Made by a program: the position numbers and the translations under genes. This document shows positions 1 through 64,000 of a stretch of DNA of 64,000 nt, one piece after another. The stretch is from Agarophyton chilense (taxonomy: Eukaryota > Rhodophyta > Florideophyceae > Gracilariales > Gracilariaceae). Every line of letters begins with the position of its first letter. Positions within the stretch are counted from its first letter, which is position 1. The stretch is from contig JARGXX010000096.1 of the NCBI GenBank assembly GCA_030374765.1, positions 496,001-560,000 of the forward strand, written 5' to 3'. The notes below the pieces were generated by a model that was not told the origin of the DNA, ran no database searches, and saw only the letters and a list, made by a program, of their open reading frames with translations.

Positions 1-157
1 TCCACCCCCGTCGCCCTTTCTTCCACCGTTGCGCGCGTGTGAGTGGAGTGAGTGTGATTTTGGGCGCTTTTGTGTTTTTTTCGACGCTGCTTGCTCGCGG
101 GCTGTTTGTGTTGCGCGTTGCGCTGTTGACGCGCCTTTGGGGCAATTCCTGCTCGCC

Positions 158-931
158 ATGGCTCGTAACGAGGACGAATATGACTACCTGTTCAAGAGTA
201 AGCCTTTGAGCGTTTGATGTTGCGTGGGCGCCTTCGCGCCCCCCGAGCTGTGTGTGATGCTCTTTCCGTTGCTGACTCGGTGCTTGTGTGCTATTTTTCT
301 TTCTCTTTTGTGTGTGTGCGTAGTCGTGTTGATTGGCGACAGCGGCGTTGGAAAGAGTAACCTGCTGCTGCGATTCACCAGAAACGAGGTGGATTTGAAC
401 TCCAAAACCACCATTGGCGTGGAGTTTGCCACGCGCTCCGTGCCCATTCAGGGCAAGATCATCAAGGCGCAAATATGGGACACAGCTGGGCAGGAACGTT
501 ACCGCGCCATCACGTCGGCGTACTATAGAGGTGCGGTGGGTGCGCTGCTGGTGTACGACATTACCAAGAAAAACACGTTTGAGAGCGTGGCGCGCTGGCT
601 CAAAGAGCTCAAGGACCACGCGGACTCCAAGATCGTCGTCATGCTGGTGGGCAACAAGTGCGACCTGAAAAACGAGCGCCAGGTGAGCGTGGAGGACGGC
701 ACGGAGGCGGCGGCCAAGTTTGGGTTGAGTTTCCTCGAAACTTCGGCATTGGACGCTACAAATGTGGACGAGAGTTTTAAACAGGTGCTGGAACAGATTC
801 ACAACATTACTACATCCAACGTGGTGTCCGGCGCCATTGGTGAACGATCGCCCGATCCGCACGGCGAACCCATTAAATTGGAGGCACTACCATCGAGGAA
901 GACTGCCACCAAAAGTAGCAAGTGTTGCTAG
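158..931 (+). CDS. RAB11: Rab11/RabA-type small GTPase (one intron)
   Basis: Small GTPase of recycling-endosome and trans-Golgi membrane traffic. The first exon (158-197) encodes [13 protein letters not shown], the typical Rab11 N-terminus; the second runs 324-931. Splicing out 198-323 restores a continuous 215-residue frame across the K-I-V-L-I-G junction. Visible motifs are the P-loop GDSGVGKS (residues 18-25), the switch-I region with TTIGVEF, WDTAGQE, NKCD and ETSALD, plus the C-terminal Cys-Cys used for double geranylgeranylation. Length is normal for Rab11. The start was chosen because it gives the canonical N-terminus; an intronless reading begins inside the intron and lacks it. Family assignment is secure; the exact Rab11 subclass is inferred. 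Confidence 0.95.
198..323 (+). other. Spliceosomal intron in Rab11
   Basis: This 126-bp intron begins GTAAG and ends GTGCGTAG after a T/G-rich tract. Removing it joins codon AAG plus A to TC, giving K-I at the conserved Rab position just before the P-loop. It is one of only two introns needed to explain the genes of the island. Confidence 0.9.
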
Positions 932-1026
932 CTGTAAAAAAAGTAGACGTGCATCACACATTTGAATGAGACACACTTGGATAGATAAGCTCAAACGAGT
1001 GCGTGTGTTGTTGAGATCGCGTTATC

Positions 1027-1971
1027 ATGGCAAGCATTGCGGCGTATAGTTGCGCGCCCGCCACGGTGGGTGCCATGTTACAACGCAGTCGCGCGTATGC
1101 GCTGAGCGGAGTCGCTCGCCGCGTGTGGGGCGCGCGCTTGTGTTCGCGCGCGCCGCACGACGGCGTGGCCGGGAGTGTTGACGGTGGCGGGAGTGCCGAC
1201 GGCGGCAAGAGCATTGGCACCACCGTGAAGCCGTGTCGACTGTTCGATTTGCGCGGCGCACCGGTGGCGTACGGCGACGCATGGGAGCTACAACACGCGC
1301 TTGCAGATGGTATGAAGCGCGATGCGCGCGTGGCAGACGCGTTGGTGCTATTGGAACACCAGCCCGTGTACACTCTGGGTACGGCAAGTAGTACCGACCA
1401 CGTTCTGTTCGATGCGCACGAGCGCCGTCGCGGAGACATGGGCGAACCGGAAGGGCGGGGAGAATTGGATGCGCCGCCATTGTTGGTGCGCACTGAGCGC
1501 GGCGGCGAGGTGACGTACCACGGGCCAGGACAGTTGGTGGCGTATCCCATCCTCAACTTGACGCGTCATCGCAAGGATTTGCATTGGTACTTGCGCGCGT
1601 TGGAGGGAACGGTGATTGATATGTTACTACGGTTCTACGGGATACGGGCGAGTAGGAAGGACGGACTGTCGGGCGTGTGGGTGGGCGACCAAAAGGTGTG
1701 TGCAGTGGGACTCAAGGTGTCCAAATGGATCACTATGCATGGTTTGGCGCTGAACGTTTGTACGGATCTGCAACCGTTCCAGCGCATTGTGCCTTGCGGC
1801 GTGACGCAGCACGGCGTGTCGTCGCTTCATCTGTTGGTACGCGACGGGCGCAGTGTGTCGGTGCAAGTGGCACGCTCGCACTTGTTAGACAGTTTTGAAC
1901 GAACGTTCGGGCCGTATCGTATGATACGCAGCACGTACAACGCTGCGCACACACAACGTGCAAAGTACTAA
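1027..1971 (+). CDS. LIP2: Octanoyl-[acyl carrier protein]:protein octanoyltransferase (LipB family)
   Basis: Transfers octanoyl from acyl carrier protein to lipoyl domains, the first step of protein lipoylation in mitochondria or plastids. The 314-residue protein has an Arg/Ala-rich N-terminal extension of about 70 residues that looks like an organelle transit peptide. It then shows the LipB motifs: RGGEVTYHGPGQLVAYP, the lysine-containing KVCAVGLKV and the catalytic-cysteine motif IVPCGV. Both residues of the Cys/Lys catalytic pair are present. A second in-frame ATG at 1075 would shorten the transit peptide only. It lies about 100 bp after Rab11 on the same strand. Confidence 0.92.
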   Translation: MASIAAYSCAPATVGAMLQRSRAYALSGVARRVWGARLCSRAPHDGVAGSVDGGGSADGGKSIGTTVKPCRLFDLRGAPVAYGDAWELQHALADGMKRDARVADALVLLEHQPVYTLGTASSTDHVLFDAHERRRGDMGEPEGRGELDAPPLLVRTERGGEVTYHGPGQLVAYPILNLTRHRKDLHWYLRALEGTVIDMLLRFYGIRASRKDGLSGVWVGDQKVCAVGLKVSKWITMHGLALNVCTDLQPFQRIVPCGVTQHGVSSLHLLVRDGRSVSVQVARSHLLDSFERTFGPYRMIRSTYNAAHTQRAKY

Positions 1972-1989
1972 AGCTATGTTTGTTTGTTT

Positions 1990-2508
1990 CTAGTCGTCGA
2001 ACAGTCCACCGGTGGGAATGACGCCCGTGGCAACAGCCCACGCCAGAATGAGCAACGGCGTCAGTAGCGTGATGGCGCCAATGATGAGCCACACGTCCAC
2101 GCGACCCTGATTCTGTTCCGCCCACGCGTCGGCAAAGCTCTGTGACTTTTGTATAGCGGCCGCACGCGTCACCTTCTTTTCATTACGTCCGCGGCGCGGT
2201 CCCAACCCGGTACCCACCTCGGGTGCGCCCACCATATCGCCGGCGCGCGCGTCCGCGTACACATCTGACGTCACATCGGCCTTATTTCGTACTAAGCGTC
2301 GCTTGGATGGCTCGCTATTTGTGACTGGCAATCTTCTGGCGGCTGTGCTCTGCTGCTTGTCTTTGGGGTCGTTGTTGCCGGTCGCGTCGCGCTCGCACAT
2401 GTGTGCCGGGGCGTGTGTGCGCGCGGTGGTGCGACGCAAGCGCACCGGCGCGACGGTGATGAACGCTGTGTGTGGCGGCCTGTTCATCATCATCATCATC
2501 ATCATCAT
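1990..2508 (-). CDS. Small predicted plastid membrane protein, function unknown
   Basis: A 172-residue protein. It opens with eight consecutive methionines, followed by a basic, Ala/Thr-rich region compatible with a transit peptide. The C-terminus holds one clear membrane span of about 25 residues (VWLIIGAITLLTPLLILAWA) ending in an acidic GGLFDD tail. The single C-terminal span and basic leader suggest a thylakoid or envelope protein, but I do not recognise the family. It is convergent with the octanoyltransferase (19 bp between stops) and divergent from the TPM gene, with about 220 bp between the two starts. Confidence 0.65.
   Translation of the reverse strand: MMMMMMMMNRPPHTAFITVAPVRLRRTTARTHAPAHMCERDATGNNDPKDKQQSTAARRLPVTNSEPSKRRLVRNKADVTSDVYADARAGDMVGAPEVGTGLGPRRGRNEKKVTRAAAIQKSQSFADAWAEQNQGRVDVWLIIGAITLLTPLLILAWAVATGVIPTGGLFDD
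2485..2508 (-). repeat. (ATG)8 microsatellite forming the start codon region
   Basis: Eight perfect CAT units on the plus strand read as eight in-frame ATG codons at the 5' end of the small membrane-protein gene. Any of them could be used as the start. Confidence 0.85.
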
Positions 2509-2729
2509 GGTTGGTAGTGAAACGGGCGTGTGCTAAGCGGGGGTCTCGGGCACAATGGCGAGCACGACGTAAGAGTTCATGGGCAACGCAAAGTATCGAA
2601 GACAGACGCGCAGCACGCGCAGCCGGCTTGCGGCGCGCGCGCCGCCAAGTGTGCCAATGCGCGCGCGCCACTGTGCGAGCGCAATCTCGCAAAAAGCGCA
2701 AAGCGCTGGCTCAGCGCCGCCTCTCCGCG

Positions 2730-3548
2730 ATGGAGACGCATCGCCGCGTCGTCAACATGGAGCTGACCAAGGGGACGGCGTTCGTGGGCGCGCTACCGCT
2801 CTCGCTACGACCGCGACGCGTCGCGTCGTCGCTGCAAACGCGTCGCGTCGCGTCTCGTATGGCAACGCCGCCGCCATCGACAGTGTACATGCGACGCGCC
2901 GCGGAAAAGGCGCTGGGCGTCGTGGCCGGCGGCGCCGTCGCGTGGGCGTGCTTGAGTGCGGCGCTGGCCCAAGTGCCCGTCGTTCGTCCCGAAGCGCTGC
3001 TCTTCGACGAGGGCGCCTACATTCAGAAGAGTAACGCGCAACTGTTCACCACTGCCATGCGCAACGTGCGCGACAAACAAGGTTACACTGTGCGCTTCGC
3101 CATGGTTAATAGCATTCCCTTCGTGCAGACGCCCGATGAGTTTGCCGCAGAGCTCGCGCAGCAGTGGCAGCTGTCGGATTCCGATGTGCTCTTCGTGGCC
3201 AGTCCCAAACTGGCGCGCGCCGGCGTGTTTGTTGGCGATGCTGCCGCAACCCGTCTCACCCATGATATTGCCGAGAGCGTGGCCAACGAGACGTTTGCGC
3301 TGGCCGCAGGCGAAGAGCGCTACGGCGCCGCCGTGCTGGACGTGAGCAACCGCCTTATCGCCGTGCTCAGCGGCGAGGACGACCCTGGACCGCCCGTCGT
3401 CAAGATCGACGAAGTGGTGCAGAACTACAAGACAAAGGCCGAGACGTCCGCCGCCCGTAACAAGTACATTGCCGTCGTGGTCGTCGTGCTGGTCATTAGC
3501 TTTGTGGCCCCGCTGTTGCAGACTTATTGGTATGTCCGCGATGATTGA
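2730..3548 (+). CDS. TPM-domain protein, predicted thylakoid lumen/membrane (TLP18.3-like)
   Basis: TPM-domain proteins of this type (TLP18.3 relatives) act in photosystem II repair; that role is family knowledge. The start at 2730 is preferred: the open frame extends upstream to 2472, but that part is low-complexity and overlaps the divergent gene. The 272-residue product has an Arg-rich transit peptide. A hydrophobic segment ending in an Ala-X-Ala-type lumenal cleavage site (AALAQ) follows. The TPM domain starts at LLFDEGAYI and includes a SDSDVLFVAS core. A C-terminal membrane span (VVVVVLVISFVAPLLQTYW) ends the protein. Targeting is predicted from composition only. Confidence 0.8.
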   Translation: METHRRVVNMELTKGTAFVGALPLSLRPRRVASSLQTRRVASRMATPPPSTVYMRRAAEKALGVVAGGAVAWACLSAALAQVPVVRPEALLFDEGAYIQKSNAQLFTTAMRNVRDKQGYTVRFAMVNSIPFVQTPDEFAAELAQQWQLSDSDVLFVASPKLARAGVFVGDAAATRLTHDIAESVANETFALAAGEERYGAAVLDVSNRLIAVLSGEDDPGPPVVKIDEVVQNYKTKAETSAARNKYIAVVVVVLVISFVAPLLQTYWYVRDD

Positions 3549-3747
3549 GTACCGTAGCTTACATGTATTCCACCAGTTTTGCAAATTTGTGCACTTGTCA
3601 TTGGTGCTTGTCCACACTGTGAGCTCAACGTGGCCCGCTGTCATAACAACGTTCAATAGTTATCTATCTATCTACCTCCCGTAACACACACCTCACGCAT
3701 CTCCTCCTCCCCCTCTCCCCTTCCCCTGCCTCCCCCCCCCGCGTCCC

Positions 3748-4893
3748 ATGGCCTTCATCGCCCCGCTCCCCCGCGCCCCCGCGCCCACCAGGCCCGCCGC
3801 TGCCGCCCCCATCCGCGTTGCGCGCGCCCCAATCGCGCCGCGCCGTCGCCGCACGCCCACCATGGATGCCGCCGCACACGGCATCTACGCACCACACGCC
3901 ACCCCTTCCGACATACGCGTCGTCATCTTCGGTGCAACAGGTTACATCGGTCGCTATGTTGCGCGCGAATTCATAACACAGGGATATCGCGTTGTGGCGT
4001 TTGCGCGTCGTCGCTCCGGTGTTCGAGGTCGAAACGGTGTTGATGACGTACGCAATGATCTGCGTGGCGCGCACGTCGTGTTTGGCGACGTTACGCAACC
4101 GCAAGACGTTGCTCGTGCCTTTCAACTCGCTCCTGATCAAGTGGAACCGCTTTCTACCGTGGTTGTTTCCTGTCTGGCATCTAGGACCGGTGGCATTGCA
4201 GACTCCAACAACATCGACTATCAAGCCACGTTAAACACGCTGCAACAGGCGCGAAGCGCGGGCGCCTCGCACTTCATTCTGCTCTCCGCAGTGTGCGTGC
4301 AGAAACCGCTGCTTGAGTTTCAGCGCGCAAAGCTAAAATTCGAAGAGGAGCTGCAACAACTGGCCGAGCATGATGATGCGTTCAGCTTTTGTATCGTGCG
4401 TCCCACCGCGTTTTTCAAGTCGCTGGCCGGACAGATTGAGCGCGTGAAGAAGGGCGCGGCGTTCATCATGTTCGAAGACGGAAACCTGGCCAAGTGCAAC
4501 GCCATTTCAGAAGCTGATTTGGCTCGATTCATGGTACTGTGCGCCAGCGATAGCTCCAAACGTAACCAAATCTTGCCCGTGGGCGGCCCGGGCGAGGCTG
4601 TGACGCCCAGGCAGCAGGCTGAGGTTATTTTCAAGCTGCTCGACAAGAAACCAAAGTACCAGACGTTGCCAATTGGTCTGATGGACGGCGCCATTTCCGT
4701 GTTGGCCTTTTTGGCAAAGTTGCTGCCTTTCATGAGCGATGCAGCTGAGTTTGGACGCATCGGCAAGTACTACGCCGTGGAGGACATGGTGGCGCCGTCG
4801 TACGGCTCAGACACTTTGGAACAGTTTTTTGAAAGAGCGGTGCGCGATGACGGACTGGTCGGGCAGGAATTGGGCGACGCGGCCATCTTCTAG
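3748..4893 (+). CDS. DVR: Divinyl chlorophyllide a 8-vinyl-reductase, N type
   Basis: NADPH-dependent reductase that converts divinyl to monovinyl chlorophyllide a in chlorophyll synthesis in the plastid. The 381-residue protein has a Pro/Arg/Ala-rich transit peptide of about 50 residues, then a Rossmann nucleotide-binding motif (VVIFGATGYIGRYVAREF). Typical family features follow: CLASRTGGIADSNNIDY, FILLSAVCVQKPLLEFQRAK, IVRPTAFFKSL and ILPVGGPGEAVTP. Length is that of plant DVR. A CT/C-rich tract precedes the start, and a second ATG at 3862 would remove much of the transit peptide. Its presence marks the host as chlorophyll-producing. Confidence 0.92.
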   Translation: MAFIAPLPRAPAPTRPAAAAPIRVARAPIAPRRRRTPTMDAAAHGIYAPHATPSDIRVVIFGATGYIGRYVAREFITQGYRVVAFARRRSGVRGRNGVDDVRNDLRGAHVVFGDVTQPQDVARAFQLAPDQVEPLSTVVVSCLASRTGGIADSNNIDYQATLNTLQQARSAGASHFILLSAVCVQKPLLEFQRAKLKFEEELQQLAEHDDAFSFCIVRPTAFFKSLAGQIERVKKGAAFIMFEDGNLAKCNAISEADLARFMVLCASDSSKRNQILPVGGPGEAVTPRQQAEVIFKLLDKKPKYQTLPIGLMDGAISVLAFLAKLLPFMSDAAEFGRIGKYYAVEDMVAPSYGSDTLEQFFERAVRDDGLVGQELGDAAIF

Positions 4894-5201
4894 CGGTGGC
4901 TGCCTTGGGCAAGTCGGCGGCACTTGAGAACGGCAGGAATGCCTGTGAGGGCGGCACGCGACGTGCATTCGACAAGGTCAGCGCTCAGCGACGCGCCGCC
5001 AGAGACGTCCAATTGCAACAGGTGGTGAAGGTTTGTAGGCCTCATGAGCGGCTGTAAACGACGCAAAAGGCCTGAGACGTACAAGTGACGCTTGTTCCAC
5101 GGTGTGCGAAATCGCTTGCGTACGCGCGGCGGAGCACCGACCACTTGCTGTGTTGTGGCGGCGCGACGCTTTCTCGATGAGAGACACGCCGCCTTGGTCA
5201 T
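4890..5201 (-). CDS. Hypothetical small protein, weak leucine-rich character
   Basis: A 103-residue open frame whose stop overlaps the DVR stop codon convergently. The middle has regularly spaced leucines (RHLYVSGLLRRLQPLM, LHHLLQLDVSGG) that resemble one or two leucine-rich repeats, and the N-terminus is basic. No family is recognised. The GC-rich background makes chance frames of this length common, so this is tentative. Confidence 0.3.
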   Translation of the reverse strand: MTKAACLSSRKRRAATTQQVVGAPPRVRKRFRTPWNKRHLYVSGLLRRLQPLMRPTNLHHLLQLDVSGGASLSADLVECTSRAALTGIPAVLKCRRLAQGSHR

Positions 5202-5420
5202 GGTGCACTCTCCTCTCAGTGCGCGCCGCAACGCCCGAAGATGCTCTCGCTCTGAGAGCTAATGTCTTTTAGTGCGGTATTGCGTGTCGCTTGTGTTTGA
5301 ATTTTTAAATTCGCCGTTCGAAAATGCGCCGTTGGGATTGCGGCGGCCGCTTAGAGCCTGCGCGGGCAAGTAGCACCATGCGTATTCGTCAGACTCCTTT
5401 CACACTCGCGTACTTCCCAG

Positions 5421-5435
5421 CCCCCCCCCCCCCCC
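5421..5435 (+). repeat. Poly-C tract
   Basis: Fifteen consecutive C residues followed by further C/T-rich sequence, upstream of the coiled-coil gene. Probably part of its promoter or 5' UTR. Confidence 0.8.
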
Positions 5436-5551
5436 TTCTCCCCCTCCCCGTGACAACTGACCCGACTTTCTGTAGGTGTTGCCTACTCTGCATCGTGTCC
5501 ACACTCCCCGTCTGCCTCTTTCCCCGGAACCCCCTTACGCCTCTGCACCAC

Positions 5552-6442
5552 ATGGATCCGCCACCGAGTGCAAATCAGCCGGCCGGTCTTCCCCAGCCGC
5601 ACCAACAACGACCCCATCCCCCCGCCTTCGACGCCCAGTCCGCCGCGCACGCCGCGAAGGTCTGTCAACTCATCATCTCCGCCATAAACGAGGCAGCCAC
5701 CATCTTCGACCAGCCCCCCAATCAGGCCGCCTTCACCCCACAACAACACCACCTTCACACCTTTCTATCCTCTCTGCAACCATCCCTTTCCAACAACATC
5801 AATATCTTACGACTCTATCTTCAAACGAACATCTTCTCTCTTCCGAGCAATCTTCCTGCCAAATCGCTTCCGTCCCTACTTTCTTCCGAGGCCACCCTCA
5901 AATCAAACCAACAGAAAATCCACTCACTGGATTCTCAAATTAACACGCTCCGCGCCAAGATTCACAACTACGACAGAACACTGCAACAAACCGTCGCAAA
6001 ATCATCACAACTCGCTGCTCAGCGTTCCGTACTGTCCGCCATTCAAGTTGAAAACCTCACCAAATCCTCTCGTCTTGCCGAGCACGCCACTGAATGCATA
6101 AAAACCTCATCCTCTCATCTCAACACAACGCTCGCGTCAATATCCACCATTCCGGACACTCACGGTAACACCAACCAAATCATATCCGCCGCCGCCGCCG
6201 CCGCCGCTGCCGCCACCACCTCCGCTGCTTCTCGACTGTCTCGATCACACCCCGAGCGACCATCCGCAACCGCCATTTTCCAAAGCGACTCCTTCGTCAT
6301 GGGCGATGAACATGGCCCGCTCACGACTGCTACAATGCCTCCCGTTGCCAACATCTTCAACACTCCCCAAAGCCAAGAAGCGAGAGCCGACCAGGCCCCC
6401 CAAATATCCTTCCTTCAGTCTCTTTTATACGGCTGTCAGTGA
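5552..6442 (+). CDS. Hypothetical coiled-coil protein with Pro/Gln-rich N-terminus
   Basis: The 296-residue product begins MDPPPSANQPAG. The frame is open back to 5324, but that part is low-complexity and crosses the poly-C tract, so 5552 is preferred. The N-terminus is Pro/Gln/His-rich. Residues of roughly 110-190 form a helical heptad-like region rich in Leu, Gln and Ser. An alanine run (GCC repeat) follows, then an acidic/polar tail. No enzyme motif is visible. The build resembles subunits of transcription or nuclear-pore complexes, but I do not recognise the family and assign no function. Confidence 0.6.
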   Translation: MDPPPSANQPAGLPQPHQQRPHPPAFDAQSAAHAAKVCQLIISAINEAATIFDQPPNQAAFTPQQHHLHTFLSSLQPSLSNNINILRLYLQTNIFSLPSNLPAKSLPSLLSSEATLKSNQQKIHSLDSQINTLRAKIHNYDRTLQQTVAKSSQLAAQRSVLSAIQVENLTKSSRLAEHATECIKTSSSHLNTTLASISTIPDTHGNTNQIISAAAAAAAAATTSAASRLSRSHPERPSATAIFQSDSFVMGDEHGPLTTATMPPVANIFNTPQSQEARADQAPQISFLQSLLYGCQ

Positions 6443-7297
6443 TCTTATTTTCAGCACGGCAACCAGCATCTTGCAGCTTGTAACATCGCATGGTAATCAG
6501 TATCTCTTCAGTTAAAGCTTTCTCACTATTGCTCACCGTTGTGCTTACAATTCGCCTCACAATTCCCGTGCCCAAATCAAGGACGTATCATGTATATATA
6601 TGATCTGCAAGACCCTTCGAATCATCCCTTCTCGTTTTCCACTAGCTACATATAGCATGCACGCTCTGTACAAGCACAAGCAGTTTAGTCAAGCCACCCA
6701 CCCCTCGCTTCCTCAAGCACTTCACCCGGTACAGTGGCGCTGACAGCTGCGGTCAGCTGATGGAAAGGGCCCTGCTTAAAAATTTGCTTATGCGCTCACC
6801 ACTTATCGCAAACTCACCAGCTAACGCACCTTTCAGAATACGCCCCATAATTACAAGCTCGCTCGCGAAGACATCAATGCATTGCATCATTCGCCACCAG
6901 AGGGCAGTGATTCATTCATCAACAACAAATGTATATTTTTTTGGTCTTTTTCTACTTATTCAAGTGCGTCTCCTTCAGAAACAGTACAAAACCTTCCAGT
7001 AACACACCACTAAAGTAAAAAGCCCTGCACGATCCAACATCAACACGAACAATGATCAAGCAATCATGTATTGTATCGTAGACAGACGACTAGGTAAATG
7101 AACCGACCATCAAGCACAAAACCCTGCATAAACTTCATTACAAAACAAACGCATATGCCCAGTATCCCTGATTGTGCCCATGCGTAATAAAAGGAAAAAC
7201 AGAGATACCTAAAAAACCCCACCTGCCCCTATTTCTTCTTTTCATCAGTGGTCTGAAAGACTTGCGATTTAGTCGGTTAGTAAAAACAATCAATGCA
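6443..7297. other. Intergenic, about 0.85 kb, A/T-richer
   Basis: Lies between the convergent 3' ends of the coiled-coil gene and PABP. It holds only short unsupported frames and probably both 3' UTRs. No gene, repeat or RNA gene seen. Confidence 0.6.
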
Positions 7298-9598
7298 TTA
7301 CATTGTTTGAGCTTGAGCAGAACCTTGAGCCTGGTCTCCCGGCGTAGCTGCATGTTCACGCAATACCGCGACAGCTTCTTCTACTCGCTCAGCCAAGATC
7401 TCGGGTGAATCAAGCAAATGGAGGATGTCCGAGTTTTCCATGTCCAGCAACATGCCTGTGATCTTGCCACCCAATCTTGGCTGCATATCAGTGATCAAAG
7501 GATATAGTCTTTCACCCAACATCTGCTTTTGCTGTTGTGGTGTAGCATTAGCAAGCATTTCAATTGTCAGCGGTTGCTGCGCAGCGGCGACTGCCGCGGC
7601 AGCAGCGGCGACTGCAGGATCAGTAGTTGCCGACTGCGACATTACTTGCCCGTTCGGAGGGGCCTGTTGCACTGGGGCCTGTCCGTTAGGAGCCGCGATG
7701 ACGTTACCGTTTCGGGCGCCCGGAGGGTATTTGTATTGCTGTGGAATTTGTCCAACACTGTTGGGAACAGCCCCTGTGCGCGCCACAGGCGCTCCGCGCG
7801 GGGGAACCATGGCGGCAGCAGCAGCAGCATTCGGAGAGGCACCCGCACCCATTGGCCCCCCACGTTGTCGGTTTTGACGTGGTTGACGCGGGGCACCCAT
7901 CTGGAACGGGTGCATGTTCATGACTGGAGCCACTCCTGGTTGGCCTCTACCCATAGCCATATACTGCTGCATGGCCGGATTCCCTCTTCCAAATGGCGCA
8001 TTTCCTCGACCAACTGGCGCCATGTACTGTGGAGCCATCGGAGCTCCGTTCCGAGCGGGAGCCATGGCACCCGGCACTTGTGCCATATTAGGCATTGCTT
8101 GTTGGTACATATACGGAGTTGGTTGAGCATACATCGCTCCCGGCGGAAGGCCATTGGGACTCATTCTGTTCATAGCGCGTTGTGCCTCCAATTGTGCACG
8201 GCGCACCTCCTTGCGTTGGGCAAGGGCAACATAGATGGGTTTGAGTCCAACCATACGGCCATTGAGCTCAGTTACAGCCTTTGTCGCCTCTTCTGGCTGC
8301 GTGAAGCACACAAAACCGAATCCTTTCGAAAACCCTTTGTCATCGCGCATGACCTTAGCCGAAGTAATCGTTCCATAAGGTGAAAACTCGGCACGGAGCC
8401 GTTCGTCATCAATATCGTCTGATAGGTTTTTCACGTAGAGATTGATGCCCTGGTATTTTTGAGAGCGTTCAGCACGGAGCATTTCATACTTATTGCGAAG
8501 CTCAGCTTCACGAACAGACTTCTTCTGGGCGGGACAAACAGTGACACGTTTCGTTCCAATATCTTTTTCATTCATCTCATCTACGGCACGCTTGGCCATT
8601 TCTGGAGAGGCGAAGTTGATGAAGGCAAACCCCCTTGGGCTATCATCGTCATTCTTCGCGATGTGGACAGATGTAATCTCACCAAACTGGGAGAAAACAT
8701 CACGGACGGATTCTTCATTACACTTTTCGTCTTCAATATTCTTGACGTAAACATTAGTGAAGATCCTGTTGACTTGCCCAGCAGCCTCACGCTCACGCTT
8801 GTTGAGGAACTTGCCGACATAGACCTTGCGACCGGCAAGCAGCTTGCCATTCACCTTATCAATGGCGCCCTGGGCTGCCTCCTGAGTCTCAAAATGAACA
8901 AAGCCATGGCCGAGACTCTGACCACTGTCATCGGTAGCTACCTTGCAACTGAGAATCTTTCCAAACTGCGAGAACGTATCGTACAAAGTCTTGTTGTCGA
9001 TTGCCTTGTCCAAGCTCTTGACGAAGATATTTCCAGCACCAGATCTGCGGGACGAGGGGTCTCGAATCATCCACATCATCCTTAGCGGCTTGTTCTTGGT
9101 GATCGGGCTTGAATAGTAGTTCATAGTCTCCAGAGCATGCTCAGCGTCGGTGGTGTTGTGAAAGTTGATGTAGGCGTAGCCTAAACTACGTCTAGTGACA
9201 ACATCGCGACAAACGCGTATGGATTGCACTGGGCCGAGTGCCTGGAAGATCTCAAAGAGGTTTGCTTCAGAAATGTCGGGGTGCAAATCGCCCACATACA
9301 GCGACACACTGTGCGGCGCAGATTGGGCAGCCGAAGCCACAGAGGAGGCGCTGCCTTGGTCGACAGTAGTAGCGCCCTCGGCGGCTGTACGCGCATTAGT
9401 GACGGCGGCGGAGACGGCGGCGGAGACGGCGGACGCGGGATCCACGGTCTTCGGGTCGGCCGAGGTGATAGTGGTGTCAGGAGCCGGTGCAGTGGACACG
9501 GAAGTCACAGGCGCGGAACTGTTCACAGAGGTGTCGGTGCTCGGGGCATCGTTAGCGGGCGTGACGGTGTGCGGCGCGGTGGCGGATTCTGTGGCCAT
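7298..9598 (-). CDS. PABPC: Cytoplasmic poly(A)-binding protein
   Basis: Binds mRNA poly(A) tails and supports translation and mRNA stability in the cytoplasm. The 766-residue protein has an unusually long Ala/Ser/Thr/Val-rich N-terminal leader of about 97 residues. Four RRMs follow, starting near SLYVGDLH (99), NIFVKSLD, NVYVKNIE and NLYVKNLS, with matching RNP1 cores such as RGFAFINF and KGFGFVCF. A Pro/Met/Gly/Gln-rich linker comes next, then the C-terminal MLLE/PABC domain with GERLYPLI and KITGMLLDM. Intronless. The leader makes it longer than the usual 630-660 residues. Confidence 0.97.
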   Translation of the reverse strand: MATESATAPHTVTPANDAPSTDTSVNSSAPVTSVSTAPAPDTTITSADPKTVDPASAVSAAVSAAVTNARTAAEGATTVDQGSASSVASAAQSAPHSVSLYVGDLHPDISEANLFEIFQALGPVQSIRVCRDVVTRRSLGYAYINFHNTTDAEHALETMNYYSSPITKNKPLRMMWMIRDPSSRRSGAGNIFVKSLDKAIDNKTLYDTFSQFGKILSCKVATDDSGQSLGHGFVHFETQEAAQGAIDKVNGKLLAGRKVYVGKFLNKREREAAGQVNRIFTNVYVKNIEDEKCNEESVRDVFSQFGEITSVHIAKNDDDSPRGFAFINFASPEMAKRAVDEMNEKDIGTKRVTVCPAQKKSVREAELRNKYEMLRAERSQKYQGINLYVKNLSDDIDDERLRAEFSPYGTITSAKVMRDDKGFSKGFGFVCFTQPEEATKAVTELNGRMVGLKPIYVALAQRKEVRRAQLEAQRAMNRMSPNGLPPGAMYAQPTPYMYQQAMPNMAQVPGAMAPARNGAPMAPQYMAPVGRGNAPFGRGNPAMQQYMAMGRGQPGVAPVMNMHPFQMGAPRQPRQNRQRGGPMGAGASPNAAAAAAMVPPRGAPVARTGAVPNSVGQIPQQYKYPPGARNGNVIAAPNGQAPVQQAPPNGQVMSQSATTDPAVAAAAAAVAAAQQPLTIEMLANATPQQQKQMLGERLYPLITDMQPRLGGKITGMLLDMENSDILHLLDSPEILAERVEEAVAVLREHAATPGDQAQGSAQAQTM

Positions 9599-10046
9599 TT
9601 TGACGTGGAGGGAAGCGGCGGTGAAGTGGGAAGGGCAGTGAGATGGAAGAGGTGGTAGGGTGGTGAGAGAGGGGGGAGTTGTTTAGACTGATGGGGGACG
9701 GTGGTGAGCTCGAGCGGTGCCGTAGACTGAGAAAAACCGACTTCGGGGGGAGTAGAAGGAGGAGGAGTGCTCCGTATGGGGAGGGGAGAGCGACTTGCGG
9801 ACGAGAGAGAGAAGGGCGCCGGCCGGCGCATTTGAGCGGGCGGCGTAAGGCGCACACGCCGACGGCGCAGAGCCCCGTTCGGCCCACGACCGGTCCGTGG
9901 CGTCTGTAAGCCAGCGCGGCACTTGCGCTTCAAGCTGCGATAGGCGTGGACACGGCGCCATTCGCCAAGGCGCGTCGACCACAAATCGCAGCGCTTTCTC
10001 ATCTTGCTCCGCCTGACACTCAACCGCACATTCTACATAGCGGTCG
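9599..10046. promoter_or_regulatory. Shared divergent upstream region of PABP and FBPase-like gene
   Basis: About 450 bp separate the two starts and must contain both promoters and 5' UTRs. The PABP side is a long purine-rich (plus strand) stretch from 9605 to 9680. No clear TATA box is visible. Confidence 0.5.
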
Positions 10047-11189
10047 ATGTCGGCCCGGGCACCCCCTTTTGCGCGATTATCGCCCACCGCGCATTCGCTC
10101 CCACCCCTCAAACGACGAAAGCGATTCCCCGTTCCGGCCGATCATTGCATGACCACTGCCGCCCCGCCCTCTATGGATATCATCTCCCCCGCCAGTCCCA
10201 TGGGGCTGCGCCTCTCCTCCGACGTCAATAAGGCTGCCACAGTCTTTCTGTCGCATGTGCGCCGCACTTTTGCGCGCTTCCCCGTCGACTACACAGGCGA
10301 GCTCGTGCGTCTGCTGGACGATATCGCCACCTTCACTTGCGCTGCTGCCGCCTCTGTCTCATTCAACTCGCAGTCGCAGCAGGACACCCCGGGTACCATC
10401 AAGCAGCTGTACCGCATGCTTGCAGCCGATGGCTACTGCTGTATCGTACTCGCCAAGGGCATGGACCAGCCCCTCACCTTTGACAACTCCGTGTTGCACG
10501 GAAACTACGTCGTATGTGTCTCGCCCCTTGACATGGACCCCAGCGGCGCTGACGAACGCGGCATCGCCGGTATGGCCTTCTCCGTTTACAAACGCCGCTC
10601 ATCCGCTTCTCTACCTGGTCGTGGAATTGATCTACAGCAGAAGCTCGAACACCAGGTCGCGGCCGGCTACGCCGCCTTCAGCTCCGCCTGCACCCTGTAC
10701 TACACTATGGGTCATGGCGTGTACTCCTTCGTGCTCCACCCGGTTGCGTTGCAATATTTCTTGCAGCCAGCTATGCGTCTGGCACTGCCTGAAAATCCCA
10801 CTGTAGTGTACAGTGATCGTGTGTTTTTGCGGTCTCCGGATCCTATTGCCGCGTCACTGTCAAATCTTATCGATAAGATGTGCTGCTCAATGTTCACTAC
10901 GGGTTGTCTTGTGGGCGACGTTCACCAGTTTCTGCAGACTGGTGGATTGTTGGTGGCCGCCAACGTTCACCTCATGTGCGAGGCCGCACCGTTTGCATGT
11001 CTTGTCGAGCAGTGCGGCGGTGTCGCAACCGATGAGTTCGGCACCAGGGTTCTTGATATGTCCATTACAGAGGACCATAATGTCACCATTACTTTAGTTC
11101 TAGGGAGCCCAGCAAGTCATAAGAACCTTGCACTTAAGCCTGAGGACACCCACGCAAACGGTGTTGATCCGAACGGCAAGTCCCACTAA
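10047..11189 (+). CDS. Fructose-1,6-bisphosphatase-like protein with degenerate active site
   Basis: The fold-wide FBPase landmarks are recognisable: GTIKQLYRML, GNYVVCVSPLD, AAGYAAFSSACTLYYTMGHG, GCLVGDVHQFL, LVEQCGGVATD and LGSP near the end. The catalytic metal sites are not kept. The DPLDGSSNID-type loop reads SPLDMDPSGAD, and the acidic pair before it (the EE of SEE in true enzymes) is replaced around AKGMDQPL. The later Glu (in LMCEAAPF) is retained. It therefore looks like a pseudoenzyme or a regulator related to FBPase/SBPase. The basic leader before ATG 10149 could be a transit peptide; 10149 and 10173 are alternative starts. Orthology and function are unknown. Confidence 0.8.
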   Translation: MSARAPPFARLSPTAHSLPPLKRRKRFPVPADHCMTTAAPPSMDIISPASPMGLRLSSDVNKAATVFLSHVRRTFARFPVDYTGELVRLLDDIATFTCAAAASVSFNSQSQQDTPGTIKQLYRMLAADGYCCIVLAKGMDQPLTFDNSVLHGNYVVCVSPLDMDPSGADERGIAGMAFSVYKRRSSASLPGRGIDLQQKLEHQVAAGYAAFSSACTLYYTMGHGVYSFVLHPVALQYFLQPAMRLALPENPTVVYSDRVFLRSPDPIAASLSNLIDKMCCSMFTTGCLVGDVHQFLQTGGLLVAANVHLMCEAAPFACLVEQCGGVATDEFGTRVLDMSITEDHNVTITLVLGSPASHKNLALKPEDTHANGVDPNGKSH

Positions 11190-11843
11190 TATGTAGTCGT
11201 TGCGCATCAACAATAATTTGTCCGCCTAGGGCCCTTCACCCCGCTTCACTTTTCTATGCTGTAGCGTGAAGGGGTGGGCTGTGTCGAGCAAATTCTGCGA
11301 CTCGTCAGACCAAATGCGTCGTTAGATATTTACTGGTGTTACGTGAAGCTTTTTGGAATGTATTATATATGACACGAGAGTGAACTGAGAACGTCTGCTC
11401 GTGAAAGGCGGAGCACCTCCTCGAAAACACGAGGGGAGAAATGTACGCCGCCTAGAGTCTTTCGCTCGTTTTCGCCGTACGCCGCGAGACACCACTCCCT
11501 GTATCGCTATCGGGTAAACAACGTCTAATTCTGTCACATCCCGGAACTTGGCGTATGCACGTTAGTATCATCAGGAAGATCGGCATCATCTTCGCGTGCT
11601 TACGGTGTACAGTTTTGTCACTCGAACTGCACTAATCTCTTGACATGGTAAACTATCACATTTTCAAAGCGAACACTATTGAGCCCGTCAAATCGAACGA
11701 TTGGTACAGCCGGTGCTCCACCTCAGCTGCACTGATCACCACAAAAGTTGGTCTCCCCTGTCTCCCGGCGTATAAGCCAAATTCAGTCTGATATGGCTCT
11801 GGCGAATGTATACGTCCATATGAATGCCACAGCTGAACAGGGC
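11190..11843. other. Intergenic between convergent genes
   Basis: About 0.65 kb between the FBPase-like stop and the RPC1 stop. Apart from the stem-loop at its start I see no gene or repeat. Confidence 0.6.
11237..11276 (+). terminator. 3' UTR stem-loop after FBPase-like gene
   Basis: CACCCC-GC-TTCAC pairs with GTGAAGGGGTG across a loop of about 16 nt: an 11-bp stem with a 2-nt bulge, starting about 48 nt past the stop codon. A 3' processing or stability element is possible; function is not shown. Confidence 0.4.
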
Positions 11844-14800
11844 CTATTGGGCGAAAGAAGGACAGGAGCCAAGAAGAATTTCTCTTCGCTGAAACGCTGA
11901 GTCGGTGTTCTTTTCTGCTGCTTGTCTGAATAACTGGAAAAGCCCAGTGCCGAGAGGTATTGGTACTCCCATGATAATTCTCTCAGACACACCTGATATC
12001 TGATCTTCTTTCGAGTGGATAGCTGCATGAAACAAATGTTCAACAGTCATCTCGAAACTTGCCAACATCAACGTTGATGTTCTCATCTTCTGAATTCCGA
12101 AACGCGTAATTCCTAAAACGGTACCGCTCGAGGTCATGCAATCTGCAAGGAGCTTGAGATGATGACTATCCACTGTGAGACCGTGTGCCCCGAGAGTGGT
12201 TTGCATCTCGTGAAGTATAGAATGCCTGTTTTCGTGACGTGAAAATAAGAGATCGGGTGTTAGAATTCTGGTTTCGTCACAAGCAACCATGTCGCCGAGC
12301 CCTAAGTTTGCATTTCGTACCGTGCACCCTCAATTCCTAGCGTTTTTTCCATTGCCATGATGTGGTTGCATGACACCTTCGTCCCATCCACACCGGGTGT
12401 TACCATAACTTCGGCAATGTTCTCCGATGGGATTTCTAATTGGTATTCGGGAGCGCTACCAGTGCTGCAATCACTGATAACGGCTCTGGAAACAGAACTG
12501 ATACCACAAACAGAGACATGGGGTAATTGTAGCTTCAATGACTGCAGCAGATGGTATGGATGGGTTTCCATACTTTTCCTTCTTCCCTCCTTCGTTTTGT
12601 TCTGAATGTTCATTTCTCCAAAACTAGTCTCCTTGACGAAGGGGTTAACCCTCAACTTATCTGGTCGCAATATAGTTACATCATCTCTTGTAACTCGAAG
12701 TTTTGAGTAGGAATGTCTCACAATCCTTTCAGCAACAGATTCAATTGTAATGTCTAACTGTAGTGTGTCTATCGTTTTCATGTCCAGCTGCACGGAAATG
12801 TAAGCATATGGACCGCGATATACTTCCTTGATATGTTTCACTACCCCTCCTAATGTTGTGCTCTCTACTCGGCCCTTTACAATACGTGCAGATTTGACAT
12901 CTCTGCTCCAAACAAGAGGTGCAATTGTTACGGGGGTTGAAATTGTTTTGCTTGCGTTAATAATTTCTTTCAATCTTGGAACACCCTGGGTGATACTCAT
13001 GGTTGTTGTGCCAGCAAAATGAAAGGTTTTGAGAGTCATTTGTGTTCCAGGTTCTCCGATGCTTTGGGCACTTATAGCACCAACAGCTGTCCCTGGTTCG
13101 ATAGCTGCCCGACGGGTCTTCGCTTGGACTTGACGCAGGAATTCTTTAACTTGAGATCTTCTCAATATGAAGTTCCCCTGCTTACTCTTTTTCTTTAAAA
13201 ACTCCGCCACTTGTGTTATGCAATGATCTAGACCCCCTTTGTTTTCTTCCTTCTCCCCATTTGGTAATAGCTTAGCATCCAAGAGATCTTCTTTGAGATC
13301 ATTTACCAGTTCTTCGCCTTGGAAGTCGAGTTCGAAAGGACTGAGGACTGGGTCGACTTCATCCTTGAGCGCACAAGTCACGGCATCCAATGTTCTTTCG
13401 AAATTCACAGGCTTTCCAATATCGGTTTCCATCTGCAGTGGGTCCAAGCCATCATCGCCGTAGCACATTTGGACAACTGCGCCATCACTGGAACGAACAG
13501 TTGAATCATATTGAACACTCAGATCTTCCAAAGCTTTTACCAGACGTCGCTGCATGTAACCAGTTTCTGCTGTCTTAACAGCTGTATCTGTTAGTCCTTC
13601 CCTACCACTCTGTGCATGCATGAAAAACTCTGTTCCTGTCAATCCACTGAAGAAGCTGTTCGCCACAAATCCTTTCGCCAGAGGAGCCAGTGCACCTAAA
13701 CCAAGCTCGAAATGCGGGAGACATCTTCCAAAGAACCCATCCGGAGCGCGTTTTCCTCCAATAACCTGTTGTCCTACACAAGCGATCATCTGGGCAATAT
13801 TAAGGTCAGAACCTTTCGAGCCAGCCAAAGCCATGGTAAGCCCCGCGTTTGTATGTACATCTAATCCGGCTTTACAGGCATCGGCAGTCTTGCGCCGTAA
13901 ACCGTGAAGCTCCTTCATGAGCATAGCTTCCAGAGTTTCACGTGCTGTACATCCCGGATGCAATTCAAGTTCTTCACGATCGTAAGCAAGCATTATTTCC
14001 TTGCACCTTCTGTTGCTCTCTTCGATATAGTTCGCTTTGGCCTCTCTCAGTGATGTTGACGGCATGACATCGTCAACTCCAATTGAGAATGCTCCATCGG
14101 CCAACCATCTTGCTCCAAAACGAGCAATCCGGTTCATTGCAAATGCAGCCGCTTCATTGCCACATTCCCTCGCAAGAACGTAAAGAACAGAGTTCTTGGA
14201 CCCATCACCAAGCGATTTCTTCCCCAGCTGTCCGCACATAAGTTCTCCACCTCTGAAATACACATATGTGTCCCTCGGACACATACCTGGAAATTCTCCT
14301 GGAGGGATAAGTTCTTTCTTATAGCCTTTCTCAGCGACTTCGGTTGTTACGTATGCCGTGCCAGGTTGTAGCACACCTGTATCACGAAATCTTTCGTTTG
14401 GATTGTATACAGCATGTGAATGGGCACCAGCCGACCGTGCAGCACTCTGGATCAATGCAGAGTACAACTGCTTCCCCGTCCACATCTCCACTGGTTTAAG
14501 TATTGCCGGAGGTGGGAGAGGGATGGTGAACTCCGCATTAGAAACCATTGCAGCTACCCTCGAAAACTCAGCTCTGTCCATGAACATGTTTTTGCTTGTC
14601 AACAAGTATGACGCAGTAATGAAATCTTGCGTTGCCGCTACAAGCGGCTCCCCGCTTTTTGGCGTACATATGTTTCGTATCACTCCCATGAGCTCCAAAG
14701 CCTCCGTCCGAGCTTCCTGAGTTTGAGGAACATGAAGATTCATTTCGTCTCCGTCAAAATCAGCATTGTATGGTGCACATACGCATTCGTTGAAACGAAA

Positions 14801-16369
14801 AGTGCGGTGAGGTGATATCTTGACTTGGTGGGCCATGATGGATATTCGATGAAGACTGGGTTGTCGATTGAACAAGACAATGTCACCGTCTAGCAAGTGC
14901 CGTTCAACAATCGTGCCCGGGACCAGTTCGTTTGCGAGCTTCTCACGATTGCCGTACTTTAAGAACTTTCTTGTTCCATCTGGAAATTCCACATGGTTAG
15001 CCCCAGGATAGTTTTGCAGTCCGTTGCGTATTAGGTTTCTAAGCATTTCCATGTTGAACTTTGTTGCTCGCTCTGGGAATGTTAGAACCTTTGCAACGTG
15101 AATAGGAACTCCAACCTGATCGATACGAAGATTGGGGTCAGGCGAGATAACTGTTCTGCCGGAGAAGTCAACACGTTTACCAGATAGATTGCCTCGAAAT
15201 CGTCCTGTCTTACCCTTCAAACGTTGACTCACTCCTCGTAGAGATTTTCCAGCCCCCTGTTGTACTGGCAGTCCAGGTTGGTCAGAATTAATATATCGCG
15301 CGACTTCATACTGCAAATGGTCCCAACTTTCGTAGATATTAGACGGAGTACCTCCTTTTTCTAGTAGCTGAGTTATGACCGTGTTCATGTGCACTATTTC
15401 TGCCGCCTTCATCGTCAAGTCATCCTCGTTCGATCCTGCAGCTGGATCAGAGCAAACGGAAGGTCGAATACACAAAGGTGGCACCGGAAGGTATTGCACT
15501 AATAGGCGCTCTGGTCTTCCAAACGCAGGATTCATATCAAGAAGTTTTACGTCCTCCGCAGTAATGTTCTTGAACAAGTTCAAAACTCGCATGGGGTTGA
15601 GACTGTCTGCACTTTTAGGTAGATGTTTCTTTAGATCTGGGTTGCTGGCTGCAGCCATTTCAAACACCGGGTCCAAAAAGGGAGCATTCTCATCTAATTC
15701 CTCACTTTCGTCCTCGTCGTCCTCGTCCTTTTTCTTGGACGGAGGTTTGTTATCAAGCGGATAATGCATAATCCTTAATACAGCCGTCTTCTTCACGACT
15801 CCATTCCTTCTCCCGCAATACAGACAGTCTTTCACCCTCTTCGCTTTTTCCCATATGTCATGATGTATTGACGTTTTCACTTTGCTCTTTGCGAGTCTCT
15901 GCAAAAATCGCTGCCGTGTATCTTCATCCAACATGACGCGTGAGCAAAACTTACATATCATCTGCAATATTTTCAGAGTCGCTTTGAAGTAACCAGCATG
16001 GAACACTGGCAGCACCAGCCTAATGTATCCAAAATGACCAATACAAAGCTCCTGCTTTTGATTACATGTTTCGCATGTAGCATTCTTGTCAATCGCTCCC
16101 AGTCTTGGATCAAGTGCTCCACCCCGAACTTGAGAGCGGTCGCGTTGGTCATAAATATCACGGTTGTTTACAACAATATGGGCATTGGACGCAATCTCCT
16201 CTGCAGAAGCAATTCCAAACTTGATAGACTTGATTCGGTTCGGGGCCGCAGACTGTTCGACGGTATCTTTCTTCTTTGTTACGCGAGGGGGTCGAATTCT
16301 GAAAGGAGCATTTGGTTTTCCAGATTTGAGGCCAGTCTCTTCCTGAGGAACTTGAGTTTCTATACACAT
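11844..16369 (-). CDS. RPC1: DNA-directed RNA polymerase III subunit RPC1 (one intron)
   Basis: Largest catalytic subunit of RNA polymerase III, which makes tRNA, 5S rRNA and other small RNAs in the nucleus. Exon 1 is 16369-12321 and exon 2 is 12225-11844; removing the intron gives 1476 residues in frame. Visible motifs include the N-terminal zinc site CETCNQKQELCIGHFG, GDIVLFNRQPSLHR, and the catalytic loop NADFDGDEMN (N535), with all three Mg-binding aspartates. The bridge-helix/trigger-loop block GAISAQSIGEPGTQMTLKTFHFAG is present in two adjoining parts. Exon 2 supplies LGITRFGIQKM and the C-terminal ISGVSERIIMG block. Without splicing the protein would stop at 12302 and lose the conserved end. 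Confidence 0.96.
12226..12320 (-). other. Spliceosomal intron in RPC1
   Basis: A 95-bp intron, GTACGA at the 5' end and AAACAG at the 3' end on the minus strand. Splicing joins the ...EGAR exon to HSILHEM, restoring the conserved RPC1 C-terminal order (LGIE-AR then LLADCM then GITRFG). Read-through hits an in-frame stop after 18 bases. Confidence 0.9.
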
Positions 16370-17238
16370 AGTTACGGTTCAAATACACTCAAACCAAGCG
16401 CGTTGTGTACAGTGCGCTGAGATCACTGAAATCTGCCTCAGTCTTAAAAGTCTGACCAAACTCAGAGTTGCAAAAATGACGCTTTCACTACCTAACTTCA
16501 AAAAACTTTGGGAACTAGCGTGCTCTGTGAATTATCATAGGGCTCAGATTTCAAAAAATGATTCTGGTTGAATCAATCGTGTTTAGCATCACCTACGCGC
16601 TTCGATGAACAGCTCTGTAATTTTCGCATAACATAGACTGCTCGACGAGACGACAACGACAACGACAACGACGGCGGCGGCGGCGGCGGACGGCGGCAGC
16701 AGTGGCGGTGGCAGGCGGTTAACAACGCACAGGCAGGGACTGGAGATAAGTTACTCGAAGGATTGTGCACGTCAACTATGTCGAGCTGTCCATAGCAAAC
16801 AACAACGTGCCACGAAGCATGAGACAGATCCCATGACAGGCTTCGTTTCACTTGGCTTTTTCAGTAAAATACCCGGAGGTGGGTCACTTGTAAAGATTAA
16901 ATACTGTGTACCATTGCACAGCCGATCCCTGCACGCTTCACGTGGTGCATGTGTAAAACGTGGATAGCGTGTGTGCAATACAAGAGATATAATTGTGCGT
17001 ATTTTGACGTCAAAATGAATGTGTTTTCTATTCACAACAGAAAACCTCAAAGGTACATTAGATTCCCAAGGGTAGATAGATACTGAATAGAGTTGTCGTA
17101 AAAATCTCCAACTTTGCTTCCATGGTTTTGAGCGAGTGCTCATGTTCAGCCTGAACTTCAGACAGCGCTTCGAGCTTTGTTTCTCCTAGGAATCAGCAGC
17201 GATACAGATGCTTTATTGCGCTCTCATACTTAACATCA
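16370..17238. promoter_or_regulatory. Divergent upstream region of RPC1 and FIST gene, with trinucleotide repeats
   Basis: About 0.87 kb between starts. It contains an (ACA/ACG)n and (CGG)n-rich microsatellite at about 16650-16715. No TATA box or RNA gene was identified. Confidence 0.5.
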
Positions 17239-18972
17239 ATGTTCCCGACACCTTTCTTTTCAAGCACAGACGAACAGGGCTTGAAGGTCAAAATGTTACA
17301 AAAGAACGATATAGTTAAAACCGGACCTCAGGAAACAGCTTCGAAGCAGTTCATGGTCTCTCCGCGAGGAAATTCAATGCGATATGTCAGCTTTCAGCGA
17401 TTACCGAATGTGGCGTTTGCTGCTCCTCACACTCTAGGTACTCTACGAGAGCGATATACGCATGAAATAACCCCAGCATTGGACTGCGTATCAAAGTTTT
17501 CCCATGTGAAGCATTCCAAGCGAGCGCGGTTTAACAATAGGGTCGTACCTATGAGTTGTGCGAAAATAGATGATTCCAGTTCGGTAAAGGCTTCTTCAGA
17601 AACATTTACATGGTGTGTTGGACAATCTAGTCGCGAAGAGCCTCTTGATGCCCTTCAAGAGGCTATTTCAAAAGCGGGAAATACGCTCACCGCTCTACAG
17701 CGAACAGTATCGGTTGCCTTTGTTTTCATCAATTCATCTTTTGAAGGTACTCGAGGAGCCGACATGTCGCGTGTCGTACAAACGGTTAAGAAAACACTGG
17801 CAATGAGAAGATTGATAACTCCACAAACTAAGATATTCGGGTCTACGTCCGCAGAATACATTGAATCTGATCAAGAGACATCTGCTTCAGTGGCACTGGC
17901 TCATTTCCCAGACACAACAGAAATCAGTACGTTTTGTATTGATGACCAGAACGGTTTTGACATTGACTGGAAACAAAGGCAGTGGCATGATCTTGTCGGC
18001 CTTCCACCCAAAACCGATCGCCATCTTCACATTTTTATGTTGCAACACCCAGATTACGAACAAATCGATGACCTTCTCTCAGGTCTAGATTTTTCGTATC
18101 CCGGAGTTCAAAAGTTCGGGGCATCCGCGGGGAAGACAAACGCATTACATGAATGTTATTTGTTTCACACGAATGGTACTGCAACAAAACAAGGTATTAT
18201 AGGCCTTGCTTTGTCGAGCCCAGATGTGCAGATGAATGTTATGGTTGCTCAGGGAGCGCGAGGGATCGGTCCATTATTGGAAGTACTTGCAGTCAAGGAT
18301 GGGAACGAAATAGTTCGCGTTCGAGAGGTCAACACCCCAGGTACAGCTACCGCGCCTCCAATGATTCTTCTCGATATGTGGGCAAATACAGATAACATTT
18401 CATACGATGACAGACTGCGATCTAGGGAATACCTGCTCCTAGGGGTTGAAGTGTCAAACATCGCAGACTTGGCGGCCGCATCGATTTCTACCACGGCAGA
18501 CAAACAAAAGACACTAGAAAGTCAAAAGCCTGTGGAAATGGTGATTCGCAAGGTGGTGGGATTCAACGAAGCCACAAATTCTCTCTTTGTTGAAGGAAAT
18601 GTACCCATTGGAAGTCGTGTGCGCTTCCAAGTGCGTGACGATAAAGCTGCCCGAGCGGAGCTCACTTCGTTGTTCAACAAGATGTCACTGGAAGGCTCTT
18701 CCAAAGCAATGGAAGGTATGTCTTTGATGGGAGCGTTAATGTTGGTAGACACTGAAAGAGGAGCTAATCTGTTTGGAACTACAATGCCCAATGCCGATCG
18801 TGCCATGTTCCTTGACCGTTTTCCAGTTCCATTGTCTATTCTCTCCTCGGACCGTCAGATAGGTCCACTTCCCGCTGGAGGTTTGCTAGGCGCCGCCGGA
18901 AACACTTTCTCTCTCTCTGCGTCGGCATTGTATATTACTTTCTACGGTCGCACTAGTAATGTAGTGGAATAA
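17239..18972 (+). CDS. FIST-domain protein (FIST_N + FIST_C)
   Basis: The 577-residue protein has an N-terminal extension of about 110 residues, possibly a transit peptide. A FIST_N-like region begins near TWCVGQSSREEPLDAL and includes FVFINSSF, IFGSTSAEYI and GASAGKTNALHECYLF. A FIST_C-like region follows, with REYLLLGVE, VVGFNEATNSLFVEGNVPIGSRVRFQVRDD cores and a closing GPLPAGGLLGAAGNTF block. FIST domains are proposed small-ligand sensors in bacterial signalling; related plastid-lineage proteins have little assigned function. No other effector domain is fused. Confidence 0.8.
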   Translation: MFPTPFFSSTDEQGLKVKMLQKNDIVKTGPQETASKQFMVSPRGNSMRYVSFQRLPNVAFAAPHTLGTLRERYTHEITPALDCVSKFSHVKHSKRARFNNRVVPMSCAKIDDSSSVKASSETFTWCVGQSSREEPLDALQEAISKAGNTLTALQRTVSVAFVFINSSFEGTRGADMSRVVQTVKKTLAMRRLITPQTKIFGSTSAEYIESDQETSASVALAHFPDTTEISTFCIDDQNGFDIDWKQRQWHDLVGLPPKTDRHLHIFMLQHPDYEQIDDLLSGLDFSYPGVQKFGASAGKTNALHECYLFHTNGTATKQGIIGLALSSPDVQMNVMVAQGARGIGPLLEVLAVKDGNEIVRVREVNTPGTATAPPMILLDMWANTDNISYDDRLRSREYLLLGVEVSNIADLAAASISTTADKQKTLESQKPVEMVIRKVVGFNEATNSLFVEGNVPIGSRVRFQVRDDKAARAELTSLFNKMSLEGSSKAMEGMSLMGALMLVDTERGANLFGTTMPNADRAMFLDRFPVPLSILSSDRQIGPLPAGGLLGAAGNTFSLSASALYITFYGRTSNVVE

Positions 18973-20463
18973 GGCGAGGGGATCAAAGTTTACTCTTGAG
19001 ATCCCGGAAAGTAGATGTCCTGCCTCTGTGTTGTGAAGTACAGATGTACCATTGGCATTGATCATCGCCTAATAAGTGAAGGTTAAGTTTGCATTTTCGA
19101 CATGGTCCACAGCTCTCTTCGAATAAAAGGCCGTGGGCCGTGACAAAGAAAAAGAAGACGACCTGATAGGCTACCTTTGTACCATCAGTAGATTGTTACC
19201 GGTTGACAACATAACGTTCGTAGGTTTTTTTGAAACAACACAGAACAATCTCTGATTGATCATTACAGAAGGGACGGGCTATTTCTCCCAAGTAGAGTAG
19301 GAAACGAGTTTTGTTGTGTACAATTTCACGAGCGGCAGGGATGTGCATTGATGCTCTTGTTGTGACATATGTTACATTGTAGTGTACTAACTTGGCTCTG
19401 TCTCACCTTACTGACGACGGGAGCTCGAGAAGGGCTGTACTTCTTCCCACGACGCCACTATCTTGTGCCTGACGCACACAGTTATGGTATTCTAGTCGCC
19501 GATTACATTTGTCAAAATGTGTCGTCTACACGCAAGTTACAAATGTTGATTCAAGACATCGATAACGATACAGATGTACTGCTGCAGAGCTGGAGTCTGT
19601 GTTTATGTGTCAGGAACTTGAGTTGTTCGTTCCAAGTTCCGCTGTTCTGCTGGTTTCTATGCGTATTTTAGCGGAGGCTCAGTTTATGTTTACCCCCGGA
19701 CACATCGGCAAAACTGTTGTTGTTTATCATAAGCCGATTATTGTCAATTCCAGGGATTCAACCATGATAAGTACAAGACTGTACAAGAAACAGCTACAAA
19801 AAACTTGTCAGACAGCAATTCATCTGTTTTCCGGCTTTGCGGTTCGAAAATATGTACATAAATACTTCCGACGTTTGTTGTTCCGCTTCAGCCGTACCCG
19901 AGTTTTCCAGTGGTCATCGTATGAATCACTCTTTTCACAGAAAGAAACGCGACGCGATTCGCTGCACTATTCTTCGACCGGTAACGGTGGGGTTCGTTTA
20001 GTGTAAACAGTACTATATCCTATACAAACGATTCCGTAGAAGAATACGTTGACCCCCCACTTTCAGAAAACGTTGTTTCGTAGGGATTGTCGCGCTGCCT
20101 CAAAGAAGTAGAATTTCATGCATTGGAAGCGTTGGCATTCTCCTTTCGGGGATTTATTGTGGTTGTCGGGGTGTTTTGGGTGCCTGTGCTGTTGCGTTTT
20201 AGTCAAAGACATTCAGGATGATCTCAACACAGTGCAGGATTTTGCGGACTTTGTCGTTCAGGTGATTGCCCCTTCACAAATAAATTCATCTTCCACGATG
20301 TCGACAGTCCAAGTTCAGAATAAGAAGCAGGGCACCAAGAATGTAAGAATAGTAAAGCGCCGGGTCTCGTAGTCTTCTTTGGATTTTCGTTCGTTCTGGA
20401 GCGGGATTTTGTTGCTGTGTTGCCAACGGTTGGTTGTTATCGCAGCGACACATGATTTCGATT
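18973..20463. other. Intergenic, about 1.5 kb, no supported gene
   Basis: Two plus-strand frames, at 19369-19671 and 19599-20006, lack recognisable domains and overlap in different frames. The region may hold the 3' UTR of the FIST gene; no repeat or RNA gene seen. Confidence 0.5.
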
Positions 20464-21033
20464 TCACCTTGACGATGTTGAACTTTCATCATCCATGAGA
20501 AAGTGGGAGGGATCTATTAATTGTTGGGTATGCGGTTGGGAGGGAAATGAGTCTTGCGTGGGAGAAGAAGCTGTTCTTGCTGACTGCGTTAGCAATTTGT
20601 CAAACGCATTCAAGTCATCCTGTGATTCAAGTTCTGGAACAGATTCCGAGACAACCATGATGTTTGAAAACCGGTCCACTGTGACATCTGCCCAGTCGCG
20701 GTCTCCCGGACTGGAAGCTAATTCCTTTCTTCGCCGAAAACTGTCAATTTCAACAGCAAGAGCAGTCATTTCATCAGCGCGTTGGTCACCAGCAGTGAGG
20801 GCGCGAACCTCTTCTGTAGCTTTCGCACCAACAATACCTGCAAAGCCTATGCCGCATGACACGATGAGGTGATTGACGAGTTGCGGAATTACGTGTGCGG
20901 CGTCAAATGACATTGCGGCAACTTGGAGACGACGGGGGCGTCGTTGTGCGACGAGGAAACGAGGACGTATTTGGGGGGTCTGGAGCCCGTGGACGTTTGG
21001 CACGAAGCACCACCCACTTCTTTTGGCGCTCAT
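20464..21033 (-). CDS. Hypothetical plastid-targeted protein with one hydrophobic segment
   Basis: A 189-residue product. The N-terminal 40 residues are basic and end in RRPRRLQVAAMSFDA, typical of a transit peptide with a V-X-A-A-type cleavage site. A hydrophobic segment follows (LVNHLIVSCGIGFAGIVGA), then a charged region and an acidic, Ser-rich tail. The family is not recognised. It is divergent from the PPR gene, with about 330 bp between starts. Confidence 0.6.
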   Translation of the reverse strand: MSAKRSGWCFVPNVHGLQTPQIRPRFLVAQRRPRRLQVAAMSFDAAHVIPQLVNHLIVSCGIGFAGIVGAKATEEVRALTAGDQRADEMTALAVEIDSFRRRKELASSPGDRDWADVTVDRFSNIMVVSESVPELESQDDLNAFDKLLTQSARTASSPTQDSFPSQPHTQQLIDPSHFLMDDESSTSSR

Positions 21034-21362
21034 GGGGACCCCTTGAAGTTAGCAGAGCTTGAGTTGTTCTTGGGGACAGATACCCGCCGAGAGAACTAAA
21101 AGGAGGATTAGACAGCTGGTGGTGGGGGGGTGGAGAGAAGGTGGAGAGAAGGAGGTTGAGATGAAGTGTTGAAATCCCCAGACATATTTTGTTTCGATCC
21201 AAACTGCAACCCTTCGAAATTTGCTCGTCTGCGGCAGGATTTCTAGAGACAGCTTGCCAGATTGGTATCCAGTTCCGCGTCGTTTTTCGTGGTTAAGAAT
21301 GGAAACTTGTTAGCATACATGTCTGGTGTGCACCCAGTTGCACGCTCGGCATCAGAACGTCA

Positions 21363-23783
21363 ATGGAAACGCATTGCCATTGTCGGACGCAGGCTGCCCC
21401 ATTATTTCTATCTCCCACTGCGCTTCCTCATCAGCAACGGCGTTGGGCCAATTCAAGGTGCCCATCCACAGCTCAGCGTCCCATATTAGCCCATCAAGCA
21501 CGCCCACGCTTCTCTCCGGATATTCAGCGTGCCGCGGCTCTGAGAAGGGCAGGTAAGCTCGACAAAGCGCGTGATGTGCTGCACAAGGCTTCCCCTGACA
21601 CACGCCGCCATCCGGCTTATTATCGAGAGCTGATGTCAATCACTACAGCCCTTGTTGCACAGAGTTCGTCCGCTGCGAAAGCTGAACAGCTCTGGTGTGC
21701 CCTTGAGCCACTTCTGTTACAAGATTATTCGCGTCCGGATTCCCTCTCTTTCAATCGTCTTTTAAGCGCATTACGCCTCTTAGACAGTCGGAGGCAGCTC
21801 ACAAAACGTAATGAGAATGAAGAGCTACGTATTTTGCTCATAGCGCAGCGCATATTTGATTTCATGCGTGATATATCTGTGCGTCCGGATCAGTTCACAA
21901 TGTCTATACTGTTTAATATGTGTGCCTATCGCGCTAGCGAGCGCTTTGCTGTTATGTTTGAGCAGCAAGCCACTGATCGTTTTGACTTCAAGCCCAATGT
22001 GGTGTCTGGCTCCGCCTTGCTTGCAGCATTTGCAAAGGCGGGTTCTTTGGAGCAACTTGACCGAGTCGTCAATCTCCTTCGAGAGAAACAGGTCCCATTT
22101 AATGAACGAAGTTACACATCGATCATTTCTGCACACCTCAAACATGGACAACATGTCAAAGTGCTCCAATACTTTGACCAAGCCATTGCTTGTCCATCCG
22201 TCACCCCGAATGTCTTCTTGTTCTCTGGTGTATTGACGTCGTGCCTTCGCGTACGAGATGCCGTTAATGGGCTTCGCGTGTTTGAAGTAATGCAACAAAA
22301 AAAAGTGCATCCAACGGAAGCCATACTCAATCTGATGGTAGAGTTAGCTGCCAGAACTGGAAACATTCCTCTTGGCGTCGAATGTATCACGAAATGGGCT
22401 CCCAAGTATGTAACTGCGAGCGAAGCATTTGATCGCGATAAAATTATTGCTTCATGGAAGAGAAACCCAGCAAACCCGTCTAATGCAATTGATGCATTGC
22501 ATAAAGTCTTGCAATACATTGAAGGCAAAGGTTATAGCAAAGGCGAGATGTCTACGTATAATGCAGCTTTGTCGACTCTTGTTGCTCTAGGTATGATTGA
22601 CCATGTTGAAGAATTCCTAGAGCGCATTCGAAGAAGAGGTCTCGCTCCAGATCTTGTGACGTACAACATTTTGATGCATTCATACGGAACGGCTGGCAAC
22701 CTGAATCAGGCGCTAGGCGTTCTTCGTGATATGAAGCAGAATCGTGTTAAGCCAGATCAAATTACTTTTAACACGCTTCTTGACTTGCTCTTGAAATCGG
22801 GAGAGGTCGACAAGGTAGAAAGTCTTTTGCAAGAGATGGAACACGATGAAAAGCTAGAGATAGATGCGGTCGGCAGATGTATTCAACTCAAGGTGTACAG
22901 AATTCAGGGAAACAAGCAAGCAGCACTCCAAGTGCACAATACTACACAGCGACTGGACAAACCCCTTGATGCAAAGGCGTATGGGTTGTTGCTGTCCATT
23001 CTCTTCGAGTTTGATGAACACGAGCAGGCCATTTCTATTTTCGGGTGGTTGGTATGGAAACGCCAAGCAGCAGGCCCCGTCTACAACGTCATGATAGACA
23101 ACATCGGAAAGCGAGAAGACGGATGTGAACAATGCATGAAACTGTTCAATCACATGAAAAGAAGAGGAATCCCACCCGACAAATTGACGTACACCACAAT
23201 GATCCGCGTGTTGTCAAAAAGCGGCCTTATGGATCGAGCCTTCCGCTTGCTCAGTGAGATGCAAGATATAGGTTTAGCCATGTCCGATATGTACGCCTGG
23301 ACGAGCTTGATGGATGGATTCCGAAGGTGTGGGCAATGGCAACGAGCGGTTGAACTGCTGGCTTTCATGAAGAAGCACAGTTCCAAATCCAAATATTCGC
23401 TCGTGCCCAGACCGTCGACTGCGTGCTACAACGCGGCTCTATACGCTGCGGGAATAGGAGGTCAACATTGGAAAACTTGTGTAAAGATTTACAACTCTCT
23501 TCTCGCGGACGAGATCCAACGACCTGATTATATCACGTATTCTGCCATGGCGAGCATCCTTCTGAGAAGGAGACGCCGCATTTCAGAATGGCACATCGTG
23601 AGGCAAGTTTGTCAAGCCCTTGAAGAATTGCTTCTGGAGGACAACAAACACCGGAACGATGGTTCGAAAGCAGCGCGTACAAAGAACGGCTCACATCAAA
23701 GTTTGAGCAAACCCGTGAGAAAGAAGCTCCTGTCAAAACTAAGTGACTTGAAGACATTGATAGGGCCCGAGATCAACCACTAA
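21363..23783 (+). CDS. Pentatricopeptide repeat (PPR) protein, P type
   Basis: An 806-residue organelle RNA-binding protein. After a basic leader of about 45 residues it carries a long series of roughly 35-residue repeats; I can read at least ten. Examples start at VTYNILMHSYGTAGNLNQAL, ITFNTLLDLLLKSGEVDKVE, LTYTTMIRVLSKSGLMDRAF and YAWTSLMDGFRRCGQWQRAV. No SMR, E/DYW or other C-terminal domain is visible; the tail is basic. P-type PPR proteins bind specific plastid or mitochondrial transcripts for processing or stability. The target RNA cannot be read from sequence alone. Confidence 0.93.
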   Translation: METHCHCRTQAAPLFLSPTALPHQQRRWANSRCPSTAQRPILAHQARPRFSPDIQRAAALRRAGKLDKARDVLHKASPDTRRHPAYYRELMSITTALVAQSSSAAKAEQLWCALEPLLLQDYSRPDSLSFNRLLSALRLLDSRRQLTKRNENEELRILLIAQRIFDFMRDISVRPDQFTMSILFNMCAYRASERFAVMFEQQATDRFDFKPNVVSGSALLAAFAKAGSLEQLDRVVNLLREKQVPFNERSYTSIISAHLKHGQHVKVLQYFDQAIACPSVTPNVFLFSGVLTSCLRVRDAVNGLRVFEVMQQKKVHPTEAILNLMVELAARTGNIPLGVECITKWAPKYVTASEAFDRDKIIASWKRNPANPSNAIDALHKVLQYIEGKGYSKGEMSTYNAALSTLVALGMIDHVEEFLERIRRRGLAPDLVTYNILMHSYGTAGNLNQALGVLRDMKQNRVKPDQITFNTLLDLLLKSGEVDKVESLLQEMEHDEKLEIDAVGRCIQLKVYRIQGNKQAALQVHNTTQRLDKPLDAKAYGLLLSILFEFDEHEQAISIFGWLVWKRQAAGPVYNVMIDNIGKREDGCEQCMKLFNHMKRRGIPPDKLTYTTMIRVLSKSGLMDRAFRLLSEMQDIGLAMSDMYAWTSLMDGFRRCGQWQRAVELLAFMKKHSSKSKYSLVPRPSTACYNAALYAAGIGGQHWKTCVKIYNSLLADEIQRPDYITYSAMASILLRRRRRISEWHIVRQVCQALEELLLEDNKHRNDGSKAARTKNGSHQSLSKPVRKKLLSKLSDLKTLIGPEINH

Positions 23784-23862
23784 CGAGGGAGGCGAGATAT
23801 TTGTTGGACTGCCCTTGTGTTTCTCGAAGGCGCGTAGGCCCAATGGCTAGCTGGAGCTGTAA

Positions 23863-24192
23863 TCAGCAGATCATGTGGGGAGGATTATCTGGTAATGATT
23901 CGCGAGCTGGGAAATACTGGTCGGGGAGGAATGGAGAGAGGGCCACAATGAGGTCGCGCCCGTTGCGGAGAAAGTAGAGCGCTATGACACGGGGTGTTGC
24001 AGTAGCAGGTGCTGTATCGCGCTCTAATTTTAGTCGCAGCGCAGATATTTGTACAGGTGCCATGCCTTGCGCGTTGCACTGGAAGCAATTGGGCCAAATG
24101 CGGTGTAACCGCGCCAGCGTTGACGGAAAAGAGAAGAATCTGTTTGTTTGCGCGCGCCCCTTGGATTTGGGCAACAATCTCAGGTCACGCAT
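23863..24192 (-). CDS. Hypothetical small basic protein, possibly organellar
   Basis: A 109-residue frame from an ATG, with an Arg/Phe-rich leader (residues 1-45) that could target an organelle. A compact second half follows, with LRLKLERDTAPATATPRVIA and YFLRNGRDLIVALSPF. The composition is protein-like, but no family is recognised. It diverges from the CFA-synthase-like gene and is convergent with the PPR gene. Confidence 0.4.
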   Translation of the reverse strand: MRDLRLLPKSKGRAQTNRFFSFPSTLARLHRIWPNCFQCNAQGMAPVQISALRLKLERDTAPATATPRVIALYFLRNGRDLIVALSPFLPDQYFPARESLPDNPPHMIC

Positions 24193-24571
24193 GGTGTGTC
24201 CCTAAAACACTTGGTGCAGCACAACACAATAACAATATAGCCAAACAGCTCTTTCCATTCCATGATCCCCCGTAGGAATTCCCGGTGGCTTTGTGGTTGC
24301 GAGAGCTATGCGAGCGCAGAGAAATGTTATATGCTCTTGTTACACGCATTGCGTGCAACTTGGCCGCAGCTGGGGACGATAGCTCATACCCTGATTGGCT
24401 GTCGACTGAGGTTCGAAACTGTCGTCTTGGATTATAACGTTACAGGCAAATCCAGCGCCACAATACTTAAACAGCCTCTCACCGTCCAGGTTACCATCTG
24501 TTCTTCTCTGCTTCTTCAACCACTCACCCTCGCAAACACAAGCACAACAAACACTGGTTTCTCCCTACACC

Positions 24572-25900
24572 ATGGAAATGAAACCCAACACGGGCAGCAA
24601 CCAACAAGTGGTTCTCGCGACCAAAGCGCCATATGTAGCGCAAACGTTGACATTTCTGAGCTCCATCTTCGCCAATTACCCGCCAAAAGACTTTGCGTTC
24701 CGTCTTTGGGACGGTTCCATATGGAAAAAGGCCGACGCCGATACCGCGCGCTTCACGGTAGTACTCAACCATCCCGCGGCGCTTCGACGTATGTTTCTGC
24801 CACCATCGGACACGCGCATGGCGCGTGCCTACATCCTCGGCGACTTTGATATTGAAGGCGAGGCTACAGGCGCACTTGCACTAGGACAGCATTTGTGGAA
24901 GACGTGGGGGTGGCGCGATTTGGTGTCAAACGCCATCCAGCTCATCCGACTTCCATCCGACGCCGGCCCGCGCGACGAGCATGCAGCGCAACTACACGGC
25001 GCGTTACACTCGCAAGATCGCGATCGAAGCGCCATCGAGTTCCATTACGATGTGTCGAACGAGTTTTACAACTTGTGGCTCGACACTCGCATGGTATACT
25101 CGTGCGGTTACTTTAACAATATTTCTGACGACATTGACACCGTGCAGCTGAACAAGATAGACATGATTTGTCGCAAACTGCGTCTCAAGCCGGGCGATCG
25201 ACTGCTCGACATTGGGTGTGGCTGGGGCGCGCTCGTCATCCATGCCGTGCAAAAGTACGGCGTACAGGCGCTCGGTGTGACGCTCAGCGAAAAGCAAGTG
25301 GAGCTCGCGCGCGAACGCGTACAACAAGCAGGCATATCCGCGCACTGCAAGATCGAACTACTCGACTATCGCAATATCGATGAATCTCACCCATTCGACA
25401 AAATTGTGAGCGTAGGCATGGTAGAGCACGTAGGTCGCACCATGTTACGCACATACTTTGCCAAATGTCACCGTCTACTACGTGCCGGCGGTGTATTTCT
25501 CAACCATGGTATCACACTATTACACGATCGTTTCAAGAGCGAGGCACAGGTGAAACGCGGTTTCTTCGCGCGTTACATTTTCCCAGACGGCGACTTACAG
25601 CCCTTGCTGTTCGTGCTGCAGCACGCAGCGGAAGCGGGATGGGAAATTCGCGACGTAGAAAGTCTGCGCGAGCACTACGCGCTCACGTTGCAGCGCTGGC
25701 ACGCGCGATTGGTACAACACGAGACGGAGGCGGTGCGTCTGGTGGGCAGACAAACGTACCGACTGTGGACGCTGTACTTGCTAGGCGCCGGGTGGGGATT
25801 TTCGTCCGGGCTACACTCCATTTACCAGACGTTACTGTACAAGGCGGCGCCCAACGACGACACACAGCTACCGCTCACCAGGAGCGACTGGTACCAGTAG
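24572..25900 (+). CDS. CFA: Cyclopropane-fatty-acyl-phospholipid synthase-like SAM methyltransferase
   Basis: Members of this family methylenate or methylate unsaturated acyl chains of membrane phospholipids using S-adenosylmethionine. The 442-residue protein matches the family end to end. It has an N-terminal lobe with FRLWDGSIW and RAYILGDFDIEGE, the signature HYDVSNEFYNLWLDTRMVYS (158-177), and the SAM motif LDIGCGWG (212-219) followed by GVTLSEKQ. VGMVEHVG and the C-terminal lipid-site region FPDGDLQPL follow. The start is the first ATG after a 5' UTR; an overlapping upstream frame from 24262 is unrelated. No transit peptide is evident. Confidence 0.9.
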   Translation: MEMKPNTGSNQQVVLATKAPYVAQTLTFLSSIFANYPPKDFAFRLWDGSIWKKADADTARFTVVLNHPAALRRMFLPPSDTRMARAYILGDFDIEGEATGALALGQHLWKTWGWRDLVSNAIQLIRLPSDAGPRDEHAAQLHGALHSQDRDRSAIEFHYDVSNEFYNLWLDTRMVYSCGYFNNISDDIDTVQLNKIDMICRKLRLKPGDRLLDIGCGWGALVIHAVQKYGVQALGVTLSEKQVELARERVQQAGISAHCKIELLDYRNIDESHPFDKIVSVGMVEHVGRTMLRTYFAKCHRLLRAGGVFLNHGITLLHDRFKSEAQVKRGFFARYIFPDGDLQPLLFVLQHAAEAGWEIRDVESLREHYALTLQRWHARLVQHETEAVRLVGRQTYRLWTLYLLGAGWGFSSGLHSIYQTLLYKAAPNDDTQLPLTRSDWYQ

Positions 25901-26845
25901 AAAGCGCAGCGTTGACTGTAGGCAAGATACAGCACTTTGTATGCAATAGTTTGACAAGGCGCAAAAGCACACGCTTTACGGCCGAAAACGCAGCGCCAGA
26001 AGGCAGCGTTCAGGCGCAGCCACACGAATACATCAGTGTCGGCATTTCCGCCCGTACGTTGGCACCGTTCGTACCATGTACATGTACGCCATCGTGTTTG
26101 ACCAAAACCATGCGAATGGGAGCACAAGTGCGTGTGTGTATGTGTTGGTATGTATGTGTTGTGTGTGAGTGTGTTTGTGTGTTTGTGTGTTTGTAAGTTT
26201 GAGCACGCGTGTGTGAGCGTTTGTGTTTGTTGTAGAAGAATGTGGCGCCTATTTAAAGGGCGCGCTGTTATACGAGCGGCCATGAAGCGCAACCCTCGTC
26301 AGCCGTCAAGATGGATCAAAGACGGCGGCACACGAGCGTGAGCGGGCGTTCTTTCGCAACTGGCAACAGCGCACCGACGCTCCGCCCAGGCGCAATCCAG
26401 GAACAGAAGCTTGCAGCACAACTCCAGACTATATAACCAAAACTCAAATGAACCAAGCAGGTATGCACCAGCGCGGGCCAACGAATGCATGGCTCTTCCC
26501 TCTCCTGCCATTCCTCCGCGCTTTCCATCTTCCCTCCATGAGCAATGGCACCGGCACCTTACCCCGTTTTCCCCCTCCATTCCCCCGCCTTCCTTTCTCC
26601 CCTCCCCCCCCCCCCCCCCCACACCCACCCTAACCCTTTTCCCGCGACCCTCTGTCTCAACTCGTCCACCGCACCCTTGAGGGCGGGGGAAACCCGCGAA
26701 ACGCAAAAACGCAAACAAAAAAGGAGCGCACACGAAAACAAAAACAGTACAAGAGATAAACAACAACAAGAAAGAGAGAGCAAACACAGACAGCAGACAG
26801 CAGACAGCAGCGGCAAAGCAGCAGGCAGCAACAAGGCGCGGGGCG
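25901..26845. other. Intergenic with GT-rich and poly-C tracts
   Basis: About 0.95 kb between convergent genes. It contains a (GT)n-rich stretch at 26130-26240, a 17-base C run at 26604-26620 and an A/C-rich stretch at 26700-26800. No gene supported. Confidence 0.6.
26130..26240 (+). repeat. Imperfect GT/TGTT microsatellite
   Basis: Long imperfect run of GTGTGT, TATG and TTTG units downstream of the CFA-synthase-like gene. Confidence 0.75.
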
Positions 26846-27793
26846 CTACGACTGCGGCGGCTGTTCCTGCGTAGCGCCGCCACCAGCAATGTAGCCCGTC
26901 TGATAGCCAGGCGGGGCATAAACGAGCTGCTGTGGCATGCGCATGTACTGCGGGTTGACAATGCCCGGTTGATACGGCATGCCGGCGGCGTAGCCCGCCG
27001 ACGCGTACACCTGTTGAGGGCCTGGGGGATAAATCATAGCGGCCGACGTGTCGGCGGCGCCGGCGATCTGGGGCGGGATTGGGTAGGGCGGCGGGGCCAT
27101 GTTGGGCATGGAATAATACTGCAACTGGGCAGAGTCAACGGCGCCGGTAGCGGCGCGATCGTCCTTCTTGGGATCGTCTCTAGGGACGATATCGATGAGA
27201 AAGTCGAAAATGTCCGTCTTCTGGATGGCGGCGGAGATGTCGGAGCGCTGCAACGTGCGTCGTTTAGCTTCTTCAGTTTGGGCCCAGGCGCGGTGGGTGA
27301 GCTCGAGGATGAACATTTCGCAAGCCTTTGCGAAGAGTACGGGCGCCTCTGCGGAAATCATGCGGACGTCTTCGTCGGACTTCATGATTTTCTTTATGCG
27401 TGCGAGCGGAAGAAGATGGTTTTTGAAATCGGTGGCGGCCTGAACCTCACCCATTTGCTCGCTCCAGAAGTGGGCCAGTTTTGCGTTGAGCTCCTGCAGA
27501 CTTTGCTGCTGCTGGAGCTGTGCCTGACGGGTCTGGTGCTGCATGAGGTGGGAGTGGGAGGCCATCTGCGCGGCGGCGGCGTACGCGCCGACGGGGGCGG
27601 GCGCAGGCTGCGGCACGCCGGCGGGCACGGAGGGCACGGAGGGGGGGGGGACGGCGGCGGCGGCGGCGACGGGGGCGTTAGCGGTAGCCGACGGCGGCAG
27701 CGGCGGCGCACTAGCGGGGGCGGCGGACGCGGCGGCGGCGGCAGCGGCGGCGGCAGCAGCGGCTGCAGCGGCGGCGGCGGAATCTTCGGTCAT
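26846..27793 (-). CDS. NFYC: NF-YC (HAP5) histone-fold subunit of CCAAT-binding factor
   Basis: Nuclear transcription factor subunit that pairs with NF-YB and recruits NF-YA to CCAAT boxes. The 315-residue product starts MTEDS, followed by about 20 alanines encoded by a GCC/GCG repeat. The histone-fold core begins at [20 protein letters not shown], continues through [17 protein letters not shown] and [12 protein letters not shown], and ends at [12 protein letters not shown]. This is the canonical NF-YC signature. The tail is Pro/Tyr/Gln/Gly-rich, typical of activation regions. The frame stays open upstream to 28252, but that part is low-complexity and overlaps the 3' end of the next gene, so 27793 is used. 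Confidence 0.93.
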
Positions 27794-28040
27794 GGCAGGA
27801 AAGCGGTGGCGGCGCAGAGAGTGAGGGGGTTGGCGGTGGAAGGGGGGAGGGGGGGGGGAGGGGGAGGAGGCGTAAAGGCGGCGGAGCAACATTCGCAATG
27901 CGCGCGCGCGTCGAACAATACATATAAAGCGGAAGTGCGCCAACGACCGCGGCGCAACGTCCACGTTGCCATCGACACACGTGGTCACGCGATGCATGTG
28001 GAGACGTGGCACACGGGGCCACGTTGTCACGCATGCGCGC

Positions 28041-30104
28041 TCACGCGAAGCCCCAGAGACGCTCGCGCTCGCGCGCGGCCAGCACGCGGTCGCGCTTGCG
28101 TTCGGCGCGGTGGAGCGCGCCGATGGCCAGCGCCAGCGCGCATAGCGCGCCCAACAGCGCGCCCACCACGCGCAGCATGGGGCCGTCGCGCCGCTGCGTG
28201 AAGTACTCCATCCACCATGCCGCCCCGCCGTCGTCACCGTTCCACTCCACATCCAAGTGCGCGTCCGCGTCTGCGTCTGCGTCCCCTCCCCCGCCGCCGC
28301 CGCCGCCGCCGCCGCCTTCGGCCCACACCACGGCCATCGAGTTGGGCATGAGGTTGGTCCACGACCGCGAGCCGCCGCCGCCGCCCACGCTGAGCTCCTC
28401 CACGTAGTTGGCGATGGCGCCCAGCCCGAACACGCACCCGCTGCCGGCGAGCGTCCACGCGCCGCCGCTGCCGCCGCCCTGGCTGCAAATGCGCCGCCTT
28501 CGTCGCCGTCGCCACGACGCCCCGCGCTCCGCGTAGCTCAGTTTGACCGTATTGCCCACGACGGGCGCAAAAGGCCTCGGCTGCAGTCGGAACCCCAACG
28601 CGCTCAGCACCGTGCCCTTGAAGAACAGCCGTTGGCCGCCGCCGCCGCCGCCGTTCCACATGAGGCGCGTCTCGTTGGCGCGCACCACCACCACGTCCTG
28701 TCGTCCGTTTTCGTCCGTGTCCAGCCATCCGGCCGCCACCGTTCCGCCGTTGCCGTGTTGCAGCGCGCGTAGCGTGCGTGCATCCACGCGTCGCAGCGGC
28801 ATGTCATCTTCGTCGTCATCTCTGTCGTTGTCACCGCCACGGCTGCCGCTGCCATCGCGCTCGTCGCGCGCCCATTTGCGTTGGTTGCGAAACACCACGG
28901 GCAGCGCGGTGGCCGCGTCGACCGTCAGCACGTCGGGCCAGCCGTCCAGGTCCATGTCGCCGACGCGCAGCGCGGGCGGCACGGAGATGGCCCCGAACAG
29001 CGAACCCAGTCGCTGTTCGCGCAACGTCAGCTCGTTGGCTCCCAACGCTTGCACCGTCTGCAGCTGCCAGTCATCTGTGGCCGAGCACAACACCCCGGGC
29101 GCGCGCCACGGCTGACGATTAAGATGCACGCGAAGGTCGCCGCGCTTGCGATTTGCCACGCCAATGTCCATGGCGCCGTCGGCGTCCAGATCGGCCGCCA
29201 CCAATGCATGGTCGCCGCCGTCGTGGTCGAACAGCGAGCGGTTGAAGACGCGCGCGTGGGAGCCGTTGGCGAGAAGCTGCCATAGTGGCGTGTGCGAGCG
29301 CGCGCCGCTGAGCCACACCTCCAGCGAGCAGGTGGTGCCCAGCACCAGGTCGGGCTGGCAGTCGCCGTCCATGTCGGCGAACGCCACCGACTGCGCGCTC
29401 GCCACGCGCGCCGTCGTGCCGTCTTCGCACGTGCTATGCGCGTCCCAACGGTGGAAACGCACACTTCCGCGCTGGTCGAAGCGATCGCGTTGCACGCTGA
29501 TGTCGCGGTGGTACTTGTAGAAGCCGCGCGTGCCGTTGTCAAACGCCACAAACAACTCCGGTACCAGGTCGCCGTCGGCGTCCACGACGGCCGTCACGCG
29601 CGGCACCTCCGGCAGCAGCGCAGGCTTGCTGGCGTTGAAGTTGGCGCGCGCATCACCAAACACAATCACGCCCTGCGTGCCGTCCAACAGCAACACGTCC
29701 ATGCGGCCGTCGTTGCCAAAGTCAGCCACATACGCCGCCGAAACGCGGCCAAACGCGCGCGGCAAGTGCAACTGACGCACATCCAACGCGCGCCCCACGT
29801 GACGGAACGAGAAGCTGTGGTGCTGCCACTGCATGACGGACACCTTGCGCAGCGACTTGGCGTCCAGCATGAGCAGGTCTGCGAAGCGGTCGTTGTTGAA
29901 GTCGCCCGTGGCCAGCAGCGCGCCGGACGAAGACAGCCCCACGTAGGCCGACTGGTCGGAGAAGGGCGTCTGCGCGGCGGGCGGCGCGCTGCGCGAACCG
30001 TGCGCACGCGGCATGGTGATGGCGCGCGGCTGGCACGGTAGAAGAAGCAGCAGCAGCAGCAGCAGCAGCAGCACAGGCAGCGGGGCGCGACGCGACGCCA
30101 TCAT
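28041..30104 (-). CDS. ITFG1: ITFG1/TIP-like FG-GAP repeat membrane protein
   Basis: A 687-residue type-I membrane protein. The signal peptide ([11 protein letters not shown], then eleven Leu) precedes a beta-propeller of FG-GAP repeats. The repeats carry Ca-binding-type motifs: [76 protein letters not shown] and [15 protein letters not shown]-terminal membrane span ([19 protein letters not shown]) and short basic tail follow. This matches the T-cell immunomodulatory protein (ITFG1) family, which is widespread in eukaryotes. The frame extends to 30221 through a hexamer repeat; the MM at 30104 just before the signal peptide is the likelier start. Poly-Gly and Asp-Ala insertions near the C-terminus are low-complexity expansions. 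Confidence 0.85.
30048..30071 (-). repeat. (CTG)8 repeat coding the signal-peptide leucines
   Basis: Eight CAG units on the plus strand read as eight CTG leucine codons on the minus strand, inside the hydrophobic core of the ITFG1-like signal peptide. Confidence 0.85.
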
Positions 30105-30180
30105 CGGGTCCGTGGTGGTGGCGGCGGTGACGGCGGCGCCCATCGCGGTCGCCATGGCCTCGCGCGTCTTGCTCGCCATC

Positions 30181-30222
30181 GTCAACGTCAACGTCAACGT
30201 CAACGTCAACGTCAACGTCAAC
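30181..30222 (+). repeat. (GTCAAC)7 hexanucleotide repeat
   Basis: Seven perfect GTCAAC units just upstream of the likely start of the ITFG1-like gene. They would read as Thr-Leu repeats if translation began at 30221. Confidence 0.9.
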
Positions 30223-30304
30223 GTCTCCGTCAGCGCGCTCCTCGCCCTCGCCGTGTGGGGCGCCCATATCTACGCAGGCTGAGGTTACAGCGTTTGGCAA
30301 TCGC

Positions 30305-30527
30305 CACGTGCGCGATCGACACGCTGTTGTGCACCAGCTGGCCTGCTGTTGCACACGTCTGCCGTGTACAGTTGTTAGGGATCAGGATAGCGGCAACCTT
30401 GTCTATTCTGATCTCTAACAACAGTACTGAACCCCACGTGTGCAGCGTGTGACGCGTGTGTACAACACACACACGTGTTTTGTATTGGACGTTGTGTGTT
30501 TGCTACGTGTATAACTCACCACACGTG
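30305..30527 (+). promoter_or_regulatory. Cluster of four CACGTG (G-box) motifs upstream of APX
   Basis: CACGTG occurs at 30305-30310, 30435-30440, 30472-30477 and 30522-30527, in the roughly 630-bp gap between the divergent ITFG1-like and APX starts. G-boxes are bound by bZIP and bHLH factors in light and stress responses of photosynthetic eukaryotes. Which of the two genes they serve is inferred. Confidence 0.5.
30371..30422. ncRNA. Long near-perfect inverted repeat (candidate hairpin RNA)
   Basis: GTTGTTAGGGATCAGGATAG (30371-30390) pairs with CTATTCTGATCTCTAACAAC (30403-30422) across a 12-nt loop. The two mismatches would be G-U wobbles in RNA transcribed from the plus strand. Pairing continues for about four more bases outside (GTAC on each side) after one mismatch. 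It could be a small-RNA precursor, a MITE-like fragment or a cruciform regulatory site; transcription is not shown. Confidence 0.4.
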
Positions 30528-30732
30528 GGCGCTGCGCGCGCCGTGTGTTGCGCCGCTCGCTGGCGTCGAATCGACGCCGTCGAACAGCGTTTCTACACTC
30601 TAGCAGAGCTCTATAGCTACACATTCCGCGGCTGGATGCACAAGAACTCTTTGCTCGTCGTCACCAAGTTCAAGTCGCTGCCGCCTCATGTCACCGTCGC
30701 CGTCGCCGTCGCCGTTCGCACCAACCGCTACC

Positions 30733-31455
30733 ATGGATCCCGCCGAAGCAAAGGCGCGCCAGATGCTCACCGAGCTGTTCCAGCATAACCCGTGCATGCC
30801 CATCATGGTGCGCCTCGCCTGGCACGACGCCGGCAGCTACTCCAAGGAAGATGGCACCGGCGGCGCCAACGCCACCATCCGCTTCTCGCCCGAGGCCGAC
30901 CTGCCCGCCAACAAGGGGCTTCACATCGCCCGCGACCTTTTACAACCCATCAAGGACGCCGTACCCTCCATGTCCCACGCCGATCTCTACCAGCTCGCCT
31001 CCGTTGTCGCCGTCCAGTTCGCCGGCGGTCCCTCCATCCCGTTCCGTCTGGGCCGCAAGGACAAGCTCGCCCCCGACTGTTCCCCGGACGGCCGTCTGCC
31101 CGACGCCAACAAGCGCATGCCGCATCTCAGGGATATCTTTTACCGCATGGGCTTTAACGACAAGGAGATCGTCCTGCTCAGCGGTGCCCATTGTCTGGGC
31201 CGCTGCCATGCAGAACGATCTGGCTTTGACGGCCCTTGGACCGCCGAGCCGCTCAAGTTTGACAACTCCTATTACACGCAAACTCTCAGCGAAAACCCCG
31301 ACCCCAAGCTGCTCCGTCTCGCTTCCGACCTCGCCCTTCTGGACGAGCCCTACACCAAGCAGTTGTGCGCGTCCTACGCTGCCGATCAGGATCTCTTCTT
31401 CCGCGAGTACGTCCCGGTCCACCAGAAGCTCAGCGAGCTTGGCTGCAAATTTTGA
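30733..31455 (+). CDS. APX: Ascorbate peroxidase (class I haem peroxidase)
   Basis: Detoxifies hydrogen peroxide with ascorbate as electron donor. The 240-residue protein has the class I distal site VRLAWHDAG (Arg27, Trp30, His31), the proximal haem ligand in LLSGAHCLGRCH (His153), and Trp169 in GPWTAEPLKFDN, followed by LALLDEPYT. Length matches cytosolic APX. A frame extending to 30688 adds only a low-complexity (CCGTCG)n-coded leader, so MDPAEAK at 30733 is taken as the start. No transit peptide or membrane anchor. The G-box cluster lies just upstream. Confidence 0.95.
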   Translation: MDPAEAKARQMLTELFQHNPCMPIMVRLAWHDAGSYSKEDGTGGANATIRFSPEADLPANKGLHIARDLLQPIKDAVPSMSHADLYQLASVVAVQFAGGPSIPFRLGRKDKLAPDCSPDGRLPDANKRMPHLRDIFYRMGFNDKEIVLLSGAHCLGRCHAERSGFDGPWTAEPLKFDNSYYTQTLSENPDPKLLRLASDLALLDEPYTKQLCASYAADQDLFFREYVPVHQKLSELGCKF

Positions 31456-31663
31456 GCACTCTCTAGATACACCGCCGCATGTACACTACTACGTTCATGC
31501 TCCACTGCTCTGCAGCCTTGATGCGCGTCGCTGACGTCAGCGCCTCATCCTTGTCCCAAACTATTCCATGTTTTTCTCTGCTGTGCGTGTAAAAGCTATG
31601 CATACTTTTGTTACACTTTCTTCTTCTGTGTCCACATCCACACCCCTTGTGCCACAGTAACCA

Positions 31664-32830
31664 TCACAACCGTGCTACCAGTTGCTCCACCTCTCTCAAG
31701 CTTGGCAAGCTCGAGAACACTCCCTTCCGTGCAATTACAAAACTCGCCGTCGCCGTCGCAATCTCAACCATATCCCGCACCTTTGCTGCGTCCCTCAGCG
31801 CCGCTGTGCCGCCCTTGCGCATCATCTCGGACAAAAACCCCGCCAGAAACGCGTCGCCCGCACCTGTAGTATCCACCACCCCGCCCTCCGCCTGCATGGC
31901 CGCCGCGCGCCCCGCCACCGCCTCTCCGTAGTTGAACGCATATGCACTTCCGTTCGCGCCGTCAGTGATGAGCACACCCTTGTTTTGCGCCGTTTGACGC
32001 ACCCGCTCCGGATCTTCCAGCGCGTCGCGCGCCAGCGCTTCCCCAAACACGAAGCGCACCTCGTCGAGAGAGATCTTTAATATGTCTGCCTTTCGAGTCA
32101 TGTTCACAATTCGTTTGCGCGCTTCTTCGTCCGAGTAATCGCTCCAAAACACCGGCCGCCAGTTCACGTCCACCACGGTTTCCAGCATGCACATTTTGGC
32201 CATCTCCAGCACCAGATCGTATGATTTCGAACACCCGTCAAACGCAAGTCCCAGTGTCGGCAGCATAAGCATCTTCGCCGCGTAGAAAAGAACGCCGGGT
32301 AACTTCTCGCCATCAATCTGCTGTGTATCCGCAAAACTCCGATTGTCGCCGCCAAAGCCGACAAAGTCGCGATCGCCGTCTTCGAAAACGCGCACGAACA
32401 CAGTCCTGGTGCGTCGTCCCTCGGCCGTTTGTACGCCGTCAATGTTCACTTTCTTCTCTACCAACGCACGTCTCAAACCATCGCCACCCTCGTCGTCGCC
32501 CACCATCCCGATGAACGCGCTGCCCGTTCCGAGCTGTGCCAGCGCAGCCGCCACGTTGGCCGGTGCGCCGCCGGGCACTCTGCTCCAAAGCTCGATGTCT
32601 TGGGTCGAAGTGTCGGGCGGCGCGTACAGGTCATACAGAATCTCTCCTGCGCATAGGATTTGCGGCGCGCCTAGCGGCGACTGATTGATGGGCTCTGCTT
32701 CACGCACCATGGTCGGGGCGCCTGCTCGCCGTGCGCATCGTTTGTGGGCGCGTCCGTGAGGGGCGCTTCTCGTGCTTGTTGCTTTGCTGCCAAGAAAACA
32801 ACTCGGCGAGTAAATGGCGGTAAATGCCAT
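31664..32830 (-). CDS. PfkB-family sugar kinase (fructokinase-like), predicted plastid
   Basis: Phosphorylates a sugar, most likely fructose, with ATP. The 388-residue protein has a Ser/Arg-rich leader of about 45 residues resembling a transit peptide. The kinase body begins ILCAGEILYDLY and carries the first PfkB signature around GGAPANVAAALAQLG. It continues with VDVNWRPVFW, KISLDEVRFVFG and LITDGANGSAYAF, and ends in the second signature DTTGAGDAFLAGF with the catalytic Asp intact. The intact GAGD argues for an active kinase rather than a non-catalytic FLN protein. Convergent with APX (about 210 bp apart). Confidence 0.9.
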   Translation of the reverse strand: MAFTAIYSPSCFLGSKATSTRSAPHGRAHKRCARRAGAPTMVREAEPINQSPLGAPQILCAGEILYDLYAPPDTSTQDIELWSRVPGGAPANVAAALAQLGTGSAFIGMVGDDEGGDGLRRALVEKKVNIDGVQTAEGRRTRTVFVRVFEDGDRDFVGFGGDNRSFADTQQIDGEKLPGVLFYAAKMLMLPTLGLAFDGCSKSYDLVLEMAKMCMLETVVDVNWRPVFWSDYSDEEARKRIVNMTRKADILKISLDEVRFVFGEALARDALEDPERVRQTAQNKGVLITDGANGSAYAFNYGEAVAGRAAAMQAEGGVVDTTGAGDAFLAGFLSEMMRKGGTAALRDAAKVRDMVEIATATASFVIARKGVFSSLPSLREVEQLVARL

Positions 32831-34026
32831 CCTGCTTGTGTTTGTGAAGCGCAGCCCTCTAGAGTCTACTGCCGGTGGTAGTTTTGTTAGAACGCGTCCT
32901 CAATACAGCTCGGCAATGAACCCACAAACCTTCGTAGCTTCGGGTTGAGAGAAGGAGAACCCTACCATGTGTTCCATTCTAGAGCACCCGGAGATACAAT
33001 CGCATCTGCGCTTTGGCGATTCCTGATTTGTCGGAGATTAGGACCAACATTTTCAACACAATTGATTCAAAAAGCATTTCCCCCAATCAAGCAATGGCTC
33101 TCCAGATACGAAGGTAACCTGTGCGAAGGCCATCATTCTCTTGTTCAAGCAAACTAATAAATGATTGTATTCCGTATTGTTGTCCTTTCCAATTATTGAT
33201 GAATCCTGTGATGCGTTCATCGAGCAAATCCCGACTGTTCTTTTGTTCATTGAAGCGGCGGGCTTTGCGTTCGGCGTTTCGAAAGGCAGGAAAACACGAA
33301 ACTTTGTTTCCGTCCTGCTGCTCTTACGTTGCTTGCGTCCATACCCCAACACTAGCCAAATTCCTTGAGCTCTTGAGTGTCCGTAATATTCGACTGACAT
33401 TCACGGCCATTTCAAACACATGCCACCCTTTTTACTGGTTATAAAGACAGCATACCTGATTTTGACTACATGATGTGTGAGATCAAATGTATACAACGAT
33501 GTGGGGCACAAATTTGGATCTGATAAACCATTTCATCGGTAGAAGCGAACGCCGCTGTTGCTAGTTGGACGTATTCCTTTTTCTCCATCCCACCACAAGT
33601 CCTGCAACTTACATGGAGAGTAGCAGCTGACAGTACGTGGTGTTATGATTTTATACGTATCAAAGAGAGGGCCAGAAATTCAAGTTCTGTTCGGGCGTAT
33701 CTACCAGGTAGGGGTAGAGAGTCACATTATTGCGTGGCTATCATAGTTTACTAGATGATTTTGAAGGCATTATTTCAAATGCACTCCCCCGCCATTTCGG
33801 GAGAGCGCTGACGCTCACGGCATGCGGAAATCGCCTCTGACGCTGAGCCGACGGTTGCCTTCACCCCTTAAATAGAGGCTCAGGACTGTCTCCTCCTGGT
33901 AGTGGAGAGAAGCTATCGAACTGCCAGCAGTACACCAAACTTCTTTGTTTCAAGTTCTTTGTTTCAAGTCCTCCTCTCTTCTATTTCGAGTACTAATATC
34001 TGCAATCAGGCTCGTCGATTTCTACC
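32831..34026. other. Intergenic, 1.2 kb, with TATA-like box for the secreted-protein gene
   Basis: Mostly no supported gene. A minus-strand frame at 33053-33400 has no recognisable domain. TTAAATAG at 33868-33875 lies about 155 bp upstream of the next start and is a plausible TATA box. It is preceded by GC-rich short palindromes such as GAGCG-CTGA-CGCTC, and followed by a duplicated TTCTTTGTTTCAAGT in the 5' UTR. Confidence 0.45.
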
Positions 34027-34599
34027 ATGCTCTCTTCCAATACATCTAATGCTGCGTCCTTGGGCATATTCTTTCTGCTCATTTTGAGCACTTTTGCTGG
34101 AGTACATTCGTACTGCATCAAAGATTGCTACCTCGCCATGAGCAATGAAGATATTTGGAATTCCGCAAGAGACGGCAGCCGTATTGGGAAATGCTACATT
34201 TCGTCTGGTGGGTCTGGAGCGCATTGTGATCTGTACGCTAAATCTGCAGTCAAGGGAATTCATGGAGATTATGGCTGGCCAAAGAGCACTGACAAACGCG
34301 GTACCGGCTGCGTCAGGGCGCCAGACTTTCCAAGAAAGGTTGGGCGTTGTTACTACAGTGACTATGTCTATAATCTACCAAAAGATGTCGTTGACTCTTT
34401 TTGTACCGGGAACGGCAAGAACAATGCAGTTGCTCAGATTCGACATGCTATTCGAAATGATGCTTGCGGTCTTCCGCAATGTCATTCTTCTGGCGGAAGT
34501 GGTGCAAGCAATGATGATAGCATCGCAATTCAGGGAGATGGTACTGGTGGGGGTTACATCTTAGATTCTGATTCCGACTCGGTGTCTGCAGCACAGTAG
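34027..34599 (+). CDS. Small secreted cysteine-rich protein, family unknown
   Basis: A 190-residue product with a clear signal peptide (residues 1 to about 28; core LGIFFLLILSTFAGVHS). The mature region of about 160 residues has nine cysteines spread evenly (YCIKDC, GKC, AHC, TGC, GRC, SFC, DAC, PQC) and many Gly, Ser, Tyr and Lys. A low-complexity acidic Ser/Asp tail follows. The pattern suggests a disulphide-bonded extracellular or cell-wall protein. No known family is recognised. It is the last host-type gene before the repeat region. Confidence 0.7.
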   Translation: MLSSNTSNAASLGIFFLLILSTFAGVHSYCIKDCYLAMSNEDIWNSARDGSRIGKCYISSGGSGAHCDLYAKSAVKGIHGDYGWPKSTDKRGTGCVRAPDFPRKVGRCYYSDYVYNLPKDVVDSFCTGNGKNNAVAQIRHAIRNDACGLPQCHSSGGSGASNDDSIAIQGDGTGGGYILDSDSDSVSAAQ

Positions 34600-37100
34600 A
34601 ATCCGTAAGGGTTTCAGGCCTTGCTCATTGCAACGATGAAGCTCAGTATTTCAGTCATACTACTGTACGAGACTCGTGGCTACTATAGATCCAATGCTGT
34701 ACCACATTCTGTCCCACGTTTTTCGTATAATCGGGCGTCCTGGTTGATTTTTATATTCAGATGACATTCTGCAGATTCTCTACACCTCTACTCCTTGCCA
34801 AATGCCTCCTGTGAGCAATCGTTCTCAAAATGCACCAATTAAACCTATCTATACGACTTCTTCCCATTCAAAAGTTCCGTGGCCTCATGTTCGACGTTAC
34901 CTTCTGCATCAACCACTGTCTTATTACTTTGATACCGCGTTATAATTTCAATAATTAGCACAATTTATGACCTAAAGTTGACCCAAGTGAAGTCTACTGG
35001 CTACAAGTAAAAACTTTCGAAGCAAAAACTGGATATTTTAACCGCAGAAAAAATAGGCCGCCTCTGCAAATGCTGCTCGATAATATTAGTGGTCACACCT
35101 ATCGCGGTACTTCAACAATTCTAGACCAACAGAATTCCAGAAACAGGTGAAAAGCGTGAGACTTATCTTCAACGGCCACGGTCGCTTTGTGAGTGCGAAC
35201 GTATGAGAAAAAGGCTTTACCAATTTCGCTATACTTTGCTGGCCTTCTCAATGCCGTGTACCCTTTTGAACGGCTATATTTGAGACACATAGCAATGATT
35301 TAAAAACACTTCAGGAAAAGGTTCCTTTCTTTCCTGTTTACAAGATCCAATGAGATGCGGCTTTGTGTGCCATTTACAGAAATGTAAATTTCGCGTGCCT
35401 ACGACATCAGTTTCCACCCAATTCTCACACACACACCCCGGACCTTAATCTCCCCCAAACCCTCAAATACAGTTAATTTGAGTCAGTCCAAACTCTCCAT
35501 CGCCGCATTCCCAGCCAACTCCAGCACCATTTCCAGTGCTTCTATAAAAATCTGCGCAGCACACTAAAAAGCCCGACCACCGGCAATGTGCATCCTACCA
35601 CTTGTGCCTACGGTTTGCGGGAGACCACAGGTAATACCATTGCACATTTCATCCGCAACTGATCTTTCAAGAAAAGTACTTTTTTTCTGTATAGCTTGCA
35701 GCCTTTTCTTTTTCGAACTTGATATACGACGCGTACTGTTTCATGCAGCTGCTTTCAAAGGTTGCGATTTCTTTTCCTGCCCCGTTGCATTACAATTATG
35801 ATCTTGCTTTTTCTTTCTCTCCGCAGACAAGACCTCTTCGTCTTTCTTCGTTTCAATTCATCCTATATCTTTCTTTGCACTTTGGGGACACCGGTTGTGT
35901 TAAGCTTTCTTTTTCACTGTCGTCGCTTTTCCTACGTTTCATTTCTTCGCCATGGATGAGCCATGAAGCCCGATTTTCTGCATCCAAAAATTTTCGTGTC
36001 TTGAAATTCTTTAAGGTCAGAGAAGCACCTTAATGTCCATTTATGTGCTCCATAAGTGTAATATAGTTATTGGACAACGAGTGACACATAACAGCACAAA
36101 GATACAAAAAGCAAGAATTCAAATTGACAAAGAAGACACGTCACCAAATACACACAGTGAAGTGAAAGGGTAAGAGTACGTTTTATCAAAAAGCAAAACA
36201 CGATTGCCGGCAGGGTGGAAGGCAGATTACTACTGTGAGTTGAAAAACGATAATATAGAATGGCAAATAGCGGGCAAAAGCAACATAGAGGACGATGGGA
36301 CGAGATAACGCAAAGCGGAAAGATTACCCGCTACTTAATCCGCTCAGACAGACAGTGAGTGAAGCACTAGATAAAAATACGATATAAGAAGCTTTTCTAG
36401 CAACAAGCCACGCCAACTACCCTCATAAACTGACCGCTGTGAAGTTCGACTTCTCGAGGGTATCCAGTCTCCCGTCTCCTTCATCTTTCCCAAACATTGA
36501 ACGACCCAATCCTCTCCTACAGCCTTTTAGTTTGAAACGTGTCATTGAAAATAGCGATTCAGCGAGAATAGTAATCTATACATATAATGTAATTATTTCA
36601 CGTGGTGGATTTGGATGATATTCGGAATGTTCCATGTACTACAATGGTTTAGTTATCATAAAGCTTATCTTTTGGCTAATTTAGTATTATTTAGATAAAA
36701 ATAAGTAGATAGGGAGGCGCACCTTATGTTTACCTCATCGTAGACAAATTGCCAAGAGCGTTACCGTAGGCCAGGTGGTTGGTGAAAGATATGAATATCG
36801 TTACCATGCCTGCCCACCTTTATCACTATTGTAAAGACAAGTACCTACTAGACTACTTTTACAACTTTTTGGTTTCTACAGTCAATCATAATGGTAAACC
36901 TAGTATTTTTACAGTTTTCTGGACCCGCATGCGCTGTGCGTCATCATCTACTGACTTTTTTTCAATAAGCTCGACGTTCCTGTTGCACCTTTCACTGGCT
37001 GGTGCTGCAACACCTTACAGTTATTCTCAAATTTCTTCTTTTAGGTCCAGCCGCACGTTTTCTAGAACCGTCAGATCTTAAACCCCCTCGCTACAGTTTT
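34600..37100. other. Gene-poor A/T-rich stretch, 2.5 kb
   Basis: Only short frames without domains (for example 35586-35801 and 35719-36033). Base composition is clearly more A/T-rich than the gene island. No repeat boundary or RNA gene identified. Confidence 0.5.
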
Positions 37101-37106
37101 GTTTTA

Positions 37107-37640
37107 TATCACAGTAAGTATGCCTTTATGTATCTCTCTGTTCGTCAACAACATAAAAATAGTTTTGAAATTGGTGGACGGTCCATTTTCTCTAGTAAAA
37201 ATGGTTAGATTATAATCTATATTTGTTTTGTCTGAATGCCTTTTACGAACACTAAAAAGCTTAGATGCAACCGTGAAATCGCTTAAACATTTCTTTTCTT
37301 CCAAAGCTATCTGGATGACAATGTCTTTGGACTTAAAATACATTTCTGCAGACTTTTGCTGAAACGGATATGTGCCGGTCAGACGGAAAGATTCACGGAC
37401 GATGTCAGGAGTAAGATTCTTCATAGATTATACAGCACAGGCCAAGTTGAAGTTTTCCTTCGTCCTATCAACTTTTCCTCAACGCCAGAACTCATCCCGG
37501 ATAGATTTCAGAAGCTCTGCGAATCTTTTGTTGATTCTTTTATTACATGACTGTAGAATATTAGATGTGTTAGTCGCATTTATATTAGCCTTAATTGCGT
37601 GCTTGGAGCAATATTTGATTCAGTCTGCGTGCTTAAGGGA
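37107..37640 (-). pseudogene. DDE-superfamily (pogo/jerky-like) transposase C-terminal remnant
   Basis: The frame ending at 37104 contains LTPDIVRESFRLTGTYPFQQ, which resembles the conserved end of pogo/jerky-type DDE transposases (RxSFRxTGxYPF). Continuing upstream on the minus strand, the same or adjacent frames read INKRFAELLKSIRDEFWR, again transposase-like, interrupted by in-frame stops near 37425 and 37468. No N-terminal half or terminal repeats are visible. A decayed DNA-transposon fragment. Confidence 0.5.
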
Positions 37641-37929
37641 AAAATGGCCGTTGAGAAAGAGCAGCACCGATGTTGTTGGCGGTTGTCGTAAAGTGGCGGA
37701 AGGGCTGACCTTTGAGGTGTCCGATACACTACGTTGACGTTGTAGGTGATGGGTTCGAGGAATCATCGGCCACGTAGCTCCGGTCGAGCTACCATCTAGG
37801 TGTTGTCAGCGTCGTGTAGTGTTGACATGTACCTTCTAGTTGAGTAATTGTTAGTGATAGTAATTGTAATTATGTGTATTTTAGTACAGTCGTTGAGTGA
37901 CCACCTTGCACTGTAGCCAGTGCTAGCCA

Positions 37930-37954
37930 GGTCTCTGACACTAGGTCAGAGACC
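37930..37954 (+). repeat. Perfect inverted repeat in element A leader/LTR
   Basis: GGTCTCTGAC, spacer ACTAG, GTCAGAGACC: a perfect 10-bp stem. It is followed within 100 bp by further short palindromes (TGCAGT-CC-ACTGCA and a CTTATC-TGATAAAG hairpin) and, near 38231-38276, a duplicated GGTTGAGCGTC unit. Confidence 0.7.
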
Positions 37955-38320
37955 GTGCCTTGCTGTCACCTCCCGGGTGATCTAGAGAGTGCAGTCCACT
38001 GCATATAGGGAACTGCACCTCCCCCATCCTTATCTGATAAAGGCAGGACCCACTTGGTTCACGACTATACCTTTTGGTTTATTATTTCTCAACTACCACA
38101 CAGGCTTTCCCGCGCGTCGACGCCTACCGTCGTTTACCTACACGGTATAGGCTAGTCGCCCAGCCGTTTGCCCCTGCGGGTTTTCACGGTGCCCTGTTAC
38201 CATCGAGGTTTACTACGTCTACCTTCTAAGGTTGAGCGTCAACACGCTCCCTACGGTTGAGCGTCACTACGCTCCCGAGACAAGACAGTAGCATACCCCA
38301 GAGGTGATTGTACGACATTT

Positions 38321-38338
38321 TGGTCTCCCGACTTAGAA
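38321..38338 (+). promoter_or_regulatory. Candidate primer-binding site of element A
   Basis: TGGTCTCCCGACTTAGAA begins with TGG, the complement of a tRNA 3' CCA end. It lies three bases after a CA (38316-38317) that could end a 5' LTR, and is identical to the site in element B. The primer tRNA is not identified. Confidence 0.5.
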
Positions 38339-38464
38339 AGTATTTTTAGGTTTCGTCGTACCTTCACAGTTCACACGAGATTCCGAGAAGGATTGGACGC
38401 TCGTACACCTATTTGGTTTCAGGAAATCCAGCAAAGCTATACAGGATACCACTATTGGTCACAA

Positions 38465-40726
38465 ATGGAACGACCTAAAAGGAATACGCGTGGTGCGAGC
38501 GCTCCGCCAATCCATAAAGGTCTTGAAGGAGCCCCATCGGCTCAACCGATTCTGGAAAACCCCGAGGAGCTGCTCCGGCACCCTCGAGACAAAACCGTAA
38601 AGGAACATGGTCCGCCGCCTATGGCAACGGAACCTCAAAATGAATTACCAATTGAGGTTACAGCGGAGGAGCTATGGCCTCAGCTCGAAGAGCTAGCGAA
38701 AGCGCTCGTCACCCTCGCGGTCGAGAATGCATTAACCATAAAGGAGAAGTCGGATACCCGGATGGTTCCGCCCTCAATGGACGTCGATGTATTTACCCGT
38801 ATTGTTGTTGACCGAGCAGCTCAAGAGCTATCGGAAAGGATACCTGAAATGGTGAAACAGTATATCTTTACAGATGCTATGGGGTATGTTTACCGCGCTG
38901 TGCAGGACCTTTGGGTTTCCGAGGGATTCGCAGAATCCCGACCTCCAAAGGTTAACATCGCAAAGCGCATACCACAAGGGTTCCAAATGGGTCATTCCAC
39001 TCATTCCAAACACTTACCTACTGATAGTTAGTACCTACAAGATCCAAGGCAAAGTAGAGAGGTCCCGGCGAAGGTAGACCCTCAAGACATTTACCTGCCA
39101 CCAATTACTGTTTTCGTTCAAAAGGATACCCATGGAGGTATTCCCAAGGACGATTTGTCTGACTCGTTGGATGAGCGACGAAGAAACCGAAAAGGGAAGA
39201 AGCGGAGGACGAAGACGGGAAAGAATCGAGAGGATGATTCAGACCCCGACTCGTCAGGCTCCAGTCCCGATAAGAGTTCATCGTCGGATGATGACCGTAA
39301 AGGTAAGAAGAAGAAGAAAACGAACAGGTCGACGAAGAAGTCGTCGAAAAAGAACCGAAAGGGGAAAAAGCGATACAATGAGTCGCCCGACTCTGCGTCG
39401 GACACCGAAATGGACCTGGAGGTGCACTAACCGTTGAACGATATGTTCACCAAAGCCGTTGATTACAGGACTTATCGGTTGATCAACAAGTCTTCTGAAT
39501 ACATCCAAGGGGTGGCTCAGAAGATGACTACGCACCACATGAAGCTCAGCTTTCAAATGGGTGACACAATCTTCACCGATACAGATCCTATTGCGATAAT
39601 TAAGTTTCTACAGAAGTCCAAGCTTGCATGTGACCCAAATGGGTTTTCCGAGGGTGCTGCGATGTGGCTGTTTTAGTTTTACCTTAAAGGACAAGCCTAC
39701 CACTTGCTGCGGGGTAGGCTCCGCGGCAATACCTTAGCGGTGGATGAGGATGGCACAGAGATGTTGGAGTCATACCCAGGAGTGGTCAATTTCCTTTTGG
39801 AAACAAAGGCCACCGATGACGTTATCCAAGAGGCTTTCTCGGAAGTCCTCGCTTACCATCAAAGGTCTGGGCAAACCGAATCGGATTTTTCGCTCGCGCT
39901 GTGGAATCTGGCAACCCGTTGTGGTAATGTGTTTACTACCCCGAGGTTAAAGTCGCTATTTGCCGACAATGTCGACAAAGCGATCTGTTCCCAGGTACGC
40001 AATTACCTGGTTATTAACCGAAAGGTAGACTACAATGGGCTGGCTCGATACTCCCAGGGCCTTGGAGATACCTTTCGGCTGGGAAAGAGACCAGCCATGC
40101 CTCCAACCTCGAAGGATAAACCGAAAAGGTCAGTCTTGGAAATTGAAGACACAATAACCTCAGAGGGTAGCTCGCACATCGAAGTACCTACAGGAACCGC
40201 TATCCACTTGGTAGCGACCCAGGGGCGGTTCTCGAAACCGTCGACGGTAGGAAATTGGTCGTCAACGCGTACACCAAACTCGGTACAATCGCCGATAATT
40301 TCGGTGAGCTCGCATAGTATGCCAGGAGCGAGCTCACATAACTCGCCACCCACATCCTACGCCATTGCTCCTACCAACCAGGTTTCGAAGCCCCCCTCAA
40401 TGGTAACGCAAGACCCTCAAACTGGAGGCCTCGTTTGCTGGTTCTGTCTCGCGACAGACTATTTGGCAAACAATTGGGCTAACTTACCTCCAGGGATGAG
40501 AGACCAGTTGATTCAGGCTCGCATGCAGAATCACCAACGCCTCTATGGGTCTTCAACGAAAGCATCAAATAGGTTCCAACCCCGTACACCGGTACAGGTC
40601 AATACCATCGAGGAAACACCAAACTTGGAGTCAACCCCTCCCGTACAGGAGGATAACACCGAGGGGTTGGCGTATTGGCCGAACTCAACCTGCAATCGGA
40701 AGGCCAATCGATACCCAGAACCTTGA
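38465..40726 (+). pseudogene. gag of element A (three in-frame stops)
   Basis: A single reading frame from MERPKRNTRG to the stop at 40724-40726, interrupted only by TAG 39029, TAA 39428 and TAG 39674. It includes a Lys/Ser/Asp-rich low-complexity region (39180-39400), a capsid-like region and a degraded zinc knuckle, CWFCLATDYLANNW, in which the expected His is Tyr and the last Cys is Trp. The end overlaps the protease frame by about 70 bp in the -1 frame. Confidence 0.7.
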
Positions 40727-43422
40727 AGGTGGAAGAGAACACGTCACAACCAGTTCTGGTTTGTCATATGAAGTACAATAACTATAAAGTACGTGCTTCA
40801 ATGTGTTTCTCCGATCGCCTTGCGGTTCCGGTCACGTGCGTATTGGATACGGGGGCCGGCCCAAACGTGCTGAACTCCCGCGTCATACCTGAGGCGGTAC
40901 TTCGGAACTTGAGCCGAGCTCCCGACAACAACCCGCTGGTGGATGTAAATGAGCGCCCATTAAACCTTCGAGGTATGCTCACCACTGTGGTGCAGCTCGG
41001 AAACCTCAAGGTAAGACTGCAATTCTTTGTTGTCGACCGTTTACCGACAGACTGCCTACTAGGTACGAACTTCATTGACAGACATGTCAAAGCAATCCTT
41101 CCTGATTCCCATACAGTCGCCCTACGTTAGGGGGGACGAATTGCCATTTTAGGTAATACGGAAACCAAACGGGGATGGTTCGTCAAACTGAAGAAGAGGA
41201 TATCCACCGAAACGGTCTCCAACAAAGTGCGCCTTACCAAAACAGGTTTTTATCCCGCCAATGCACCAAATATTGGTACCGGTGTCGTGTGCGACCCCCG
41301 GGCTGGTCATATTACAAAACCATCCGAGGTTAGCACATCGACACCTCACCTTGATGGCCAACGGGATTGTCGACAACATCCCAAATCAACCCTTTAAGGT
41401 GTGTCTCAGCAACTTCAGCAGTCATGACGTGAAGTTGCCAAAAAATACCAATGTTGGCATCGCACTACCGGCACCACAAGGGGTCTTCACCGTAGCTCAC
41501 ACTGATCTCGGCGAGGTCGCCCTCGATAAGGAAGGGGGTGCGCAAATGCTTCCACAAACACAAAGGTATCGATAAATACCAACTTGGGAGCAAAGGTAAC
41601 CGATAAGGCATCGCTAGACAAAGAAGAGAAACCGGACCCTGAGAGGCAGTGGCAAGATACAGTCCAGATTGGTGAAGAAAACGGCCAACTGCGGGGCCGT
41701 ATTATCGACCTTCTGGAGGAGTTCGAAACCATGTGGTCAGGCCATCTGGGCCAAATTAAGGCCACACAGTATCGCATCGAGCTCTTCCCTGGCTAGAAGC
41801 CGATTTACCAGCAACCATACCGAGCAGGTCCAAAGGAGAGAGAGATAGAACTCAAAGAAGTGAATCGAATGCTCCAAGAAGGGGTAATTGAATCAGCGAA
41901 CTCAGATTGGGCTAGTCCCGTGGTTCTGGTTCAGAAGAAAGGGGATAACCGGATGAGGCTCTGTGTGGAATACAGGAGGCTCAATAGCGTGACCGTCCGG
42001 GATTCGTACCCAATACCTAGAATGGATGAGTACATCGACTCCTTGGGAGATGCGCAGATATTTACCACGTTTGATGCCAATTGTGGTTATTTGCAGGTAC
42101 CCGTACGTGAGGAAGATCGAGACAAAAATACCTTCACGTGCCTTGCAGGTTTGCTTCGCTTCACGCTGATTCCTTTCGGATTACGCAATGCTCCAGCCCC
42201 CATTCAAAGGGCGCTGGACATCATCCTTTCGAAGGTTAAATGGACAACCGCCTTGGTACACATTGATGATGTAATCATCTATTCCGGATCGGTAGAAGAG
42301 CACTTTGCACACGTACGAACCGTACTAATCCTCCTAGCTGAGGCGGGGGTGACGCTGAAGCTACGCAAATGCGTCTTCTTTACCAGAACGGTTGAATACC
42401 TGGGACACATCATAGGCCCTGGTACCCTAGAGGTTGCGCCAAGCAACATTAGAGCCGTACAGGAGGTCAAGTTGCCACGATCCTGGACAGACGTACGATC
42501 TTTTATAGGTTTATGTAAAGTCTATCGTCGCTTCGTGAAGGGATTCGCGAAAATAGCGGCTCCCCTCAACAAGAAGCTCCAGAACGGTGAACCTGAACGG
42601 TTTGAGAATCTATCGAACGAAGAAATGGACACCTTTGAGGAATTGAAACGAGCACTGTGGTTGCCGCCAATCTTAGCGTTACCGAAAACAGGTCTACCAT
42701 ACACACTGGATACAGATGCATCCTATGCCCAAATTGGTTGTTGTCTCATGCAGGAGCAGCACAACGGAGACAAATTACCTATAGGATTCTGGAGCCGCGC
42801 TATGAATGCGGCGGAGCGGAACTACACGTTAACTGAGAAGGAATGTCTAGAAGTAGTGTGGAGCATGTTGATGCTCCGTCCATACCTTTATGGTGAGCGC
42901 TTTACGTTGCGCACGGACCATGACGCCTTAAGGTGGATCTTCGGACTGGCAGATACGTCTGGTAGACTTGCCTGTTGGAGGTTGAGACTGTCGGAGTTTG
43001 AATACGACGTACAGTACCGTCCATGTATCAAGCACAACATAGCTGACGCTATGTCACGCTTAAAAACCTCAGGGTTAGAGACAGAACCGGTGGACGATGA
43101 TATCCCTTGCTTTTTGGTGTCATCAAACCAAAATGGTACCGGCGAACACCTAGAAGGATGTCGGGACTTACCTGAAGAAGGTGGTTTGCGGAACGTCGAC
43201 ATGGCAACGCAGATACTGACCCTAGAGGAAACGAACGTCATGCCCGTAACCCGAGAGGAATTTCTACGAGAACCGGCCCATGCATCAAGGATCGCGACAA
43301 CAACAACTGCTACAACAGGGGTCGTCGTGGTTACTACGCTCGCGACAGCTGTAGTATTCTACTATGTCGGGGAATCCGATAGGTTTGTTTTTCGCGAAGT
43401 CGCGGTTGTAACTCATGAGTGA
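40657..43422 (+). pseudogene. Protease-RT-RNase H of element A
   Basis: The protease frame (40657-41130) carries the retropepsin site CVLDTGAGPN. After TAG 41128 and two frame changes (near 41280 and 41575), the RT frame continues, with a further TAG at 41794. RT landmarks are WASPVVLVQKK, RLCVEYRRLN, PFGLRNAP and the catalytic box ALVHIDDVIIYS, in which the usual Tyr of the YxDD motif is His. RNase H follows, with TLDTDASYAQIG, YTLTEKECLEVVW and TDHDALRWI, so its acidic residues are present. The frame ends at 43422 without an integrase. Confidence 0.8.
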
Positions 43423-44067
43423 GTGTTATCATTAGCATTGTGATATGAAGCAGCATCCCGCATAGGATGCCTAGAGGCAGAATGTCTTAGTGGAACACAT
43501 GGCGTCATGGGTCGAGTGGCTTACCACGGCGCGCGCAGAGTTGCGACCCTTCCTAGGGGAATGCCATATTGGCAACGGCGCATGTAGTGGCGATCCACGT
43601 GGCTGGTTTTACTACCCTTTGTAGCTAGACGTCCATTAGGGACCATACCCATACAGTGGTTTGGCTAAGTGGCTGACCACTCGGTATTATTTATATATTT
43701 ATTTGGGCACTCACCCTGTCACACAGTATATAGTGTACTAGAGGTGAGCGCCGACTCCAAGTAAAGGAGACAACATGGGCATCATGACTATTCTTTTACT
43801 CGCTTAGGATTCCTTAACCGGAGATCCGGACGAGCTATAATAGATAGTCAGCCCCCAACCACTTCACGAGCCGTCTCGTACCTACATTCCATCAACGTTT
43901 TACAGTTGCGCTGTTCACCCTCGCTGGCGAGTAGTGGCCTTACACCCCACTTCGAGCTCGCTGGTGTTGTAGCTCTACCACCCCTTTTCCTTCGCCGCAA
44001 GCGACCCATCGGCATTCCGAACGCTTTCGCAGGTGTCTGCTCTCTCCGTTAGAGCGGATACTACAAG

Positions 44068-44085
44068 TGGTCTCCCGACTTAGAA
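44068..44085 (+). promoter_or_regulatory. Candidate primer-binding site of element B
   Basis: The same 18 bases as in element A (TGGTCTCCCGACTTAGAA), two bases after a CA at 44064-44065, about 195 bp before the gag ATG. The flanks on both sides differ from A. Confidence 0.5.
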
Positions 44086-44280
44086 CCACTGTGGTCAGCT
44101 GCACTGAACAATTCGTTCCTGGAACGTGGAATCGATATCGATACTTGGAAGAAGTGGAATCACTACAGTTATTGTTTATCGAACCACCTCCGGCAATTGC
44201 GGAATTCATCGTGGTTGAAAACGTGGTCGAGAAGTCGAAGAAACCATTTGGTTCGCACCTGGACTCAGACTTGGTCTAGG

Positions 44281-46422
44281 ATGCCGAAGACCCGAAGCCA
44301 GTCGAGTACTGGTCGCTCCGGTCCTACGGGACCACCCCCGAAACCGAGGCTCGCTTCATCTGTTGAAGCCGGAGAGCGGCTGTATCGTCAAGCGATGTCG
44401 CGCTCACGCTCGGTGAATGATGAACGAGATCTCTCGGATGTACCGGTCCCTGTGGCAGCGGCAGTCACGCCCACCACAGAAGCCATAGTTGACCCTGAGG
44501 TCGTCGGACCTCAAGAAGAAAATGATTTGCGCAGGGAAGTGCGTCGTCTCAAGTCTGAGTCAAGCGCTTCGCGTGTGTGCATGGTTGCGTTGGAATCGCA
44601 GATCTCTGCTTTTATCGCTGATGTCGAAGAATTACGCAGTGTGCATCAAGCACTCGTTCGTCAAGACGATGGGAAGCAGGGCTCTGCATCAGTGAAAACA
44701 CTACAACCATCTACTGGAGAAGTACGGGAATACGCCCGATGCGCTAACCGACTTAACCGTGGATGTAGAGGAAGTCCTCACTCGAGTAAACCCCCGTTTA
44801 GAACGCCTGGAGGCGGCAGTTCATGCGCAAACTTCTGCTAAACCAGTCGTGCTGAAAGAGGAAGGAGCTCCTTTGAAGGAAGCTCGTTCGAAGAAGTTGA
44901 AGTTACGACGTAAGAAGCGGAAGTCCGCACGTAATTCGAGTGATGAATCGTCAAGTACGGAGGGCTTCAGTTTCAGTACTGATGATTCTGGTGATGCAGA
45001 TACGTCAGATGACGACGACAGTGATGATGGTCATTGAAGGTCCCGATCTCGGAAGAAGAACGCGTCTTCGTGGTTAACGAGAAAAAACGGCTCACCTTAC
45101 AGAGGATTGATGGTGCTCTCGTGCACGAATCCGCTTTATCGGAAGGTCCAGAATTACAGGTACTACCGTCTGAAGGTGAAGAGCAAGAAGCGCTCAGGAC
45201 GCGAAACCGCGAAGGTGAAGGATCACATCAAACGATTGAAGATCGGCCTTAATGATTTAGCATTTGATGGGAAAACCCCCATTCTCGTTATCGAGTTTCT
45301 CACTCGATTCGTTGCCGAAGCAGACACTCTATAGATGAGTGAACCACATGCATTTGTGTCTTTACCACACTTCCTGAAGGGTTTTGCTTTAGAGCAATAT
45401 CGTTCCTTATGCGGATCATTGACAGCCGATGAAGGCGGCGTTACCTCATGGCCGGAGGCAGTGCAGTATTTGCTGCGCAGTTACGCGACTTCAAATGCGA
45501 TACGTCAGGCGATCCTGAACCTAAGGGATGTGACCCAAAAGCCTGAGGAGGGCGAAGCTGAGTACAGCTCAAGGCCTAACAAAGCTTCAGTCCGCTGTGC
45601 AAACGTCCACTCGACGGAGGAAAAGATTACCTTGTATATCGACGGGCTGCACCCGAGCATCAAGTCGTTGGTAGCTCGATATCGAGAGAAGCATGGAAGA
45701 GTCTCCTTTTTGGAGTTAGTTCAGTTTGCGAAAGCTGAAGGAGACGCCGCCAGAGCGCGTGGTAGCCCCCGTCGTTCAGTGGCTTTTGGAACCTCAATGG
45801 GTAAGGAGAAGATCTCCGCCAGAGTTAATCAGCGCAGCAAACTGCTACATCTGGAATTTCCAGTGCACTCACGAGATTCGTCGTTGGCACCCAAAGGAGT
45901 GACTCGCATGAGGAGGCGGTCCATTTAATGGAATATACGGACTCTTCTGTACCTACAGTGGATCTCCCACACTCGGAGTCTCAGGACGAAGAAGCCCTAA
46001 TGGCTATGGAGGGCCGTCGCTTTATGTACCGTCCCTACACGGTGCCACAACAAGGAGGTTTTAAGAACGGGAAACCCGGATGGTTGGATACTCGCACGGC
46101 ATACCGTTCACAATCTATGTTGACCAACCGTCGTGACGGTTTGATATGTTATTCATGTTATGGAAAACACCATTTGAGTACAGAATGAACGCTTCCTGCA
46201 AAGGATCTGAGTCGTATCATGACGAATTATGAAGCACTCTCAGAAGAAGAAAGGAGCCGCGTACCGGCGGGCATGTATTGGAAAGCCAAAAGTTGGTTTT
46301 CTCACACACCAATGCGCCGGACGGACAAGCCAGTTGCTAAGAATGCTGAAGTGTTACAACCCGGAACCCCGGTAGGAAGAGGCGCCTTTGAGGCGAATAA
46401 GCCGGTGCAACCGGAAAACTAA
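44281..46422 (+). pseudogene. gag of element B
   Basis: Starts MPKTRSQSSTG. It changes frame between 44759 and 44841, then runs in one frame to 45928 with stops at 45035 (TGA) and 45332 (TAG), and continues in another frame to 46422. It has a Lys/Ser/Asp-rich region, a capsid-like domain (FLKGFALEQYR, AILNLRDVTQ, YSSRPNKAS) and a zinc knuckle, CYSCYGKHHLSTE. The final Cys codon of that knuckle is replaced by TGA (46186-46188). The same blocks occur in element C. Confidence 0.7.
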
Positions 46423-46520
46423 GTTAGGGAGCCCCTAGGGGGTCGGCACTAGTCGATCCCGTAGTCCTGACCAGGGAGAGCTCGCCTACCTGCTCCCGCG
46501 CTTGGAAGCCCAAGATTCTT

Positions 46521-46973
46521 TTGAGGCCTCAGAAATTTCCGCCGTACGGAATCAATCCGCCGGACGGAAAGCGAGTACAGTTTGATTGTGAGTTACATCG
46601 TCCTTGGAGACGTTATAATTGCCCGTCAAAACGGAAAAGTTACCTCATGGTAGTGTCTAAAAGAAACTATAAGGTCTATGCCGACATCGGCTCTGACAGG
46701 AATCTGTTATCTCGTCGATTGACTATCCTGGACACAGGTGCTGGTCCGAACTTTATACGGGAATCGGAGCTCGCTCCAGCTGACTTAGAACGTATTCGAT
46801 ACGGTTCTTTACCGGACATCCGAGATGCCAACAAAAATGCTGTGAAGACACTGGGAACAGTTCGACTCGTGGTGCGTTGGGGACGCGTTGTAGTCCTAGT
46901 CGACTTCATCGTCTGTAAGACATTAGCTGCACCAGTGGTACTGGGATGTGATTATTGCGACAAGTTTGCCTAG
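46521..46973 (+). pseudogene. Retropepsin-like protease of element B
   Basis: Contains the aspartic protease active site ILDTGAGPNF and the later LGCDYCDKF block. It then stops abruptly at 46973, where element C's homologous frame continues for about 38 more residues. A 3' truncation rather than an intact gene. Confidence 0.65.
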
Positions 46974-47982
46974 GTAACGAGATATCGTGGGAAGAATACT
47001 GCAGGGGAAACTTGGAAAGTAGGAATACTTTAATTGCACTGTACTACTGCACACTTGTACGTTGTGACCACAAAGTAATTATTTATTTTTAAAAAAATTG
47101 TGGCACACCACAATGTAGATATTACAGTACAGTAGCTTCTCTGCCTCCTGGCTCGCTGAGGGGCGCTTGTCCCTTGGTCAGGAAGGCATAGGCCAGTCAA
47201 CAATCTCCTTACCACCTTCTTGGTGTTCCCTAGGAATCCTAAAGTCGCTATTGACTAAAGATCACTTATACCATTTGATCTAATCGCCGTGAGCTACATC
47301 TCTTCTTTCGAGGATATCCTCCCTTATCCGCGGTGTACCTCTTTCTTTATTGTTTGTTTAGCGTGTTGTTTTTGTTGTTTTGTTGTTCTTTTTGTAAGTG
47401 CACAAGGCTTGTTGAGCCAATCTCATGAGCCCTACGTACCGCCATACCCAGAATCTTCCCTAATGTCCACAGGCACCGTTCTTCTTTTTCTCAGCCACCC
47501 CTCACCATTCTCTTTCACTCACCTTCTTCCTTCTTTTAAAAACAGTCGCTCACAAGGCGAAGCCCTCTTCCAACGGTAATTCATGTGGAAATCCACCCGA
47601 TATCGATAACCTAACAGTCTCTCATGGAACGCCACATAAACTGATCTTTCGACAAATAACACTTGGAAAGAAGTACACTGTTGTGTGTAACTTTTTCTCC
47701 TGAATCGTAACTTTTGTGTCTCACACGTCATTGGATCTTCGTTGGATTTGTGTACTAGTTACTTCGATCAGTCAGCAGAAGCTTGAACCCTCAACACGGA
47801 ATCTGTTTTTTCAGAAGACATTCGGATCCGGATTTATCCATTCGCTAAGATAATCGATCACTCCGAATTTTATTGGTGAAGACTTGTGAATCGTCGTTTG
47901 TTATCGTCATCGATTTTGGTTGTATCTAATGCGATATCTATTGATGTCACTGTTTGAAATTGTGATACGTGTTCACATTTTG
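46974..47982. other. Spacer between elements B and C, including probable C leader
   Basis: No supported gene. It includes two close palindromes, TTGTG-AC-CACAA (47062-47073) and TTGTGG-CACA-CCACAA (47098-47113), flanked by weakly inverted CTGTACT/AGTACAG sequence. This is possibly a small MITE of about 110 bp (47036-47142). The right part is A/T-rich and probably the decayed LTR of element C. Confidence 0.4.
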
Positions 47983-48013
47983 TGGTCTCTATTACCGGTT
48001 AGTATTGGATCAC

Positions 48014-50154
48014 GATGCCTACGAGAAGCGGCTCGAGTAAGGATAAGACCTAGTCAGCGGCACCCCGCTTAGCCACGTCTATAGAGGCTGGGAACTGCAT
48101 ACATCGTCAGGCGAGAAGCAAGTCTAGATCGACATAAAGCGCTCGCACACCCTTGGAGGTAGCGACGACTGTAGCTCAAGAGGATACTACCTCGTCTATA
48201 CGTGATGTTACGGAAGGTACAACCCTGCGAGCTTAATTGAAGCAACTCCGTGCGCAACCTGCAACGCAGAAGTTCCGTCTAGAGCAAATGAAAAGTCAAG
48301 TTAAGATCGTCTTTGGAAACGCTTCAAGGGCAGTAGATTGCCCTGAAGAACCGAAAATTGGATACAGATCAGATGGCCGATACAGTTAGGACAATATAAA
48401 AAGATCTCAATCATTTGATAGAAGCGCGGAGAAATTCTACTCAGCTTTACCAGAATTACCAGTCACTGTTGCGGAGGTTCTCTCCAGTGTCAACCATCGC
48501 TGACAGCCATTGGAAACTATGGGAAACGCACCGTTGTCAATTCCGCATCCGGATGAGGGGGTGCAATTGATGATTACCGAAGTGCAGTTGCGCAAGCATA
48601 AGCAAAAGGAAGAGAAGTCTTCCTAGAATATTTCGATATCAAACAAGGTCACAAGGAAGAGTGACAGTTAAGAAAAATCCGATAGTTTGGAGGATCGTTA
48701 TTGTAACTCGGGCGACTCCAAAGAAAACAGCTCATCAGAGGATGATTGTTCGAGCGAAGAGGACACTAGTAGATCGAGGTGAAAGAAGACCGGACCAAGA
48801 CTGTCGTGTCGCGAGAAGGGAATGGCTTACGGAGGCCTGGAACAGCTTCCATGCCCCGATTCACTTTATCTGAGGATTATGAACTACCGCAGTTATCGGT
48901 TAGAAGTGCTAAAGAGCAAAGTTCCTGGTCCCTTAATGGATAAAGTTAGGGATCACATTAAGCGGTTGAAGACTGAACTCGATGGTCTTACTTTTTCAGG
49001 GAACGATGCTAGACTTGCTTTCAATTTTTAAATCAATTGCTTGCTGAAGCCAACAATTTAAAAATGAGAGAATTTCAAGCATTCGTAACTCTTCGACATA
49101 TTCTAACTGGATTGGCTTTAGAGCAATATCGCGCTGTGAGTGGTTCAGTTACGGTTGATGAAGGTGGATTCACCAGTTGGGAAGAAGCTGTGAAGAATCT
49201 CCTGCGTAGTTATGCAACGTCAATCTCAGTTCGAGAAACTATCCTGAATCTCAGGGATTTTGTCCAGAATTCTGGTGAAAAAGAAGTTGAATACAGTTCA
49301 ATGTTGAACAATGCAGCAACCTGCTGTAGAAATGTGCATTCTATCGATGATGAGTTTACGCTATTCGTAGATGGTTGGATTCGACTATCAATTGACTAGT
49401 AGCCCTTCGCAGGTATCAGCTTGAGTGGGTTAGCTCTTTGGAATTAGTGCAGTATGCACAGGCTGAAGGTCAAGCCGTTCGAGCTTGTCGCGGTTGGAAA
49501 CGTCACTTAGAATTATATTTTCTTGCAAAGGGAGATCCCAAGCACGCTCTGAACCATAGCAAATTATTGTATCTGGGATCGCCGGAAGAGCCGCGCGTTT
49601 CGACGCACACACCATATCAAACAAGCCAGATAGTGGTGAAAGCACTTCATTATCTGGACGACCCAGAAAGTTCGGTACCTAATGCGAAGCTGCCGACTAC
49701 TAGCTCCTCCAAGGAGAATGATATGATTTCTATGAAGCGGCTCGGATACCCTTACAGAGCTCGTGCGATGGTACCGCCCGCAGGAGAATTCACTTCAAAA
49801 AAGCCAGAATGGGTCGATAGCCGTGGATAGAATCAGGCTCAGCTGAGAATGAACAGGGATGGTCTGATATACTACAGTTGCTACTGAAGATACCATCTGT
49901 CATCAGAATGTACCCTATTCGCCAGGGAGTTATATTGATTTGTCTTGAATTATGAAGCCCTTTCAGAGGCAGAGTACACCCGTGTACTCGGTCAGTTGTA
50001 TTGGAAAGCCAAAGCGTGGGGTATTTCGGATCATTCCCGAGGGGTCACATTGGAATTCCGAACACTGAAGCATCACAGGCCGCTGCCTTGCGAGATAAAT
50101 GAAATTCCAAGATGGCGAAGGAGAACCCCGCTAGTTCGCAAAATTAAATGAGGG
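48014..50154 (+). pseudogene. gag of element C
   Basis: Decayed frames match element B block by block: NYRSYRLEVLKSK/DHIKRLK (48879-49010), LTGLALEQYR to ETILNLRDFVQ (about 49100-49270), the YSSMLNNAA block and LVQYAQAEGQA (49438 on). NYEALSEAEYTRV and YWKAKAWG follow (49945-50010). The zinc knuckle at about 49865-49910 has lost its first Cys (now Tyr) and carries an internal TGA, but keeps the last Cys. Many stops and frame changes; more A/T-rich and older-looking than A or B. Confidence 0.6.
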
Positions 50155-50274
50155 AGCCCTCACCGAGTCGTTTGCGATCGAGCTCATAGCACCGACCGGG
50201 GAACTGACTTGGTGCCGCTTCCGGGAACCTAAACGGAAGGTCGTTCTGAGAACAGAAAGGTCTTTGGACATCAT

Positions 50275-50277
50275 CAA
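50275..50277 (+). other. Left target-site duplication CAA
   Basis: CAA immediately before the left terminal inverted repeat, repeated at 63471-63473 immediately after the right one. A 3-bp duplication is the rule for CACTA-superfamily insertions. Confidence 0.6.
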
Positions 50278-50295
50278 CCGTATAAGAAATAATTC
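50278..50295 (+). repeat. Left terminal inverted repeat of the CACTA-like element
   Basis: CCGTATAAGAAATAATTC. Subterminal GAGCGCA occurs twice, at 50304-50310 and 50317-50323, mirroring the TGCACTY motifs near the right end. Confidence 0.65.
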
Positions 50296-50301
50296 TAAAA
50301 A

Positions 50302-50754
50302 TTGAGCGCAGATGGAGAGCGCATTCGAGTTGTGAAAACTTTTGAATTTGACTATTTTTCAAATGATACTATTTTACAAACTAGGATTGCAATAGGATGC
50401 TTTAATGACCAATTTATCATCAAAATGGACTCAAAGCGAAATGAATCCGACTTCCAAAGTGACATCTTCTTCTTGTCCGGAATCAAAGATTTTCGATGTG
50501 TTTCATTGCGTCATCAGTGTGCTCTCCAAATCTTGCAAACCCGCTCCAAAAACATTCTGAATGACGGGAGATATTTTGCCGCATTTGAGCCTCCGCTTGC
50601 CTTCCAATCTTACCGCAGGACACAACCTGTATGGAAGAATTCGTCTCCAAATGACCTCAAGTTGCACTGCCGTGCTTCAAAACGCTGCCCCAACAATGAA
50701 AACCATCGTTTACGAGAAGCATCCATTGGATATACAATTCTGGCGGATCAATAA
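50302..50754 (+). other. Open frame near the left end, doubtful
   Basis: A 150-codon frame without a recognisable domain, beginning only 24 bp inside the terminal repeat, so there is hardly space for a promoter. It may be chance or part of a captured sequence. Confidence 0.2.
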
Positions 50755-51475
50755 AGCGAATTATCAGCCCTTGTCGCACTTCGACATCCACACGCTCTCA
50801 CATTCTTCAAAACGGGGCCATAGGCATATTGACGTATGCCACAATACGACATCCATATGCTCTCAGACACTCTTCCTGGTAGCCACTGACGCACCTTAAC
50901 CTCCACCTGCCCACTTACTATACCATGTGGCATCACGTTGTGTACACCCTTCGTCGCCGAAAAGCTCTCGCTTGCTCCCATTACTCCCAGCATCCCAAGC
51001 TCTATTGCCCAATCTGCCACCCTTTTGCAACTGCTTCAAATTACACAGCTGGAACAAGACTGCTTAGAACGACATTTCCAAATAATTTTTAACACGGTTC
51101 TTCGTGCTCTTATGCGTCAACCGCAACGCAAAGGTTCTGACATACCATCTGCATCCAAGATCCTTCAGAATCACATTCAAAGCCTTCATCTCTGATCCAG
51201 AAGTCCCCACAGCACGCGGTTCACATTGTCCACTGATGTTTCTTCTTTGCTGAGAAAACACTCTGATGTTAAATTGTCATCTATGAAATAGAATCTTCGC
51301 CGAACTCCACTACGTGACTGTTGAGAAAGAACACTGTGACTGACAACAATGATCAGTCTCGAAACGATGGAGAGGTCCTTCACAGTTTTCGACGCAAAAG
51401 TATTGGTGTACGGGCACTTATTGTACATTTGAGGCTGGGAGCCGATCTCGAGACCCGCGGCCCATTGTATTGCAG

Positions 51476-53506
51476 CTACTTCACACTTTTTCTGACAGTG
51501 ATTTCATTATGCAGAATGGTCAATGACTGTCGTATCCACTCCTTACTCAAGGAGCACATGTATATGGAAATATTACACTGCAGTAAGTCCTTCATTTTCC
51601 ATCTTAGTAGCCTCATTTGAGTTCTCGCTAGAACGAAATTTAATCTAATAAAAAGTACCGGGATGAATTCTTGCCTTTGTATCCTGCACCGCCTTCTGCC
51701 ATTAAAAAACCCTGATGGAGATCTTAAAGTAACTCGATCGATGTTTTTCATAATGTCAAGGGCTTCTGAGAACATCAAACCATCGTAATTGCGCATAAAG
51801 TACCCTTTCATATACGAAGTAAGATATTTGTCGAGATTCGCAATGCTGCCGACCCAATATGTATGCCCCTGACCTTTGCGTTAATACCCTCTTCCACGTA
51901 TTAGGTCTTTCAAACTATACGTGCCATCAATTCTTAACGACACAAAAAAGAAGGGCTTGTATCCTTCCATAAATGTGGCATCATTAAGTAGAGAAGCCGC
52001 TACACGGTTCCTGTAGTTCATGTGCCCCAAAATCCATCCAATGTATAGTTCCATCCAGCATTGCGAGTACGCTACAGGTTGATTATACTCAAGAACTCTT
52101 TCTGCATGGAGAAGAATCAAATGAAGCATATATTTGTACAAATGAATTTGCTGATGGTCGCCATTGACGTAGAATCGCTCAATCTGACGATATAAACAAA
52201 GTGTCAATTGTTGCAATCTGTCCACATCACTTTTTTTGAGCGTCAGACGCCAAACAATTTCGACAATCTTCACAAACATTTGCTAACCTGATAGATATGT
52301 CGTCGGTAGATGCCCATCAAGTACAACGAGACTTCAAGACAAAATGAATGACTTAACCTCTGCTGATTTCCATTGTTAAAACCCACTTAGCGGTTTTGGA
52401 TGAATTCCGATCTAGCTAGGAATTCCTCTTCCGAAACATTAAAGCTCCTGATCAATTTTTCTTATTGAAGACTTGCGGAATGAGTAAGTTCTTGCTGGTG
52501 ACAGCCACAAGCGAATCAGACCTTTGCCGATGTGGTAAAACAAGGGCATTGTTTCAATCGGAAAAGACTTACAAGGGATTAGATAAGGGACAGAAAGAAG
52601 AACTGAATCTCTAGTAGGTCCAGAGTCTTTTTGCATATCAGATCTTTTTTCCCTTCAAACAGTTCTAGTCTCGTGATGGGTTGAACAGTTTCACAAACCG
52701 AACGTAATGAAAGACGAGATGGGTCAAAGAGTGTACGACTTCCACCAGATTTTCGTATCCTGCTTGGAATATAGTGATGTTGGTTTGACACCGACCAAAC
52801 ACCTTCGATTTTGCAAAAATGGCAGGGTAGTTTTTCATTATGGCCTTTCAATCTACCAAATTTCTTCACATCTGGAAGATCCTCAGTAAAACATAACAGA
52901 TGGACTCGAAGCTTTTGCGATGTTCCATTGTAGAACATAAACTCCATCCGAACGCCATGTTTGTGGAATGATTGGATTTATTCGACAAGAGAGGCGATGA
53001 GTGAATGAAGGATTGCAGGCTCAGTCGGTTCAGGGATAAACGTGAATGTTAGTACGATTTTGACCAGATATCGCTTGCTGGCTTGAAGGTTCAAAAGCAT
53101 TGGAGCAACTGCCCACACATGAAATGTTCGTTTCTTGAACCCCTGGAAACCATCAGTGGATAGCGATAGAAACAAATCATTCTTAATTCCATCCCTTCCA
53201 CCAGAGGCAGATGCAATATGATCAAATGCTTCGGAGTCCAAAATTCCGTATTCGCACCCCGTTTTATGTGTGTGCTTCCTCCAGTTGTAACCAAGAGTAC
53301 AAATTTTTGCACCGTGCTTTGCCAGTTAACGTACTTATTAGTCTTGGCTTCAAAGATATCCATGAAAAAGATGACGCGGACTGGATTTCAGGGGCTGGTC
53401 GAAATTCACAGCAAACAGAGCAATGATAAAGGGACTGGTTGTAACAACACATGTTTCCGGGACAAATCGGAAATGTTCGCATTGCTCCTTCAATTCCTGA
53501 TCTCAA
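51476..53506 (-). pseudogene. tnp2-type (CACTA) transposase, broken or multi-exon
   Basis: Successive minus-strand frames give the tnp2 landmarks in order. First (53506-53264) is a Cys-rich N-terminal block, CPGNMCCYN and YHCSVCCEFR, followed by FSWISLKPRL. Next are LFLSLSTDGFQGFKKR and VWAVAPMLLNL (53241-52978). Then come HLLCFTEDLPDVKKF and the Cys/His block GHNEKLPCHFCKIEG (52947-52579). Last is a His/Glu-containing C-terminal region with YMLHLILLH and MELYIGWILGHM (52279-51881), with a further frame to 51476. The order and the DGF and GHN...CHFC motifs are those of transposase family tnp2. Frame changes between blocks may be introns or decay. Confidence 0.65.
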
Positions 53507-54949
53507 GTTAGTGCGAGCGATAATTGTTTTCCAATAATTAGACGGGGCTTTGTTAAATTCAGAATGTCATCCGTAGCTTCTTGCGTTAAGCTAGGCTTGA
53601 AAACAAGTCTATCCAGTGTCTGTTTTTCGTAGCCTACAACGAGAACTCGTCGTCATTGGCACTATTATGAAGGAGGGTACTCTATTTCATCAACTTCAAG
53701 GTTCTCTGCTGTTTACTGTACTCTAGAATGGCCTTCCACTATGTTAATGCTTTTCATAGAGTTATGGTTCACCTCAGAGCAGACTGAGCGATCTGAATTG
53801 CAATTGAACAGTTTGAAGTGATCGTGAAGGCCGTTTGCATCGATGAGCAGTATATCAGGTTTAGGCTCATCAGATCCGATTAGGTCGGCCTCTTGGCAAA
53901 TTCTCTCCTTATCAGGAGTAGAATTATCTCAAAAAACGCCGTCTTCATGAACATTACCGTAGTCGGGATTTTCTTTGTATTTTTTGCTTGATTTCGATGG
54001 ATCAACAGCGAAATTCTCATGTATTGGAAGAGGATCTTGTCGACATTTCTTCGGATTTCCTTTTGATATCAAGCTTGGAGGTGACCTCTGCCCAGGACTT
54101 CAATTCATGGGAACTCTATTATGTGTGTTGCATTCATGTAGCACAGCCTCGCTTTCAAAACTTGGTTCAGCCATCGTTCCAACGATGGTGGAGTTCCCTT
54201 CCGCGAGAGGCAATACATTTTAGCCACTCGCAGGGGCCCTGGCTTGAAGTCGATGGGCTGTTACATGACTCGAATGAGACGGTGATGGTGAACCATAAGT
54301 ATTTGAATAGCAATCTTCATTTCTAAGGAACCCAAGAGATTGTTGAACACGAGATTCGTTTTTCGTACGGAAACCCATGCTTCCATCCTCTGTCGGTCCC
54401 AAGGGCAGGTCTGGTACAATCCCACGTCTTCTCCGGAAGATTTTTGCTTTCCTTCTGTGCTTCAACTTAGTGGTCCGGCTCGATGCCTTTCCCTGAGGAT
54501 AGCAAATGAAGAAAAACTCTGGAAGACATATATACTTTGGGTGCATTCTAATAATTCTATTAATTGGCAGTAGACTTGGAAACTGAGTGGTCGGGGATAA
54601 AGAGTATGATCAAAAGGGAAACCGTTGTTCTAGGAGATTCGATCTCTTCTCCTGTCTGATTGAAATCATTGAGAATGTTGCTCAGGGAATAAAACGCTGG
54701 CAATATCTCAGAGGTTGGTTTTCAAATGTGTATTCAATTTGCTTCAATACACGAAAAAAATGGGAGTGTGCGTCCATTTATACAGACCGACTGTGACCCA
54801 AATTCTAATGAACCTCTGTTCAGATCTGAGACTAGTAAATATTTTCCCTCTTCTGTATTCGAAACGACTCATGCGTATGTACATGTCTCGTGAAGACTGT
54901 TAGGCCCCACTTGAAAGACTTCTCTCTGAACCCAAAAACTAAATAATCC
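53507..54949. other. Interior of CACTA-like element, no supported gene
   Basis: About 1.4 kb with only short frames on both strands and no domain recognised. It would contain the upstream region of the minus-strand transposase. Confidence 0.4.
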
Positions 54950-57469
54950 GTACCTGGATGGAGGATGTTGGAAAGGTCACGAGGCGGCTCGACGGCCTAA
55001 AGCCGTCCTTTCGACTTCTGCCAATACCCAGTCCAGTAAGAGGCAAAGACTAAGTGCGAGAGCCAATTTGACAGTGCTAGTGAGAGCAGATGTTGATTTC
55101 TTAAATGCATTGTTGCCTGAAGAAGAAGGGCAATACATCCAATTTCGCGAAGGTGTCTCTGACAACAAACAAAACTCACATGCAAAAAATTGCTCTGGGA
55201 ATGATCATGATACAAAAAGTCGGGGTTGACTTAGGCAGAGCTAGCCTGGAGCACCGCTTCAAGAAAGACCCGTGTTATGCGGTGTGAAGCTGATGTACGA
55301 GCAGATGCAGAGAGTAGATACTTTCTTGTATACGGATAGAGTAGTAACCTTTGATGTATCAGATGGCTTGCAGAACAGTAGATGGAATCAAAAGGGCTTC
55401 ATTCCCAAACTCCAAGGGCCCACAACGTGTAACAGCGTACTCTTCCACCTCCTTCAGTTGAACAAGAGAATATGTACTGTGTGGAAACTGAGACAGAGCG
55501 TCTACAAACCAACGACACTCCGTTTAATGCACATATAGTGCAACAACTATCATCTCTACTGCCAGTTGTTGTTGCTGATCCGGTGCAAACGTCGCATTCA
55601 TCTCAGGTTCAATGTCTTCAAAACAATCTAAGAGAGAATCTACCTCGACAACTGGCAACCGATTCGCGAGATGTAACGCAAGATGTCACGTCTAGAGTTG
55701 AAACACGGTCTTGAAATGTTTCGAAAGGATATGAGATTGGCTACAATTCATCACCACTATCTTCTTCCTTAGCTCATGCTGGAGCTCTACATCTTTCATT
55801 GCATCTCATGAAAGTTGTGAAAAATGGATTATCTCCGAGATCAAATACCCTAAAAACTGAAACTGGGAATTTTTTGAGCAGAAGTGAGGCAGTGGGGGAT
55901 AAGGAGTTACGCATACCCTCATCTTCCGTGGTATTCGTTCCGGCTCAGCCTTCATCCGAATCGGATGACAAATTAAACAATCCATCCCATACCCGAAATG
56001 ATTTGTCATCAGTTGAGAGTGGGGCTCGAAATCCTTCCAGAGAAATATCCATATCGCGTAGAGAGAGGTTTCACACAGCACGTCCCACCGCAGAGAGTTG
56101 AGCGCAATTCTATAGGCAGAACCAGACCTCAACCCCTTTTCTCAAAAATAGGGATGGGTTGGATTTGGCTGCACATGCACGACAAGATGGTAGCGGCATG
56201 CGAGCGAGGAAGTATGGAATCACGCTTCGTAGACAGATAGAAGCTCCAATTGATAGCTCTCCTGGTAATGCAGAACCACATTCGATAGCATTTGTGGAAG
56301 TACCCCGGCCTCGAAATAAAGTGAATATCCACAATAAACACTAAGCGGCATGTAATCAACAAGATGCGTTGAGCACAAAAGTGACAGCTTCTTGTCTACC
56401 ACGTCACCGAAAACACACTAACTCACTTACTCTTTGCAAATTGAACAATATAATGAGTGATATGGTCACAGAAAACACACTAACTCACTTACTCTTTGCA
56501 AATTGAACAATATAATGAGTGATATGGTCACAGAAAACACACTAACTCACTTACTCTTTGCAAATTGAACAATATAATGAGTGATATGGTCACAGAATTC
56601 GAGAATGATTCTGTCCAAGGCACCGTTCGTAACAGGGGTAACGATGGGCATCATGTTGGAGGTGCTCGAAGTTGGGGCCGTCCTAGAAGTTCTGGACGTT
56701 CTCAAGATCGCGGATGTGCTCGAGGTCACGGCCGTGCTAAATGTCGCAGAAGAAAGAGCAATATAGTTGGAAACCGAGGTCAAAGAGTGGGGCTTGGACG
56801 TCGAACTACAACCTAGGATTATTTGACAAAGGTTTTTGACTCGGAGGAGAATTTTATACCTTTTTCGGTTGTTGTGCGCCGAAAAGCAGTCAACAAAACT
56901 CTCCAGTTGGGATTTATCACCGCGTATTCATATAATTAACCTTAATAGATGGGTATATGGAGTTTGGGTAGTTCCAAATCTCATAGACTCCAATTAATTA
57001 TACATTTCCCATGTTATTCATATGTACCTCATATATTACTAAAGCTTCCTTTTTCAATGCATTGGATTTTTCATAATGTTTAAAAGCGACAGATTGTTCC
57101 GGTTCAATTAGCAATGTAGATCAACAAAAACGTAGGAAACCAAGCAGGCGCACATATTTTGCAGAAATCTAGGTCGATCCCAACTATGAAACGGGTGCCG
57201 TTGCAGAAAACGTAAAAGAAACTCCTGACGATGTCGACGCTGCCCTTGTCGTCGTCATAGCACACGTCACAAAATCAGCATCCAACAAACTCCCAAACAA
57301 TGAGCCTCACGCACGTCTCCTGCCACATTCAAACTTAGTTAAACAATTCATTGAAATGCGTGAAAGGTCTGTTCATAGTACCACGAAAAATCCGAACAGC
57401 AATATCGGCTTCAGGAGAAATGACCCATATGACCCCGAGTTTGAGCGGCAGAGGAACGCTTATAACTGA
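54950..57469 (+). pseudogene. Unrecognised plus-strand ORF cluster inside the CACTA-like element
   Basis: Co-oriented open stretches: 54961-55230 (Lys/Arg-rich, then acidic, ending DHDTKSRG); 55472-55714; and 55799-56344 in one frame with a single TGA at 56099. An Arg/Gly-rich, Cys-containing stretch at 56580-56816 and a 97-codon frame from 57173 to 57469 with no ATG (VDPNYETG to ERQRNAYN) follow. The Ser-, Arg- and Gly-rich composition would suit a DNA-binding accessory protein. CACTA elements usually have a second gene (TNPA type), so that is the leading idea, but no homology is visible. Splicing or decay could explain the breaks. Confidence 0.35.
56403..56596 (+). repeat. 62-bp tandem repeat, about 3.1 copies
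   Basis: Units starting at 56410, 56472 and 56534 each contain AAAACACACTAACTCACTTA followed by CTCTTTGCAAATTGAACAAT and AATGAGTGATATGGTCAC. The copies are virtually identical, which implies recent amplification. The unit itself has a short palindromic theme (CTCACTTA versus TGAGTGA). Confidence 0.9.
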
Positions 57470-59336
57470 AGAACACAGCTATTCAATAACCATCAAACGC
57501 GTGAGATTTGCAATACGATGACATGGAAGAAAAGTACGGAGGCAACACGTTTTAATATATCGTTTACGCTTCCCCCTGTCTGCATATATTTATACTGCTT
57601 ACACCAGCAGAAAGAAGCACATCACGGAGGGCCAAGTTAGGTGACGTGTAACGACCGCCATAGCGGACTTCGAAAGCGATGCGCTTCATCCCGACAAGTA
57701 AACAGAATGTGCCGAACATCAACCTCTGCAGAAGCTGAGTAGATACGGACGGCCGCTTGTAGGGCACATCGGCTGCCAAACTCGTGGAACTTTCAATCTT
57801 TTGAGTACATCTGTTTGTCTCTCAGCACACGGGCTGCTAAAAGTACGACAACCATTGATCCATAATTCTTGTTAATGACGAGTGGCGTACCGTCACGTTA
57901 GCCATTGAGAGGTAAAAACGTGTCCGCAAGCTCCGAAATGACTGTCATCCCAGGCGTGAAATCGAAAGTTAGCGCATGGTTGACCGATTACGTGTCGCTG
58001 CTTAAGCTATGCGAACATGGGCAGCGTGTGCCTATATTCTACTATTTCAAAGCAGCCTAAACAAAAATAAAGATATAGCTGTGCTTCAGATAGCGCAGTG
58101 ATGGTGCTACACTGCAGAATCCAAACAGATTGCTTCTGTGTCGTTTGTAGAAAACTAAGTTTCCGTCCTTGCAAATCATACTTAGAATATGGTGACGATA
58201 GAAACTGTAGTTTGGAGCTGCTCATCTCTTATGCGGATACGTCATGTCACAACTACATATGATACCTTCTTCGTGTATGCATGGTAACATTGAGAATGAG
58301 TTTGTACGATTGGAATGCATCCTAAGTTCAAACGTGATTGATGGAGTACCAGAACGCTGAAGAAGTTAACATTTTAAACCATTTTCTTTCGCTAGGTATC
58401 AAAGTGTTCAAGTACACTGGAAGCGAGGACCGGCCGAGGACAAGATATTTCCATGACAGTGTTCACATTTTCTGTGATTCTTATTCAAGTCCGTATCTGG
58501 AAGCTGACACTTAAAAAGGTCTCGTCTAATTCTCCCCGGCACGTGCTGGAAGTAATTTTCTTGGGACAGCAACCTCAAAGGTTCTCTAACACAGAAGAGC
58601 AAAGAGAAAGCCAAACGTGATTGAGCAAGACAAAGGACAAGGTGCAGTTTGAGCGCAAAAAATCGATACCCTCCGCTAAAACGTAAACGTCGTTTCTGAG
58701 ATCACGCGAGCCATCTAACGAACGGTTGGCCGACTCGCGATATACAAGGCGGAACAAATTAAACTAGTCTTAATCGCTGGTATAACTTCTCAATTCGTTA
58801 ATAGTTTTCTTGATTCTCTGTATAATTAGATTAGTAGTCTTTCTTTGATGGAAAAGAAATTCTTGCACAGCACTGGATTCCCGGGGTCCTTTAGCATATA
58901 GAAGGTTACTGACGTAGACTGCAAATTGTTGCCCACATCTAAATTTGGAACAAATTTGCTCCTCTATTTCGATGGGAACTAGAAGTGCGGCAAATGCACC
59001 TCTCTGGTTTGAGTCCCATATATGACTCCATCCAAGGAAGTACTGATTTTCGATATAAATTAAGTGCTTTGCAGAGCGGATCTGATGAATATAAGCTCTG
59101 TGAATTCCGTGATCATAATATTCATTCCTCCGAAAAATTAATCCAGGCCTCTTCTTAATGAGTTGTGTAGATGATTCAATGATTCGACGCTAAACTTGAA
59201 CGCTTAAGCCACTATCCTGAATTTGGGCTTCTTCCCACGCTAGTACAAAGGTCTCTTCTAATCTTTGGTGAAGTGAAATTTTCAAGTGATCTGCCGCCTG
59301 ACGAATCCATCGACCTTCAAAGTTGGTCAAGATATC
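57470..59336. other. Interior of CACTA-like element, no supported gene
   Basis: Short minus-strand frames (57564-57779, 58007-58225, 58408-58757) have no recognised domain. One contains a CEHCHG motif that might be part of a zinc-binding segment. Confidence 0.35.
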
Positions 59337-62300
59337 TCACGCTGTCATTTCGGTCATGTGAGCATTTATATTATGCCACGGCTCTGTCGGACCCGATTCA
59401 GCAGTGACACCCAATTCACAGGCTTGATAGAAGTCAGACGGTGCGTGGAAACAATCAAGTGTTCGAAACAGGCTGTCGTTTATGTTTTCATAGCGACCGT
59501 CTTTGAAATACGGTCCGCCTACCCAAGCTTCTAATCTATTCTTGCCAATATCTGAATCCATGCGTTAAGAACGCCATGAAGGTTTTTTGATGATGTTTGA
59601 ACATGATGGCATCATTGAAGTCGGTAAAGGGACCATGTACAGGGCTTTGCCAGCCCACTTTGATAAAATTGACTATGGTGTTGTCAATATAGACCACACC
59701 TTCTTGAACATGTTTACCCATGATGAATTGGTAAAGTGGATATCTGGCGTATTCGTCGCATACAATCACGCAGACAGTGACGACTTCCTCGGCCTTCTGC
59801 TTGAGCATCTCTCCTAGCGTTAGTCCGTTCCATTTGGTAACATCGTAGCTCATATGCATGGCAAGATAATACCAAACAGCCCATTCTTTGATATAAATGA
59901 GCTCGCTTTCCTCCAAAAGTGGACCAGAAGACTGGAAGCTAGAGCGTGAAGCAACTTCTCCAAACAGGGAAACAGTACTGAAAGAATACTGGAAGAAGCT
60001 CTTGTCATTTGCGCCATGTTCAGGACTTCAGGCCGTGATCCACAAAGCACTAAAGGAGTCCCTAAGGACGGGAACTTGCAACTGCAGAGAAACGTATACC
60101 TCGTTCTGAGCTTCAGCAGAATCTTTTTTTCGACGAAGAGATGGATTATTTCCCGTAAGCAAATTCACGGTAGCCCTTCGTAGCCATGATGTCACAAAGT
60201 CCAGCGATATATGGAGAGCAGATAACTCGCTCGACACTTGTACACCCTTAATCGAAATTTCCAGAAGCTCTTTTACTTGTTGTAGAAGCTTCGAAACGTC
60301 AGAACGGGCAGCATGCTCCAATATTGATGGATCTGCAGACACAACATAAAACGATACCAATGGAAATAGAACACGAGAGTTAAGTTCTAGGAGATGTAAG
60401 GTCTCCATGAATCGAAAATATGTGCAAAAAGCTCTCAGAATGACTGTAAAGTGCTTCGGATATCTCTTCCCACCAGACAAGACGCACACACGAATGATTT
60501 CGTACCCACTAGTTCTCAAGGAGTTTAGCGTCTCACGTATCGAAGGGATTTGGGGATCAGGCGGATCGATCTCATAACTGCATAGAATGTCATAGCCTCG
60601 TTCTTCCTGACCAGGAGGTCCGTCTCTGAAAGCCGTTTGCCTTTCTTCATACAAATCGTGCTCGTCAGCCACCGTCTTTGGTGCATCTGGGTTGCCCAAG
60701 TTGAAAACATGAACCAAATACTTGCATGTCGGCAACAAGACGTTACGGCGAAGTTTATCAGTTTTTTCACGAAGAAATTTGCCCGGATTGAAGAATCCTT
60801 GCTAGGTACAGAGCATCACGGTCTTAGCATCAACTGCCTTTGGGGCAGTGGCATGCGAAATTATACCAGTATTAAGATCTACCTTGGAACCCTTGGCTAT
60901 AGGACGAGATATTATGATGCATGCTGCTTGCTCATACACAATATTCGCACAGCACCGGTGATACCTCATTTTCAGGTCCCTTCACGAGAAACGCTAAAAA
61001 TATTTTGGGAGACTGTTGCTCAGAAAGAGCTTTAAAAGAAAAAAGCGTGTCAACAAGCTGCAGCAGCATACACTCAGGTTTTTCTGTTTGACCTCTTTAA
61101 CGTCGAGTACAGACATGACAGACGATATGCTTGCCTCCATAAGCAGCAACTGGTCCTTTTCACGCAACTTGAGGTTAAGTAACTTGTTCACGGCATAATA
61201 GCATAGCAAATTTGCAAACCGACCTATATGGGCGTTGTTGGAACGATATAGCCGTTGTTAAACTTCATGCAGTGAATGACACGCCCGGAACCGTATCGAG
61301 CCAGACGTACTGAGATTGTCGATTAAATCGTCAGCGTTTCAATGCAGGTATCGAGTCTTGAGTGCTCTGTTGAGTACAACAACAACGATACTCTCAATAC
61401 ATGAATCTTTGGCACGAGCACATCTAATTCATTCCATTCGGTGATTGTTTCATACGCTTGTCTTTTGAGGGCGGCTATTTGTTTCACCACACCCACCGAG
61501 ACGTTTTCTGATGCGACATGACATATAGAATCTAGAGCGAGGTATATTATATCTATGCTATTTCGGCAAGCTCTTTTGCCTCTGACAAAGTCCACAGCAT
61601 TCCAGCTTTGACTCGCAGAATCGGGGAACACGATCATTACTTCGTAGAGCCTAGCAGTATTTATATATAATGCACATGGAGCATCCTGAGAAATCAGACG
61701 CACCAACCGCGAGAGTGTAAAAAATGCATTCACCTCTGGCAGAATTCGATAAATGATACGAAATGCGCCATACATCATTCCATTATTTTTCTACGGGCGA
61801 CTCTGAACGACACATCATATCAAGCATATTCAAGCTCTTTGTACTGTTACACGTCATTTTGAAAGGACAACGTTTAACACAAAAGAAACGAAGAAAGGTC
61901 ACAGCGAAGCTGTTTCTAGAAATTTGACCCTCCACCGATGTGAAGAAGTTGTAGACTGTTTTTCGTAACACATAGGAGGGGCATTACAGTGCCTCCGCCA
62001 TTAAGTAAACAAAAACTGCGCCAAGTTCGCTATCATTGTTCGACAGTTCTTCCAGAGGGCAATTGAATGCTAGAAATGAGCGCCCAAAATGAGCGGTGCT
62101 AAGTTTCGAGATCCTCTCGGAGAATTTTGTTGTGAACTCTTTAGCCTTCTCATCTACATATTTCAAATGTTGCTATTTAAACCAAGCTTCTGTTTGAGGT
62201 ATAAACGCGTCTGTAGGCGGAACGAGGCTGCACAGGAGTGGAGAAAGAAGCAGAGTGGTTCGTACGACAAAATTGAAAAGTCCGAAAAAGGCTTCACGAA

Positions 62301-63062
62301 AGGTTTTGTTCGGATTGACTTCACCTTCTTCAACGAAAGCTGACGGCAAGGTTCTTCCTACATCGAAAAGTGCATCTAAAAATTCGTATCGTGCTTCATC
62401 GCGTGGGTTTAAAACCAGCATGGAGCAGGCATGAGCAACAATCATGGAGAACTTCACGTTTGGTGAGGCCCATTGCAGAAAAGATCGTATGCACTATACA
62501 GTGGTAAAAAATATTGGAGTTGGCAGTGTTGTGGAAGTTGTCAGCTGCAGACGTGATGAACGGAAGGGTGGTTGAAAGAGTGAGAGCCATTGCATGGCGA
62601 AGTTCATGTAGGCGCTTATGATTCATTGAGGAGTTAAATGTATAGATATCATTCGAGATATGAGTGAATACTCTACAGCCAATGTGGGCTTGCATCGGAA
62701 TGACATCGTTAATGAAGTTTTTATAGCGCTGGGGCCACTTTCGTACAGCTAATGCGGCCAGAGAGGAAAAGGCCTTATTGGTATGCTACCAGGAACACAG
62801 CGAACTTTTGTCACAGTTATAGCAGCGCAAATTGAAGATCATGCAGACCATATCGATCTGGCAAGTTGGTAAATGGAGGAAGAACTAGTTGATCAAGAAG
62901 ATGGAAATCATGCATATTTTTCGCCGGACTCACGGGAGACTGAGGTTTGGGGTGAAGCAAGCGATCGGCAAGAGCAAGCGCTGAATGCGGTTCAAGCGGA
63001 GGGGAGATGTCGCTAAGTGCGGCTTCGGCTTGCTTGATGTGCGAAGGGCTGCCTTGGTGCAA
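59337..63062 (-). pseudogene. Exportin-5/HASTY-like multi-exon gene carried by the CACTA-like element
   Basis: A chain of minus-strand coding blocks. Five GT-AG introns join them with reading frame kept: 62933-62786 (GTGAGT...GTAG), 62457-62376, 61794-61686, 61073-60994 and 60964-60802. The blocks are helical and Leu-rich. Resemblance to exportin-5/HASTY HEAT repeats is seen in VRKWPQRYKNFINDV with NDIYTFN...HKRLHELRHA, and in FLQWASPNVKFSMI (candidate exon or intron 2 region). It is also seen in the region LNSLRTSGYEII to SRVLFPLVSFY (about 60590-60370). C-terminal frames run to 59337. Two in-frame stops (62173 and 61984) are unexplained: further introns or mutations. The family call is from memory of the fold pattern and is tentative. 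Confidence 0.45.
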
Positions 63063-63372
63063 CTGACGCAGCGAGTTCTTCGCTAGATTACAGACTACAC
63101 AATTTTAACGTGATCACAGAAAATAAAAAAACGGTAAGAGGGTTACAGGATGGAGGGATGCGGGGAACTCTTGAAGTTTGTATGATGTGGTTTCTAAAAG
63201 ACGAAGGTACAGCAGTACAAAGGTACTTAAAGTGTCTATTGGGCGCAGAAATGTTTTTAAAAAAAAGGTTTAGGAAAGTGAGTTTGTCAGTTTGTCAGTA
63301 GCAGAAGCCACACCCTCCATCTTCGCACAGTTTTGTGCCTACTGAACCCATCGCTGAAAATGTCTCGACGCC

Positions 63373-63433
63373 ATGCACTTCGGTTGCACTCTAATTATCC
63401 TCCATGTGATCCAATTGTGTCACATTGCACTTC
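63373..63433 (+). repeat. Subterminal TGCACTY motifs of the CACTA-like element
   Basis: ATGCACTTC (63373), TTGCACTCT (63384) and TTGCACTTC (63425) lie within 100 bp of the right end; on the minus strand they read GARGTGCA/GAGTGCA. The left end has GAGCGCA twice. Subterminal repeats bind transposition proteins in known CACTA elements. Confidence 0.45.
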
Positions 63434-63451
63434 AACTACCCTCCAAAAAAA

Positions 63452-63470
63452 GAAAACTTTTCTTGTAGGG
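63452..63470 (-). repeat. Right terminal inverted repeat of the CACTA-like element
   Basis: Plus strand GAAAACTTTTCTTGTAGGG; read inward it begins CCCTACAAGAAAAG, matching the left end and close to the CACTA consensus terminus. Confidence 0.65.
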
Positions 63471-64000
63471 CAAACGAGTACAACTCGACTGTACTTTAGA
63501 ACATCTTTGGAGACGATATATGTGTCCAACAAGAAATGTTGACTACTTCATGGTCATGGTCGGTAGAAAGTACGATGTCTATGCCGTTGCCGGCTTCTCT
63601 CAATGACTATTGCCACGCAGACTCGACGTCATGTATACCGGAGCCGATACAAAGTTTATCAGAATGTCTCATCTGCGAACCGACGAGCGAGCCCGAATCC
63701 AAATGGCCAAGCCACCGGATATTCGAGACGCAAACATGAGACTGGTAGAATATCTTGTAACTATACGACTTATCGTTCAGTGAGAGAAACATGTTTTCAT
63801 GTTATCATTTATTCTTTGTGTAATGTTAGCAGCACCAGTTGTTCTTCGATGTGACTATTGCGACAAATTTGTGGGACCAATTTGTCTGAAGAATCTGGAG
63901 GTGGAATTGGATGACAGAACAACCGTACCTATTGTGAGCAAACCGCTGCGATACCCTGTTTCAGCAGTAACGATATCACCTCCACTTTAAAATGAAGCTT
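63471..64000 (+). mobile_element. Retrotransposon C, right part (protease), runs off the window
   Basis: From CAAACGAGTACA onward the sequence parallels element B from about 46575: the CTTTGGAGACGATAT block, TACTTCATGGTCATGG, then the protease region. Frames end in VVLRCDYCDKFVGPICLKNL, which extends beyond the point where element B is truncated. The aspartic active-site region (63615-63665) is broken by stops. The rest of the element would lie beyond 64000. Confidence 0.65.

Follow-up and report, generated by a model that had tools for sequence, protein, structure and literature searches.

The stretch of DNA analysed here (the window, 64,000 nucleotides in all) corresponds to positions 496001-560000 of contig C96 (JARGXX010000096.1), in a red algal assembly of approximately 80 Mb (79.8 Mb) and 135 contigs. 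Judging by its sequence, it contains a CACTA/EnSpm-like DNA transposon inserted in an older retroelement, and this transposon carries decayed pieces of an exportin gene and a phospholipase D (PLD) gene (Table 1). Hereafter, C-numbers (C22, C79, C80, C88, C95, C105 and C115) refer to contigs, L-numbers to related loci and W to the window copy of the element. The gene content of the assembly agrees with a red alga: chlorophyll-binding proteins give nine matches, the best PDB match of one of them being the red-algal structure 7y5e. An oomycete origin, which a likeness of the PLD first suggested, was dropped on account of these matches and because the genome has no Chitin_synth_2 match.

Table 1. 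Features of the element and its insertion site, in window coordinates.
Feature	Position	Strand	Basis
Older retroelement (gag-like), host of the insertion	47098..50277, resumes at 63471	+	Contiguous in L052
Left target-site duplication CAA	50275..50277	.	Alignment with unoccupied relative L052, without the extra 3 bp
Whole element	50278-63470, 13.2 kb		Ends, target duplication, unoccupied relative, transposase
Left terminal inverted repeat CCGTATAAGAAA	50278..50289	+	10/12 bases match right end; homologous ends in L049 and L050
Element's own left part	50290..52297	-	Common to copies C88 (L049) and C22 (L050)
Decayed TNP2-type (Transposase_21) transposase segment	52298..53187	-	64-65% identity to L049 open frame
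Element's own sequence between transposase and cargo	53188..58701	-	Common to C22, C88 (part) and C80
Putative deletion scar	58702..58731	.	C80 copy has remaining PLD and a DHX15-like fragment there
PLD pseudogene, donor nt 837-2012 of an 862-codon stop-to-stop frame	58732..59908	-	72.6% nucleotide identity to intact C105 PLD
Exportin pseudogene, donor CDS nt 41-3239 of 3660 (codons 14-1080)	59912..63073	-	blastn, Xpo1 match
Subterminal region	63074..63470	-	Common also to L021-L025
Right terminal inverted repeat CCCTACAAGAAA	63459..63470	-	Identical end (exact match) with differing flanks in window, L006 and L008-L012
Right target-site duplication CAA	63471..63473	.	Alignment with unoccupied relative L052

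The left limit of the element emerges from comparison with copies L049 and L050 and with L052 on contig C79, the last a different locus but a 72-75% identical relative, in which matches to window-numbered positions 64942-63471 and 50280-47098 are contiguous; when the two window flanks are joined, an extra 3 bp (CAA) absent from L052 is left over. Target duplications of 3 bp are typical of CACTA elements. The terminal repeats are conserved among copies but begin CCCTA, not CACTA, and the CAAGAAA that follows is presumably a fit to plant CACTA ends. Two further features of CACTA/EnSpm elements are present, the 3-bp duplication in the window itself and the TNP2-type transposase by way of copy L049: the frame of this better-kept relative matches PF02992 over the cut-off (E=3.6e-8), which is the reason for assigning the window segment, since the window's transposase fragments on their own have no Pfam match. 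Differences in the transposase region are about equal at the three codon positions in five comparisons. Two fragments of the left part (51479-51880 and 51884-52282) gave no Pfam match, nor did the edge fragment 53094-53387, the one piece scanned of the sequence between transposase and cargo. The interrupted retroelement has a Retrotrans_gag match at 49013-49396 that falls just under the cut-off (E=1.4e-4). Elsewhere, the five loci L021-L025 have one common flank among themselves, and for the C80 and L008-type copies only one of the two ends was identified. An earlier proposal, made from the letters alone (the sequence-only reading), that an exportin lies inside a DNA transposon is thus upheld, with both ends, the 3-bp duplication and an unoccupied relative now defined.

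The exportin itself is recognised in two ways. Among ten minus-strand fragments of the exportin/PLD region scanned against Pfam, one (62399-62785) matches Xpo1 over the cut-off (E=4.4e-6), while the other nine, PLD pieces included, gave no match or unrelated sub-threshold ones only. A genome search for Xpo1 listed four loci, and the one on C105 is the closest intact relative found, being one unbroken frame of 1254 codons from stop to stop (1220 from the ATG) that matches Xpo1 with E=2.4e-11; near it lie four extra exportin copies that are 5'-truncated and approximately 99% identical. With the intact C105 exportin as query, tblastn covers positions 63083-59911 nearly end to end and blastn aligns 63073-59912 in one piece (3214 columns, 66.6% nucleotide identity). 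The domain match and this coverage bear out the earlier recognition of exportin-type coding sequence on the minus strand. The interval given for it, 59337-63062, holds above 59912, but the remaining 570 or so bases (59337-59908) are PLD.

The same alignment tells against the five phase-consistent GT-AG junctions, stated without coordinates, that were thought to link the coding blocks. It is continuous, spanning 3199 donor nt and 3162 window nt, and the largest insertion found only in the window is 5 nt. Successive tblastn blocks are spaced 40, -17, -58, -7 and 5 nt, and so no extra sequence is left for introns. For each of the five frame changes, between 1 and 21 GT..AG pairs 25-160 nt apart span it in a given length class; shuffled sequence gives means of 6.0-16.6, so that the pairs occur at about the frequency seen in shuffles. 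The window copy has 31 indels, 25 of them frame-breaking, and 12 in-frame stops. The supposedly intron-rich gene is instead a frameshifted version of a donor that is intronless and in a single frame; on this alignment, the window exportin is an intronless pseudogene, and the coding blocks first noticed are frame changes, not exons. Several genes in the window have long unbroken frames with Pfam domains (among them a 1358-codon gene for the large subunit of an RNA polymerase), making it plausible that the genome is intron-poor, and extracts of a study of four published Gracilaria male genomes give 0.37-0.56 introns per gene (PMC12502185).

Assignment to the exportin-5 subclass fares no better. 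The C105 gene does not match the Exportin-5 domain PF19273 at E<=1; a genome-wide search with PF19273, run without a positive control, returned no match at that level either; and the PDB matches up to E=10 comprise 36 sequences, 34 of them exportin-1 and two of them chance matches to capsid proteins. Exportin-5 identity consequently found no support in the Pfam, genome-wide PF19273 or PDB searches. The host gene resembles Exportin-5/HASTY in being an exportin with an Xpo1 domain and 1220 codons, and departs from it in having no Exportin-5 profile match. The profile searches that had been suggested return an Xpo1 match but no Exportin-5 match, and the suggested look for a full-length exportin-5 elsewhere in the genome leads to the C105 gene, intact and intronless, but without support for exportin-5 identity. 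An exportin-5 homologue is reported from the red seaweed Asparagopsis, according to extracts of PMC12026948, so that an exportin-5 in the present genome is possible. As for a functional, intron-bearing exportin-5 gene inside the transposon, the Xpo1 domain is what one would expect of it, but a sequence with no room for introns, an intronless donor, 12 stops, 25 frame breaks, GT-AG pairs near chance level and no Exportin-5 profile match leaves us giving that reading almost no credence. The original observation is sound as homology and wrong as gene structure.

The PLD piece adjoining the exportin has five stops and one frame-breaking indel. It is assigned through its intact C105 relative, in which the C2 domain, the PLD motifs and PLD_C are all present in Pfam; the window copy has no C2 domain and no C-terminal part, and so does not conform to a plant-type C2-PLD. 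The switch from exportin to PLD occurs at 59912/59908, and the junction is identical, and in frame, in both W and C80. An in-frame junction has a one in three chance of arising at random, and a once-expressed fusion would give the same result. One tblastn match that runs on from PLD residues 96-391 into the exportin was taken for a chance extension.

Other copies of the element carry more. In the C80 copy the PLD continues to its natural stop codon, with approximately 99 nt missing inside, and is followed by a DHX15-like piece (47% identical), such that exportin, PLD and DHX15 are seen all together there. A copy on C22, beside the transposase (719929-726103), has a DHX15/PRP43 piece (PDB E=1.6e-21), with no exportin or PLD among the matches listed, and a copy on C95 has a 157-nt PLD piece. 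A Peripla_BP_2-type fragment occurs in five of the seven copies of the L008 subfamily (over the Pfam cut-off in L015, under it in L008) and was not seen in the examined stretches of L010 and L011. Host coding DNA between the ends, by which Pack elements are recognised, is therefore found as exportin and PLD in the window, and as DHX15 and Peripla_BP_2 pieces in other copies.

A DNA search with 58500-63500 returned at least 29 matches, itself included. Exportin of the element type occurs at ten places (the window, C80, C115, L008-L013 and L015), so that other copies do carry it, a point that the sequence-only reading had proposed to check; five further places (L021-L025) have the subterminal part only, with no exportin in the examined stretch. 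The 5' breakpoint lies at donor nt 40-42 in W, C80, C115, L008, L009, L010, L011 and L012, while the alignment starts at nt 31 in L013 and only at nt 101 in L015. The seven copies of the L008 type retain exportin nt 40-810, approximately. A +1 frameshift near donor nt 311 and a -1 frameshift near nt 615 are common to all ten copies, which implies that the exportin was dead before the family spread, and none of the ten has an open exportin frame, frame-breaking indels numbering 2 to 38 per copy and in-frame stops 1 to 15.

The manner of decay is near-neutral. Differences between the W and C80 exportins are spread over the codon positions as 0.210/0.224/0.217, and omega between copies is 0.83 (0.68-0.97) for W-C80, 0.80 (0.63-1.00) for W-C115 and 0.75 (0.63-0.93) for C80-C115; over the N-terminal stretch, pairs of element copies give 0.53-0.93, some intervals lying below 1. 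In a neutral simulation, NG86 omega was 0.52-0.82 and never below 0.52, the values under 1 being due to transitions having been favoured in the simulation. From these comparisons, no exportin function appears assignable to any copy examined, and the window cargo looks like hitchhiking debris and not a working export factor. The idea of a transposon-owned export factor thus finds no support at present, given two frameshifts common to ten of ten copies and near-neutral divergence. The suggestion, offered as speculation, that such a factor might influence the silencing of transposons is left without a protein product, no exportin frame being intact in ten copies; small RNAs may still arise from the cargo.

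We are strongly confident that W is a decayed, transposase-bearing CACTA/EnSpm-like copy with captured, dead exportin-PLD freight, the history of which may be reconstructed as follows. In an ancestor of the family, DNA-level capture would have placed parts of host-type genes in the stretch from the right end to the transposase: the greater part of an exportin, next the last two thirds of a PLD, and after it a fragment of a DHX15/PRP43 helicase, in the ancestral order exportin-PLD-DHX15 that the C80 copy suggests. The mechanism was probably faulty excision with repair, as has been suggested for Pack-CACTA elements. The exportin already had frameshifts when the ten known copies last shared an ancestor, and the cargo would then have multiplied as dead freight and decayed near-neutrally in every copy. 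The window copy would later have lost the end of the PLD and the helicase piece by deletion, while one subfamily would have retained the start of the exportin only, a fragment of a host gene resembling a periplasmic binding protein being added at a later time. Judging by silent-site divergence, the direct ancestors of today's host genes were probably not the source of the three older pieces.

That last step needs explanation, and the relevant comparisons, all within one assembly, are of element copies with host genes. Between C105 genes and element copies, dS is 1.12-1.34 for exportin (omega 0.19-0.25), 1.43-2.08 for PLD (omega 0.08-0.12) and 1.14-1.19 for DHX15 (omega 0.16-0.18; 88 and 58 codons), whereas the three long exportin copies differ among themselves by a dS of only 0.28-0.30, near-neutrally. 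The Peripla_BP_2 piece can serve as an internal control: it lies at a dS of 0.08-0.10 from its C105 gene in five of five copies, with 0.09-0.17 between one copy and another, and a capture in the present genome should look like this. Third-position differences between the C105 exportin and W exceed those at positions 1 and 2 by a factor of 1.94, a ratio that neutral simulation never took above 1.19. The excess belongs to changes that the copies share (0.117/0.066/0.287 per site in exportin and 0.072/0.044/0.324 in PLD, by codon position 1/2/3), and changes that differ among copies are not concentrated at third positions. A bias in base composition finds no support as the cause of low omega, because the shared third-position changes run both ways (GC-to-AT 94 times and AT-to-GC 73 times in exportin; in PLD, 55 and 57 times) and because of the simulation. 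Had the pieces descended directly from the ancestors of the C105 genes and decayed later, one would expect less of a gap between amino-acid and silent changes. By rough arithmetic, we infer that neutral decay before the burst amounted to some 0.1-0.2 per silent site, in which case most of the silent divergence would have arisen in gene lineages that were under selection and distinct from that of the host genes after capture. The exportin, PLD and DHX15 pieces probably derive, on this sequence evidence, from diverged homologues, reached either by horizontal transfer or through haplotypes or paralogues since lost.

One explanation is that these three pieces were acquired in another species or lineage, that the element entered by horizontal transfer or hybridisation, and that the fourth gene was captured here. 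A dS of at least 1.1 with omega of 0.08-0.25 from the host genes, set beside exportin copies only 0.28-0.30 apart, is what this would produce; neutral simulation never falls below an omega of 0.52, drift in base composition provides no explanation, and the control piece lies within 0.08-0.10 of its C105 gene. However, the host counterparts of all four cargo genes are on the single contig C105 (2.17 of 79.8 Mb, or 2.7%), three of them within approximately 0.63 Mb, which transfer alone does not predict, and the DHX15 pieces of C22 and C80 are themselves 0.70 apart in dS (omega 0.37, 56 codons), above the other cargo. We therefore put the probability of an origin by transfer a little short of even. 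The clustering on C105 could possibly reflect local capture on one chromosome, a source in which the genes were likewise linked, or haplotypes that are tied to sex and have diverged; in GC3, no C105 gene is an outlier among 14 genes or parts.

Clustering of this kind speaks for sources within the same species, be they paralogues, haplotypes or sex-linked gametologues that had diverged and are lost or absent from the assembly. The four nearly identical truncated exportin copies beside the C105 gene also favour such sources. Saturated KS is described in old red-algal gametologues, and NAD kinase is named as a conserved Gracilaria gametologue family, in extracts of PMC12502185. Yet NAD kinase, the sole marker tested, has two matches in the genome (C88 and C121) and none on C105, so that C105 as a sex chromosome gained no support from this one test, and paralogues would need three separate losses. 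Same-species sources seem to us rather unlikely, albeit worth serious consideration.

The strong constraint on the stem could also have been generated within the element, if a working exportin, or an exportin-PLD fusion, had been long under selection inside the transposon and died shortly before the burst. The third-position excess in both exportin and PLD, the nearly full length of the exportin, the in-frame junction and the natural stop of the PLD in C80 all accord with such a past. But a truncated PLD with no C2 domain and a partial DHX15 helicase are equally constrained, no open exportin frame exists among the ten copies and the two frameshifts were already common to all of them, and we consider a formerly active factor improbable.

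Returning to an origin outside the host's direct ancestry, the dead cargo might be read, tentatively, as a record of the element's past, in which three genes came from a different lineage or the opposite haplotype and a fourth was added after arrival. Setting several captured pieces beside their host genes is what tells a capture in the present lineage from one in another; should this be borne out, the earlier hosts of a transposon might be read from its dead cargo, which in our own judgement transposase trees alone often do not allow. The case also corrects a tempting reading, that of a transposon owning a small-RNA exporter, and presents in its place repeated capture of host genes by a transposase-bearing CACTA-like element in a red alga.

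It is established in plants that CACTA-type elements take up coding fragments of several loci, as extracts of PMC8903248 and PMC13317346 describe. The Pack-CACTA and Pack-TYPE elements of Arabidopsis, rice and maize discussed in the same extracts (PMC8903248, PMC13317346) share with the window element CACTA-like ends, coding fragments from multiple loci and cargo that is multiplied with the element. Pack-TYPE elements are there defined as non-autonomous, however, whereas the window element has a decayed transposase between the same ends; its present host, moreover, is a red alga and its older cargo has diverged from the host genes. Among the best-matching literature titles, none reported that a CACTA-like element with a transposase had captured host genes in a red alga, nor was there a matching title among the best for an exportin in a CACTA element or for horizontal transposon transfer of such a kind in red algae. 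What is unusual here is the sign that the older cargo of a gene-capturing CACTA element may come from a source that is foreign or has been lost.

A transposase-bearing EnSpm element with a captured gene is known from fungi, in which EnSpm and other DNA transposons carry TET/JBP dioxygenases (PMC12730594). The two cases are alike in that an EnSpm-type element has taken up a gene with a possible effect on silencing; the difference is that the fungal enzymes are transposon-encoded and proposed to help in escape from silencing (PMC12730594), whereas here no frame is intact in ten copies. The soybean CACTA element Tgm-Express similarly mobilises fragments of host genes (PMC1947982), but those fragments are, by the title of that paper, alternatively spliced, while the donor here is intronless and the apparent introns are frameshifts.

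The host counterparts of all four genes captured by the element family (exportin, PLD, a DHX15/PRP43-like helicase and a Peripla_BP_2-type gene) lie on a single contig, C105 (stretches L047, L048, L070 and L071), which makes up 2.7% of the assembly. In five element copies carrying the exportin start (L008, L009, L012, L013 and L015), the Peripla_BP_2-type fragment has approximately 90-94% DNA identity to the C105 host gene; these copies are a younger subfamily of the element, and the fragment is a recent, local capture.

Host genes, helicase cargo and retroelement
Feature	Location	Strand
Host PLD	C105, 0.86 Mb	
Host DHX15	C105, 1.32 Mb	
Host exportin	C105, 1.49 Mb	
Host Peripla_BP_2	C105, 2.11 Mb	
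DHX15/PRP43-like helicase fragment (further cargo)	L067:1215-1568 (C22)	minus
DHX15/PRP43-like helicase fragment (further cargo)	C80:225643-225984	
Retroelement (domains: reverse transcriptase, RNase H)	window 41797-43422	plus

The reading frame is continuous across the exportin-PLD junction in both the window (59539-60027, minus strand) and the C80 copy, the latter reaching the natural stop of PLD. An exportin-PLD fusion protein may possibly have been expressed at one time; an in-frame junction has a chance expectation of one in three. The PLD cargo of the C95 copy (L032/L055) is reduced to a 157-nt piece close to that copy's transposase.

The two helicase fragments are more divergent from one another than is the other cargo. 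Within the C22 element, a stretch of retroelement sequence (L067:329-1045) that shares 94% identity with window 43350-44067 sits between the element's own sequence and the DHX15 piece.

In copies L021-L025 the element's subterminal 400 bp adjoins other repeated sequence containing long minus-strand frames; Pfam matched none of the three frames scanned from this sequence, and a PDB search with one of the three likewise gave no match. Elsewhere, at C105:1.55-1.64 Mb, there are four additional copies of the intact exportin (L016, L017, L019 and L020), each beginning to match at CDS nucleotide 905 with about 99% identity, which are recent truncated duplications close to the intact gene.
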